Shown piece by piece: positions 1 through 64,000 of a DNA stretch of 64,000 bases (positions within the stretch are counted from its first letter, which is position 1; each line of letters begins with the position of its first letter). The translations under genes were made by a program, and so were the position numbers. The notes beneath the pieces are model-generated. The model was not told where the DNA came from. It did no database searches and saw only the letters and a program-made list of their open reading frames with translations. Source of the DNA: Echinococcus granulosus (Eukaryota > Platyhelminthes > Cestoda > Cyclophyllidea > Taeniidae); assembly GCF_000524195.1 (NCBI RefSeq), contig NW_020170456.1:205097-269096 (forward strand), written 5' to 3'.

Positions 1-2475
1 TCTGGTGCTACATGGCGAATAGAGGGGAGCAGATGCGATTTATGTGAGAGAAAAATACCACATTTCAGGTATTAGGCAGGAGAAGCTATTTAATGGCATA
101 AACTTCGATCAGATGAATGACGTGCAACACTAAAATGGGAGGAGGGAGGGCGGGAATTGGGTGAAATGCAGTGAAGTATCGCAAATGTTTTATTGTCCAA
201 GATTGGCCTGAGGTAAGATCAAAATAATTGAATACAGCACAAGTCTAGCAACAAATTTGTATTCTTCCTAAAAAGCAACTATACGAGACGATAGGGGAAA
301 AATGCAGGAACAGATGACTCCAATCTCGGAAGTCTAGAAAACTAGATAAATGGTATATAAAAACGAACTATGGAAAAGATTTAGTGTCAAGCCAAAAACT
401 AAACCCTTCAAATTTATTTGAAGCCAATTATATACCATGCAGATCAATTACTTGGGAATAGAAGCACATGACTGTTTGGTAAAAACCTCGTTTTAAAGGG
501 ACAAGCAAATACCCATTTCACACCGTTTGTTGATAAATGAAAAATTTTGTATAAAATCACGCAGAGTGCAAACTTATTCTTTCTCAAAGAAAACTGGACT
601 CATGGAAAATAAGTAGAAGAATGAAAATGAACGCAACACTAATTCAAGTAAGTTGTTATGAAGTTATTAGGCAAAATAAGGCACTCAAATAACCGCATGA
701 GAAAAGGGCGCAATATAGGAAAATACTTGCGCATACACCAAATTTGCCTCGAAGCACCAGGTGATAACCACTGCCGGTACCCAAGGAACAGCTCTTCCTA
801 ATCGCGTAAGCTGATAAGGCCAAGACTTGAGACGCGCGCAACAGACGACCTTGAATAGGCTGGTTAAATAAATATTTGCACAAATTATTTTAAATTTCAC
901 AACTTTGTACAAAAAAAGTCACGGATTTTATGCTAAGTTTTTAAAATTATAGTAGTATTTTTGATTGTTAAACAATTAGGTGATATTATTGTCAACAGCC
1001 GGTAAGGAGTCAAGAGTTAAGAATTATTGCAACTCAAGTTTTTTCGTCAATTCGTACATTTTAAGTAAAGAACATTTTCCACACCGCTAATATTTTGCTT
1101 GACGAAAGCCGTAAAAGCCAAAACGGCTTTGCAATAAGCTAAGTTGGAACAGTATTTATTGCTCTATTTATTAATAAATTCCAATTCTAATGCTAAAGTT
1201 TTTTGGCTGGAAATAATTACTTAGCAAGCTTTCGCCTTTAAACGCTTGTCTTCTTCCCCCTTTTTTAAAAGTAATCGAAAAAATTCAGCTGCACTTTGTA
1301 CTAATAATTAAACAGATAATCAAATAGATACGCCTGAATTCAATGATCGTTTTTACTTCTTTCTTACTATAATTATCTGGCCTTACCTTTTTTAGGAGTA
1401 AACCTTTTCCTTCCCTGCCGATTCCTCTTTCTTGCCTGTTCCACTTTCCTCACTTCTGGTTACATTATTACTGCTGTCTGAAGATTAATGTGGCACTTAA
1501 CAAACAGAAAGGTAGCACCCGAGAATTATAGAGGAGCACGATGAAAGCAAAGTAGAGCCTCCTCCCCTTCTATTAATAATTGCACTGACAGTGACCTCTC
1601 CCAAGTCATTTGTATTGAGGCAGGCATATGAAGTGTTGCACCGTTTTCTAAGCCTAAGAAGTAGACTGTATTCTAGCTGAATAAAAATTCTTCTTTGTTT
1701 CTGAAAAGAAATATTTTTACGGAGTCTCCATTGTTACTGACTCATTACAAGGAGTTTGCGGCTCTAGCCTTTTGCCATTCGCTGTTAGACATATTTGGAT
1801 GGCAGCCTTCTAGAAGTAAATTGATAAAGGATGAATCTATTATTTTTATTACGTTTTCCTTATGCAGCTCTATTATGTAATAACTTTGGTTTAATATTTT
1901 GGCTAAATTTCCACCACCTTATTCACTTTTCAGGTGAAATGGAAACAGACTACCTTGAATACCATCGAAAAAAATTGTAATAACCTAAAATGAAGGGAAA
2001 TAAAACAATTCATCCGAGAATGATCGCATTTGTGTTATGGCATTTGGCGCCGTCATTCTGGAGCAGATCTCCTGTTTGAAGCTGACTCGCCGCCCCATCG
2101 ATTTTCCTCTTTCAAAAGATCCCTTGTCAGGTGGATTCAGCAGTCGCCACAGATTTTGTATGTCACTCTTCTAAAGGTAATTGTATTCGCCACTTTTTCA
2201 AATTTGTGATTGCTCTGTCCTGTTTGAAAGACTTCTAAATCTACTAAGTGAATTTCACAACTTTTTTTGTAAGGTTGCAACCTGTAATGAGAATTTCAGC
2301 TTTGTTTAAACATCTCATCCACTGCATCCCACTGCGGCGACTTTGCTAGCTTCGGGCTAAATTTCTATCATTCAAAGTGTCCATCAACACAAACCTCAAA
2401 TAATAAAGAGACATTTAAGCTACTAACCACCCATTATCAGTAGTATCATTAAATTGGTCTCATTGTCTAGGCGAA
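1..2475. other. Upstream region of LIM-A, no recognised gene
   Basis: I see no recognisable coding exon on either strand. A good TATA-like string (TATATAAAAA) lies near 354-363 on the plus strand. A GC-richer patch at about 2040-2175 ends in an AAAG/GTAATT donor-like site, so it could be a non-coding first exon of LIM-A. An AG acceptor after a pyrimidine run at 2469-2470, just before the LIM-A start codon, supports an intron in the 5' untranslated region. Both promoter and first exon are inference. Confidence 0.4.
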
Positions 2476-2976
2476 ATGCCAAGCCGGCGCGATCAAGCAA
2501 GAAAGAGCGATTCACGCAAAAGTGGAAAAAGTGAACAGGATCAACAGGACCAGGAAGAACAACCTCAAAAATCGCAGAAAGGAAAACAAAAGCATCAGCA
2601 GCAACAACAAGAAAATGATAGAGAGAGAGCAGATGACCAAGAGGACGACCCGTGTGGAAGACGGGCGAACTCTCAGGAGCAGCGGCAGCAGCAGCAACAG
2701 CAGGGTAGTGGTCAGCAACAGCAATGTCAAGGCCAACAGTGTGCTCGAAAATCGTGTCAACAACAGCAAGCTCCTAATGAGCTCAATGATTGCGTCAAAT
2801 GCGGCCAGGAGACCACTGAGGGTCAGGCTATAAACTTCAATGGTCGTAAATGGCATCCTGAATGCTTCACCTGTAATGGCTGTTGCATGGTGCTTTCAAA
2901 GGTGTCCTTCTTTCTGGATGGTGAAAGAATCTTCTGCTCAAGTTGCTGGGCGAGAAATGTCAAGAGTAATTGTTCT
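2476..2976 (+). CDS. LIM-A exon 1 (Gln-rich region, LIM1, first Cys of LIM2)
   Basis: Ends in phase 0 at a GTGAGT donor after the codons for Asn-Cys-Ser. The Cys is the first zinc ligand of LIM2. Confidence 0.85.
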
Positions 2977-3876
2977 GTGAGTTTCGGTGCACTCCCCTTA
3001 CAGGGCCTATTAAAAGAGCTTTGTTCACCTGCCATGATTTGACCGAATGACAGCTCTTGTAGTTAAGAGTAAAATGTTAATCGAGAAACGATTTTGCTCG
3101 GTTTTCGTCTCACCTCCCTCCGAGGGGATGGCGCTCATTGTGAAATGGATCTTTTTCACACAAATCATAAATTGAGTGACACCTTCAGACACTTCAGCAT
3201 GCATGCGGGTACCTTTTGGGGTGAAAATACTTGCTTAGTGAAACGGATTCCATACTTTTTCACGCTCCCTTTTCTTCACTTTATCGGGTCCTTTTAGATA
3301 GCCGGAAAGTCTGGAAATAAGTCCTTCCACAAAGCACTGTAAAATTCTTAGCGAATAATTTTTTTCAGCATTCCTTTAGCCAAAAATTGGAATTTTTTAG
3401 AGATCACACCAACATACACTGACAAATTTTGTGTTTATTCGTGCCTTTAATTGGGCAGTTCCCACCATTGTTTTCCCGTTCAGGACAAATACACCTCGAA
3501 AAAATGCATTTTCTAGAAATCCAGTTTATTCAAACAAATCCCCTTCTTTTTTCGTTTTTAATAAAGCTAATTCTATCTTGAGATAGCACTTGCTGAGGTG
3601 GTTTGGGCGCTCCTGTTGGGTAATGTGTTGAACTTGAATGGACGTGGAAGTGTATTGTTAAAAAAAAACAAGACATACATCCCGCCCATTGTCATCCATT
3701 TTGCTTTTTCCCTTCAGCGGTGCGATGATGAAATCACCGGTGATGCTCCGGTGGTCAACTTCGGTATTCGACGCTTCCATAAGTCCTGCTTTATCTGCTC
3801 GAGGTGTCGGTGTGATTTGGCCGGCCTACAATTCTGTATCAAGGGCAACGAATTCACCTGCCAGCAATGCATGTAA
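2476..3876 (+). CDS. LIM-A: LIM-only protein with Gln-rich N-terminus (2 exons)
   Basis: A spliced gene of 219 residues, exons 2476-2976 and 3718-3876. Residues 1-105 are low complexity, rich in Gln, Glu, Lys and Arg with several Gln runs. LIM1 has zinc ligands C106, C109, H127, C130, C133, C136, C154 and C157. LIM2 has C166, C169, H188, C191, C194, C197, C215 and C218. The donor (TCT/GTGAGT) and acceptor (CCCTTCAG/CGG) join in phase 0 and complete the C-x2-C pair of LIM2, which confirms the splice. LIM domains bind proteins through two zinc fingers each. LIM-only proteins are usually cytoskeletal or nuclear scaffolds, often in muscle. The partner here is unknown. The start is the ATG just after a likely 5'UTR acceptor. 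An alternative donor overlaps the last codon (AT/GTAAAG), so the C-terminus could be extended or end in a 3'UTR exon. Confidence 0.85.
2594..2772 (+). repeat. CAG/CAA-rich imperfect triplet repeat coding poly-Gln
   Basis: Runs of CAG and CAA codons interrupted by other residues encode Gln tracts of up to six residues in LIM-A. The triplet bias keeps other frames open as well, so extra open frames here are by-products. Confidence 0.8.
3718..3876 (+). CDS. LIM-A exon 2 (LIM2)
   Basis: Starts after CCCTTCAG in phase 0 with Arg-Cys-Asp and carries the remaining seven LIM2 ligands. TAA follows one residue after the last Cys. GTAAAG overlaps this end and could act as a donor. Confidence 0.85.
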   Translation, partial: RCDDEITGDAPVVNFGIRRFHKSCFICSRCRCDLAGLQFCIKGNEFTCQQCM

Positions 3877-6800
3877 AGCCCCTCTTTATTTTGCTTGTCT
3901 CTTCCTCTTTTCCTTTATTTTTTTCTCTGTTTCCGTCGATTTTTCACCCTTTTTCTTCCTTTTTCCTACGTCTGACAGTTACTTTCTAGCCTGAGGTGTG
4001 CTTCATGCGATTAAGTACTCTTTTGTTTTCCAGCTTCTCCATTTTAATGACTTAAAAGGGGTAGAAATAGGGGGGGTTATATGGTCCTTTTTAGAAGAGA
4101 CTAACTAATTCAGCCGAAATAGCTGGAAGAGGGAACAGCCTACGTCACGTGGGTTGTCAACCATGTCGCATTTGGCATCTCTGCTCTGACAAGTAGGCTG
4201 ATTGCATTTTATGGGTACCAGTTAGGGGAAGAGCCTCCCCTTCAAGGTAAGGAACCATGGGCGGACTGGCAGAAAAACACCTTTAATTTCGTCAGTTTGA
4301 CCCAGACCTGGAGCTGTCGCCACGGTTTGACAATGCCACCCGATTTGGGGTGACAAGGACTACAAAATTGCCTGTTAGTGACATTGAAAGTGAGGCAAAG
4401 CTTCCAATAAGATTTGTAAAGGTAGGAAATTGTTTGATAGTAACTTGCTAGGTAGCAGATGGGTGAAGGAGGAGTAGTTGAAGGGCAAGAGCCTGTCATC
4501 AATTTGTTGTTTGATTGCTTAGTGAATAAAAAGTAATTGTTTTGTATTCCAACATAAACTAAGCAAAGGAAAGATCCACGGAAGTGCCGTACCGCATTTG
4601 ACGCTTATTGCAGTAGTTTTACCTAAAAGACAATGTTTGCTTTGCGTGTGCATGGGATGGACTAAAGTGGCAAATTCCCACCCCTTAAAAATGAACCATT
4701 TGTGAAAGACAAGTGTCCACTCGACAATGCCACTAAAAAGTGCGAAAGAAGGTAGATCAGAAGCAGGTAGAGTTGGGGCGGTACAACACCGCAAAGCCCA
4801 TTTAAAAGAGGGTCCCCACGGAAAATGAACTAGAAAGAAGCCGTTTGGAGACAGAGGAGGTTAAAGCTAAACCTTTTATCCTGTTGCGAAAAATTGAGGT
4901 ATTGTCTTAATTAGAAAATCACTGCTTTTGAATGAAATTGTCCCCCAAGTATTAAAGACCATTATCCAGCAGTTAGAACTACTCAATAATATTTTTGCCT
5001 ATTTACGCAGCTTATTTCTGCATGAAAATTGGGTGTTTTCGAGAAAACCGGTAACGAATTTTCGGTTTTTTAAGGGAACCTAGAGGTTTAGGAAAGACCT
5101 AGTAACAAATAAAAAGTAGGTCCTAAAAGTTCAATTGTTAGCGTAGTTTAGTGCCATAAACGTGCACGAAGACAAAAGGCGTCTAGCGAAAGCAAAATTC
5201 AAATGTGTGGAGGAGACCTTCTCAGATTCAGTTTATGTAAACAAATAAATTTATTCGCATCCATGACTAACACTTTGTAATTACCTACAAGCAATAGGTT
5301 TTATAAAAAAAATATATATTTTAAGTCAAATAATTTTACTCCCAGTTCAGCAAGTAACTACTAATTGGCTCTGCAACTAATAGAGGAAGGATATTTTCAA
5401 ATTTCGAAAAATGTCTCTGGGACCAAAATATAGAAGAATAAATATCCTAATGAAGTTACTCATTTAAAGAGCCACGGCTTGATTAATGCCTTTTTAACCA
5501 GCGATTTTTTCTAACTCTGGAAAAATTGCTAAGGCTGTAATTTTAGCAATATATCTCACTGTTTTTTAAAAAACGATTTACTCAAATCTTTTTAAATTTT
5601 ACACTTGCAGGTTTTAACACCATTAGAGTTCCATTTTGTGTTGTTTTTCGCCCTTTTGATTGTGCGGTCCTCTCATGCCCTCAGATTTGGTTCTCTTCCA
5701 TCACGACCCCAGAGAAGGCTCAAAGTACCGCACTGGTGGCTCAGAATTTCAGGAATGCCAACACTCGGCGGAGAATCATCGGAGAATCGCTGGCTTGACT
5801 CCAGCAAGAATAAACAATTTTCACAACCGAGCACCTGCATGCGTATCTTGTCACTTTCTAATAAAATGCCCACAAAGCAATTACAATTGCTATACCGGAT
5901 TTGGGATTCAACACGGACTCTCGGAGGCGTCATTAACAGGCGGCAGTACTTGCTTATGCCGCCTAACTTATCACATTTAATCCATCGGGCAAACGAATTT
6001 ATTTGTTGTCTACAACTGCCAAATAGCCTTAAAGGTGTCCATCCGACGGTAATTTGACGCAATCTTCTGCTAGTTAACATTATGATGGTTTATGGTAATG
6101 AAAACTGCCTCGAAGAGCACTTTTCAGACACCTTAGCGAACGTCCTAACAACCACTGACATCTATGTTCGCAACTGTTGCTCTAAACATGTCCATCTGGT
6201 CGCTATTAAAGGGCTGCCCTAACATGGAAAGGCCGTTTTCCACGTAAGAGTCAGTAACGACTCCTGAGATGGGCACTAACAACGGCAGCCCAGTAAGCTG
6301 ACCTACCCAGTTTCTCAAAGGACCTCAAGAGAGAACAGATCCCGACTGATTCGTTCTGTCTTCCGTGATTCTGAAGGAAGGAATTACAAGTCGGTGCCAG
6401 AAAACTTCAAGGTCACGCAAAAACCGCAGTTTCAGACTTCCCCACTGTTTACTCCTAGAGACCTTTTATCAAAGACACGGTCGCATTATTTACTCCGGTG
6501 AAGACATTCACTTAAAGACGTGGAGGCGACTTTTGAAGGAATGGAAGGTATCTAATCTGCTCTATAGTGGTCTGCGTTGCCCTGGGTTCTTTAATCTTTG
6601 ATAGTGTGCGATCATAAGCCTACTACGAGGCCGTAATTAGTCAACGTAATGACGGAAGAGTATGCTACTTACTCACGAGTGAGTAGCAAGTTAAGGGACT
6701 GTGGGATAAAGCGGAAGTACATCTAGCGAAGACTAAACTGCCCAAGTTGTCCAGCACGATGGTAAACCAAACAGAAAATGGCCACAGACGCGCGATGTAA

Positions 6801-7688
6801 GAAACAGAAATGCAAATCTTTCGGATCTGTAGGGAGGATCCCAGGTGAGCCCGAGACGAAGCGAGCAGGTAATAGCGTGTTTACCCGTTTAAATACCAAA
6901 ATACAGCACCACTTCATCTCAAAATGTCAGACGGAACGGCAGTCTTCTTTGGTGGCATAAATAAAGGGACATCCTGTTTAATGTCCTTTACCAAATCAAT
7001 TACTCCGCAGGAGTTACCGCACAAAATCACAGCGCCTACTTAATTGTCATGCAGCAGCTCTGTAGGCCTACACGCGACAGCAATTTCCCACTACTGCCAT
7101 AATTTCGCCAGTAAAACGAATTTACCACTTTTCTGGAAGTTTATATTTTTTGACCAATCAAACAATCCAGAAATCGCGCCCCGCTCATCCCCCTTTGATT
7201 GGCCGATTGGGTCCTCCAAATCCTACGTCAATCAATTACTATGACTACGGTCGAGTGACTCACGCCTAGGCGGCCTTGATTGGCCTCCCCTCCGAGGCCT
7301 GTGCTCACTCACGGTGTTCCTCCCACCCACGCCGATCGATAATGAAGTATGGTCTGAAGTAATGGTTGATCGATTATCTGCTTGAGAGATCGATAGGATC
7401 CAGGCCACTCGGAAGCAAGTTCCAGGTCTTAGCGGAACTAGTCCTACCGACTTAAGCGGACATAAGTGGGGAGACATTTAAATTATTATAGTAATTTAAA
7501 GTAACCTTCAAGGTTTACAGATTGCAATCACGGACGCGGCAACCGCGTCGGTTAGGGAGTATCACACTGTTAAGAACATCCATCAAGGGTATCACATAAC
7601 AACGATATAAGTTGAGACAGTCATAGACGATGGCTGATTTGAATAAGTAAGCGGTAATCTCAAAAAACCAACGATGCCTGCTTCGAGA
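3877..7688. other. Region between LIM-A and LIM-B, no recognised gene
   Basis: AATAAA at 4525-4530 is the nearest clear polyadenylation signal for LIM-A, about 650 nt past its stop. An acceptor-like site precedes 5611 (ACACTTGCAG/G). An open frame of about 150 codons at 5605-6057 starts with TTG, is mirrored by a 135-codon frame on the other strand, and resembles nothing I know. CCAAT motifs occur near 7157-7206. No protein family is recognisable. Confidence 0.4.
7533..7549. other. Perfect 7-bp inverted repeat (possible hairpin)
   Basis: GACGCGG and CCGCGTC flank a 3-nt loop. It lies about 140 nt downstream of the LIM-B stop, so it may sit in that gene's 3' untranslated region. Function unknown. 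Confidence 0.5.
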
Positions 7689-7847
7689 TCAGCGGTGGGC
7701 GAGGCACGTGATTCGACCATTTTTACTTGCGTATTTGCCGCCGTAGAGGGCCTTCTGGCAGACCTCACAGACAAAACAGGTGGCGTGGTGGGGCTTTCCA
7801 CCAATCACCGCGTACTTCTGCTCACTTTCGATTGGTTCTGAACATTT
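7689..7847 (-). CDS. LIM-B exon 2 (LIM2)
   Basis: Begins after a pyrimidine-rich acceptor in phase 0 with Lys-Cys, carries the rest of LIM2 and ends Cys-Leu-Ala-His-Arg-stop. The longest open frame nearby is in a different frame and is spurious. Confidence 0.85.
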   Translation of the reverse strand, partial: KCSEPIESEQKYAVIGGKPHHATCFVCEVCQKALYGGKYASKNGRITCLAHR

Positions 7848-10035
7848 CTAAAGTAAAAGCCTATTGGTTAATCGTAAGGATGACCAATTTAAATTTATCG
7901 CTAAATAAATTAATTCGGTTTAAGCAAATTCTCTGTTGATTTCATTGTTTTAATGTTAATTAAAGAAAATAGACCTTAATTCTGAAATTTTTGAATAAAG
8001 TCCTGAATAATATGTGTGAAGTCAGTACGATTTAATAAGTGCAAACAATCCCAAATTTCTTCTTAGCGAAGACTATTGTCCTTGACTACTTTGTGCCAAT
8101 TTTAGAGCATCTAAATGCCTGCGTCACTCTATTTTTCCCACGCAGGGTCTTCACTTCATGCTTATGTGACATTTTTAGGTGTGAGGAATCACCCGAACCC
8201 GCTGGCACAATACAGTCGAGGTTTCTGCTGAAATAGCTAATATTGATGACGACACTACGCAAATGCCCCTTATCTATTGGATGAAGTCAGGAAGCAGAAG
8301 CGACCACATGTTCTCCTACTACCATGGCAACTGCTGCATGAACAAATAATCTGCACAATTTATCACCAAAAATTATTACCCTCCTTCGTAATTCATAGTG
8401 GTTAGATTGCCAGATTGTGATTTCATGGGTTATGTAGGGCACCACAAAAGGTGAGAAGTGCTAGGCTAAATTGCCTCTCAACTTCTTGTGGTAAAGGAGA
8501 GCATCAAAACAAAGTGGTGTGTGGCTGTCTTGCGTTAAAGAATGTAAAAAAAGTAGAAGAAAAATGCAATTTAGTCGTGAAATAGGAACAAATCTTTAAC
8601 AGGTAGCAAAGCCACTTACATCTATATCTAGTGTCGAGCCAATAGACATGGTTGCCATGTGATAGGCTTCTACCGATGACAGAAAATAAACAACGAAGTT
8701 GAACAATTTGTATTTTTTCCCACTTCCGTTAGGTATGCAAAGCCAGCGGACAGTTGGTATTTCATTTTCCGACTGACTGACATTTCATGGGAGCGTGATT
8801 TGGATCTCGTAGTTCGTTCGAACCTAGCATTTATATCCGGAGGCAACTCACTCCTCCTGGCTCCACTTCATAAATTGTGGATGTGTAGTTCACCCTAGAA
8901 ACAACCACCTACGGGGAATTGTTCACCACCTCAAGGGCGCTACATACGTAGGGGGATCTTCATCGAAAATTAAGTTAGGCATGGTGAAGTAAAAGTCCCG
9001 CTTCTTCCCTACTAGGAATACACAATCTCGTACCTTGGGCTGTCCTGAACTCCACACTTTGGCACGGCATCGCCTCTAATCCCCCCTCCCACTGCCTTCT
9101 CAGAGTATTCTTTTGGCTGATGGAAGCACCTTCTCGTGCTACAAGACATGCCAAATGGACGTGTGAAGTGGATGACGACGCACGTGAACAGAGGCCGTCG
9201 GATGCAGAATTCCATCCTGTCCCTTTTGGGGTAGCAAGTTGGATTGGATCGCCACTTGTTTAAATGTTTTAAGGCATCAAAAGAGGAAAGAAGATGACAA
9301 TAAATCGCCCAGACTTCTTTGCCTCTCCTTGCACTCACGTGACTGTTCTATAACGGCAATGTCAATGCCACTTCCCTGTCATCGAAACAAATGCCTATGC
9401 ATGTTTTATGTCTTGATATCTTATTCATGCTTTTTTTGGAAAAAAGTAGAAAGTAATTGATTCTTAAAGAATCCTCCCCCTATTAATTTCTGTGATGTAC
9501 AAGATAAGCTGGTTTCACCATCACCATGGCCTTGGGACCCCAACCAGACTAATTTATTTTGTCGTGCTGTTAGTAGTCAAAAATTAGGGACGAAATTGCC
9601 CCTCCTCCTTATTAATTACGAAATCCGGAAATTTCTAGTGGGCGATTTAAAGGCTAGGCGAAAACACATTAAACGACGCAGCATTTGGCACCCACTCTGA
9701 GAGTTATGCCTCATAGGCATGCTAGTTGGCTGCCTCCAGAGTGGCACTCTTGAATGCAAGAAGGGTCTCTGATGGTGCACGGGAGGATGGGGATGGCATC
9801 CCCCTTTTTTTCTGCCTTCTGTCTATAACACTGGACCTACCTCACACATGGGACGATGTTTGTTAGCGAAGCAGGACTCGCAATAGGGTGCGTTCAACTT
9901 GGAGGCGAAGGGCTTGTCCACGAGGTTGCAGTTGCATTCCTCACACACGAAGCAGCCCGGATGCCATCGCCTATTCAACGCCAGCACCGGACCCACCTCG
10001 CCGATCGGCTGCATACACTTGCTGCAGTTGAGCAT
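7689..10035 (-). CDS. LIM-B: two-LIM-domain protein (2 coding exons)
   Basis: A minus-strand spliced gene of 117 residues, exons 9841-10035 and 7689-7847. LIM1 starts almost at the N-terminus (C-x2-C, then WHPGC, FVCEEC, YCESC). LIM2 starts with Met-Cys-Glu at the end of exon 1 and Lys-Cys at the start of exon 2. It goes on with HHATC, FVCEVC and a final Cys-Leu-Ala-His, where His replaces the last Cys as is common in LIM domains. The junction is phase 0 (TGTGAG/GTAGGT to CTTTAG/AAATG). The start is the ATG at 10035, because it makes exon 1 exactly 195 nt, as in LIM-C and LIM-D. The short linker between LIM domains fits FHL- or PINCH-like LIM-only proteins rather than CRP types, which have a Gly-rich spacer. 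A likely adaptor, with partners unknown. Confidence 0.85.
9841..10035 (-). CDS. LIM-B exon 1 (LIM1)
   Basis: The exon as spliced begins at 10039 after an acceptor (CTCAACAG), four bases before the ATG. The donor is GTAGGT. If the upstream exon ends at the GTAAGT donor near 10270, a second ATG is formed across the junction two codons earlier. Confidence 0.85.
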
Positions 10036-10432
10036 ATTCCTGTTGAGATGGTGGTGTTTAAGTCTACACAAGGTCAATACCGCGGGATTTGGATATGATC
10101 GTAAAATACTACTGATAGTAAAATGAACTGCAGTAAATAGTCGTGAGACTACGGGATGATATTTTCACTTTGGGTAATCTTACTTTCCCTAGGCACCCTT
10201 TCTTCCTTAAAGAAACTAATATAAAGATAATTTCTTAAGGCTAAGGTGAGAAAAAGGAAGAAAAACTTACATTTTCGCAGTGAACAAGCAATAATCGTCT
10301 CTACACTACCACAGCAATACCTGCTTTCGGAAGTGCGGTACACACTGGTAGGTGACGAGGGGAAGCGACAGAGGCCAAGTGAAGGAGAGGGGGAGAGGAT
10401 CTAATCTGGCCAAGCAATTAGATAACGCGGCC

Positions 10433-10440
10433 TATTTAAA
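10433..10440 (-). promoter_or_regulatory. TATA-like box for LIM-B
   Basis: TTTAAATA on the minus strand, with an inverted CCAAT motif about 25 nt further upstream (464-468 of the same kilobase). Two possible first-exon donors lie downstream: CAG/GTATTG near 10326 and AAT/GTAAGT near 10270. This suggests a TATA promoter with a non-coding first exon, as in LIM-C and LIM-D. Confidence 0.4.
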
Positions 10441-10499
10441 CCCCCTGCGCCCCAGCCCGTGGACCAATCGGAGTGCAGGCGGATGCAAGTGGTTCCTTC

Positions 10500-13400
10500 G
10501 GTTTATCAAAGGGGCGGAGCATAATCCTCCTTTCGCCCGCCGCCTTAACTGCGCCTTCATTAGATGAGGTTACCAAAGCCCCAGTGTACTTTTAGGTCGG
10601 TGCACTTCTGTCGAACTAATCAAATGTATAATTCAAATTATGCTGAAATGTTTGACATTATGCAACAGATTCGACATCTCATATATTTGATCTTAACCAA
10701 TAATTTTGAGATGGGAGAGGAAATAGTGATTCAACAACTCAAAATATTTACTTATAGATCACGAACGCTGAGGAGGTCAGAGAATTTAGGTGTTTGAAGC
10801 TTAAAAGCCAATTTCTTTCCTCCCCTTCTCTCGAACAATCACTTGTGTTATCTAAGAGTAAAAGGTTCCTTTTATTTTAAGAAAACGTTCTCTCACCTTC
10901 TCTAAACGACTAAACGGATATGCAAGAGTTCACGTTGTCAATTTAAACCTATACAAAAGGTAATGATTGGACATTTGTCATGACAACTTTGGCAGACTTT
11001 CGGGGGGAGAGGGGGAGGGAAAAAAGGGAAGGGGATATAAAAGGTGCAGTTATTAGCGAGTGTCAAGCGCAACAAAGTGCCCAAGGGCGTTTCCTCACAC
11101 CGTGACTGTAATTCAGTTAACCCACCCAAAAGTACACTGAACTGTGATGACCTCTGAAAAGTCAGGCTGTCAGTGCCACCGGACGGAGCCATGGCAAATT
11201 GGCTAGGTGAAGGGGGAAGTAAAGGTTAATTGAAAATATAAACCCTAAAATTGGCTGTCAGTGAGAGACTTGAGCACAAGGAGCTGTAAAAATGACGACT
11301 TGATGTGAAATGCGAGCGCCTCCCAAATGTTGCCAAACCTTTCCTCCTTCCAGCCACTTCCCATGACAATAAATTCTTACCAAAAAAGGGATGCGGAATG
11401 AGTACAACAAATTGGATCAAAAGGCCACTGTTGATTGTAATAAAGAAACGATTAATTGAAATTAAAGAAGAGATAAGGCTAAGCGACTTTTCCCTAAAAA
11501 TTGTTCCCTTTTTGTCCGCTTCGGGACCGGTACCTCACAGGAAAAGGTAGGAAGGTGGAACTTACGCGGACATCTCGTAAGTAGGTGGCCAACACTCGAT
11601 GTCGCTCCCGTTCGCCCAACTGTGGCGTAAAGTTTGGGCCAAATAAAAGGGCTGATGCAACACGACACCAAAGCAGGAAGAGGTGTGGGGAGGGTAGTCT
11701 CTGCACTAAAATTATTTGCCCTCCATAATAGCATTCAGGGTTTTTAGAAGATTCTTTCTGCAAAAGATGGTCACGGTAAGAGAGACTATAGAGAAAGTAA
11801 CTTCATACGATGCCTTTTCACCGTTATATATAAGGTAATTCTAGATGTTACTTATAAAATATTTGAGTAGCACGCTTAAGATAGTTTAAGTAAAAGATTT
11901 GGATTCGCACCTTTATTTTTTTCTTAAAAAAAAAACCCAAAAATGTTTGAGCTCTAATGAAAAAAAAATATTTTGCTTTTAAAACAATAGATTAAACTTG
12001 GGATATAAATATTTCTCCACATTTGGATATGCTATTACATCGTTACAGTAACCCGGGGCGGTAGTGAAGGGACATACTCCTTACTAAATTTTAGGTAATG
12101 TGCTGAAAGGCTATTGACAAGCACTAAAAATTGCTTCTATAACTTTACGCAAAGAGATTAACTCGTTTCCAGAGACTGCAGAGCCTTCTTGTCAAATGTG
12201 GCACGTGAGGCTTAGAGACAACGCGATTGCAAAAAGTGCAGACCCAGGCAGAACCTTTCCTTTTGACATTAACAAAGAATTACTTATTGCTACTGGCTAC
12301 ACCATCACGGAAACTACTAAGCAACGGGATGCCATGTGACAATGACGGGTTCGAAGGATCATAGATGCTTTCTTGCCGTCTTTTACTACTGTTGATCCAC
12401 CAACCACATCATCGGTGAGCACCAAACCCCCCACATTTTTATGGCAGGCCCCACATCATTCTGCCCACTTTTTTTACATGAGATGGGCCCTTAGTGTTCT
12501 TGTTGACTAAAAACTGTCCGCCTATCAAAGGTTAGTGGGTATCCACTACCGTGATTAGTTTGTATGGCAATTTGAGGAGAAGAGGAAGACTGAACTGGTG
12601 AATTTGTAGAAAAAGAGGCTACGAGATGGCACTTAGGCAAGAAAGAGGGGAAGCTTACTACTTTATCCTCATTCACCCCTCAAATCCTCATTTCTCCTCT
12701 CTCTCCCTCCACCTTTTGTACCGATTTCGCCTTTTGGGCAGAAGCTTTCAACAGTCATTTACTTACTGTCCCAAAAGTCGAGGGAAGATTTCTGGTTGCT
12801 TTGCAACAAACAAGATTTTTTGACAGTTTTGAGGGATGTCAATATATTCGGTGACTAGGCACAGCTGTTCCACATTTCATAGCAGGACCCTTCGAAGTGC
12901 TTTGTCAGACAATAGCTAAATTGAGTGGTCGTAAAGTGAACTACTCTTGTCATGTTTATTGATGGGACTATTTCCATCCCTTTCTCCATCCCCTTCCCTG
13001 TCCTGTCTTCCTGCATTTTTTTCCAGCCCTCATCGTCCTTCCACCTTGGATAGCTGGTTGTAAGTGGACTTTGCCTAATTAGGCTCACCTATTTCACATT
13101 CAAAGAACTTTATGTGAAGAGGTCGCTACGAGTTAATTCTCCATAGTGACAGTGAACAAATTTGAGCGATTTAAGCGATCTACTGTTACATTTTCTTTAT
13201 CTGGATTGTAAGAACTCACTGGCAGGAGATAGTTCAAGGCTAGATAATAGATGCATTTCGTGGACCTTGCCATTACCCAAGAATTCATCTAGTGGTAGGT
13301 ATTTTGCAGGGTAGTCTAGCACATCTTATTCCTCCTCACCCAGAAATCATCACTTTAGAAGAAAGTAGATGATGTAGCATTTCCTTCACGCCCCTGGATA

Positions 13401-16400
13401 AGTAGTACTGACGGCTACGTGATGGGGTCTATCAAGTCTTCCAGAAGGGTTGTCGCTAATCTAGCGGAGCATGGGATTGGAGTACTTAATTATTTTCAGG
13501 TGACATAAGGAGGTTTCGTTTGTGTGGTACCGAGGTTACTAACCGCTGCCACCGTCGTGCAGCCTTGAGCCTTTCCTGGTGTGATAGCAAGCCATGTCAG
13601 GATGGAAAAGTGGCTAATAGATATGCCAAAAGGCAGTGGGTATGATCTTCCTGCCATATTATCAAATAAAAGTCCTCTTTTTGCATGATGCCACGTACTT
13701 GAATTCCACACGAATGATTCCAGAACAGAGGTCTTTATGGTCATCAACACATGTACAGCCGGAAGAAAACATTTGGTCCCGCTTTCGTTGGCCAAATTGT
13801 GTCGGGTAGAGCGGGTGGCAATACTTAGATTAGTATCAGCTCTTTTGCAGATATTAGTTTACTTGAGGCGTGTCCTTCCAGTAGTGCTTAACCAGGTTGA
13901 CTTGTTCCAAAGCACTAACCACGAAATATTTATGTGTAAAAGAAACGCTTTTTTCCCACCACTAAGAGGGAAGTGAGGCAATTATGCAAGAGGACATTCC
14001 AAAGGAACAGGTGTGTGTAAGTGTGTATGATACAAGTCACCTCTTACTGCGCCATTACGAGATGCGCAGTTTTCGAATAACCAGTTGCAATATTTTTTCC
14101 TTTTCTGCAATTCTGCCTTGCAATCTGCATTTTAGAATTTAATTTATCTCTCACTTCTTGTGCTCCTAAATTATTTTTAAATGAAATATTGCAAGCTTTT
14201 TTCTTTTGTACGCACGCAAAATTAAAATCAGCTAATCTGGTGGTCATTTAAAAACAAAATTCTAAGCCGCACTTTTAAGTCCTTTGGAATATCTAAAGTG
14301 CAAAATAGTTACTACTTTGTATAAAAAGTAGTAAGGTTAGTAGACCTTTCACAAAAATGTGTCCTTACTTTACTTTCTGGTTAAAGAGGTGGAAAGTGTT
14401 GCACGGAAGCATTTGCATATTTTTGGGTGCAAGCAACTGGAATGTCTGCACACTTCTAATTCTGTACTTGTTGCGCCTTCCTACAAGAAAAGGAAACCAA
14501 ATGCCAAGCAAAAATCCATCTCTCACATTTGAGTTTGTTTGGCTTTACTCTAACCTTTGACAATGGAATTTCAGGAGTTTGTGGGGATGACCTTAATCTA
14601 TCACTGGGCTGGATGAAACTGATAAGATTTGGCAATTACTTCAATTGACATGGTCACAAATGGTCTGATTATTACAACCTGGTACCTACCTCTGTTAATA
14701 CTGACACAATCGAGACTCCCACCGGGGTAATTAGGAAGGAAGACTCCCGGAGGAACAAGCTTTTTAACGCTGACACATTACATGCATTTGCATCTGCTGG
14801 TTGAATTGCTCAGTGGTGGATTGCTCTGATTTGTCTTGGCCTTGCTGTGGATGACAGTAAAAGTCTTTTTATTCAGGAGGTGGGCGAACGCAGGGAGAGG
14901 ATTAAGCGCTGAACGTTCCGAAACACTCGAGACAAGTAATTTGTTAAGGTATATTCAACCTCAAGGTTGCTGAGGTCCCAAGAGTAACCAAAAATGCTTC
15001 ATATTAAGAATCTGGAAAATTTCCTGGCTGTATCCACCATCCTTTCGATCTCAGATGTCTGAGCGGCGTTAAGAAGGGTTGCGGAGAATGGGGTTTCACC
15101 TTCTCTTATTCTAAAGTGATTTACGAGATTTTTTCGGTCTAGATTTTGCAGTAGTTCTTTCCACCAGGTAACTAGCCTTAGCTATTTTTTTATACATATT
15201 GCACATGTAAGCCTTTTTTAAACCTCGACAATCGGACAATTGCATGTAGTGTGTACCACATACCCACGAAAAAGGAAGACACCGCCGTCTGGAGGTAAAG
15301 TGGTACGAGCCTCAGAATGTGTGGCATGTAAAAAGGGTAGTTGAAAGAATGTTAGCTCGGCTTTGCAGTAGCCCTTGGTCAGTGTGGGCTCTCTCAACAA
15401 GTGATTCTTTATGGTCAGGCATAATGTTTCTGCCTGTAGGTGACATCGACTTGGGTCATAAAGTTCCTGAAAGTAGTTACCTTGGGGTGGCACCTTCTAT
15501 TTCTGCATTGTACGCACTTTGTGTGGGGTTTTTGAGGCTTTAAACACCACATTAATCTCTCCCATTCGACCACTCTCACGCCTCATTCCACACGCCACCT
15601 CCTCCAACTACGACGTGTATCTCACAGCAAACCTTTACGGTCGCCTGACACCTTGACAGGTAGTAGGAACTTAGCCCTCCATCCACTTATTTTGTTTGCA
15701 TCCTCTTCTATGCTATCTGTGATAGGCTGCCTACGCCACCAACACTTTTGGGTATTTCTTTTATCCTTCCCTGTGTACTTTCAAGGCAAAAGAGAGAAAA
15801 ATATCCACTTAGGAGTAATTGGTTCTTGCTACTCTCCCCAAAAATATCCTCTACGCGGTCTTAATTGCCCCGTATTTACATAGCAAAGAATATCCACACA
15901 AAATATGTTTTAATGACATTCTTCGATTTATTCGGTTGGCAAAAAACGCATAAGATCTGGTGATTTGCCACTACCAACTTTGATTATGTTTCAGATGAAT
16001 TCAAACTTCATGAGCAGTGAAAATACGGTCGTTTGGAGATCTCGTGTTAAGAATTTAAACAAAGAAGAGGTGGCGGGAAATTGTGAATACCAAATTTCAT
16101 TTTTTAACATTTTTCCACCAAAAACGCTGCTAAAATTTAGTCCTTCATTTTGGGAGGCGATTCCTCCGACAGCTGGTACCGAGTGGAGGCCATTTATCAA
16201 CTATTAGGTGAAGTAACTTACCGGAAGGATGCCTAACATGCGTAGGAATTATTGCCTCTTTCCTTATTTGGTCTGTAAATCCCCAGTTCATTTGTAATGT
16301 ACACACGCGCTGGAAGGTAGAAGACGTGAATGGTAGGCCACGACAGAAAGACAAAAGCCAAAAGGCCACAGGGATGGGAGAGTTCGCTCAGTTCAATGGT

Positions 16401-19400
16401 TAGTTGATCTTTTGACAAGACTTCTTCCCATTCATAGCGCCCCAAATGGAGAGCTGCTTCAGTAGCAATCACTTTGACGTAAAGAATGTTTAAAATTCGT
16501 CCTTCTCAGATCGTCCACCTAGGGGGAGTAATCACACTACCTCTGCAGATTTCGATCCTTATTTGTGTTGACATTCACCTAGGGATAGAACCGTCCAACC
16601 AGTTCATCTTTTTCATGCCAAAGTCACTTCACGCACCTTGTCTGAGCGAGCAGGTGAAATCATTTGCTTATCGCCACAAGATTGGAGCCATTTTCTTGAT
16701 AGCCTCTCTGCAGGAAGTTGCCATGGCTCCAGCCAGTCTGTGAGCTAATCCCTACAACCGTGAGTCATGGACACATTATCCAGTCAAGTAAGTGGCTAGC
16801 CTAGTGTTGTCCGTAGTAGTAGTGATTTACAGAAGAGACGAGTCTATGAAGTGAACTAAATGGACTTCTACCAGAAAGGAAATCAAAGGAAACCCGTAAC
16901 TCTGGCAGATCTGGTAGCACAGACATCACCGTCTATCATCAAGGGCAGCACAAATCATGCGTTTCTTTCTCTAATACGGCAATTGTCTCAACAGCTTTTG
17001 CATTCAAAAGTAAGAAAAAAGTGGCTTTTGAAGGTCGCTATGAAGTTCAACTCCCTTACTTCTCTTCATAACACAACAAAATTTGAACAACCTAGGGAAA
17101 ATAAATCTTCTGCTCCACCGTCCTCTTTCCCCGCTCAAAAAGGGAGGGTAACTGCTGTACCATTTAATATGTACAACCACATGTGCCTACTATTTTTAGA
17201 GAGCTGTAAAATTCTAACAAAAGACAAATTAATGTCTGAGGTGTTACGCTTACCCCCCTTCAAAGGACCGTATGCATTTTTCCTCAAGCCCAGGGTTGCA
17301 GTCCTGGTTAAAGCATTCCAGACATTCATAAACCATGTGAAGTAATCAGTGCGTCTTAAAAATCCACGTTTGGGGGGGAAAGGTGGGGTAGGGGAGGAGC
17401 CAGGAAAATGTAACTTTCTAATTCACTTTTAAGCTAAACTCAAACAACTATTTCCCTTCCCTTTTTGCCAAAAAACAATATATTTTCTTATTTAAACTTA
17501 CTTTCTTGTCACTGTTAATGTCAGTGGAAATGACAGTGACAGTAACGTGAGCGTGAGGGATCTTAAAAAAGTTTGTGTGTGTTTTATCCTATTTCCCTCT
17601 TTTGATACCTTAGTCGTTGAAATAAATGGCGGTATATTCCATTCTTCTTCCTCAAAAGCCACAGAATTTTGTCCCAAAAGGAGGCAAGGCCAAAGCCTGC
17701 CTTAGCAATCGCCACTGGTAGGTGTCACCAGCCACTCCACATATCCATTTGGCATGGGTGGGTGGTGGAGTACCATCAGAGGAGAGTAGACAGGTGAGGA
17801 TGCGGCAGTACTCTTGACTGTATCTTGCCAAAGCGTAGTGTGGGATAGTGCTACGTGCGACTTTCTCATGGGGAGGAGGAAGAAGTAAAACTTTCAGCCT
17901 ACCACTCAACTTTTTTTGGGAGGTGGAGGAATGATGGTGGAGCCCCTGAAAATATGGTGGCCTTGAAGAAAGGAATAGTCCCCCGCATTCATAGTTTTAT
18001 GGAGACGATATGGTCCCTCAAAGTACGGGTGCAGCCAGTAAAAGGCTTGCTTTCCTAGCATTGCCTCAGTCCACAAATGGCCAGTCACCTGCGCTGAAGT
18101 GACAGAAAAGCTAAAAGCTTTTGAAGCCATTTTAAATCCGTGAAGGTGAAGGAGGTGTCTTTTTACTAACCATTACCCCCTACCTAAGTTGAGATAGATG
18201 TAAATGAACTCTTGGGCTCTGCATCGGGCATGACCTCTCGACTTGACTGGTCATCAGCGAGAGGAAGGCAAGATCATGCCAAGCAGAAAGCACTGCTGGA
18301 CTTATTTTTCTTCCGTACCTCCCTCAAAGAGCAGGTCTCACACCTTAAACAGTTTTTGCGAATTTTAAGTCCAATTTTGCCTTTCTAAATCACGCAAATA
18401 CAACTGGCGTCACCAGAATCACCTACCACCTGTTGCTCTTTCGGGTCAGGCACTGCAACCACATTACCAAAAAGGCCCAAGTCCTTCAGCAAAAAGATGT
18501 ATCATGCCTTCCTATGGCCCTTCATTGGTCATTTTCATACCTCTATTAAAGGCTTCTTTGTGACACCTAGGAGGGAGGGGAAAGGAGAACCAAAAAATGA
18601 CAATACTAAGGTTCCATCAATGAAATGCGTACCAGTCGAAAACGCCGTAAATATGCCCCGTCTGGCTTTACTCGCATTCTTTGCGAGAATTTATAAACTA
18701 CAAAGCCAAGGCGGGGGGATGAGGGGAGTTGCGGCTACTCCAGACTCTAGAATTGGGGTCATAAATACATGGTATCCACAATGACTCCAACATGACGACT
18801 GCTTCTCTCCGCAAAACACAAATGTTGGGTTCTCATCACCACTACTTGAATTGCCTCTGTAGTAACAACAGAAAAAGGAAAACAAAAGGTCGTTGTTTTA
18901 TTCCTGCCACAGGGGAGTATTTTCGCCCTGTCCCATGATGCATAACGCAAGATAAAAGGAAATGGAGGTCCTATTTCTGATTGTGAATATGTCTGGCAAA
19001 TTTTACACCCCAAAGGGACTCCTCTTTTTGAAAATATATACTACCCTGAAAGGCCCTCTATTTGGACGATGAAAATAAGTGAATCTCTTCTTTTTGTCTG
19101 TTGCTTAAAAAAAACCCCAAATAAATAAAAAATTTTGAAATTACTCTATAATGAAATTCCATTACGAAGGGCTCTCTTGTTACTTTCTGAGAAGTCTTGT
19201 GATGGTTTGGAAATGTGTACCTATTTCTCCTAAATAACCAATGACGATCTTCTGCTTTTACTAATACGAAATGTTTGTAATATTTCCGGAAAATATTAAA
19301 CAATAAGGCATTCGAAATTCGCTTTCTGCTAACAGCAAGAAACGCAACAAAATTCCTGCTTTATAAAAGGTCCTTTTTTCTAGAATATCCTATTAAACCA

Positions 19401-19790
19401 TTTTTTTCTGGAGTTTTTTACAAAAATTAGATTACTCTTTTTTTTTCCGCAAGAAATTTTAAAGTAATCAATTAGCTAGGTTTGCTTAACAAATTCTTTT
19501 CAATATCCGAACAGGTTATTTTGCCGCGTTGCTGCGCAGTCCAGACATTTCTTAAATGTCTGCTTAACAGAAGAAAAAATGAAAACACGACCTCTTTACT
19601 GCTTTATCGCACTACTCCGTCAGCATAACATCTTCCAGCCGACTAAAGTGCCACCAAATCATGTGCATTTTTCCTATGTCTGTGTAAACAAATCATGAAT
19701 TTCCCCATTAGGCACACGTGGGCGAGATTTCAGGGAAAACTTAATTTCTCCTTGGACGAGCTGAAATGGAGAATTGAACATAGTGCACAA
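10500..19790. other. Long gene-poor interval between LIM-B and LIM-C
   Basis: No exon of a known family is visible on either strand. The longest ATG-started frame is 161 codons at 16860-17345 (+), has no motif I recognise, and is about what chance gives in sequence this AT-rich. I saw no LIM Cys/His pattern, transposase or reverse transcriptase signature. Confidence 0.4.
16860..17345 (+). other. Unrecognised 161-codon open frame
   Basis: ATG-started and ends in TAA, with no recognisable motif, signal peptide or splice context. It is listed only because it is the longest such frame in this interval. It is more likely chance than a gene. Confidence 0.12.
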
Positions 19791-19794
19791 CTGA

Positions 19795-19889
19795 CCAATG
19801 GGAGTTAGGAACAGGGGTGGGAAGTATCGACGAATTTCACCGAGGTCGCGTGCAATTGGTTCAGCGGCCTCCAATGATGGCTTTATAAG
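19795..19889 (+). promoter_or_regulatory. LIM-C promoter: CCAAT motifs and TATA box
   Basis: TTTATAAG at 19882-19889 with CCAAT at 19795 and 19871 and an inverted CCAAT at 19855. A donor (CGG/GTAAGA) near 19939 and an acceptor (CCACCCAG) at 20013-20014 imply a short non-coding first exon and a 5'UTR intron before the ATG at 20030. Confidence 0.55.
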
Positions 19890-20029
19890 GAGGGCAAATG
19901 GGTTCCGACGGTGTCCCTTAGTCGCTTTGCCTTATCGGGTAAGAAGACCCTTCACTTCCACCTCCCTCGAGTAGCGCGATTTCTCCCAATTTCTGATTTT
20001 TCTTCTCCACCCAGTGAGCAGGTTCAACG

Positions 20030-20224
20030 ATGGTCGAAAAGTGCGCCAAGTGTCACGGGGATATCACGGGTCAAGTGGTGATTGCTCTGGGTCAAAAGTG
20101 GCACAACGAATGTTTTGTTTGTCTGGGTTGTCGAACGCCGCTTCAGGGCAAGTCATTCTTCAATAAGGACGGATCCGTCTACTGTATTGAATGCCGTAAG
20201 GAGAAATTTGACCCAACCTGTGCA
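20030..20224 (+). CDS. LIM-C exon 1 (LIM1)
   Basis: 195 nt, ends in phase 0 at a GTGAGT donor. Confidence 0.9.
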
Positions 20225-20457
20225 GTGAGTTTTCTCGCCCTTTTAAATGGACAATACTGGGAAATTTATCGCCTTTTTTGGCTATTTTTACCTTTTAACA
20301 GAAGTGCTTCAAGAAGATTGATCCCACCATCAAGTATTCAGTCTATCAGGACAAGACTTATCACAGAGACTGCTTCACCTGTGCCCAGTGTAGACTGCCA
20401 CTGGACGGGAAGAGGTTCGTCAGTAAGGACGGCCAATTTGTGTGCGCACACCATTAG
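20030..20457 (+). CDS. LIM-C: two-LIM-domain protein (2 coding exons)
   Basis: Exons 20030-20224 and 20302-20457 join in phase 0 to give 116 residues. LIM1 runs from C5/C8 through WHNEC, FVCLGC and YCIEC. LIM2 starts with Cys-Ala at the end of exon 1 and Lys-Cys at the start of exon 2, then YHRDC, FTCAQC and a final VCAHH. The 77-nt intron (CA/GTGAGT to TTAACAG/AAG) falls inside the first C-x2-C of LIM2. By hand alignment the protein is about two thirds identical to LIM-D (79 of 116 positions), so the two are recent paralogs. Expected role: a small zinc-binding adaptor. The unspliced open frame runs on for a different tail, which is intron read-through and not the protein. Confidence 0.9.
20302..20457 (+). 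CDS. LIM-C exon 2 (LIM2)
   Basis: Starts with Lys-Cys after TTTTAACAG and ends with Ala-His-His-TAG. Confidence 0.9.
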   Translation, partial: KCFKKIDPTIKYSVYQDKTYHRDCFTCAQCRLPLDGKRFVSKDGQFVCAHH

Positions 20458-20542
20458 ATGTCGGTGATCGGCTATCAAATGTCAAAACCATTCGCCTCAT
20501 CGGTTCATTTAGGATTGCCCTCATGCTAGGCCCCTTTTAACC

Positions 20543-20548
20543 AATAAA
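20543..20548 (+). terminator. AATAAA polyadenylation signal of LIM-C
   Basis: Canonical hexamer 86 nt past the LIM-C stop. Confidence 0.65.
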
Positions 20549-22401
20549 GAAAAAGGGTTAATTGGTGCTTCCCTCTTTTTTATTCATCATGGATTGGTGT
20601 GAGTGCTTTCCGATCCCTTCGAGGGGGAAAGAGGAGCTGGATGTAAACTGGGTCAAATCTAACCCTCCCGCGCGGTTATTTCCCACCTGAAGGGTGAAAT
20701 GAGGTGGGGATAGTGAAACAGGTTCTCTTTAGTAACTACCTCCTGACAGCTCCTCGACATTAAAAGTTTAAATTAGGCTGTCTTATTGCCCGCCGCGGCA
20801 TCTTCCATCTATTATTTTCAAGGCGGAGGTGAGGGACGGAGGGGCACTAAACTCCCAGGCAGCAGTTTTAGGGGCTTTCTTTACGAAATCATGGATGTAA
20901 AAGCTCTTGCGGTCAATCTCCACCTTCAACGGTGTGAGCTGTGAGTAGGACAACCAAGAACATGCAAGAACTGTCCCCACATAGTACGCCCTTGGAGGGG
21001 TGGGCGGGGTGTAAGGAGGACAAAAAAGCGTGAATTTTTCTTCTACCTTTTGTACTTGTGAGTGCATGCTCTGAAACTGTCTTACATGCACCACTTTAAA
21101 CATGTTCCTTGACCTTTTATTTAATGCAAAAAGAATTGTAAATTAGCCGTAGAGGAGCATGCATTTGAAGTAGTGGAGACGATGTGGGTGAAAAAAGGAC
21201 AAAAATGCTTTTCGCTTAGCCAAGTGTATCACAAAACGGATGATTGTATTTTGACTCGAAAAGTGGCAGTTTGTAAAGGTTTTTAAGACAGTTTTCTTTT
21301 AAGCAGTAAAACAAAAAAGCTCTTTCAAAAAAGAATTTTCTCAATGTGTGTGCGGCAGCCGTTTTTGCCACCAAGTCGACAGCAAGGTGGCCAGTCTGAA
21401 AGGCCAAAATAACTGCAAGCAAGGAAAAAAATAGTTTCTTTTTTCTGACCTTTTTCAGAACGAGGTGAGTTCCAAGTGGTAAACAATTCCAGTATGCTCT
21501 ACTAAAGGGCGAACTGCAATGGCTGTCTACTCTGGGGCGATTTCCGTCCACGTGTCGGGATGGTAGAGGCGATAGATAACGGTGGGAATAACGCTGGAAT
21601 TGGTAGATGGAAGATCCCTGAGGTGGAGCCTACATTAGCAGGTCTAATCGGGTACACGCACGCATCCACATCATGCGGAGGCAGGGAATGCAACGCATTT
21701 TGTGACGCTACAATTTTTTTCCTAAATCCCCTGTGATCACTGAGACTACGCACATCAACAAATTAGGAAAGGTGGTGGCAGGGTGGGGGCAAGGCCGTGC
21801 AGAAGGGTACTACTTTGTGCCTGTCATCTTTCAAACCGCTGTTCTGATGTAAATGTGTGCCGTGTGATTAGAAATGTTCACTTTCACCTTTTCAATCATG
21901 TGATCTGCATGTAGGTGTTCACAATTTGTGATTGCCCTCCACACAACTGATGATGGCCTCCGATGCAACTCCTTTTAACTCCACCTACTGTTAGATTAGA
22001 AATGTAGAAAAGTGCCAAATTAAATCCCTCCATTTGCTTTAGCAGAAGTCCACATTTCCATAAAAACTTCCTCTAACGCTCAAGGTCACACAAGGAAATG
22101 GAGTAGATGGCTAGAAATTTCATTCTACTATTCTTTCTTTAAAAAGTGCTTTTAATGCATATGCAGCTAAACAACAAGGAAAAGTACCAAAATCCTTGCC
22201 ACTATTTTAAAGGTGCTAGATTTCGTAAAAAAAAGTTTTAAAAGAGTACGAACTTAAAAATACCGACTGATAATCTGAAGATACCTCCACTAAAACTTCT
22301 CTTCCATCCAATGGGACCACAGTTAAAGAGGTCAATAAGTGCTGAATATCAGTAACCGAAAGTCGCCTTCTTTAAGTCTTTCTTTGTTTCCCATTCTCAG
22401 A

Positions 22402-22450
22402 TTTCCACCCAATAGGAAGACAGGAGCGGACGCCGTCATCGATCGATAAT
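22402..22450 (+). repeat. CCAAT-containing 49-bp block, copy 1
   Basis: Matches copy 2 at 22617 without gaps at 39 of 49 positions by hand count. It contains CCAATAGGAAGA and ends in a GATCG-TAAT motif. Confidence 0.6.
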
Positions 22451-22616
22451 CGGCAATTTACTTCCACCATAATTCCTTTTATTGATTTCTATTAAATCGG
22501 AGCACAGGAAAAGGAAATAGACGTCAATCAGTGACAGGTGACTGCCAGCTACTTGAATTTTCTTTCTTACACTGTTTCCCCTTTTTTTGATTATTTTGTC
22601 TATTGACCTCCTTTGG

Positions 22617-22665
22617 TTTCCATCCAATAGGAAGAGAGGAGAAGAAGTCGACGTTGATCGGTAAT
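22617..22665 (+). repeat. CCAAT-containing 49-bp block, copy 2
   Basis: Direct copy of the block 215 bp upstream. It shares TTTCCA, CCAATAGGAAGA and GATCG-TAAT. It may be a duplicated regulatory module for LIM-D, whose promoter also holds CCAATAGGAA at 23274. Confidence 0.6.
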
Positions 22666-23273
22666 GCATGAACGACACCGGGCAGGGGTACGTTCTTAGA
22701 TCCGAAAAATTTACATGAAGGCATAACTCATGTCACATGTGATGACCAAGATAAATTTTTTGCAGCTATGCAAATTAGGGCCAGACAGTGTCGAGTGGCC
22801 GATGGTGACATTATTCGATGGCAAACTTTTGGCATTCCACTGTCTCCTTCACAGCTCTTTTTCACCACTTGCATATCTATTGAAAACTACCAAATGAATT
22901 TTATTCTACCCCCAAACTTTCCCACTTTTCTACTTTGTTTGATCATATTTTTTAAAAATATGATGAATCTATTAACTAGCTTGTCAAATCCCTGCAAATA
23001 TTGACCCAAAGTGCAGAAAATACACCTTTTCACTCAACGATTTTAGCAAAATTTGTGAGGAAAGGATCATATTTTTTCGTTTTTTTTGTTAAACTACATC
23101 AACCGTCCAAACTATGTATCAATCAGTCATAAACTTTCTAAATAAATTCCACTTTTATTTTAAAAATCCCTCCCGTCCAAACCCTTATTCAGTGTTTTTG
23201 TTTGGGGGAAGGGTAGGGGGAGGGAACGAGGGGGTAAACAACGACATTCGCGTTCATTGACGCTACGCTCCAG

Positions 23274-23353
23274 CCAATAGGAAACGAGCTAGACTACTTT
23301 CAAGGCCGCACCTGTTCATTGGTTCCAGGCTGTTGGAGTTGCTTATATTTATA
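23274..23353 (+). promoter_or_regulatory. LIM-D promoter: CCAAT pair and TATA box
   Basis: CCAAT at 23274-23278, an inverted CCAAT at 23318-23322 and TATATTTATA at 23344-23353. The expected first exon begins about 30 nt later and includes a 12-nt near-duplicate (AGTTAGCCAG twice, near 23375-23396). It ends at the GTGAGT donor at 23440. The acceptor at 23507-23508 precedes the ATG by seven bases. Confidence 0.6.
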
Positions 23354-23515
23354 GTGTAGTGCAGTCAGCCTACCAGTTAGCCAGCTAGTTAGCCAGGCGG
23401 CAATACTTCGGCTTTGTCTACACCTGTTCGAGAAATCATGTGAGTTGATTTCCAAGTTTTCTTCCTTCATCTTTTTCATTCCCTTTTGTAAATCTTAATT
23501 ACTTTCAGCAAAAAA

Positions 23516-23710
23516 ATGGTAGATAAATGCGCCAAATGCGGTACAGAGGTGACTGGCACCGTGGTGACTGCCATGGACAAGAAGTGGCACAACGACTGCT
23601 TCGTCTGCACCGGTTGTAAATGCAAATTGGCCGGCAAGTCCTTCCATAACAAGGATGGCACACCCTACTGCATTGACTGTCGAAGGGAGAAGTTTGATCC
23701 CACCTGCACG
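23516..23710 (+). CDS. LIM-D exon 1 (LIM1)
   Basis: 195 nt, same length as in LIM-B and LIM-C, phase-0 GTTAGT donor. Confidence 0.9.
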
Positions 23711-23957
23711 GTTAGTTGTTGGCGCCTTTGTAGACATCCACGCGTTCACCTACTGGGGTGACTTTGTTTGCACATCCCTTTCCTCCTTGTAGAAGTGTCA
23801 CAAAAAGATTGATCCGACCATCAAGTATTCAATCTACCAGGAGAAACCCTACCACATGGATTGCTTCACCTGTGCTCAATGCAAACAACCTCTTGATGGC
23901 AAGAAATTTATCGTGAAGGGTGATCAACACATTTGTGCTGACCATAAGCAGACTTAA
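23516..23957 (+). CDS. LIM-D: two-LIM-domain protein (2 coding exons)
   Basis: Exons 23516-23710 and 23793-23957 join in phase 0 to give 119 residues. LIM1 ligands follow C5/C8, WHNDC, FVCTGC and YCIDC. LIM2 starts with Cys-Thr at the end of exon 1 and Lys-Cys at the start of exon 2, then YHMDC, FTCAQC and ICADH, with a short KQT tail. The 82-nt intron (ACG/GTTAGT to TTGTAG/AAG) is at the same codon position as in LIM-A, B and C. It has a TATA promoter, a non-coding first exon and its own AATAAA. It is a probable scaffold protein of the LIM-only class. The unspliced open frame's tail is intronic. Confidence 0.9.
23793..23957 (+). CDS. LIM-D exon 2 (LIM2)
   Basis: Starts with Lys-Cys-His after a pyrimidine-rich acceptor and stops at TAA. 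Confidence 0.9.
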   Translation, partial: KCHKKIDPTIKYSIYQEKPYHMDCFTCAQCKQPLDGKKFIVKGDQHICADHKQT

Positions 23958-24081
23958 GGAAGGTTTATTTGACCGTGTGCGTGAGGGGAGACCGATTCGA
24001 GGGCTTGATTGTTAAAATATTTGTCTTTTCTTTCTCGCATTCTAAAAAAAAACAGTGAAACAAATTCCAAAAAGGCGCTTA

Positions 24082-24087
24082 AATAAA
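24082..24087 (+). terminator. AATAAA polyadenylation signal of LIM-D
   Basis: Canonical hexamer 125 nt past the stop. Confidence 0.65.
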
Positions 24088-26590
24088 GGCAACACCCACC
24101 TTCTTACACCAATAAAAAAACCAAAAATAGTCTTCTTTTTCTTCTTGATGTGACCTCCATTAAAAATTATGCTAGAGATATGACTTGTTTGTAGAAATAA
24201 ATGGTAATCCTCTATCCAAGTTTTTTGTTGCGGCAGGGGGTTTGGCGATTGCAGATGGAAACTTTGTGGGTTTGGATATGGAGGTTGGGAGTTGTACTTC
24301 GCAGCGAGCTCCTGGGTGACAAAAAATACAAAAAACGGAAATAAAGGCATTGTTGTGTATCCTCCCTTTAGCTGGACAACTTCCCATAAAAGGAAATTCC
24401 TTTCCTTTGAATCAGTCCTTCGCCTGATTTACCAAAAGAGGGTAACGCTTTGTTGGAAAGGGGCCTCACGCCCTCGCCCTTACCTTTCGGATAGCACAGT
24501 TGATCAAAAAGCGAAGTGGCAATACCTTTTTTTGCCTTTCGGATGCATACCAAATTCACGAGAAGGAAAGAGGTTAAAGGAGGTTTAAAAGCCCTTATCG
24601 ATGCCTATTTCTTCTTCGCCTTCGCCTTTCAGCGTCGGGGCAATCCAGCCTACGCGCCAACAGTCTACGCCCAACCTGAGATGAGCTAGTGTGGCCATCA
24701 AAGACAGCGAAAAAATGGGGGTTGTTAAACAATTATTGTCTACAACGTGCGCCCTCCCAGGAGGATGATGAGGTAAACAATTTTTCATCTTTTCGACTAC
24801 CATGAAAGCACGCCTGGCCCTAATTTGGTGATTGGTAGTTCGGCCCTTCAAAAAGTGGCTGCTTCACCCCTCTCACAACACCGAATAGGATATGTATCGA
24901 GCTTTTTCAAAAGGGAAAAAAATTTTAACTATGTTCCAAAAGCAATGGATATTCTTCACTGCCTATTCTTAAAAGTAGAAAGGGAAAATTCACTCCTTAA
25001 CTCCTCGCTATGGTTTCCTCCCTTTTTTTGGTAGGCGAAATATCATTTCACTCCATATGACGTTCTTTCCAGATCAGGAGTGACCTTGAGGACATAATTT
25101 TTGCCTCAAGCAATCGGATTTCAGTGGTCTAGGCTTGAAGAGACACGATAGTGGAGCAGTGGCGCAACACCCATGAGGATTACGCAGTCAGCCTAAGCTA
25201 TTTCCTACCCCCAGCCGTCAAATTCCACCAATGTAGCTGACTTATGAGTCTGCCTGACAACAAGTGACATCCTGACAGGTGGAGTCAAAAAATTGTTTGG
25301 ATTTTTTTACTTCCACAGCGAATTGCCAGTGAGTTGTCGATTTATTCTTGTCATTTTTTCACTCTTTGTAAATTAATTCTGTAGTCTACTTATTAACTCA
25401 ACAGTAGCATCTAATCTTGTTAAATTTTAACCGCAAAGACAAATGAAAAACGGCAAAGCAGAAAGAACAGATTTCTTTACCACAGTAAGTAACACCTCAT
25501 CCAAGCTCCTTTTGTAACAGATTTCGCTGACCGGTCAAGTTCTTATCCCGTTTCGATTTAGTTGTGGTACACACAAGGAAGGATGACTTATCACCCGAGT
25601 GAAGAGATTCTGCATCCATTTTCCCTTTGGTTCAAAAGATTTTAAAAATTAAAGGAAGATACTGGATCAGCCAAACGGAAGTTAATTGCTAGGTTATTTA
25701 GTACCTCAGCTTCCACTCTCATCGAAGGGATCCACGAGAGTTGGATCTCCTAAACACCCAAATTCCCCTCCTCCCATCACTCGTGATTCCCTATGGAGCT
25801 TGACAAAAAAATGTTCTTGGCTTTAAACAATGTCCGGTGACTTTAAATGTGTTGATGTCTCTTTGAAACTGCCAGGTTGACTAAAGTCGGTGTGTTGCCT
25901 TTGAAGTGGTTCAGCGGTATCTGAGGTCGAATAAGGAATGTAAGAGGTAGCTGCAAAAATCGAGATCAAATCATTTATTCTAGGAAACCTTTCCTCGCTG
26001 ATTTCCACGCTTTGAGCGCCAAAACAAGTTGCCTTTTTTTTGCCTGCTTATCACCACTATGAAGGCAGAATCCACTTGTGATGTTGCCTTTGCCAGAGGT
26101 GCATTTATCATGATCTCTGGTAGTAAATAATTTTGGGGCGAATGGTTGGATAATATTAATTATTAATGGGAGAATTTTTTAGTTAATCTTGACCTAAAGA
26201 GGGGACAAAGTCGCCTTTCGGCCTCACTTGCCTTCGACCTATCAATTAGGCTTGGCAAGTGATAATGCGACCCCATCATACCAAAGGGGAGAGTGGAAAT
26301 TGTCGCTTTAGTAAAAAGTCACCAGGGTAACACGAAAACTGAATTATGCGATGGGATAGCTCCACTGTCCCTATTCCCAACCTTAGACGGAGGAAGGGGA
26401 GCTACTCAGAGGTGGTATGAGCTCGTAGAGTGTAACGAAGGGATGGAGATGGGATGTTCTTTTTTCTAACATTAAAAGACTTCTTAAGGCAAAACAAGTT
26501 AAGGTGGATCAACTTGTTGTATTACCAAACTCTGCCTTTTTGGCCAATGGAATGTGTTTGGTGAAAAAGGTGTGCCTACATTTGACCGCG

Positions 26591-26648
26591 CGCACACATT
26601 CACACACCTCCACACATAAACAGACACACATAAACACACACACACAAA
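26591..26648 (+). repeat. Imperfect (CA)n microsatellite
   Basis: CA and CACA units interrupted by TT, TC and AA. A TG run on the same strand about 75 bp away could pair with it. Confidence 0.8.
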
Positions 26649-26720
26649 TCAGGAATGCTTTTTATAGTAATGATGGGGAATGTACCCACGAGATGTGGAA
26701 TGGACAGTGATTGGCTAGTC

Positions 26721-26745
26721 TGTGTGTGTGTGTGTGTATGTGGTG
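26721..26745 (+). repeat. (TG)n microsatellite
   Basis: About nine uninterrupted TG units followed by TATGTGGTG. Confidence 0.8.
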
Positions 26746-28654
26746 TTTGTGACCCTACCTGAGTATTTTGGCAAGATTAAGTGGGGAAAGAGCAAGTTGG
26801 ACGGAATATTGTATGGGTATATGACTGCTGGCTATTAATGAAGTCTTAGAGCAATCGCCATGCTGGATAAAGCATTCTGAATGACCTTCAACCCGCAGTT
26901 TCTATCACCTCATTTAGAGCCTATCCGCACGTGATATTGACCTATCAGGAGAATCGAACGCGAGCTTGAGTTTTGAGATCCTCTAGACGTGAAAGTCAAG
27001 AAGGAAAAAGAAACCAATCTTTCTAGGGCTGCATATTTCGTACCTGGAATGAGGTGGATTCTCTGAGCTTAGTTTTGAGGCGAACAGGAGCCGCGTGGTC
27101 CAAATTCATAATGAGTTGCCTTACTTTCTCTCAAGCGAAAAAAACAATCCATTTGGGAGAACGCCTTTCTGATTTCACTTGCGTCAACCCTACATGCCTA
27201 CGACGTAGGTAGCTGGAGGCGGTAGATTACTGACACACACGCGATTCGCTGAGAGCCCGCTGAACCCCCCTGACATCACGCTCGAGTAATGGCAACCCTT
27301 TATTAAACTTGAACATGTCGTGGGATGGAGGCAATTTGCAAGTCTACTCTATGTTCTAACAACTATTGGCAAAGAAAGGAGGACACCTTCTACATTATTT
27401 CTTGTTACCATAGAAGAGTATGAACAAGCTTCCTCTCTATCATTAATGCCTGACTTTTCCCAGTCGTCCTTCTCAGAGCTCCCACTTATTTATCTTCAGT
27501 GTTTATAGGGAGAGCAAATCCCATCGGTTGAGTAATATGCCTTTTTCGAAGTTCCCTTTTTTCTGCACAGAGTTATGCTAATGACTCTTTCGCTAGCAGG
27601 CTTCCGGACGTTCGACACATTAATAATTTAGCTACTTTCAAACTGATTTTCCTCTGACCCTCTCCCCGCCTATCCAAGGTGAATAATTTGAGGGGCAGAA
27701 GATTCTCTAAAGAAGTGGAACAGTTAAATGAGGCAATGGAAATGATGAACCTTGTAAAATCAGGGCGTATAACTCACCGACATGCGCGCAAATGTGCCAT
27801 TTTTGACAAGTCTTTTGCCATTTCTTGCAAATACCACTTACCTGTCATTTGATGCTACCAAACTCTGCCCACGCACTATCAAATTATCGTCCATCCAACT
27901 GCCAAATTCGAGAAAGCGTGTACACCGCTAAAAATTCTCCGCATTTTCTTTTTTTGAATAATATAATGTGAGAAGTACTTTCCTACAGAACTAATTCATC
28001 TTGGAGGCATGACAGCCATTGAAATGGTGAGGAAATAGAGATGATTAGGAAATGGCTCAGGGGTAAATTGACATTTGTAACATCCCTGTTCAAATTCAGT
28101 TATTTATAACAATAAGGAAGTCCTTTTTCCTCTTACCTGAAGTTGTATTATGTCCGTGTCCCTTCTATCGCGGGAATATTGACGCCCCTCCCTTTTATGC
28201 AGGTCTATGAAGATATGTGTGGGTATGGTGGACCCATATAAATATTTTTTGTTAATTGATAATTCTACATCGAACCGGTCCATGTGACATATTTCCTAGG
28301 AACCTTAACTTCTCCTGAATACATTCTCCACATTCAGCAGGCATTCAGTGCCAAACGCGCTGCTTCGTAGGTGAGAGTGTGCAACAAATTCAATGAATAC
28401 AGAATGATGAGAAAAGCTTCCCGTTTTTTCTTAACTTTGTTCTCCATTTACACGATTATTTCCTCCAAAACCGGTGACACATCTTGTGGGGAACCCGTCA
28501 ACTTGTCAATAATTAATTCACGCAATTCCTCAGCTTGTTTTTTTATAAAACAAGGCGGGAAACAGGACAAGCAGAGCCGAAGGGCTCACGAAACACTTGG
28601 AATGAACTCCTCTTAAAGTGGGTTTAATTATGATCCCCGTAGCGCGTAAACGAA

Positions 28655-29137
28655 ATGCCTACTTATTTCAGTAGAATTAGGCAGAACATCGCCATTTTAC
28701 CCGAGGTCACGGATAAAGTCGAATCTCTACGCCACTCGCAGAGCACCTTCGAGGAGAGACGACTATTGGATGCAATTAATTTGAATCGCCTTATCTTCAT
28801 TCAGTGGAAGAAAAATTCCAATGGGGCTCCTTTGCCTCCTAGACGCGGCTGTAATCTCCCGGCTCTTTTGTTAGTTAGCAAACCTTCCACCATCGCGATA
28901 TGGCCTCTCCCAATTTCAAGGGATGTCAGCAAAAAACGAACCCTTCCCAAGAAGGCAACAAACGTGACCGCCCTGGCAGATTACTCACAGAAGGAAAGCA
29001 GGCGTTGGCTGGGGACGCCCAAATCTGTGAGAACTCACAATTGGAGTAATACCTGGGGGGAGTCCTATGGTAGCAATCATCTTTACCTTCCTTCTTGCGA
29101 AAGGAGCAATTGCGAAGTGAAGCGACACCAAACTTAA
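28655..29137 (+). other. Unrecognised 160-codon open frame in a GC-richer patch
   Basis: ATG-started and ends in TAA. The residues are mixed and basic, with no membrane segment, signal peptide or known motif. A 68-codon frame follows at 29095-29301 (+) and a 110-codon frame lies opposite at 28926-29258. It may be a chance frame favoured by GC content or an exon of an unknown gene. Confidence 0.18.
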
Positions 29138-29867
29138 ACAAACCGCCGAAGTCCAGCCAACGAACCTTCCTTCCGCAAGGTGGATTAAAGGATGGTGCGA
29201 TTGCAAGCACCTTGAAGTCAATGAGGCGCACCCACACCCCCATGATCAAGCGCACCACCGTCTACATGGAATTCCGAAAGCGATCTCCGGCTGCTGGATG
29301 ACCCTGGAGGCATCAGCTCCACTTACGACCGGCGGTGTTTTCAATCGAAGCATAACGAACCCCCCCACTCGTACTTACGCCGTGATAACATGAAAGGTCA
29401 CGTCTGTAAGCCCCCGACCCCTCCGTAGTGAGAAAGGGACCCCCTACCACGGTAGTACAATCTACCGCAATACCGCGAGAGACTAGAACGCAAAAACCGA
29501 CTTCCAGCATCACTTACACCTGCTAACGCAAAAAAACCCTCCTCATGCACTCGTGGTCACTGCCCAAAACATCATGCCGATATCGTTGCCTTTTTGATCG
29601 TCAAAATAACCACAGCAACCAGTTTCACAATAACAAGGTAACCTGGAGGCAAGACCTCACCTAGTCCTTAGATGAACAGACGAACGTTAGGATTCTCCGA
29701 CGAAAGAACACGCCGTAATGTGATAAGGGTCTAGGGTATTCGCTCATGAGATCCAAAAGGACAGACAAAACTACGATAAGAGCTATGGAGAGTTGACTAG
29801 TTTGTACATTGCACTTTGGCAGTGACAGATGAAGCGAAAGGCTAAAATTGGCATCGAAAATGCCGTG

Positions 29868-30031
29868 CTAATGTTGTTGAGCTGCCAGTTTCGCTTTCAA
29901 CGACTCAGGCATCACAGGCGGTGGAGGACGAGGTAGGCGCATGACAACTTTAAAACCGTCGTAGATGAACCACTGCAGGGCAGTCAGCGTACCAATCATT
30001 AAGATACGAGGACCCAAACCGGCCCACATGC
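29868..30031 (-). CDS. SLC25A3: Phosphate carrier exon 4
   Basis: Starts Met-Trp-Ala-Gly and encodes helix 6 ([12 protein letters not shown]) and the C-terminus to TAG. Confidence 0.93.
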
Positions 30032-30954
30032 CTAAAAGGAAAAAAGAAAGTACAATTTTGGGTGGGGAAAAAGGCGGCCAAGGTAGGATTAAGTTGAATG
30101 TTAATTACCACGCCATCCTAGGTTCTTAGCAACTTCAACAAGCCTCGCGTTGGGATCCTTGTTTAATTTGGATACAATGGTATCCGGTGGATGGGATACA
30201 ATCGCACAAAAAACACCGGCTAAAAGATATCATCAAGCATTAATCTTACCGATGTATCCAGCAGCAAAAGTGACAACCAACTGCTCGGCTTTAGAACACT
30301 GGGAGCGCGGCTTAGGCACAACATAGTTATACAAGGCTTCGACAGTTCGCTCAAAGCAAGCAAACTTCATCATTGTGTAGGGTATTTGACGGCACCAGAG
30401 TGGCACAATGCCCTTGTAAAAGCCGGTAAAGCCCTCAGCAGCGAGCATTTTGGGGAAGCCCTCACGCAATGTGCTGGCAAATCCGGGCATAGTTTGAATA
30501 CGCACTTTCAGAGCTTCCATGGGGCAAAGCATGATGTCAGCGAAGAACTCAGCACTAGCACTAGCTGCTAGGTAGATAGATGTTCTCCAAAGGAAGGCGT
30601 TTTCCTGCAGCCTTATATTACATTATAGGTACTTACTTCAGAAAGCATGCCCGAATAGGTGTGTTTGAAGATCTCGTAGAAGCCAAATTTACCAAGACCT
30701 TGAAGAGAGTAGCCGAAAAAAGTTGGAGCCCATCCGCGACCGAGACCACGAAGTCCCTCTTCCTTAAAGGTAACGCGGAATCCCTGGGTCAGGGAACCAT
30801 ACTTAGTCTTATCAACTTGTAAGCGGCACTTCACAAGATCCAGGGGCACGATGGCAGTGTGAGTAGTACCGCAGCTGACGATTCCGCCAAGACCGCAAAG
30901 AGCGTAGAACTTAGGAGACGCAAACTCACAACTTGTTCCGGCTTCCATGGCCAT
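29868..30954 (-). CDS. SLC25A3: Mitochondrial phosphate carrier, SLC25A3 type (4 exons)
   Basis: Four exons (30637-30954, 30250-30604, 30109-30219, 29868-30031) join in consistent phase to a complete 315-residue protein. It is an inner-membrane carrier that imports phosphate with protons (or in exchange for hydroxide) for ATP synthesis. All three carrier repeats are visible: [10 protein letters not shown] in repeat 1, [10 protein letters not shown] in repeat 2 and [11 protein letters not shown] in repeat 3, where phosphate carriers typically deviate from the P-x-D/E-x-x-K/R motif. Other signatures are [44 protein letters not shown] and the proline-rich [13 protein letters not shown] tail. The protein starts close to the first membrane helix, with no long mitochondrial presequence like that of mammals. 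All introns are short (27-89 nt), with GT-AG ends. Confidence 0.95.
30109..30219 (-). CDS. SLC25A3: Phosphate carrier exon 3
   Basis: Encodes repeat 3 helix 5 ([15 protein letters not shown]) up to LGWRG. Enters after TTTTAG and leaves at GTAATT. Confidence 0.93.
30250..30604 (-). CDS. SLC25A3: Phosphate carrier exon 2
   Basis: Encodes the second repeat, from [10 protein letters not shown] to TFAAGYI. Phase-0 acceptor (CTGCAG), phase-1 donor (GTAAGA). The intron to exon 3 is only 30 nt long. Confidence 0.93.
30637..30954 (-). CDS. SLC25A3: Phosphate carrier exon 1
   Basis: 106 codons from ATG, first repeat with [10 protein letters not shown], ends at a GTAAGT donor in phase 0. The intron to exon 2 is only 32 nt. 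Confidence 0.93.
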
Positions 30955-31032
30955 TCACATAAAGAAAATGTGAAAAGCGGAAGCGGGCCCTAAACCAACT
31001 CGAGGATACTGGCGTGGACAAAGTTCAATGAT

Positions 31033-31040
31033 TATTTAAA
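31033..31040 (-). promoter_or_regulatory. TATA-like box of the phosphate carrier gene
   Basis: TTTAAATA on the minus strand, about 80 nt upstream of the ATG. This leaves a 5'UTR of roughly 50 nt. The octamer is the same as at LIM-B. Confidence 0.4.
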
Positions 31041-31736
31041 GCATGCAAATATAGTACATAACCAGATTAAGTAACTTTAAAATGCAAAATCCATTTGTAT
31101 TAAAAATTTTTTGAGAAGAAGCTAATAATAAAGTCAGACATTCTAAGAGTTGCTTTCAAATTTGCATTGCTTATCTTTTGTACACACATGCAGAATACAA
31201 GTCAAACATTAAAATTGTGGAGCACTTTGATTTAGGTTTAATTCAAAGCTCAGCAAATAAGAAGGGCCTGTTCCTTTATATGGGTTGCGTAGGTAAAAAT
31301 TCACCAAAAACTCCGTAAATTACTCTTCTATGGTTTCAGATGGGAGCATTTCAAGACATGGGACTTTTGTGACACCTCTTCTCGCAACTGAATCATTAAC
31401 ACAATATTAATTTGTCTATGATTACATATATGACCTTAAAATAGTAATAAACTACCAATATTTTTTTTGAAGGCAGCATTCTCCTGTTACTAATCAACTC
31501 CACATCCAATCTCTTTACATAAGTCCATTTTAATGTTAGAGCAAAATTCTGTAGGCATTTCTGATTTATCTGCTTAGATTACCCCTTTCATTACCATGTT
31601 AAACAATGAAAAAGCAATCTTTTCACTCACAATATTGTTGACTAAAGCACTTGGAGAACTTTTAAAAGCCTTTGTAAAAAAATTTCCGTAGTAAAAACTA
31701 TTCAAATTCAGCCAAGGCCATTATGAATGGGTAATA
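31041..31736. other. Spacer between the carrier promoter and the Cav2 3' end
   Basis: AT-rich with no coding signal. The two minus-strand genes are head to tail, about 0.8 kb from the Cav2 stop codon to the carrier ATG. Confidence 0.5.
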
Positions 31737-31742
31737 TTTATT
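31737..31742 (-). terminator. AATAAA polyadenylation signal of the Cav2 gene
   Basis: Canonical hexamer on the minus strand about 72 nt past the Cav2 stop. Confidence 0.65.
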
Positions 31743-31813
31743 TTAACACAAATCACTTCTTAAAGGAACTTTGAATAGTTAGGTGGGATTTACATTCGAT
31801 TGTCCTAAAAAAA

Positions 31814-32646
31814 CTAATGTCCACAGTCATACTTCATAGGAAGGAAATTCTGTGGCCGCCGACAAGTCCGCTCCCTCCTTTCAATATCTGACACCCTTTG
31901 AGGTGGCACAGCTTCATTACCGAGAGGTCTGCTTGGCATTCGATATCGCATTCCGTTTTGACTCACATCATCACTGCGTCCATATAGTGTGGTCGTGATC
32001 TGATAATTCGGAAAGTAAATTGGAATCTTGTGGACTTCATCAGTAGGCGACGATAAGAGAGTTGGAAAGTTAATTTTGGGGGTTTTAGAAGGGCATTTTA
32101 ATGGCGGTGGTGTCTCTACAGAACTGGTTGATGGCTCTCGATAGTCGGGAGAACAGGTCTGACGACTGAAAATCGGGGAAACAGGAGAGGGTGACTGTTC
32201 GTTCCATTCAAAATGTGGTTGCCATTGGCCGTACCAGTCCTCGTGAAGGGTATGTAAAGCTAAACTATTGGACGCGATCGTAGCCTCCCAGTCACTCGGG
32301 GCATTAAGAAGCCGTGATGTCACGAAGGGCTTATCCTGAGGAGCATTTTCTACCTCCGAATGCTCAATGGTCCCCCTGGGTAAAACACTTTCCGTTGAAA
32401 GCATTGGAGTATTGTCGCTGATTGAATGGGGCGGCTCTATTGCATTGTTGCTATTGCTGTGTGGAGTCCCACCGAAGAAACGATAATTGGGTTTGTGAGA
32501 AGATTTTGGCGCATTGCGAGCTAAGATGTTGGCTGTTGCAGCAGCCAGAAACCGTGTTCGACTACGGTTACCAAGGCCCCGTTGTGATCGGTATGCTACT
32601 ATTGAGTCCCAATCAACATCACTAGGTGATCGACCTACAATGCGTG
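31814..32646 (-). CDS. Cav2 exon 40: distal C-terminal tail
   Basis: About 277 codons of Ser/Pro/Asn-rich tail ending KYDCGH-stop. The acceptor is probably TTTTCTTGAG at 32647-32648. An alternative TTGTAG acceptor 10 nt further in has the same phase only if one residue set is lost. The long open frame and the phase match to exon 39 support it. No family motif is visible. Confidence 0.7.
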
Positions 32647-35600
32647 CTCAAGAAAATTGCCATGCAAGCTACGTAGCAAAAGAATTTAACGCGATTTTGT
32701 GCCCTCTACTAGAAAATAGACGCTAAAAATACTTAGAATTTCTGCTCTTATTTGTTTGAGTAGATAATTTGATAAGCCTTAAGGGTGATGCGTATTTGAA
32801 GTCGCTTGTAAGTGATGGGTTCCTGGTGGTTTGTTGAAGTAAGTTTATTAAGGATTTTACTAGAGAATCCGAAGTGATTTTATCTTTTGGAACGCATGAT
32901 GTATTATAATAAGTGATTGATCTCAAAATAACGCGATGGCATTGACTGACACTTCTGCCTTAATATATCATTTATGACCATTGAATTTTGCCCATGCCTG
33001 TGTAGTATTTTTGCATTTTAGAGCCTTCCTGCAAATAGTTGGTTGTAGTCTCAGAGTTATTATCACTTATTTTACTGGGGAACACTCTAGTTGCGTATTT
33101 CTCGGCTAATTAAATAATGACGCATTTTATTCATATTTATTGCAAATGTCACATAAAAATAATTTAAATTCTTCGTTTTTAATCTACCGATGTGAGGAAA
33201 GGCATTAAAATGTGGGACTTTTACAAGTGGAAATGCTGTTTTTGCAAGGACTTTGAAGATTATTCATCTTTCTCTGCAAATTCTACTGGGAACGTACGAA
33301 ACTGTCAAGATCACCTAAAATTGCCCGATTATAGGACTTCCTTAATACTACTTTAAGATATTTATCGACGTAGTATTCCTGGTTTTTCCTACTTCACTGG
33401 CATATTTGCAAACTGTTTAACAAAATTCCTAGTTATTGTTAGGCACATTTATCAGATACATCCTTACATGGCCTATTTGATTCAGTTCAGCTATTTTTTT
33501 ACAAATCTTCCCACATACCAAGAAACTTTTGACTTCTCTCCCTCTCTACCATTAAGTTCACCTGCTGCATCAACGAGGTGACAGCAGATGCGAAGTCCAA
33601 GAAAGGGCTTGGCGGTCGCGAGGATCCCGTTGTGGAATATTCGGTTCCTCCTATCGGTGGCACCAGACCTCGGGGTGCTGGTGGTCGTAGGTCGCATATC
33701 GGTGGTGAGTGATTGGAAACCGCGGAAAGGTGTGCGTCTGGGGGAGCTTCGCTAGCTTCTGCCCTACTATTGTGTCGCACGGCTTTTTCCGCCTCATCTA
33801 TGCTGAAATGTCGCTTCTTACGCTCTTGAATTGAGTTCTTAGGATAAAAATATATAGCGGCATAATAACCTAACGACGAAAGGGCAAATGTGACGTTGAC
33901 CCACTGAAATACTTACAGTGACTGGAGATATTTGTAAATTTTGGTGAATTGGATTTATTTGGATGACTTCTCGTTGAGATCTTCAAGAGTAGTAAGGCGA
34001 ATTATTTTTTTTCATGGCGGAAATTTGTTATTTTAAATAATAAAGTAACTTACTTGATTTCCTCAACTCTTGATTTTTGATGAGAGTTTTCAGGTGGCTA
34101 AAAAAGAGTAAGCAAGTCAATTTCACATATGAGGTAATACCACTTTTTATTTGATCAAATAAAATATCAGCCAAATTTTGATCCTCACAGAAGCCTGACG
34201 CTGGTTTACTCTCCTATTGGCTAACCAATTCTCGTAAATAAGGAGACCTGTGTAGATCTTCCCCGTTGTCATCCTTCCGCAAGTTAGCTCTGCAATGTGA
34301 AATCCAGACAAGATGATAATATTGTGGATGGACTTATTCCAATTTGCCTGTCACAATTTTTACCTTCATCACTGGGAACCAGGAGGTTGAGCATCTTTTT
34401 GGCCTGCAGTGGCCACATTTCACGGAGTGTATCCCTCAGTTCAGCATCTTTGATGTCCATTACCGAAGCCGGACCCATTTTAATGCTCAGTGACTCCCGA
34501 ATCAACGCAAATAATGTAGTATTGAAATGCACGCACCCTGAATCATCCAATGGCATGTTCATTCGAATTAGTTTCTAAAAAAGGGAAAATGAAATCTCAT
34601 GTACTCTTAATGGTCCTCTTAACCGCATTCTTTAGCTGGAATCTCCTTAAATTTCATGTGTTTTTTAGCTGAATTAAGTAGGATGCTCACCCGATAGGCC
34701 AACCGATAAGGGCATTTCTTGCCAAAACCCACCGGTGGTTCAAGTTTGCGCAGCATCTCGTACATGTCATTATGGTGGATGCGACCTCTGTAAACATGCA
34801 TAAAATCAAATCTCACTGGGGTTTGTATAATTACCACTGATATAATGTGTAGAGCAGGCATTACGTAGCCGCTGGGTCGTACTCGGCCCAGACACGGATA
34901 AACTCCTCCAAGTGATGCGAGCCAAGGATGGATGAATCACGGGTGAGGTAGTCAAAGTTGTCCATTATCACCGCCACAAAAAGATTTAACATGAGAAAGG
35001 TGCATAGGAAGATGAAGGAGACGAAGTAGAGGTAGGTGCCAGCACTGCCACAGGTGTTCTCAGGCTTGTTCGCACACCGTTGAGGGTAGTCGCAGGAGAG
35101 CATCAATTCTTGCCACGATTCGCCTGTTGAACATCTTCAAAGGAGAAAAGTGTAAGGTTAGTTAGACGCTTGTCTCTAAAATGTCGGTGAGTTCATTAAG
35201 GCAGACTTTTTACTCACCTAAATAGCAACAAGAGGGCATTGCCAAATGTTCGGAAATTTGTCTGCGTCGTTATTTGACTAGATGAGTCGTCCACTAGCAA
35301 TTGTTCCAAACACCTAGGAAAGGAGTCGACCACTGAATGCGTAGGGTTTTTTAATGCTTTAGAATTTTTTTTGGGGGGGGGGGGGGCTTAATCCCGGCCT
35401 TCAGAAAGGAAACATTTCCTAGTAAAAAGTTGCGTCTACGCCTCGATCACATACACACACATGCACAAATGGAACATAGTCTTTTGGGGTTGAAGTAGAG
35501 TGTGGGAGTGGAAGTGAGGAAGTGGATTGATCATTCGCTTAACAATGGAGCACGTAAGTTAGTTTCCCATCACGTGTCAGTATTCAAACAACTCGAGTGA

Positions 35601-38600
35601 TAATGATCAATCGGAGGGACCTGAATCGTAAGAACTTCATCATCAATAACAATACCCTCTGTACTATCTACTTGTCGCTCAAATTAAGGCATGATTATGC
35701 GATAGGAAAAGCCTCCCCATCAGTTATGTCAACATGCCTGCATGCCGACAATGGCATAGATGAAGAAGAGCATGGCAATGAGGAGACAGACATAGGGTAG
35801 AGCCTTGAAGGATTGAATGAATGTCCACAGGAGGATTCGTATGGTGTAGCCTTGTCGTAGCATCTTTACCAGCCGTGCTGCTCTGAAGAGTCGAAGGAAG
35901 CCCAAATTCAGAAAAGACGTATCCTAGGAGGGCGTGATAATTGCTCGAGTAGTTGAAACAAAAAAACACAAAATTTCCCCAAAAACCTGTCACCTTACCT
36001 GCAAACTTGTCACCAAGACATCTGTGATGCTGCCAATGACTGTGATAAAGTCAAAGATGTTCCATCGGTCTCTAAAGTAATTCTTGAAGGAGGTGGTATG
36101 CAATCCCAGCCAATCACCTACCCGTGGACCAAAGGCCAAGATTTTGAGAAGGCACTCAATGGTAAACATCCCAGTAAAGGCGGTATTGAGATACATTAAA
36201 GAGGCACAGTAACTCTCATAGGCTTTTGTACTGTCATCAGCTTCTAGGGTGGAACGAAGTGACTTTTCCGGTCGATGATACTACGTAAGTATGAGGAAAA
36301 AATTTTGAAAAAAAAATACTACTGAAAAGCTGATCCTAGTAGACTGCAAGTCTTGCCTTCATCATGAGGACGAGCGTGTTGAGGGCTATCATGATCATTA
36401 TGAAGTACTCAAAGGGGCCTGATACAACCAATTGCCAGATACGATATTTGAAGGACTTTGAATCCTCCGGCATGTAGCGACAAAGTGGCTGGGCGTTGAT
36501 AGCAAAATCAATGCATTGTTTCTGGAGGGAAATAAAGTAAAGCATTTTTTTCTCCTGTTTCTTTAAAGCAGGCAATAATAGCCAACCTGATTTTTATCCA
36601 ATTCATGATCGACAAGTTCATTTTCTCCTTGCTCTTTGAAAGTGATGATAATCAGAGCGACGAAGATGTTGACAAAGAAGAAGGGAAAGACAACAAAAAA
36701 GATGACATAGAAAATGGCAACTTGTTGACGGTAGTCTGCTTTGGGTCCGTAGTTGACATCAGTCGCGTCGATTGAATTCTTCATGATGCTCAAAGTAGAA
36801 AACAATGAACAAAATAATGAGAAGACAGTCCACGAATCTCACTGATGAAAATCAGCATAGGCTCATGGCGTTCGTGCCAAGCTCTCTCATCATTTCGTAC
36901 ATGTGCCAATTTACAACGTTGCAGAGAAGATTTTCGACATTTAATCCCTCACTTTCCTTCTTTTCACAATCATGAAAGGATGTTTGGCCGAGAAGGTGAA
37001 AAATCACGCAGTTCGCTTTTGGACCCCCCGTGGGTGCATTAAAACAAAGGGTGATGAAAAGCTAAAACTTACTCTGGCCAACCTTCTCCAGTGGTGACGG
37101 TAAAGAGAGTGAGCATGGCGTAGCCAATGTTGTCGTAGTTGAACGCCCTAGCGGACCAAATTCGTGGCCTCACCTCTGGTATGTCAGAATTCTCGAAGGA
37201 GATGAAGTAGCCCCTAGTTTGACGATCAAAAAAGGCCACTGAACTAACAAGGGAAACGAATAAATCATTCCCTGAGGATTTAAAAAAAAGAAGCAGCGTG
37301 ATGGAGCAGTAACGTGTGTAGTCGAGGACGAGTGGACTTTCTGGGCAACTAACTGAGAATTCTCGATATCTATGGTCCACCCTTCCCTTTATTCCTCCCC
37401 TCTGTGCTCTTCGCACTTTCTATCTTGCCCATTTTCTCCCTTACTTTCTCTCTCATCCGCTTATAGTTTGTTTTGTTTTCTTTCAGTCGTCTATCCGCCC
37501 TGCCCACTAAGGCACGCAGCAACCTCCTCATCTCCTTGGAGCCTCATGCAACCGAGTGAATCAGATCGGAACACCCATTAACTTTCAGGCGCGTTGACAG
37601 GTAAAATGTGGCTGTTGAAGCTACCAAGATAAAGAACGTACCCAGAGCAGTGGCCTCTCCACCTTCGTCAATGTCGTCTATCCGCGTCAAAAACAAAACC
37701 CCAAAAAATTTAGCGCTTTTTAATCAGTCAAGGAGATTTACTTACTGACATTCCTCACGTGTCTTCTTGGATTGATCATTGCAAGCAAAGAATTTCCCCT
37801 GAAACAGTTGAACAGCCACCACACCGAAGATGAGTTGAAAGAGGATGTAGACAATGAGGATGTTGAAGACATTCTTTAGTGAACTGACAACACAGTCAAA
37901 GACTGCCTAGATTGTCAAAATTCGTTAGGTTTATCGTTTTTTCAAGAAGGGAGAAAAACCTTCAACTTTGGAACCCGTCGAATTGTTTTCAGTGGACGCA
38001 GCACCCGCAGAACGCGTAGAGATTTGATAGTTCCCAAATTTTTGCTAAGAGTGGGCGAATATTACTACTGATTGATTATAAGTATAAAGAGTGCTACTAA
38101 ACGCATACCCGGCTGCATTACGACTGACACCACTACTGTCTGTTTGACGTCTAAAATTAATTTAAAATAGGAATTTTTAAATTTTTAATAGTTCTTGTAA
38201 GGCATGGAGCATTTTTCAGATGAAGTCGTACTTGAAAAAGGCTATAAGGGCACCTAGAACAACAACTGCATCGAGGACATTCCACGGATCACGGAAGTAC
38301 GAGTGGGGATGTAGGAATACGCCCAAATCAATCAGCTGAAGCATAAGGAGACGGGAGTAAGTTTTAGACTTCAATAGTTATATTTCCTGTAAAATATGTT
38401 GATATCTAGTCATCGATGGCGTGGGACTAGGTTTTTATGTACTTGCAAAGAATCATTAAGCTTTTGCAAAAGGTGCAACAGCTTGCCTTCAATATCATCT
38501 CCATGGTGAAGACACAGGTAAAGGCATGATCAAAGTACTCCAGGATAATATTTCGTGGATTTTTTTCATCCACTGGATCTTCTGCCGCCATGGATATGCT

Positions 38601-41600
38601 ACTCGAAGCGATGACGATCATGATGAAGAGGTCAAAGTATCGTAGATTCACCACAAAGTGACAGAACCGCCGAATGCTGCAAAAGGCATGGAATACAGCG
38701 TGTAGCCAGTGCTGTAGAGAGCCAAGGAGAAAAATGTTCACATGTTTATTTGTCAAGCCGACTCACGGATTGGAGGGTGAAAAAATGTACATTGAACTGT
38801 AGGGCAGGATGGTCTTGCCCACATCAGCTTTCGAAAATTCACTGGAAGTGCTCTTTCCATCTTCATCTCCGTGTGCGGATACTTGAGGAAAAAAGGAAAT
38901 GGAAAGAGAGAGAAGCTTGTCTTGATACCTCATATTTCCCCTTTTTTTCCACCCATTTGTAATTCAATTTATTAGCGACCCCAACTTGGTTGCATAGAGG
39001 AACCAATATGTCCGGGCAGAAGATCAGCTAGTTGAGAGGGTGAGAGAAAATGGTGAGTAGCAATTTAAAATAATTCCCTAGAGCGACCAACACTGGGTGA
39101 TGTGGTGTCCTTTTTCAAGGTGATACAGCAGAGCTTTGTTTTTAGAAGCCAAGGCAAAACCTCGTTTCCCGACTGTGATTGTCTGCCCCTTATCAAAAAA
39201 AAATTGATACACACATGGAACGTAAAGCAATACCTCTCAGAGAAATACGGATAATCATACGAAGGAAGGATCAGTGTCTTTCTCATCCCAAAGTGGGGTG
39301 TGAGATCTCGTGGGCCAAGTTGGTGGAGGGTCAAGATTTGTCTTACAAGGATGTCAAGACCTGGTCGATTGACCACTTTTGGCTGTTTCGTGTAGGAGAC
39401 CTAGCCGTAAATTAGGGATCACAGTTGGAGAGGATATATGCTATTGCCGAAAAAGTTATGCTTTGGGAAATGGGGGATTTTCAAGAAAATAAGGTCTTTT
39501 TAAACTTATTTTCTCCACCTCTGACTGAATCACTACGTAGATCCCACTCTCTAGACTACTTCGGAACGGGGTATCCCATCACTGCGCTTCTTCTCGTGTT
39601 CTTCAAATGCTCTACAACGGAGCTTTGGCAACTTTGGAGCGCCCATTTAAATTTACATCTTAGAGGAGGCAAGCTCCAAACCTCCAAGAATCAAACAAAC
39701 GCTACAAATAAGTATTTTTGGATATTTGCGCTTCAAAAAAAAATTCATCAGGCAACTGTCGGCCGTTTCTGAAATGTTGTGCCCTCCAATCGCTATGAGT
39801 ACAAATGGAGAGCACCTTCGCCTCCCGGCATGCTCCACTATCCACAAGCTGTCGTGTACGTGCACGCGGAGTCCTCTTTTGCCTCCTCCCCACGCACTTA
39901 CGCATACGCGTCAGGATACAAAGACGTCATTGTCTTTTGCAAATGTAAAAACTTGGTTTAAATATTTGATTTGGTGAAACAACAGTCGCCACAATCTTGG
40001 CGTGCAAACGTCGCCTGCTTTAAAGTTGTCTCTAGGCGATAGACAAAGCGCCTAAGCTCTCTGTCTACCCTTCCACTTCCCTACTTCAGTGGGTTGGACT
40101 CTCAGGCGTTTATTTAACTTTGCTGATGAAGGTTTGCCAAATAACATGGAGAATAAGGCGGATTAGGACGAGAAGGTATCTTCTCCAACCGACCAACCTC
40201 CCTTCCCCATGCCCTTACCCCCAGAGGAAGGGAAATTTGAAACATTTTCATGGGTAAGTTCTTGTTTTGTGGAAGCGACTGGATATCTCGATCGTGAAAG
40301 CTGGACGTTCAGTGGATAAGGAAGTAGTCGAGAATAATTCTATCTGAAGGGTTTACCCTTTCAAGAGAAGGTGGTAAAATACAGGTCAGTCATCAAGTAA
40401 GGCAAGAAAAGTGGCGCCCTTCTAGGAAAAGTAAGGAATAAACTCATTTGAGTGAGATCCAGAGGTTTCTTGGCTCCTTTCCTGTGTCATTAATGTCCAT
40501 GACTTGCGTTTTCTCAGCCGTCGTCTTTATCTTCCCTCTCCCCAACCTTGTCGTCACCACTTCTCCTTCGAGTGCTTTGAAATGAATATGAAAGGCTTCT
40601 ATAACATTTTTATGCAGAAATTTGATATTGGCGGAAAATTTTGCAGATCTTATACACTCGGACAGATGAGGCTTTTCCCAAACACCCTTTTTGGTCGGAT
40701 GTCATGACTTAACTGATAGGGTGAGGGGCCAAGTACCGTCATGGCTTTGCCTGAAGTCGCCTATTTTAAGGAAGATTCAAACCCACATGCTTCACGGTAG
40801 GTTGCGATCTCTCTAAAGGACCACAAAAAGATAATTCTACCAATGTTCACATCAACGTGATTGTAGCGGCGTGGAATACGAGGTGGGAAGTGGATGGAAC
40901 CGCCGTCCACTTTCCAGTCCACGTGGTACACAAGCTCGGATGGGAAGGGCCTGATCCGAAAAGCGCGGCCAAACAAGGATTTATGCGGCGGGGGAAAAGT
41001 AGGGGAGGGGAAGAGACAAAGAATTTGTTGTTGTTTTTTTTACGCAATAAAATAGCGAAAAGAAAAAGGAGTTCTTCAGCCAACTTACGATCTTCGTAGT
41101 GCTTTGCCAACTTCTGACCAATGGAATTCGATCTGTATTTGGGGAAGAAATAAGGAACTGAAATAAAGAATCTCGAGAAATTGGATTTACAATGATGTGG
41201 CAAAGTGGGTTCTCGTTTTAATGAGCTTTTTAATTGCGTGGGCTTTTCACCTTCGGTGTGGGCAGATGAATATCCTGCTTCCTCCATCAACAGGTTTTAA
41301 TACAACTTTCATTTTTATGGAAGAAATATTCCCAAATATCCACTTTTTTAGTTAAACAAAATGAAAAATAAGGAGTTGCAAAGAGGAAATTTACATATCC
41401 TTCTCCGAGTTGACAAGACTCTCGTTGGCGAGGAGCCCCATTTGGAAGTACTGTTCCTTCAGCTGGTTGGCCTTCTTCTATTCAAAGAGGAGGCAAAATC
41501 TCCCAAAGTAAAATGTTTAAGCATTTGTATGCTTAAAGATTTTTTTCTAATTTATAGCAAGATTTTCGGCGCTAGTAGTTAGTAAAACCTGTTGCAATCG

Positions 41601-44600
41601 ACATCCTAGACTTAATAAATCCAATTCACTAGGCCATCGGATTGTAAAAAATCAGCTGCAAAAAATAGGTAAAGTTTTCAATAGAGGTTGTAAAAATGCT
41701 CTCCAAGTTTAATCCATAGTCAGCGTCGATTCTAGAAAATTAAAACAGTGTTTCTTGGCATAAAAAGCATCGGAAAATAGGCGACATTGACCACGCCGTG
41801 AAGGCGTGGGATAGGCTGGAAAAAGTTCCTGTTTTCTCTCCCTCGCTCTCCGCTTTCAAAGGTTGCAACAGGCGGAGAAGCATTTCCTGCTTTTTCTCCT
41901 TAATAGCACCATGAAAGTGTGCACGAGCTGGATGCTCCTCCCCTTTCTGTTTACTTTAACTTTGTGTTTAACCACGCGAGCTATTCACCTCATGCTCGTT
42001 GTCCTCCCAGCTTCTTCTGCGCCCTTTCAATAGGTCCTGCTTCCAGAAGACCAATATATAGCGCATTGCCCCAGGGGGGAATTTTTCCCTTTATAAGCAA
42101 ATACGACCTACAACTACTTTCAAGGTGTTTAAATAGGCTAAAATGCCGCGTCTTTTAAAAGTGGAGCATTAATTGAAACATGCGCATTAAAACAAGAGTG
42201 GACAAACCTGCTCTGCAATTTTTTTCTCCGCCTCTTCCACGGCTGTCAATTCTTGAGCGTTGGCCAAGTTATCAACCGCAATAGCCAAGAAGACGTTCAA
42301 AAGCGTATCTGGCGTTATGAATTTTTTTGTATTCGGGGTCAAGGAAAAGGGCATGTCACTTGGGGACATAAAGACAACTTTTCTGCCTCTTAAACCCTCT
42401 AATTCATATCAATGACAACTTTGTGGGCTTCTGTGTTGGAGGGAAGGGGCCACAATTGTGCAGAACTCCGCAAATTGGAGTTTGCTTGGCGTTCCGCTGT
42501 AATAGGCTTCTTTTTTCTTTTGCATTTCTGGAGACGGGAAAGATGAGGATCGTGGGCCATGCTCGGTCGATCCTCCCCTTTCAATAGCAAAGAAAAAAAC
42601 CGGAGCGTCTCACAAGCGAAATCTGCAGTCACTGCAGTGGAACTGACAGTGCAGCAACCTTTGTTAAAATGGACCCCTTTTCCTGTTCTTCCATCGATTT
42701 TGGCGGTACATGTAGGGCACAAATTTTACCCTTTCTTTCCTTCCCATCTAAAAGTTTCAAGCTGACAAACTAATGATGTAGGAGAAGTGATCTTTTCTTA
42801 TTTAAAAGTGTTTCTTTCTAAACCACAAGTAAAATTGAGCGCATCCTTAAGGAAATGAAAATTAACCTGGCGTGTCATTTAAAAAACCTAAAATCTCGAT
42901 TTCTTCTCTTTTATGCTACTTTTGTAACAAACCACACCAGGAGCAGGGACCGAGTGAGTGCAGACACTTTTAGTTAATTTGAAAAAAAGTGGCAACTGCC
43001 TTTGGGCAAAAAAAGGGGGAGGAGGAGGAGCGACTCCTTTGAAATTGTTGAGCTTGAACCCAAGAACAAGAGTGCGTGTGGAGGGTGACTGGTAAAACGG
43101 TAAGTGAAGTGAAATGTCTTTTAGGAGACCCTAAACACAGAAAAATGTGGTCACCTTCGTGGTGATACAGTTTGCTCTGCATAAAAAGGAAAATTAAACA
43201 AAATTTAAAAAATTTGTCTGTTTTTACTAAATAATTTTTAAAAATTATACGATACAAGATTTAGGAAGTGGTTGTGCTGGAGAAAAAGGAGCGCCGCCCG
43301 AAAAGCGATGCTACCAACACGTAATGCAATCGCTGTCTTTAGAATTTTTTTTTCTCTTCTTGTGAAATAAATGAAAAAAGAAGCTATTTTAGCCTTTAAA
43401 AGGGAAGAGGAAAAAGGATACAGTTGCCGAAGATCATGAGGAGGACGAAGTAGATGGAGTAGATGAAGGCGCCTTTGGCGAGGCCGCCCTGCGAGCGGAT
43501 GCCGTTGTACATGATGGTGTTCCAGTCCTCGCCTGTAAGAATCTAAAAACATATTTTCCACTTTCTTCCATTCTATTCCCATTCTTTCATCAAAAAAGAA
43601 CTGACTTAAAGTCTAGCAATTGATAAATGCTTATTTTTTAGAAAAAATCATGAAAATTTTTAAGGCCAATTATTTTTCCAACTTCCCTTTTTTATCGTCT
43701 TAAAATTGTTAGTTCATGAGATAATAAATCTTTTTGGGTAAGGTTCTGTCGACTCAGCTTCTGTGTTTTGGCGCAATTTTTACTACAAAAAAAAAAAATA
43801 ATTCTGTTACCTGAAAAACGGTGAGGAGAGCCTTTGCGAAGGTGTCAAAGTGTTGACTCGGCTGTCCATCCTCAAACGCAAAGCTAAATTATTTAAAAAG
43901 GTTAGTGGTCAAAAACACGTAAAAGGTGGCATAAAAGGCGAACCAGCAAAAAAAACTAATTTAAATAAATTCCTTTTTTTGCCCTTTATTCCCACAAATA
44001 TTTTAAATTTTTGTCTCTCTTTTCAGCTTAAAAGATGTTAAGCTTTCCTGGCCGGCGAGTAACGATGACATTATTTCGCAAGAAATTTTGTTGTAGAAAA
44101 GGCAAAAAAAAATTCCCCAATTAATCGGCTAAATTTCGACTCAAATATATTCTGGGTTTATTTAACAAAAAATGGGCTTTAAATTCGTCATTTTTCGGGC
44201 CATGGGGTATAAGGCGAATTTTGCCTTTCCAGATCAACAAACTTAAGTTGTCTTATAGTCCCATAAAAGCAGTCATTTGGAGAAAATAAGCCTAATTTTT
44301 TGCCCCTGGAAAGGCAAACGGCAAGTACTCGTCTTCCGAGTCGTGTTAATGTAGGTCCTTGAAACAAAGAGTCACCTTATGTTGTGATCTACGTGGTTAA
44401 ATTGCCACGTGTTTTACAGGCTATAAACACACTAGTGATAATTTTCGCCTATTGTTATAAAATCTGCGTACTATTTCTGGGCGAAACTCCGCTTTTTGGA
44501 CAGTAAATTTTTTGCAGGCATTTGCATCCTAAGCGCTACTTACATAGGTTATAAGTAGTACGCATAGTTCTCGCAGTCTCCGTTAAGCAAAAACGCTATT

Positions 44601-47600
44601 AAGAGATGCAAAAAACTTACATTTACTAGCATCATTTTCACTGTCTTTTTTTAAATTTTTAACTGGTATGGCCTATTTTACAGCACACTAAGATTAAGTA
44701 GGGCGTGTGAACACTTTCTTGGTCCCAGGAGGGCGAAACAAAAGGCGCCAATGAAACGGGTAAAGAGGAAGGGAGCACGTACCCTCCACCAAACAACTGC
44801 ATTCCAAGTAGAGCAAATATCAGCATGAAGAGGAAGAGGAGGAACAGGAGGCTGACGATGCTGCGCATGGAGTTCAGCAGCGATAGCATGAGATTCCTCA
44901 GCGAGGCCCAGTACCTGAGGCAGGAGGAGAAAGATGTACTTCACCTGGCCAGAGGGCGTCGCAACGCCTCGGATAATACAAGATTTTTACAAGCAGTCGC
45001 CTTCAATTTAAAAAGATCCCTTAAACACTAAGGAACTTTTTTTAGATAGAAACGGGTAAGAAGGAGCAGTCAATTTACGTTTGTAGGCCTTTTCAGGTCT
45101 AGTTGGCAGTTGGAGGCAAAAGCAAAAAAATACATACAGATAACGTGACCAAAATAAAATATCTACGGGAAAATCAGCTGCGTTTGGAGAGAATACGACT
45201 ATTAAAAAATGTACTTTATTTTCCCTGTAAGGTAGTCTACAATAAAAATGGCAAAATATTTCAAAAAATAAGTGAATAACGTCACTTTTTCATTTAAAAA
45301 GGTAACAAGACAGATTCGTAAGTTTACCGGGTGCATTTGAAAATTCGTAATAGACGAATACTTCGTAGAGCTGAAAATCCGAAGGAGTCCGTTGGAAAGA
45401 ACATCTGCCAGACGACTTCAAAGAAGCTCGCCAGTACGACCTTGTGTGGAGAAGAAGAGGAGGGGGAGGAGGAGGAGGAGGAGGAGAAAAAATGGCTAGT
45501 GGACTTTTTGAATTTCTCTGTCATGGGTCAGGTGCATCCTCTCCTCCACCAGCGTCTATATCCAGCCAGACTTTGTCTGGGAACAATAAACCTTACGATG
45601 TCCGCCGAGTTGCCTCAAGACGCCACATGGTTAGCAGAAGTAAGGAAATGGTTCTGATTATGCACTGGTAGTCTTTAAGTAGTCCATTTCCCTGCCCTCC
45701 TACCTATTTTCCACAACTTTTGGTGCAATTCTTTGAGGGAAGGAGAAAACTCTCAAACCACCCTCCTTTTTCTTCCTATCCGCTGTCGAATTCTTACCGA
45801 TTCCCCCGTCTTTCTTACTACTGGTAAATAATTTCTACATATCTGTGGGAGAAAGTATGTACTAGCCCTAGAACCAAAACCTAATGAACTTCCTGGAGGT
45901 AATAAATGTTTATTGGTAAGTGATTTATTATTCATAATCCCGGTTGATCCAACGACCCTTGGGCAGTCGTATCGGCATGGCGGCGTGCCTAATTACATGC
46001 TTATGTATTATTCCAGAGGATAGAAAAAGCAGACGCTTCCAAGACTTAGAGAAGCAGTTTGGGGAAGTGGCTTACCACGCAGTCAAAGATGTTGAAAGAT
46101 GACTGGAAGTAGAGGAATGGACCGAGGGCGAATATCTTGAGGAGCATCTCGGTGAGGAATAAGCCCAGGAATACAAACTCTGCAAGGTCTGGTGGTAGAA
46201 ACATTCGGTTTTTCAGCCACAATGTTAGAAAGGAATAAATTAGTGCACACAAGGCAAAAACCGATTAACCAAGTACAAAGGGAGCGGCGGTTGTCACAGC
46301 CTAATCCACCGCAACGGATCAGATGGGATATCGCCAACTCCTAAGTAAATCGGTAAATAAAAACCACATTTTTTCCGAATTAGAAACCATTTACATCACC
46401 GTGGATGTATCCTGCCCTACCAATCGGACGGCGGCAGGGTGTGGATGAAAATCTGAGCGTCACATATATGTGACGTCAAAGGGAGAGGGGAACGAGACCT
46501 ACGCAGGAAGTCGCTAAGCCAGGCGGGCTGGCCGTAGTGTTCAATTGCGACGCAAATGGCGTTGAGAAACACCACCACCAGCACGACGAGATAGAAGGCT
46601 TGCGATTTTATCGACAGGCGACATCTGCACCTTTTTTGGGGAGAAAAAGAGCAAAAAAAAGGAATACCAGAACATTTAATACGCATCTGTAGAAAATTAT
46701 AAATATTATTTAACATCCGAATTTTTGGTTTTGAATTTTGAAGCGAAATAATAGTTTAGATTTCCATTTTGGCCTTCCATAAATATTAAATGTAAAAGGC
46801 CCCTGCTTCCTTATTTAAATGTAACGAATTTTTTTCTACTTTCCGTGCACAAAATACAATTTTTTGGATAAAATGTGCTAGTTTAACACATCTAATCCGT
46901 CTTTTTGATTGGTTCATGACTTCCAGCTAATCGGGTTCAAGATAATTTAGTACACTCATTAAAGCGCGTGTATTTTCGCGCCGAAAAAGGCGAAAGCAAA
47001 TCGGAGTGCAGAAATCCCGCCTACCTGATGCGTTTTAACAGACGACAACAGGTTCCCGACCTCATTGCCGCAAAACGCCGCTTATCACCCAAATCTAAAT
47101 GGGACAAGTTTAAAACGGAAGCGAAAAAAGTGTGCTGCATTTCCCGGTAGATTAATTAATGATAAAAATTTATTTTTTAATCTCAAAATTGGCTGCAAAT
47201 TTTATTGAGGGTAGAGTTGGGAGGATTGCCTTTTCCCCTGAACTCTAAACAAGTAAATGGCGTAAAAGGAACAAAGAAGGGAGGAAAGAGGAGAAATGAA
47301 TAAGAATTTTCCTTACCCAAACCTTCGTAATCTTGTTCAGGGAAGGACCTTCCATTCTTGCTTTCCTTTTTGGCTCGCCGCCTAGCTGAAAGCAAGGTGA
47401 ACACCCAAAAAAGCTTATCCTTAAGTAGAAAACATTTGATTTCATTAGAGGAAATTACACTCCTCCAAAAGTGAAGCATATTTAAAAGGGAGAAAATTGG
47501 CTTATTTTTGAGTTCCTATGTCCAATGGGGGCAAATTATGTCGCGCAGGAAACGGCGGCGTCAAACCAGCAGCACATCTTGCCATTACTGCCTCCGGGGC

Positions 47601-50600
47601 AGCCAGGACCTCCCTCAAGAATTACGCTTCTAGGGAAAGCAAATCTTTTCCTCTCCAGAGACCAGGCCCCTTTTCTAATTCAAAAATGCCTGTTCTGCTT
47701 CGCATGTCATCACCCGTTGAATGGCATAAATAGGCACTGATTATACATGGATTATAGAAGATAGGAGTAAACGTGAGACAGTGTTGTCCGCTTTGCCTTC
47801 CTCTCTCCCATCTACACGTATGGTGATGGATTTTCCCAGGCGGAAATCTAGCGCTCTCCCTCCACTGACCGCCAAGTGCCAAAAAATCGGCGACAATAAT
47901 TTGTAGCATAAAGGACGAAGCTGGAAGGGGTTAAAGTCCCACCCCGCCCCTCTCCTTCTTTTGCGGTCTCGTGGATGTTTCTCAAGGGGACCAATCCTGC
48001 CGCAGAGGGGGGGGGGGGGGAATCATATTATGGCGACATAAACTCCCTCATTTAACTTTGCCCTACAATACGCCGCCTTTTTCCTCACACTGTAACTATC
48101 TGAAATGGCGCATTCATAAAACGACAAAAAATTGCATTCTTTGACGTTTAGTGTCACTCGTTATCATTGTATAGCATGGTTGACAAGCCTTTGCTTAGCA
48201 ACTTTCACTTAACTCCCTCTTTCATGTCCACGTAAGCAAAGCCCCAGTGTTAACCAATGACCTTGACGCCTCGCCTCAAATTACACCCATGAAGTACTTT
48301 TATGTCAAGAGGGAGAATGGCCGAGACGGCACTAAACAACAGTCGCCAGTCCTTTCCATGCATTACGCAACCGTCTGACTAGTGACTTTCGTTTTGTCAG
48401 GCTCTACATATCACAAACCACCACTGTTGCAAGCCACTTCAGGAGAAGATTAGAGAGAAAATATCGGAACCCCTTTTCATGGTGCCTTTGACCACGATAG
48501 AAATAGAAAATTGACAGGTGACAAAGTTTTTTCCGAACCCTTCCCCGAATTCCATCGTCATTGAGGAGGCTAGGTGGGGAGATGTGAGGCCACTGCTTAC
48601 CTTGCAGAATTCGTAACTTTTCCGCCATCGTAGTCTGTTCTTCCGCCAAGATAACTTCCTCTACAAAACGAGAGTTGTAAGACTGTTTTACTCCACCAAA
48701 TAAACGTACACTTGCAGCCAAATAAGTTAACCCCTGTTTAAAAAAAAACAACTGTCAATTTTATTCATTTCTCACTCCGAGTTAGTTAAGCAGGCAAAAA
48801 TATCAACATGATTTGCCAGTTTCTCTTGTTTATTTATTTTGGCAGTAAGCGGTTAATTTTTTTCTACTTTCCGGACCACCCTACCTGCTTTGTGGATCCA
48901 CTCTATGTAGCCGTCCAACTCGCGTTCGGTTTGTTGCTGTCGCCGCAGCTTAAGAAAGGCTCGTCGTTTCTCCACCCTCTCTCTCTCCTTGGCAAATTCT
49001 CTATAAGATACAAAGAAATTCTGAAGAAAAAAATGGTGAATCAATAGTGTTACACTTTGTTTAAACAGGCTGTCTTTGTTTAAATTACACGGACAAATAT
49101 CCAGGGGAGTTTTGAATCCAAAAGATGGGGGGTGGCTATTCATTCGTCTTTTCTTTTGAAAATGAACTTCGGCAGTTTTTTTTTAAAGACGTTCGATTCA
49201 AGTGAATTATTTCTCGCTTTGGTTTGTTAATTTAAAATAACACCTTTTTTGTCTTTGCTCTCGGTTTCCAATGGATTAGTTCATCAGGCACCGGTTATTA
49301 CGTGTGGATATCAACGCCTCATCCCTTGCGTACCGTCAGCAGGTGAAAAAGAAAGGAAAGAGTTGGGATTAATAAAAACTCGGTGTCTAAATGAATCTGG
49401 GAGAAATATTTGCCAAAAAGTTCATCAAAGCCGCCCTGATATTTCTCAATCACGCTCTTTGAGGTAATCTTCGCAATCTTGCCAAAAAGCACCTTCCAGT
49501 CGCCTAAACTGCCTCCTTAAAGAAATCTCAACTTGTTATCACCCGTCTTGGAAGAGATAGGGGGGTTCAGAATTCCCAAATAAAGTGAGGCTTTACGGTG
49601 AGTGTCATCAAAAGCGTCCTTTGATCCCCAAAGGTAAGTCTAATCCTTAGTAAGCCCTGGTGTGCTAAAACAAGCATCTCTTTGGGGCACAGCTTACTAG
49701 TTTGCTCACTAAACATCTCCCAGTCTTTTATTGTGCCTTCAAAATGGATCTCTGCCTCACCGTACCATCCATGGATCCTTCTCACAGACAAAAAAACTTT
49801 TTTTCAATGATGGTAAGCCACTTCTCCTGTCCCTTTTTACCTGATGAACAATTATGGAGCGGTTCATGATGGTCGAAGAAGATGAAAGGTGTGGGGGGAA
49901 AGGGATTGTGAGGGTAGGACAGAGAGGGCGCCGTGGAAAACGCTCCTCCGAACTCGTAGGTAGGTCAGTTTCCCATTAAGCTAGCAAGCTTCATTCCTTA
50001 CAATTTTCTTTTATTAATTATTCTTAACAAGAACAAAAAATAAAATAAGTTAAAGTTTTGTCAAGTTTTTTGTTACTTTTTACCACTTTTATGAAAAAAG
50101 TCTCAGTTTAGAAGTGTCGATGTTAATTTGTCCACTGAAAAGGGAAGACCACCTTTCCCACCATTTCTACCAGTGATTTAACAGTTACATCCCTAAATGT
50201 CAGCTAGTCTTTTCTGTTGGCTGCCTCCTTTTCTTTTTTAACAATAAATTGGGAAGGATTGAAAATTTTTAGGAATTTGGCTCTTTTTTGGTTCGACTTA
50301 GGAAGAAAAATTTATGCAGTGTCCTTCTTTTTTAAAGAGTACTGGAAATATGTCAAAATTTTTAGAAGCCTTAAGAAGTAAAACAACCGTTTCTCCTCAG
50401 GCAGGCCGAAAAAGTTAAAGATAAGCTTTCGTAAATCCTCAGTTTGATACTTCCCCCTCCAAATGTAGCATTGGGAAATCTGACCACCAAGGCTGGAGGC
50501 TTCTTCATTCCCTACCACAGCTATGAATGAATGCCTTCCTCTCCAACCCTCCTCCCTTTCCAATGTCATACAAGTCGTCAAAATTGTCATAGGCTGCAAC

Positions 50601-53600
50601 CAGAATATCACCAACTGGGTGGCAGCGTTTCTACTAAAAAGGAAAGGAGTGAGAGGTTGACGAGAACAATTAGGCCCCTCCACTTGAAAGCCGTTTTGGG
50701 GCATAACCGAGAACCAAGTGGATTAACTGATTTTGCCACCTGCTTTATCCCCTTCTTAGAAAAAGAGAAGGATTTTCAGCTGGAGGAGGCCTCCTCTCAA
50801 GGTGGGTGGAGAGCGTTCACTGGGTGGGAAGGTTGAGGAGATACCGAGGTGACAGAAAATGCGCCTTCTGAGTCAAGTTTCACTTGTACCGTATGAATAG
50901 GTCACTAAACATCTTTTCTAAATATTTTTACCTCATATACCCACCTTTTTCAAAAATATATGCGGCTGATTTAAAAGGTAAAGGGTCTACTTTTTTGGGT
51001 AAAAATAGGCAAATTGCATGGACGTTCAAGATAAAGTTCCCTTCATTCGACCATACAACATTTCTACTCAAAGGGATTCTCTTCTGTTCGGCTAATTGTT
51101 TCTTTCCTTTTTTGTCTGTTTAAACTTTGACTTAGGTAATCTCTTTTCCGTGGCACCGGCAAATGACTAGTCCACCCTGCTGGAGGGAACTTTTCGCCCC
51201 ACCTCCTCTCACCAGCTCTGCCTCTCCGCTGCCCCTTTTCCACGTAAGTGGGAGTCAAGCCCAGGTTTCCCTTTACGGTGTTACAATTTGTGGGGGAATC
51301 ACCTCACCCCCTAAATTCAATTCTACCTCTAATGTGTTTGAGGTGTTGAAAAATAAACAAAAGGATACCTTGAACTTTCTTTAGGGAGGGAGGAGAAAAA
51401 GGATGAAGGAAAGGATACTTTTTCAAGCAAAAGAAGCCTCCGGAGAACTGCTTACCCACTCAGCACACCGAGGACGAGATTGAGCATGAAGAATGATCCG
51501 ACCACAATGAGGGTGAGGAAGTAGTAGAAGTTGAAGCGATTTCCGAAGGCAAAGTCCGTCTGTAAGAGTTTGGAAGAGGAGAATGCGGAGCAGCGCAGGG
51601 ATGGAGATGGGAAAATAAATAAGTCCCTCATAAAATCTCAGATTCCGCGATTGCGTCCGTAATTGTCAGGTGCCCACTGATGCACGACTACGTAATCTGC
51701 TTCCCCTCTCACCTTAAGTCAAGTCCTGGCGTCTATCCTCATGCCTTAAGGTCATGGCCGCAGTCGACTAGACGTCTGGAGTAGAATTGGGACAAGTCCA
51801 CTAGAGGCAAATTCGTCTCTCAAATAAGCAAATGGGAAAAGCATTCGAGTGCAGAGCATCTTTGGGTTGGGGTAACTTTAGCCTTTAACAGAACACATTT
51901 TTCTTGCCCAAACTGACAGTTTTTTTTTTGCTAGACCACAAAAGTCACAATATTTTCTGACAAGGGGGCATACATTTTGCCACCTCGCGCATGAAAAATT
52001 GCTGCTTCTGTTACCATCCTTTTCTTTCTCTCTTTGAAGATCGTTAAGAGGATTAAAATAAGCCACCTTTTCTCCTCACAAATAAATAGAATTATACATT
52101 TTTAAATGCTTTTTTGTCCCAAAGCCTTTGTGTCCCCTCATGGTCCCATTCTGACCTTTTTTGAGGCATCGCACCACCTCAGTCGGAGAGTGTCTAGCCT
52201 GTGCCATAACACCCGCACTGGATGACGTTCCCACAAGTCACGAGCTTATGAGATTTCGCGCAGGTGCCTCCGTTTCCCTTCATGTACTTTCCCGCCCTCT
52301 TACTACTTCCTTACATTGTACAGTCCTCCCCGAGGCGATGGAGCACGGAGTTGTGGGAACGGGGAGGCGGGTTGGCTTCTTTCCCTTTAAAAAGTGAAAT
52401 GTGCCCCCTTTTTTCTATCACAGGATGCTACGAATTACTTGTACGTTTTTAAAAGAGGAGAGAAATGAATTAAGAAGAATAATCCAACGTTGTTTTACTT
52501 ATGCATAATTTATGCCAATTAATTTGATCCCCACTCCAACAGTGCCTTGGGGATTATGGCCTGTCAGTTAAGTAGCTTCCTGTTTGGCCCATTTGATAGC
52601 ATCAAGCGAGGCTTGTCGAAGCCTGTAGGCGGTGTAAATGGCGAAGAGGAGAGGGGCTTTTCCGCTAAGATAAATGAATATCTGCCACGATTAGGGGGTG
52701 GGGGAAGGGAGAAGAGGGCGAGGAAGACTCAGACTCCAAATTATCCGATCTTCCCAATTTAAAAGGAAGGTGGAAACATTTACCGACGACATGATATCCG
52801 TCCAGCCTTCCATGGTGATGCATTGAAAGACGGTGAGCATGGAGTAGCCGATGTTGTCGAAGCTGGTGATGCCATAATTGGGACCCTCCCAGTAGCCTTT
52901 GCAGACATAGCCGGCGGGACAGACAAAGGCACCGGGTGGAACACCTTTTCCATGGGTGTGTGAGTCATTGGTGATCACACAGGGCACTAAGCGGGCAACA
53001 GTGGGGATGGAATTGGGCAATTCTTGAGGATTCCCTGGAAAGGAAGTAAAACGAGTCACAGGGTTTTTTTAATCTAGTCCTTTGATGACTAAGCGATTGA
53101 ACTAAATTGTGGAGATTTCCATATTATTCCAACAGAGTTTTTATGCGTGGTCCTTCCTCTCTGTTCTCCAAATAATCCTTACTATTCGGCTTCAGTGGCA
53201 ATTAATGGTAGCACTGGCCATTAATTCAACATCTAGTTGTGTGGAGGCGACAACCAGGTGTAAGAGATCATCAACTTCTTACATTTTCCTCAGTCTCGGC
53301 TTATGGACAAATGGCGAGAGAGCTGCAAGTCGAGTTGTGAACTCACGTTCATCGAAACAGGTTAGATGGAATCCGCCACCGTAGAACTCCAACCCCACGA
53401 TCGCTAGAACGACTATTCCAAAGAGGACCAGAAGACCTATTTGCAGGAGGGGCGCCATTGCCTTGATGAGGGACTTGAGGACAACTTGAAGGCCTAAAAA
53501 ATATTTTTAACTTGTCAAATTGCCGATCTAATATTGTTTTTCTGCTTAAATAGGAAATTTTGGGGCAAAGTTTGATAGAAGAGAACGATCATTTTGGGAG

Positions 53601-56600
53601 GGCGTACGTCTCACAAATAGATCTTCAGAAGGATCCATGGAGTAGATCTAAGAACAAAAAGTAGTGTTTTTCCTTCTAAAAAGGTGCTAAAATTTTAAAA
53701 GTTTGCCTTTTTGGAGAAGCATTTTTCGTGAAGTCAAACCCGAAAATAAGAGACGCCCGGTAGGAGCAAATCACACCCAACAATTAGACCTGACCATATT
53801 TCTGGTAATATATCGAGGTGTTTTTCTCTATTTTTCCGGGTTTTTTATCAAATGAGGTTTTTTTTCCATATCTTACCAACTACGAAGTTTTTCAAAAAAG
53901 GTGACCCTTTTAGGCTAAAAAATCAAGTTAATATTAGACTACGGAAAAAATTTGCACCACCTTTTGTAATTTGCCTGTTAATTAGACTTTTCTAGCCTTT
54001 TTTTTCTCTAGAAGGAGACAAGAAAAAGTGTACCGCTTTTTGGTACTCTATGGGTGACAGGTGATTGTTTAGTACTGCTGACAAAAGGACTGTTCGCCAG
54101 CACTTGGAGTTGTATCACGAGGGGCTACAGTCATCGTGGGGACGAGGTGAGGTGACATCCATCACCCCGCCGCCCATCCAAAGGTCTTTCGTGGAAAAAT
54201 TTCTGCGACGGTCGGGGAGTCACACAAATCCTTCTGTGTAGGGAGTGTCCACATTGACAACAGGTCAAGTCATGTCAAATGAAGGACATATGGGGGTGAA
54301 ATAGGTGAAACACCGCTTGCGAGAGCCTAGAGGGGCAAAAACGCAGTACCCACTCAATTATCAATTGGAGTACGTGACGCTTGTGATTGAAGGGTGGGAA
54401 TGGGGTAGGAAAGGTGGGGTTGGCGGCTGGAAAGGGGGCACTACAGCCTTACTGGGTATTCCGGAAACCAGTTTGAGCGGTCGTAAAACGCGAACGGCTC
54501 TGAGTGTTCGTAGGTCAATTCCTGTTCCTGTTTGAGCAAACACTGTGATGTAGCTATTTTGAAGCAGAGGAAAAAGTACGAGAAAATGGCGAAAAAGCAA
54601 GCAAAAAAGACTTTTCTATCTACTCAATAGATAAATCTGTGAAAACTAGTCGGTAAAAAGGTGGATATCTTTAGCCTGATTTTAAAATTGCTAGCGGCAT
54701 CTAGTTCTTTATTTATTTTCTTCTATCCGGTCCACTGGCCAGTGAGGCCTACCCGGTGATGACGACGGTGAAATCGAGGAGGTTCCAGACATTGCGCAGA
54801 TAGGCCCCGGGTTGTAATACAAATCCAAGAGCTACTATCTTCAGAATTGCCTCAAATGTAAAAATTCCTAGGAAATAATTTTCAAGGAATTCCTAAAATA
54901 CAAAAAGAGGGAAAGGTAAATAAGCCTTATATATTTCTGATAACTGATTTATTCCTCCCTTTCCGTCATTTTAAAAGAGGCCAGTGGGGATTCTCTTAGC
55001 GGAGGGTCGGCCACCACACCCCAGATGGTTTATCTTTCAAAAGGGGCCAAAAAGTGTCCGGAAATCTTTTACCAAATTAAATAGACCTACGAATGTATTT
55101 TATCTCTGGTCGAGAAGTTATTATATTGCTCTCCTCTCTATTGGGACAGTGTAACAAACGGCTCAACTGCTGATGAGGATTTAAGCCTGCCACACAATTA
55201 TCTCCCAACAGATTGAGGACGTCCCACACCTACTTTATTCCTTTCAGGCCAAATAATCTGTTTTTAAGACGGCCCTGATGTCCACGTTCGTTACAAAGTG
55301 GCAAAAAAGGAAAATTTAAGCTGTGGATTATGGGGAAAATCAGCGCGTCACTTGCGCGTGACGCTCTTGTCAAACACCAAAACTTTGCTTTACCGTAAAG
55401 AGCGAGATAATTTGTTTGGTTTTTGCAAATATTTTGCAAAACCTGTTTGTTAATTTGAGAACAACTGGGATGAGTTAAGAAAACTGGTGCGTCACATATA
55501 CATGTCGGTAAATGCAATCGAGTTAAAAACTCGACTTTATTTGAAAAAAAGCAAACTATTTTTAACTTTGTTTTCAAATTTTACAAAAAAATCTTGTTAA
55601 ATTCAAAAAAAACAACAGTGATTTGGGAAATGCGGGGCATCACGCATATGTGTCTCCCACACTAAACGTGTGGCAAATGTTATTTTGCCGCAAAAAAAGG
55701 AAAAATTATTTTTCGTTGTTTTTTGCTATTCATTGAGTGTGGAACCGTGTTGAGGTTGAAAACCGGAGGGTCGCATATACGTGTTGCTAATTCTTGACGT
55801 TATCAAGTGGCATCGTCTCCCCTCGGCTTGTTCTTGAGGAGGCATGACGTGGCTTGGATCCAGGATGATGTACTTTCACTCCGCAGGATGACCTCTTAGT
55901 CTTCGAACCATTCGGGAAACCCTTCAGTATGCTGCTTATAAGTTTTGTAAGATGGATATTCTTTCATTATTAGGGTGATGGGAAGACTCGTGACGCTATA
56001 TTTATCAGCAAAAGTGCTTCTGACTCCAAAATTAGCAGCTTTTTGTGATAAAGCATGGCGAATTTCATCACTAGGCTATCGAAATGTCAAAAACTTGTTA
56101 AACGAGGTTTAACACATCGATATTTAAAAAAAAAGGAGTAGAGGGGAATGAAGTGGGATTAGGCGGGTTACGGCGGCAAAGGCACAGCCCTTTGAACAGG
56201 CTACAATTCTCATCCATTTCACTGTGCCGGCGGCAAACCGCAAATCTGTCGGTGCCTATTTAGGTGTCTCCATCCGCCTGCCCGCGATGTATCCCCATTG
56301 CCAAGCCCATGTTATAAAAAGTGGAGTGACAAATTAATTTCCTCCTTTTTATCCTTCCTGCTCAGCATATTTTAGGGGCATTTTACAAATCAGGTGGGGT
56401 GGGGCCTGAGGTGGTGCGGTGGCGGGAGGGGGTGGGTCAAAAAAGGCACCACCGATGCTTTGCTGGTGCACAGTCGAGTGGGCAATAAACATTCATATTT
56501 ATCAGTTGAGAGTACGCCGAGAGGAGGGAAGGCAGTGCCAGCGTATTGTTTAAATTTGCATGAAGGCAACTAGGCTTGATTTTAATTACCAGCCAATGGG

Positions 56601-59600
56601 AGGACAGAGACGAGGTGCGATTTCCGCCAGGCGTTATCACTCTCTAAATTTGGTTGATGCAGATAACTTTGCAATTTACTCGGTAACACGACTTCTTTAC
56701 GGCTTTATTTGAGACTACAAAATTGCAAAAACGGAAAATCTCGTTTTAATTTTAAAAAATGGGAAAACCAAACATAATAGATAAACGAACAAGAGGTCAG
56801 TTGCTAAGAGGGTGGCTTAGTCTTTTTTACAATCTATAAGCCCACAATTATCGAATGTCTCGTAATCATGGTTTTTAAAGAAAAAAAGGGATTTTTCTCT
56901 TATTTTTCCTTCTTTATCTCCATTATGAGATTAGAGAAAAAGGAAAGGCGGAACCAGACATGGAAGGAGCTCCTCACCATTCTTGTGGAGATGGGTCGGC
57001 GATCATTGTTGGGTAGGTGGACCTCCATGGCAAGACACACACAGTTCGCGGTGATGGTGCACAACACTAAATACTCGAATGGTGTACAAGCAGAGAGGAA
57101 AATATCATGTCAAGGAAAAGATAATAAGAGGAATACTATTTTATCCCTTAATTTTCCTTCCAGATATTCCCTTCTACTCCCCATCGCCCAATTATCGACA
57201 CGCGTAGAGGCATAGATTTGCCTTCTTCATATACTTCTCATGTATAGCACTGAAAAGAAAGGAAAATTTCCCTTTATCTGGGTGCTTTAAAGTGTCGCCT
57301 TATTGACTACGCGTCTAGATAGTAGGGGAATGAGATTGCCCCTTTGCGTCCCCTCTCCTCGGTGCGTTATAACCTACACTTGTTGTAGGGGTTCCTACGA
57401 ACAGGCCTATAATTAGGAAGGACTCTTAACTACCGTCTAATTTTATCACTCGTCCCACTTTTATAAGTCGCAGGCGATAAAATGTTTGCCGTAAAAGAGC
57501 CATTTTGCGTTTAAAAAGGTCTTCTTTTTGAGCTTAACGAGTAAGGAGATGGGAAAAATAAAAATTTTTTCAAAATAACTTGCTTTTTTTCAAGACTACT
57601 GACTACTCCATAAATTTGGCCTGTTTTCCCTCTTCCCTTCACATTTATACACTAGGGGTAATATACTACTGATTAGGACAGCAGTAGCGCTCTCTCAAAG
57701 AAGCTCACTAATTAGGGGATGTTGTGTTTATCTTGTGCGACAGGAGCAGTTCAAATGGAAGCCGAAGGGCAATCACTTAGCCCGGGAGGCCCTCGTCAAG
57801 CCAAGTGATCAAGCATTATTAATAGCCATAAATGAACGTTCTCGCCACTTTGGGCCACGTTCCCCTTCTTTCCGGTCTGTCTATTTCCCCCGAAAAAGAC
57901 CAAATAGGGGCAAGAAATCCGCAATTTTGACTTCACTATCAAATCTAACATAGCCATTTCTGCGTTTTTATAGCTCACGATTTAACAGATGAAATGTGCT
58001 TAATTTGGGAGCAGATTAAATGATATTTTAATGTGATTTTGACCCAGAAAACAACAAAACAACCCTCAAAATGGACCCCTACGTGGACATATTTTAGGGC
58101 CGAGAGAGAAAGCGTGGAGCATAAGTTGTGCCTGGCAGGTGGAGAGGTACGGAAGTAACTCTTCACGAAAGTTGGCAGCGGAAGTGGACCTCTCCACGGT
58201 CCACCTACTTCACTATAGGCAGGACTGCCAAAAAAGATACAAAGTGCTTTTTTCCCACACAAGAGAGGGTGGGAGAAACCACTCCAGCTGCATGGGATAT
58301 CCCACAGTCCTCATGCTTAAACGGCTTGAAGTGGCTTCAGCCACAAAAATATTACTTCGTGCTATGAGAGAGCAGCAAAAACTGCGCCTCAGAACATGTC
58401 AAAAAGCCTCGCAGCACAGGAGATGGATGTTGCTGGTTAGTTTTTTCAACTTTAAAGCAAGCAAATTCGCTGTTTTTGTTGGGCGACTTTTGGCGGAGGC
58501 GGGGTGGGAAGGACGACCAAAAGCGGGAATCTCATCTCCCCAGTTCGATGCAAAGATACTGACTTGAAATTCTTAAATTTACAAATATCAATAAAAAACA
58601 GTTAAAAACTCTTTTTTATTCGAAACTTTTCCTAATTAGTAAGATTTTAAGGAAACAAATCGGAATAAATCTTTTAAATGGATGATTAGTCGGGTTCTTT
58701 GTTTTAAATACTTGACTTCTGCTAAGAATTAACATTTTTGCACTTTTAAAACAAGAAAGGAAAAGCCTTTTTTTATTTCAAAGGTCTCAAAGATGAGCAA
58801 AATCCATTTTATGTTGCCATATATATGGGTGGCTTGAATGAGCCTCCTACATTTCCGTTGTAGAGACAATAAGTGGTGATTGACATTGACAAGTAATGAA
58901 GCTGTCATTTGGATCTCTGACAACTTTACCGTCTATTTTAGAAAGTTATTTTACATTTCGTGTCTGTTAACCGCCTGGGTGGATGGATGTCCTTGATTCT
59001 GCAAGGTGGCGATTGCCACCGATCTCATCCCCATTCTCCCCCATTTCCTATTCACAAATACATGATATCGTCGGCCAGCCAGTGTTCTAGAATCCGGGCT
59101 CCGAAATCGGAGGTGGAAGAGAGGAACAACGAGTTTTCCCACATTTTTACTATTATCATAAAAACTCTTACATCTATTTGTCGCCCTTTCCTGACAAAAG
59201 TTCGGACATTCGGCGCCAAAATGGGAGACGTCCAGTTCTAACAACTAGTCGTTGAATAAATTACATCTGAGAGCGAACTTCTTTTCACCCTTTTTCTCAA
59301 TTCCAGACGCATCAATTAACTCGGCAAACTAGGCGTCCTGTATCACCAAGGCAGTGGCAGATACAAGGGGGGAACCAAAAAGGGGAAGATAAAGGGGCAT
59401 GTTTTTAGCCCCTCTCAGACTGACAGATGAAGTGTTTGTCCAAGGGCTGGTCTGCCCTGTACGCTCGCCTTCGTAAGACGAGGATGGTGCCCAATATTTT
59501 GAGCAAAAAGGAAATTTTTTCCCAGTTTTGAGGCAATTTGGAGGTTATTTCTTGCGCGAAATAAGCAACCTGGCCTGCTTTTGTTTGGGGGGCTGATAAA

Positions 59601-61032
59601 AAAAGACGATGTTTTTTGCTATTTCTTCTTGGAAAAACGATCACGCTTTTATTACTTCCATCAAAAAAGCTCAGTTAACATTTTAAATCTTTATTGTTTT
59701 TGAACAAAAAGCTATCTATGAAAAAAACTTCTTTTTAAAAAAGCGCTCAATATTGCGTGACGTTTTTTATGAAAGGGAATAAGTAAAAAATCTGTCTCAT
59801 GATTTTAGGCTGGGCTCTACTTTAATTAGCACTTTTTAAATCTGTAAACAAAATTTCCCTTTTTGCTTACAATTTCCTTTTTAGATAAAAAATTTAAGCA
59901 TGGGAGGTAGTTGTTTAAACCTTCCTGTCAGGAATAAATATGTTTTAAAGTACGTTTTGGAGTCAAGCATGCTACTTAAATTACTAGTGAGTAGACCACC
60001 AGTTTATGAAATTGAATTTTTGGAAATTGTACGGTCACTTGCCTTGAGTCAGGCAAATGTGCTAATTGGGCAAAGAGGGACTTAAACTCTTTTACTTTAT
60101 CACTTTGATTTCACCAAAATTTGATGAGCAGAATAAAGAAGCAACAATCCGCAATTTTTTTTTCCAAATCAAAAAGTAGTGCTTTAACATTTTACCGCAA
60201 ATTTTAAAAATGCAATTATTCTAGCCGCAGTTGCCTTGATCGTTTGTATTGGTGCAAGAAGACGACTTTTATGCTACCAGAGGAGCTACTTGATGGTTGC
60301 AAAAGTCGCCAGCAAATGTCTGTTACTTAAACCTAAAAACCGTTTTAACCTTTTGAGAAAAAAGTTACCAGAACTACATAGCTGCAGAGATAGGTGAAAA
60401 AATGACTCTAAAATAACTCTTATACCTGGATGGAGGCCAAGTATTTGTAGTTCTTAAATAAACCGCTCGGGTAAATGGTAACTGTTGGAACTAAGCGGTT
60501 GGTGCTCATCTCCTCCCCACTTACAATCACAAGTCCCTAAAGTGTTTCTTGCACAGATTTTTACCGACGTCTTGCTAGAAATTTCGTAAAAATTGCAAAA
60601 AGGATTTAAAATTATCACGTTTTAAAAATGGGTCAAACTCGCGGTCATTGTAAAAGGATATCCCCAATCGATGAGTGTTTTAGCCGCCTTTCGAAGTAGA
60701 TTACTCTCGGAGAAGATAAACAAGGATCGTCCACCACCGTTACCGCTATCGCCGCTTCCTATGCCAACCCCACCGTCGCCACTGCCAGTACTACCGTCGC
60801 CGACACCGCCACCGTCAACACTGTCTGACTTGACATTGTTGCGGTGGAAGGTACCATCGCTTGAGGCCCCGTTTTCCCTCGCGGTTGCAGAAAAGAAAGC
60901 AAATTTTCGTTTTGCGGTCTCTGGAGGCGCCTCACACACTGTGCTATGGTGGCCAATCTGGTGAAATCGTTGGATGGTCTTGAGAGCCACTTCTGTGACT
61001 CTTTCAGATTCCATGTTGTCGGCCTTATCCAT
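31814..61032 (-). CDS. Voltage-gated calcium channel alpha-1 subunit, Cav2 type (40 coding exons)
   Basis: The pore-forming subunit of a high-voltage-activated, presynaptic-type calcium channel in the plasma membrane. Forty exons join in continuous phase to about 2,041 residues, with one single-base discrepancy in exon 32. Visible features: [10 protein letters not shown] before IS1; four six-helix domains with Arg/Lys-rich S4 segments; selectivity glutamates E364 (TMEGW), E701 (TGEDW), E1089 (TGEGW) and E1408 (TGESW). A full alpha-interaction motif for the beta subunit lies at 429-446 ([18 protein letters not shown]). The region after IVS6 has the EF-hand, pre-IQ and IQ. Cav2 rather than Cav1 is indicated by [18 protein letters not shown] and [11 protein letters not shown]. 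The II-III loop is short. The start is the first in-frame ATG after a TATA box. Introns include two U12-type and three with GC donors. Flatworms have two Cav2 paralogs and I cannot say which this is. Confidence 0.95.
33519..33837 (-). CDS. Cav2 exon 39: C-terminal tail
   Basis: Starts NSIQERKKR after CCTAAG and ends with a phase-1 GTATGT donor. Pro/Ser-rich, contains a short helix-like stretch ([15 protein letters not shown]). A weaker internal donor (CAG/GTGAAC) occurs near 33562. Confidence 0.75.
33917..33980 (-). CDS. Cav2 exon 38: small tail exon
   Basis: 64 nt encoding [13 protein letters not shown] and a few more residues. Phases match both neighbours, GTAAGT donor. Confidence 0.7.
34054..34097 (-). 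CDS. Cav2 exon 37: small tail exon
   Basis: 44 nt encoding [14 protein letters not shown]. Enters after CTTTTTTAG in phase 0, GTAAGT donor. Confidence 0.7.
34210..34289 (-). CDS. Cav2 exon 36: IQ region
   Basis: Encodes [21 protein letters not shown], aligned to the calmodulin-binding IQ region of Cav2 channels. The residue at the IQ glutamine position is Tyr. Confidence 0.85.
34364..34574 (-). CDS. Cav2 exon 35: pre-IQ region
   Basis: Encodes [29 protein letters not shown] and [13 protein letters not shown]. Phase 0 in, phase 1 out. Confidence 0.93.
34691..34787 (-). CDS. Cav2 exon 34: post-EF-hand segment
   Basis: Encodes [18 protein letters not shown] and [13 protein letters not shown], diagnostic of Cav2. 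Confidence 0.93.
34865..35134 (-). CDS. Cav2 exon 33: domain IV pore, IVS6, EF-hand
   Basis: [12 protein letters not shown] carries pore glutamate E1408. [20 protein letters not shown] is IVS6. [13 protein letters not shown] begins the EF-hand. Phases 2 in, 2 out. Confidence 0.95.
35218..35313 (-). CDS. Cav2 exon 32: IVS5-pore linker, with apparent one-base frame break
   Basis: The start reads VFGTIA in phase 0 after CTTTCCTAG, as expected after GMQ in exon 31. The rest ([16 protein letters not shown], then NALLLLF) is open only one base further on. The exon is 96 nt where 95 would fit. See findings. Confidence 0.75.
35373..35386 (+). repeat. G14 homopolymer in a Cav2 intron
   Basis: Fourteen G on the plus strand, 60 bp upstream (sense direction) of the frame-broken exon 32. 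Confidence 0.8.
35738..35923 (-). CDS. Cav2 exon 31: IVS4 and IVS5
   Basis: [20 protein letters not shown] is the IV sensor. IVS5 ends IYAIVGMQ. It leaves at a GC donor (CAG/GCATGT). Confidence 0.92.
35999..36280 (-). CDS. Cav2 exon 30: IVS2 and IVS3
   Basis: 94 codons, starting [10 protein letters not shown]. Includes [18 protein letters not shown] and [18 protein letters not shown]. Confidence 0.92.
36357..36521 (-). CDS. Cav2 exon 29: III-IV linker and IVS1
   Basis: [13 protein letters not shown] through [19 protein letters not shown]. It leaves at a GC donor (AAG/GCAAGA) in phase 0. Confidence 0.95.
36587..36788 (-). CDS. Cav2 exon 28: IIIS6
   Basis: [19 protein letters not shown] is IIIS6, followed by [17 protein letters not shown]. 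Donor GTTGGC. Confidence 0.95.
37073..37213 (-). CDS. Cav2 exon 27: domain III pore loop
   Basis: [20 protein letters not shown] holds pore glutamate E1089. The acceptor AACTAG at 37214-37215 is the one that keeps the phase from exon 26. Confidence 0.9.
37746..37906 (-). CDS. Cav2 exon 26: IIIS5
   Basis: [20 protein letters not shown] then [16 protein letters not shown]. Donor GTAAGT, phase 2. Confidence 0.95.
37960..38044 (-). CDS. Cav2 exon 25: IIIS4
   Basis: [18 protein letters not shown] is the III sensor. The donor GTTTTT is weak, but conservation on both sides supports it. Confidence 0.95.
38109..38150 (-). CDS. Cav2 exon 24: 42-nt microexon in the IIIS3-S4 loop
   Basis: Encodes [13 protein letters not shown]. 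Both splice phases fit, and 42 nt is a multiple of three, so it could be skipped. Confidence 0.75.
38232..38338 (-). CDS. Cav2 exon 23: IIIS2-S3
   Basis: [20 protein letters not shown] then [14 protein letters not shown]. Donor GTACGA, phase 2. Confidence 0.93.
38487..38676 (-). CDS. Cav2 exon 22: IIIS1-S2
   Basis: [31 protein letters not shown] and VFTMEMILK. It leaves at a GC donor (AAG/GCAAGC). The next exon starts LIDLG in phase 0, which fixes this boundary. Confidence 0.95.
38767..38881 (-). CDS. Cav2 exon 21: end of the II-III loop
   Basis: [15 protein letters not shown] then [15 protein letters not shown], matching the conserved PYSSMFI-S-NP segment before IIIS1. Confidence 0.88.
41089..41132 (-). 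CDS. Cav2 exon 20: II-III loop
   Basis: 44 nt encoding [14 protein letters not shown]. Phases fit exons 19 and 21. The frame stays open upstream to about 41290, so a longer alternative exon is possible. Confidence 0.7.
41395..41477 (-). CDS. Cav2 exon 19: II-III loop
   Basis: [20 protein letters not shown] and a short charged end. Phase 0 in, 2 out (GTAAAT). Confidence 0.75.
41791..41809. other. Perfect 7-bp hairpin in a Cav2 intron
   Basis: CCACGCC and GGCGTGG with a 5-nt loop, in the intron between exons 18 and 19. Function unknown. Confidence 0.4.
42208..42308 (-). CDS. Cav2 exon 18: end of IIS6
   Basis: [20 protein letters not shown], then a charged stretch. Entered from the U12-type GT-AG intron. 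Donor GTTTGT. Confidence 0.93.
42309..43421 (-). other. U12-type GT-AG intron of Cav2 (between exons 17 and 18)
   Basis: The donor GTATCCTTTTT matches the minor-class 5' consensus. TTCCTTGAC at 42338-42346 matches the U12 branch site, 30 nt before the AG. Phase 1. The branch distance is longer than the usual 10-20 nt. Confidence 0.75.
43422..43542 (-). CDS. Cav2 exon 17: domain II pore and IIS6 start
   Basis: [15 protein letters not shown] holds pore glutamate E701, then [15 protein letters not shown]. It leaves at a U12-type donor. Confidence 0.95.
43811..43883 (-). CDS. Cav2 exon 16: IIS5-pore linker
   Basis: 73 nt encoding [20 protein letters not shown] and TVFQ. Phase 2 in, 0 out. Confidence 0.92.
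44783..44914 (-). CDS. Cav2 exon 15: IIS5
   Basis: [20 protein letters not shown] then [19 protein letters not shown] donor. Confidence 0.95.
45328..45440 (-). CDS. Cav2 exon 14: IIS3-IIS4
   Basis: [13 protein letters not shown] then [16 protein letters not shown], the II sensor. The pyrimidine tract of its acceptor is a TCC repeat. Confidence 0.95.
45450..45486 (+). repeat. (GGA)n microsatellite
   Basis: On the Cav2 sense strand it is (TCC)n and lies directly before the exon 14 acceptor. Confidence 0.85.
46076..46188 (-). CDS. Cav2 exon 13: IIS2-S3
   Basis: [20 protein letters not shown] then [11 protein letters not shown]. Phase 1 in, 0 out (GTAAGC). Confidence 0.95.
46458..46478. repeat. 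Perfect 18-bp palindrome plus overlapping TGACGTCA
   Basis: CGTCACATATATGTGACG at 46458-46475 is its own reverse complement. TGACGTCA (a CRE-type site) overlaps it at 46471-46478. It lies in the intron after exon 12 and resembles repeats in intron 2. Confidence 0.7.
46503..46624 (-). CDS. Cav2 exon 12: IIS1
   Basis: [19 protein letters not shown] then [13 protein letters not shown]. An alternative acceptor six bases upstream would add two residues in the same phase. Confidence 0.9.
47025..47094 (-). CDS. Cav2 exon 11: I-II loop
   Basis: 70 nt encoding [20 protein letters not shown]. It is found only by phase: without it exons 10 and 12 do not join in frame. Confidence 0.75.
47317..47385 (-). 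CDS. Cav2 exon 10: I-II loop
   Basis: 69 nt encoding [28 protein letters not shown] is conserved after the AID in Cav2 channels. Confidence 0.85.
48007..48020 (+). repeat. G14 homopolymer in a Cav2 intron
   Basis: Fourteen G on the plus strand. A second G14 lies at 35373-35386 in the intron before exon 32. Confidence 0.8.
48601..48660 (-). CDS. Cav2 exon 9: I-II loop after the AID
   Basis: 60 nt encoding [19 protein letters not shown]. Phase 1 in and out. Confidence 0.9.
48885..49000 (-). CDS. Cav2 exon 8: beta-subunit interaction domain
   Basis: [15 protein letters not shown] then [17 protein letters not shown], a complete QQ-x-E-x2-L-x-G-Y-x2-W-I-x3-E motif with the Glu in exon 9. Confidence 0.96.
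51456..51559 (-). CDS. Cav2 exon 7: IS6
   Basis: [20 protein letters not shown] then [13 protein letters not shown]. Phase 0 in, 2 out. Confidence 0.95.
52784..53034 (-). CDS. Cav2 exon 6: domain I extracellular loop and pore
   Basis: [20 protein letters not shown], then [20 protein letters not shown] with pore glutamate E364. GTAAAT donor. Confidence 0.95.
53347..53493 (-). CDS. Cav2 exon 5: IS5
   Basis: [20 protein letters not shown] then [22 protein letters not shown] donor, phase 1. Confidence 0.95.
54453..54553 (-). CDS. Cav2 exon 4: IS4
   Basis: [19 protein letters not shown] is the I sensor. The donor GTAAGG interrupts IPS, which exon 5 completes. Confidence 0.95.
54753..54892 (-). 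CDS. Cav2 exon 3: IS2-S3
   Basis: [20 protein letters not shown] then [19 protein letters not shown]. Confidence 0.95.
55345..55787. repeat. Four spaced copies of a near-palindromic CATATA/GTGACG motif
   Basis: Copies at 55345-55364 (GCGTCAC..GTGACGC), 55489-55506, 55638-55653 and 55771-55787 are spaced 144, 149 and 133 bp apart. The sequence between them is AT-rich and loosely similar. It may be a degenerate tandem repeat in Cav2 intron 2. Confidence 0.45.
56978..57083 (-). CDS. Cav2 exon 2: IS1
   Basis: [20 protein letters not shown] then [12 protein letters not shown]. It begins after TTGTAC and not AG. It ends in phase 0 at GTGAGG. Confidence 0.93.
57084..60661 (-). other. U12-type AT-AC intron of Cav2 (between exons 1 and 2)
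   Basis: The donor is ATATCCTTTT (60652-60661), a full match to the minor-class consensus. The intron ends TTGTAC, and TTCCTTGAC at 57109-57117 matches the branch site 26 nt upstream. It is phase 2, and joining restores Trp-Gly-Pro-Phe-Glu-Tyr. No GT donor is available at the end of exon 1. AT-AC introns are known in voltage-gated sodium and calcium channel genes of other animals. Confidence 0.88.
60662..61032 (-). CDS. Cav2 exon 1: N-terminus
   Basis: 123 codons from ATG at 61032. Contains [18 protein letters not shown], a Gly/Ser/Asp-rich low-complexity stretch (residues 73-101) and conserved [14 protein letters not shown] leading to LIDW. An open frame continues upstream to a TTG, with a stop just before it, so this ATG is the first in frame. 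A second ATG follows at residue 7. Confidence 0.9.
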
Positions 61033-61217
61033 CACGAGGCTGTCTGGCCTAGCGACTTGAAGGAGTGTGGCATCGTAATAGGATGCTGCAGTGGAAGGTT
61101 GCTGTTGCCCGTAAGGAGCAGGTGGAGGAGGCGGGAAATCCAAACTATCCACCGTGAAAGCGCAAGTCAATCAGCTGTTCTGGAGCACAGAGGAGCGCTG
61201 GTTGGTTGATGCAGGGA

Positions 61218-61229
61218 GCTTATATAAGC
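61218..61229 (-). promoter_or_regulatory. TATA box of the Cav2 gene
   Basis: GCTTATATAAGC is palindromic, so it reads TATATAAG on both strands. It lies about 190 nt upstream of the ATG, with a GC-rich GGGCGG-bearing block (61229-61275) further upstream. This suggests a 5'UTR of about 160 nt. Confidence 0.55.
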
Positions 61230-61581
61230 GGGCAAGCGGGCGAGTGGGTGGGCGGAGGGGCAAGCGAACGAGCGAGTGGGACAGCCACGTATGGGAGGCA
61301 TTCGTTCATCCTGCGTTTTCTCCCTCATTCTGATAATTCGCATCCTTCGTCTTTTTTTCAAGCATTTTTTGCAAACCTGTTTGTTCTAGAGAGCTTCTCT
61401 GGAAAAAATACACCTGACTGCTTATTCACCAGTGCTTCCGACGACAGGATGGGAGTATCCCAATGGCTAATAAGGCCTTGCCAATGCTGAGTTGTTACCA
61501 AGCAGATGCATGACTTTGGGAGTGCTTTTTCAAGGAATGATTACTCTAGACATAATCCTTCCATACTTCGTTGACGCCGTT

Positions 61582-61926
61582 TTAAAGGTAAACAAAGGCT
61601 GAAAACAATATTAGTCGCTTGGAGTCTCCAAGAGGTGATCCAAAACCGTCATGACAACGAGGCTCAATCATTGTCATGCTGTCAACTTCTGTCCCAGGTG
61701 ACGTTATTTTATCCACATAGTGGACTGTTTGCTTTTTTCTCATTTTTCTCCTCACCCCTGTTGACAGTCCACCAGAATCAGGCATTATGCGACCTGTGAC
61801 AGGGGAGGAGGGATCAGCCTGAGTGACCAGTCTCTCCTGCAGGTCTCTAAATCGGTGCTGTGAGGTATCATGTAAGAGAGATGCAAGGAGAGTGGGAAAT
61901 GAAAGAATGGGGAAATGTCTTTTCAT
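61582..61926 (-). other. Unrecognised 114-codon open frame upstream of Cav2
   Basis: ATG-started, with a hydrophilic mixed composition that looks protein-like (for example LQERLVTQADPSSPVTGRI). An acceptor-like CCTCACAG lies inside it at about 61860. I see no clear donor to join it to Cav2 exon 1 and no known family. Confidence 0.25.
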
Positions 61927-61929
61927 CTT

Positions 61930-63869
61930 AATCTAAACTGTAATATGAGTTCGTCTTATGGACAAGTTTTGCTGTTGTTCAAGGTTCCGCCTTTCCCTTC
62001 CTTTTCAGGCCTCAGGCCTGTTTGTTCCTACATTCTATATGTTTCCTCAAATCCGACAGGGGTACTGACTTATCCTATTAATTTAACGATTAAAAAACTT
62101 TCCACCTACTTTTTTGCCTTGTCAGAATGAACTCGATGTGGATTTCAAGCGTTTGACACATAATTCATCACTGCATACGTTTTGCACTGCTTTTCGAGGA
62201 AACCATTTTTTCTGTCGATGAGTTCTTCCACTTCGTTCACCAGGTTTCATTGACCTTTTAGAGAAGAGTGCCTCATAATGGGGGAGACAAAGAGAGGGAG
62301 AGAGCATTATACTGCTGGAATGGAGCGTATGCGTAAAACTTGCTCCAACTAAGCACACTTTTCCAGTCACTTGATAATGAAGAGGAGTGCTTTGATAGAT
62401 TAGAAACAAAGAGATGACCTCCGGGAACGAGGAAGTCGGGAGGGAGACTAGGAAGTACACTTTGGATGCCATCTCGGTGTCGTGGCGCTCCAGGCAAACT
62501 TTTGATCTTTCGGGACTTTTGCAGTGGCTTCACCAGAGGCACTGAAGAGTGACAAACTATTTGGGCAAAAACCACAATTCTTTAAGGTTTATTACAAAAA
62601 ATTACCATAGAGAGAAAATATCTTCTATCACTCCTCTCCCATTGTCCTGTGACAGCTTATGACATGAGACTGAGAAGGGGAGAGAATCAAATGGTCCCAT
62701 AACGTCTGACACCAGATAAGATTTGTTTCAATAGAGAGACCGTTTGCAAAAGCTAACTCAGACACGGTCATTATTTAGCAAAACTAAAGACAAGGCAATA
62801 AATTTATTCATCAATCATTTATTAAGTCTGTTAATAAAATGGGACTAAATTAATTGCAAACAAGTTAAGCCCCTAAATTTTTTCCACGAAAGTGTGCAGA
62901 GACACAATAGATGTGGCCGCGTCGATGAAGAGAGGCAAAATCCATGGCACCGAACAAGGGCCGGTTAAAGCTTAGGAACAATCAACGTATATTTCCGATG
63001 GGCGTCACCTGTAAAACGGTTGTCTACCCAAAATGATTAGAACTTTTCAGTGCAGCCTGCATAAATAAAAAATTTGGTATGTTATGCAACTCAATGCACA
63101 CTAGTAATAAAAATAAATATCTGTTAATTGGGAGGGGGATTTCAGTGTATAATGCTATAATGACTTTGGGAGAAATTCGGTTAGTACTACAAAACCGGAA
63201 GGTTTACTAGCTCATATTGTTAAAACACTTTAAGCTGGTGGTAAAATACTCGAAAATTCAGTTTGTGGTGCTTTGTTATAAGAAAATTAACGGTCTTGGA
63301 TAGTGAGTCCTTTTATAGATCTTTAGTTTGTGGAAAAACGTATGCATAACTGGTGCAAAGCCTAAAAGGTTTTGGAACCATTCATGTGGTTGGTTAGTTG
63401 ACTACATGCAGTTGAGCAGAATATTTGATCATTTAAATATTATTTTTGAAATAAATTAATTTTTGACAAGTTGCATCCTTATAAATCTTAATTAGGGTGC
63501 TATCATCAAGTCACAAGGTAATATTTAGGTGTGGCTCTTTGCAAAATAAAGCGACTTGTTAATCACGTATTTAGAAGCGCTTGTAAAATTTTCCCTGCAC
63601 TGCACTGTGACTGCAGGCAGATAAATAAACACAGTTTCACTGTTGTTTGATTTTAAAGAGCCTTTAATGCGGCAACTTTGCTGTTTATATCTTACTTTTT
63701 ACCTTGTTGTTTGAAACGGTGCACTGCAATTAACTGGGATTCCCTTTAATTGGTTATTCTTTTAAATCGGAACACATATTTATGCTTGGGGAAGAGGTAG
63801 TAAAGATGTAAAAAAATGGCTAGAAGTCACAAGTCTGTAGCTATTTAATTAATTTTTTTGCATATACAG
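61930..63869. other. Region upstream of Cav2, no recognised gene until the right edge
   Basis: AT-rich. Open frames at 62122-62575 on the minus strand overlap each other in two frames and carry no motif. Confidence 0.4.
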
Positions 63870-64000
63870 GAGGGACTTATCAATTCGCAGGTTCATTGCG
63901 GACAGAATTAACTCAAAAAAGGTTGTCCTGTTCACAAAATACTATTGTCCCTACTGCAGAAAGGCCAAAAAAATATTTCGCAAACATTTAGGACGTGATT
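63870..64000 (+). CDS. Glutaredoxin-domain protein, partial exon (runs off the window)
   Basis: After a likely acceptor (CATATACAG, 63868-63869) the frame reads RDLSIRRFIADRINSKKVV, then LFTKYYCPYCRKAKKIF, and stays open to the last base. The helix-strand-CPYC-helix layout is that of a dithiol glutaredoxin, which reduces protein and glutathione disulfides. It could be a stand-alone glutaredoxin or the N-terminal glutaredoxin domain of a thioredoxin-glutathione reductase, the flatworm enzyme that merges both systems. The window ends before this can be decided. An alternative acceptor at 63889-63890 would drop seven residues in the same frame. Confidence 0.8.

What the first reader, a model, noticed from the sequence alone, without database searches (positions are those of the whole stretch)
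57084..60661. AT-AC minor-class intron before the first transmembrane segment of Cav2
Exon 1 ends without any GT donor but with a perfect ATATCCTTTT. Exon 2 follows TTGTAC, and a TTCCTTGAC branch site is present. Joining restores the conserved W-x-PFEY segment. Minor-class AT-AC introns are known in voltage-gated sodium and calcium channel genes, so this looks like a deeply conserved U12 intron. It implies a working minor spliceosome in this lineage, which many invertebrates have lost.
Basis: partly seen in the sequence, partly recalled or inferred. Interest (0 to 1): 0.75.

Follow-up and report, generated by a model that had tools for sequence, protein, structure and literature searches.

The report
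Tapeworm calcium-channel AT-AC minor intron
A tapeworm calcium-channel gene carries a rare kind of intron, removed by the cell's second splicing machine, at a spot where almost all animal sodium and calcium channels are reported to have it; the intron looks real and anciently inherited, and the deposited model of this same gene splices it differently and probably wrongly.

Summary
On the minus strand a Cav2 gene has exon 1 ending at 60662, an intron 60661-57084 (3578 nt) starting ATATCCTTTT and ending TTGTAC with TTCCTTGAC at 57117-57109, and exon 2 from 57083; joining gives DWG-PFEYLVL, phase 2. All five Cav/Nav genes found there have a U12-type intron at this site: AT-AC in two Cav2 and one Nav-like gene, GT-AG in two Cav1-like genes. 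The window gene has a second U12-type intron (43421-42309). The site is already published as U12-type and conserved in almost all Cav and Nav channels, and minor snRNAs are published for schistosomes, so this is a new member of a known kind. Added: the deposited E. granulosus model forces a GT-AG junction that drops PFEYLV; 1 of 13 flatworm models seen holds the right join; at the second site two paralogues carry U2-type introns; branch-to-acceptor spacings (26 and 30 nt) exceed the published 11-13 nt optimum. No transcript was available.

The parts
60662..61032 (-). Cav2 exon 1, coding from the first in-frame ATG (61032; the deposited model starts at 61014) to the U12-type donor; ends ...[10 protein letters not shown]|
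57084..60661 (-). AT-AC U12-type intron, 3578 nt, phase 2
60652..60661 (-). U12-type 5' splice site ATATCCTTTT; complementary to the 5' ends of the genome's U11 and U6atac candidates
57109..57117 (-). U12-type branch site TTCCTTGAC; complementary to the AAGGAA element of the U12 candidate; branch A to last intron base 26 nt
57084..57089 (-). 3' splice site TTGTAC
56978..57083 (-). Cav2 exon 2 (DI-S1, [35 protein letters not shown]), followed by donor GTGAGG at 56977
57067..60638 (-). GT-AG junction forced by the deposited E. granulosus protein model (P0048); replaces PFEYLV by YPFTMTAM
42309..43421 (-). Second U12-type intron of the same gene, GT-AG subtype (GTATCCTTTTT ... TTCCTTGAC at 42346-42338 ... 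GCCAG), in DII-S6 between GN and [10 protein letters not shown], 1113 nt; branch-to-acceptor 30 nt
   Evidence: P0048 has the same junction protein
34359..61032 (-). Conserved core of the Cav2 alpha-1 gene (domains I-IV), as blocks shared with the C271 paralogue

Best explanation
The interval is an ancestral AT-AC, U12-type (minor-class) spliceosomal intron between the N-terminal exon and the DI-S1 exon of an Echinococcus granulosus Cav2 alpha-1 gene. Inferred mechanism: U11 and then U6atac pair with ATATCCTTTT, U12 pairs with TTCCTTGAC and bulges the branch adenosine, and the minor spliceosome joins GG|A in phase 2, restoring W-G-PFEY at the start of S1. Shown: signals, frame, conservation of the site in the other Cav and Nav genes of the genome, and snRNA gene candidates. 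Inferred: that splicing occurs this way in the worm.
For: Donor, branch site and acceptor match the U12 AT-AC type and the join restores the conserved segment. The protein is closest to Cav2.3 and Cav2.2 (229 and 223 bits; best Cav1 147). U12 (77.7 bits), U11 (62.4) and U6atac (35.8) pass Rfam cut-offs and U4atac scores 47.4 against 53; in the 14 control genomes nothing passes any cut-off of these four. The U4atac and U6atac candidates share a 12-bp perfect duplex; 1 of 1000 shuffles reaches the duplex energy. The four Cav site-A donors pair with the U11 and U6atac 5' ends more stably than the one U2-type donor tried, and five branch sites pair with U12, two of them (C271, C165) with interior mismatches. 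A zinc finger over the Pfam cut-off has U11-48K as its best PDB match. A U12-type donor sits at this site, in phase 2, in 5 of 5 Cav/Nav genes found. The trematode model P0049 reads IIEWGPFEYMVL, and 86 of the 96 proteins P0048-P0143, many of them insect isoforms, hold W-x-PFEY. PMC6259924 describes this D1S1 U12-type site as conserved in almost all Cav and Nav channels.
Against: No transcript data. Branch-to-acceptor spacing is 26 nt against a stated optimum of 11-13 nt (PMC3584512). U4atac is below its gathering score and U6atac is only 2.8 bits above; at E up to 1 the U6atac model also gave sub-cut-off matches in 8 of 14 control genomes, U11 in 1, U4atac in 1. The zinc-finger family also passed its cut-off in a control archaeon and GTSF1 is close behind U11-48K. 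PDCD7/U11-59K was not found, a search the tool itself calls uninformative. A genome-wide TTCCTTAAC...YAC pattern showed no excess over its reversed control (478 against 826). The deposited model of this gene uses a GT-AG junction instead.
Confidence: 0.95

Rival explanations
1. A GT-AG major-class intron is used, as in the deposited E. granulosus model: donor GTTTGACC at 60638, acceptor TTTAG at 57067, giving [18 protein letters not shown].
For: It is the deposited protein model of this gene (P0048), and the window DNA reproduces that protein.
Against: The donor matches 2 of 7 consensus positions. It removes PFEYLV, while W-x-PFEY is kept in 86 of 96 proteins P0048-P0143. The E. multilocularis models break the gene differently: P0001 stops after reading through the donor; P0033 begins with an ORF that lies inside the intron and drops PFE.
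Confidence: 0.03
2. The intron has AT-AC ends but is processed by the major spliceosome, as described for some sodium-channel introns.
For: AT-AC U2-type introns exist in sodium channel genes (PMC2831892).
Against: Those have G at +5; here +5 is C in a full ATATCCTTTT, with a U12-type branch site.
Confidence: 0.01
3. Exon 1 is not joined to exon 2 at all: an alternative first exon or a trans-spliced leader supplies the N-terminus, and the motif match is coincidence.
For: Several public flatworm and mollusc models begin inside or just before exon 2; spliced-leader trans-splicing is reported for schistosomes (PMC2770079).
Against: Exon 1 encodes the SLFIFSE.N..RK segment that aligns with human Cav2 up to the junction; the same arrangement occurs in five channel genes; P0049 has the join.
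Confidence: 0.01

Closest known systems
D1S1 U12-type intron of Cav1, Cav2, Cav3, Nav1 and Nav2 channels (PMC6259924, passages read)
   Same: Same place at DI-S1, same donor consensus ATATCCTTT, same branch consensus TTCCTTRAC
   Different: Longer branch-to-acceptor spacing in the window gene; GT-AG subtype in the two Cav1-like genes of this genome
Minor introns 2 and 13 of rat Cacna1c (PMC8767276, passages read)
   Same: Two minor introns in one Cav alpha-1 gene; U6atac knock-down there raised retention of intron 13, the one tested
   Different: Whether introns 2 and 13 coincide with the two sites here was not checked
Minor spliceosomal snRNAs of Schistosoma mansoni and S. japonicum (PMC2770079, passages read)
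   Same: Minor snRNAs reported, with a U4atac/U6atac duplex
   Different: A cestode here; one match at or near the Rfam cut-off for each snRNA

Membership tests
U12-type (minor-class) intron | Donor [AG]TATCCTT | tested here: met
   ATATCCTTTT at 60661
U12-type (minor-class) intron | Branch site TTCCTTRAY near the 3' end | tested here: met
   TTCCTTGAC at 57117-57109
U12-type (minor-class) intron | Short branch-to-acceptor spacing (stated optimum 11-13 nt) | tested here: inconclusive
   26 nt at site A and 30 nt at site B in the window gene; 22, 11, 19 and 20 nt at site A in C271, C264, C165 and C270 (optimum)
U12-type (minor-class) intron | Matching termini (AT with AC, GT with AG) | tested here: met
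   AT-AC at 60661-57084; GT-AG at 43421-42309
U12-type (minor-class) intron | Minor-spliceosome snRNAs in the genome | tested here: met
   U11, U12, U6atac over cut-off; U4atac 47.4 against 53 but pairs with U6atac
U12-type (minor-class) intron | Removal depends on U11/U12/U6atac | not testable with these tools
   No transcript or perturbation data
Cav2 alpha-1 gene | Closer to Cav2 than to Cav1, Cav3 or Nav | tested here: met
   229, 223 and 196 bits to Cav2.3, 2.2 and 2.1; best Cav1 147; best Nav 81.6; best Cav3 79.6
Conserved D1S1 channel intron | Same position and phase in paralogues and other animals | tested here: met
   Phase 2 just before DI-S1 in 5 of 5 Cav/Nav genes found; other animals from PMC6259924 only

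The most novel reading that the evidence does not exclude
In this tapeworm lineage the minor spliceosome tolerates unusually long branch-to-acceptor spacings (22, 26 and 30 nt at three Cav2 introns), and its channel paralogues form a natural series: U12-type retained at the S1 site in all five genes, with both AT-AC and GT-AG subtypes, and two parallel U12-to-U2 conversions at the DII-S6 site.
Probability: 0.3. Interest if true: 0.4.

Novelty: new member of a known kind. Interest (0 to 1): 0.28.

Why it matters
The biology is a clean case of a known deep homology. The practical point is that gene models that force GT-AG ends get this gene wrong: the deposited E. granulosus model lacks PFEYLV at the start of S1, the E. 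multilocularis gene appears to be split into two models, and of 13 flatworm models seen (some of them pieces of one gene) 1 holds the W-x-PFEY join. Work on flatworm calcium channels that relies on such models starts from wrong N-termini.

Tried and rejected
A GT-AG alternative was rejected on donor quality, loss of a conserved segment and inconsistency among models. A genome-wide test for AT-AC 3' ends gave no excess over its control (478 against 826), and the donor 10-mer gave only a modest excess (449 against 297); neither is used as evidence. PDCD7 gave no match, and the tool says this does not show absence. The window itself holds no Rfam match at gathering score. Two further GTATCCTTT words at 51418 and 51368 lie inside an intron that already has a GTAAGC donor at 51455 and are treated as chance.

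Limits of the counts. In one search, 30 conserved block ends were scanned with a donor consensus from recall; an exact [AG]TATCCTT sits at the block edge in 2 of 30 (60661, 43421); block ends are not all exact exon ends, and some (for example 52757, 36357, 35735) showed no convincing donor. The 13 flatworm models are P0001, P0003, P0004, P0005, P0006, P0008 (by its TsM tag), P0009, P0033, P0037, P0038, P0048, P0049 and P0136; P0002 and P0007 were left out because no species name was shown (neither holds the join). The protein searches could return only proteins of 0.55-1.75 times 203, 1026 and 1546 aa, and the third listed the best 120 of 141. The five Cav/Nav genes are those that I recognised from the DI matches; C259 is nearest NALCN and was not examined for this site; other weak matches on the same contigs were taken to be other domains of the same genes.

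Literature. Wu and Krainer 1999 (PMC84117) was asked for and is not held, so it is known here only through papers that cite it. Listings for tapeworm minor introns, flatworm Cav2 and tapeworm Nav showed no paper describing this intron in Echinococcus; one search listed 20 of 488 papers. No supplements were read.

Full report
What is there. The finding lies on the minus strand. Exon 1 ends at 60662 and is followed by ATATCCTTTT; the intron runs to 57084, ends TTGTAC and is 3578 nt long; TTCCTTGAC lies at 57117-57109. Joining gives ...[47 protein letters not shown] in phase 2. The protein is a Cav2 alpha-1 subunit: 229 bits to Cav2.3, 223 to Cav2.2, 196 to Cav2.1, 147 to the best Cav1 (that query lacks three residues, EFL, at the exon 2-3 junction, by a slip of mine). 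Retaining the intron ends the frame after [13 protein letters not shown].

Which organism. The window lies in contig C197 of G000, 407576 bases long. A public Echinococcus granulosus protein, P0048, comes from a contig of the same length, and its first 117 residues equal the window's exon 1 peptide from the second ATG. I take the genome to be E. granulosus; this rests on those two matches.

Is it chance? A second-order Markov model of the window gives about 4e-6 for ATATCCTTTT at one given position and about 1e-3 for TTCCTTRAY in the last 40 nt. The 10-mer itself occurs 449 times in the genome (297 for the reversed control), so it is the position at a conserved junction, in frame, that counts.

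Other channel genes of the genome. led to three more Cav genes. C271 is Cav2-like (90.7 bits to Cav2.2, best Cav1 45.8). C264 is Cav1-like (59.9 against 43.0 bits). C165 is nearer Cav1, less clearly (76.4 against 67.0 bits). A further gene, on C270, is Nav-like: its S2-S3 exon gives 70.8 bits to sodium channel type 10 against 57.9 to the best Cav, and its joined exons 1-2 match sodium channels alone at E up to 0.001, at up to 47.3 bits. These four and the window gene all have a U12-type donor just before DI-S1 in phase 2: ATATCCTTTT (window), ATATCCTTTTT (C271), ATATCCTTTT (C270), GTATCCTTTT (C264), GTATCCTTTA (C165), with acceptors AC, AC, AC, AG, AG. Branch motifs are TTCCTTGAC, ATCCTTAAC, TTCCTTAAC, TTCCTTAAA and GGCCTTAAC; the C271 and C264 motifs depart from TTCCTTRAY at one base and the C165 motif at two. 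Spacings from branch A to the last intron base are 26, 22, 20, 11 and 19 nt. In C270 two nearer AC dinucleotides (10 and 18 nt) would break the frame, so that acceptor was chosen by frame.

A second minor intron. In DII-S6, between GN and YTLLNVF, the window gene has GTATCCTTTTT ... TTCCTTGAC ... GCCAG (43421-42309, 1113 nt, spacing 30 nt). C264 has GTATCCTTTGC there with TTCCCTAAC upstream of the acceptor, while C271 has GTAAGTC and C165 GTGAGTT. So the U12 type is present in one Cav2 and one Cav1-like gene and a U2 type in the other two; the Nav-like gene was not examined there. The simplest reading is an ancestral U12 intron with two conversions; that is inference, as no tree was built.

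Machinery. Rfam models find U12 (77.7 bits, cut-off 53), U11 (62.4, cut-off 39), U6atac (35.8, cut-off 33) and U4atac (47.4, cut-off 53) (the same four again). In the 14 control genomes nothing passed a cut-off of these four, though at E up to 1 weak matches appeared in 8 for U6atac, 1 for U11 and 1 for U4atac; U12 was run at E up to 0.001 and gave none there. The U4atac and U6atac candidates form a 12-bp perfect duplex (TCCGACCTTGTG with CACAAGGTCGGA); 1 of 1000 shuffles of the U6atac part reaches the overall duplex energy. The U11 and U6atac 5' ends pair with the four Cav site-A donors more stably than with the one U2-type donor tried, and U12 pairs with the five branch sites tried, two with interior mismatches; these pairings had no shuffle control. 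A CHHC zinc finger (33.7 bits, cut-off 21.1, where Sulfolobus also passed) has U11-48K as its best solved match at 30.0 bits, with GTSF1 close behind at 28.5, so its identity is likely rather than settled. PDCD7 was not found, uninformatively.

Public gene models. Of 13 flatworm models seen, some of them pieces of one gene, one holds the W-x-PFEY join: Cryptocotyle lingua P0049, IIEWGPFEYMVL. The E. granulosus model P0048 reads through the donor (WGYPFTMTA) and jumps to an AG inside exon 2; its junction 60639|57066 is reproduced from the window DNA. E. multilocularis P0001 and Taenia solium P0003 stop after WGYPFT.., and Anoplocephala P0009 reads WGYPL... Trematode P0004 and P0038 read ..CT-PFEY and Fasciola P0136 ..AT-PFEY. 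The read-through residues Y-P-F/L after WG, and T before PFEY, fit a conserved ATATCCTT donor and AC acceptor in those species; that is indirect, since their DNA was not seen. P0048 is named L-type alpha-1D although its gene is nearest Cav2.

Comparison with what is known. [quoted passage not shown] PMC2770079 (passages, part of the abstract included) reports a complete set of minor snRNAs in schistosomes. PMC10639083 (passages) lists Schistosoma among groups with minor introns and includes E. multilocularis in a figure. The finding is therefore a new, well supported member of a known kind. PMC3584512 (passages) gives an optimum branch-to-acceptor distance of 11-13 nt; the window gene's 26 and 30 nt are the one tested respect in which it departs from the type.

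Verdict. Ordinary in kind, correct in detail, and useful for fixing gene models. Direct RNA evidence is missing.

Noticed in passing
window 42309-43421 (-): Second U12-type intron of the same gene, GT-AG subtype, in DII-S6; U12-type also in paralogue C264 but U2-type in C271 and C165.
   Followed up: yes
window 57067-60638 (-); protein P0048: The deposited E. granulosus model of this gene forces a GT-AG junction, lacks PFEYLV at the start of S1, and is named L-type alpha-1D although it is nearest Cav2.
   Followed up: yes
   Followed up: partly
L052 and L053 (G000 contig C270, about 119300-138700): A Nav-like channel gene in this tapeworm genome, with an AT-AC U12-type intron (119414-119712) before DI-S1; PMC6259924 says Nav1 is lacking in parasitic flatworms, naming Schistosoma.
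   Followed up: partly
window 57109-57117 and 42338-42346 (-); C271 site A: Branch-to-acceptor spacings of 26, 30 and 22 nt, longer than the published 11-13 nt optimum.
   Followed up: partly
window 51368 and 51418 (-): Two GTATCCTTT words inside an intron just downstream of a normal GTAAGC donor at 51455; probably chance.
   Followed up: partly
window 63853-63999 (+): Open frame with a glutaredoxin match (CPYC, 27.1 bits) running off the window end; start of a neighbouring gene on the other strand.
   Followed up: partly
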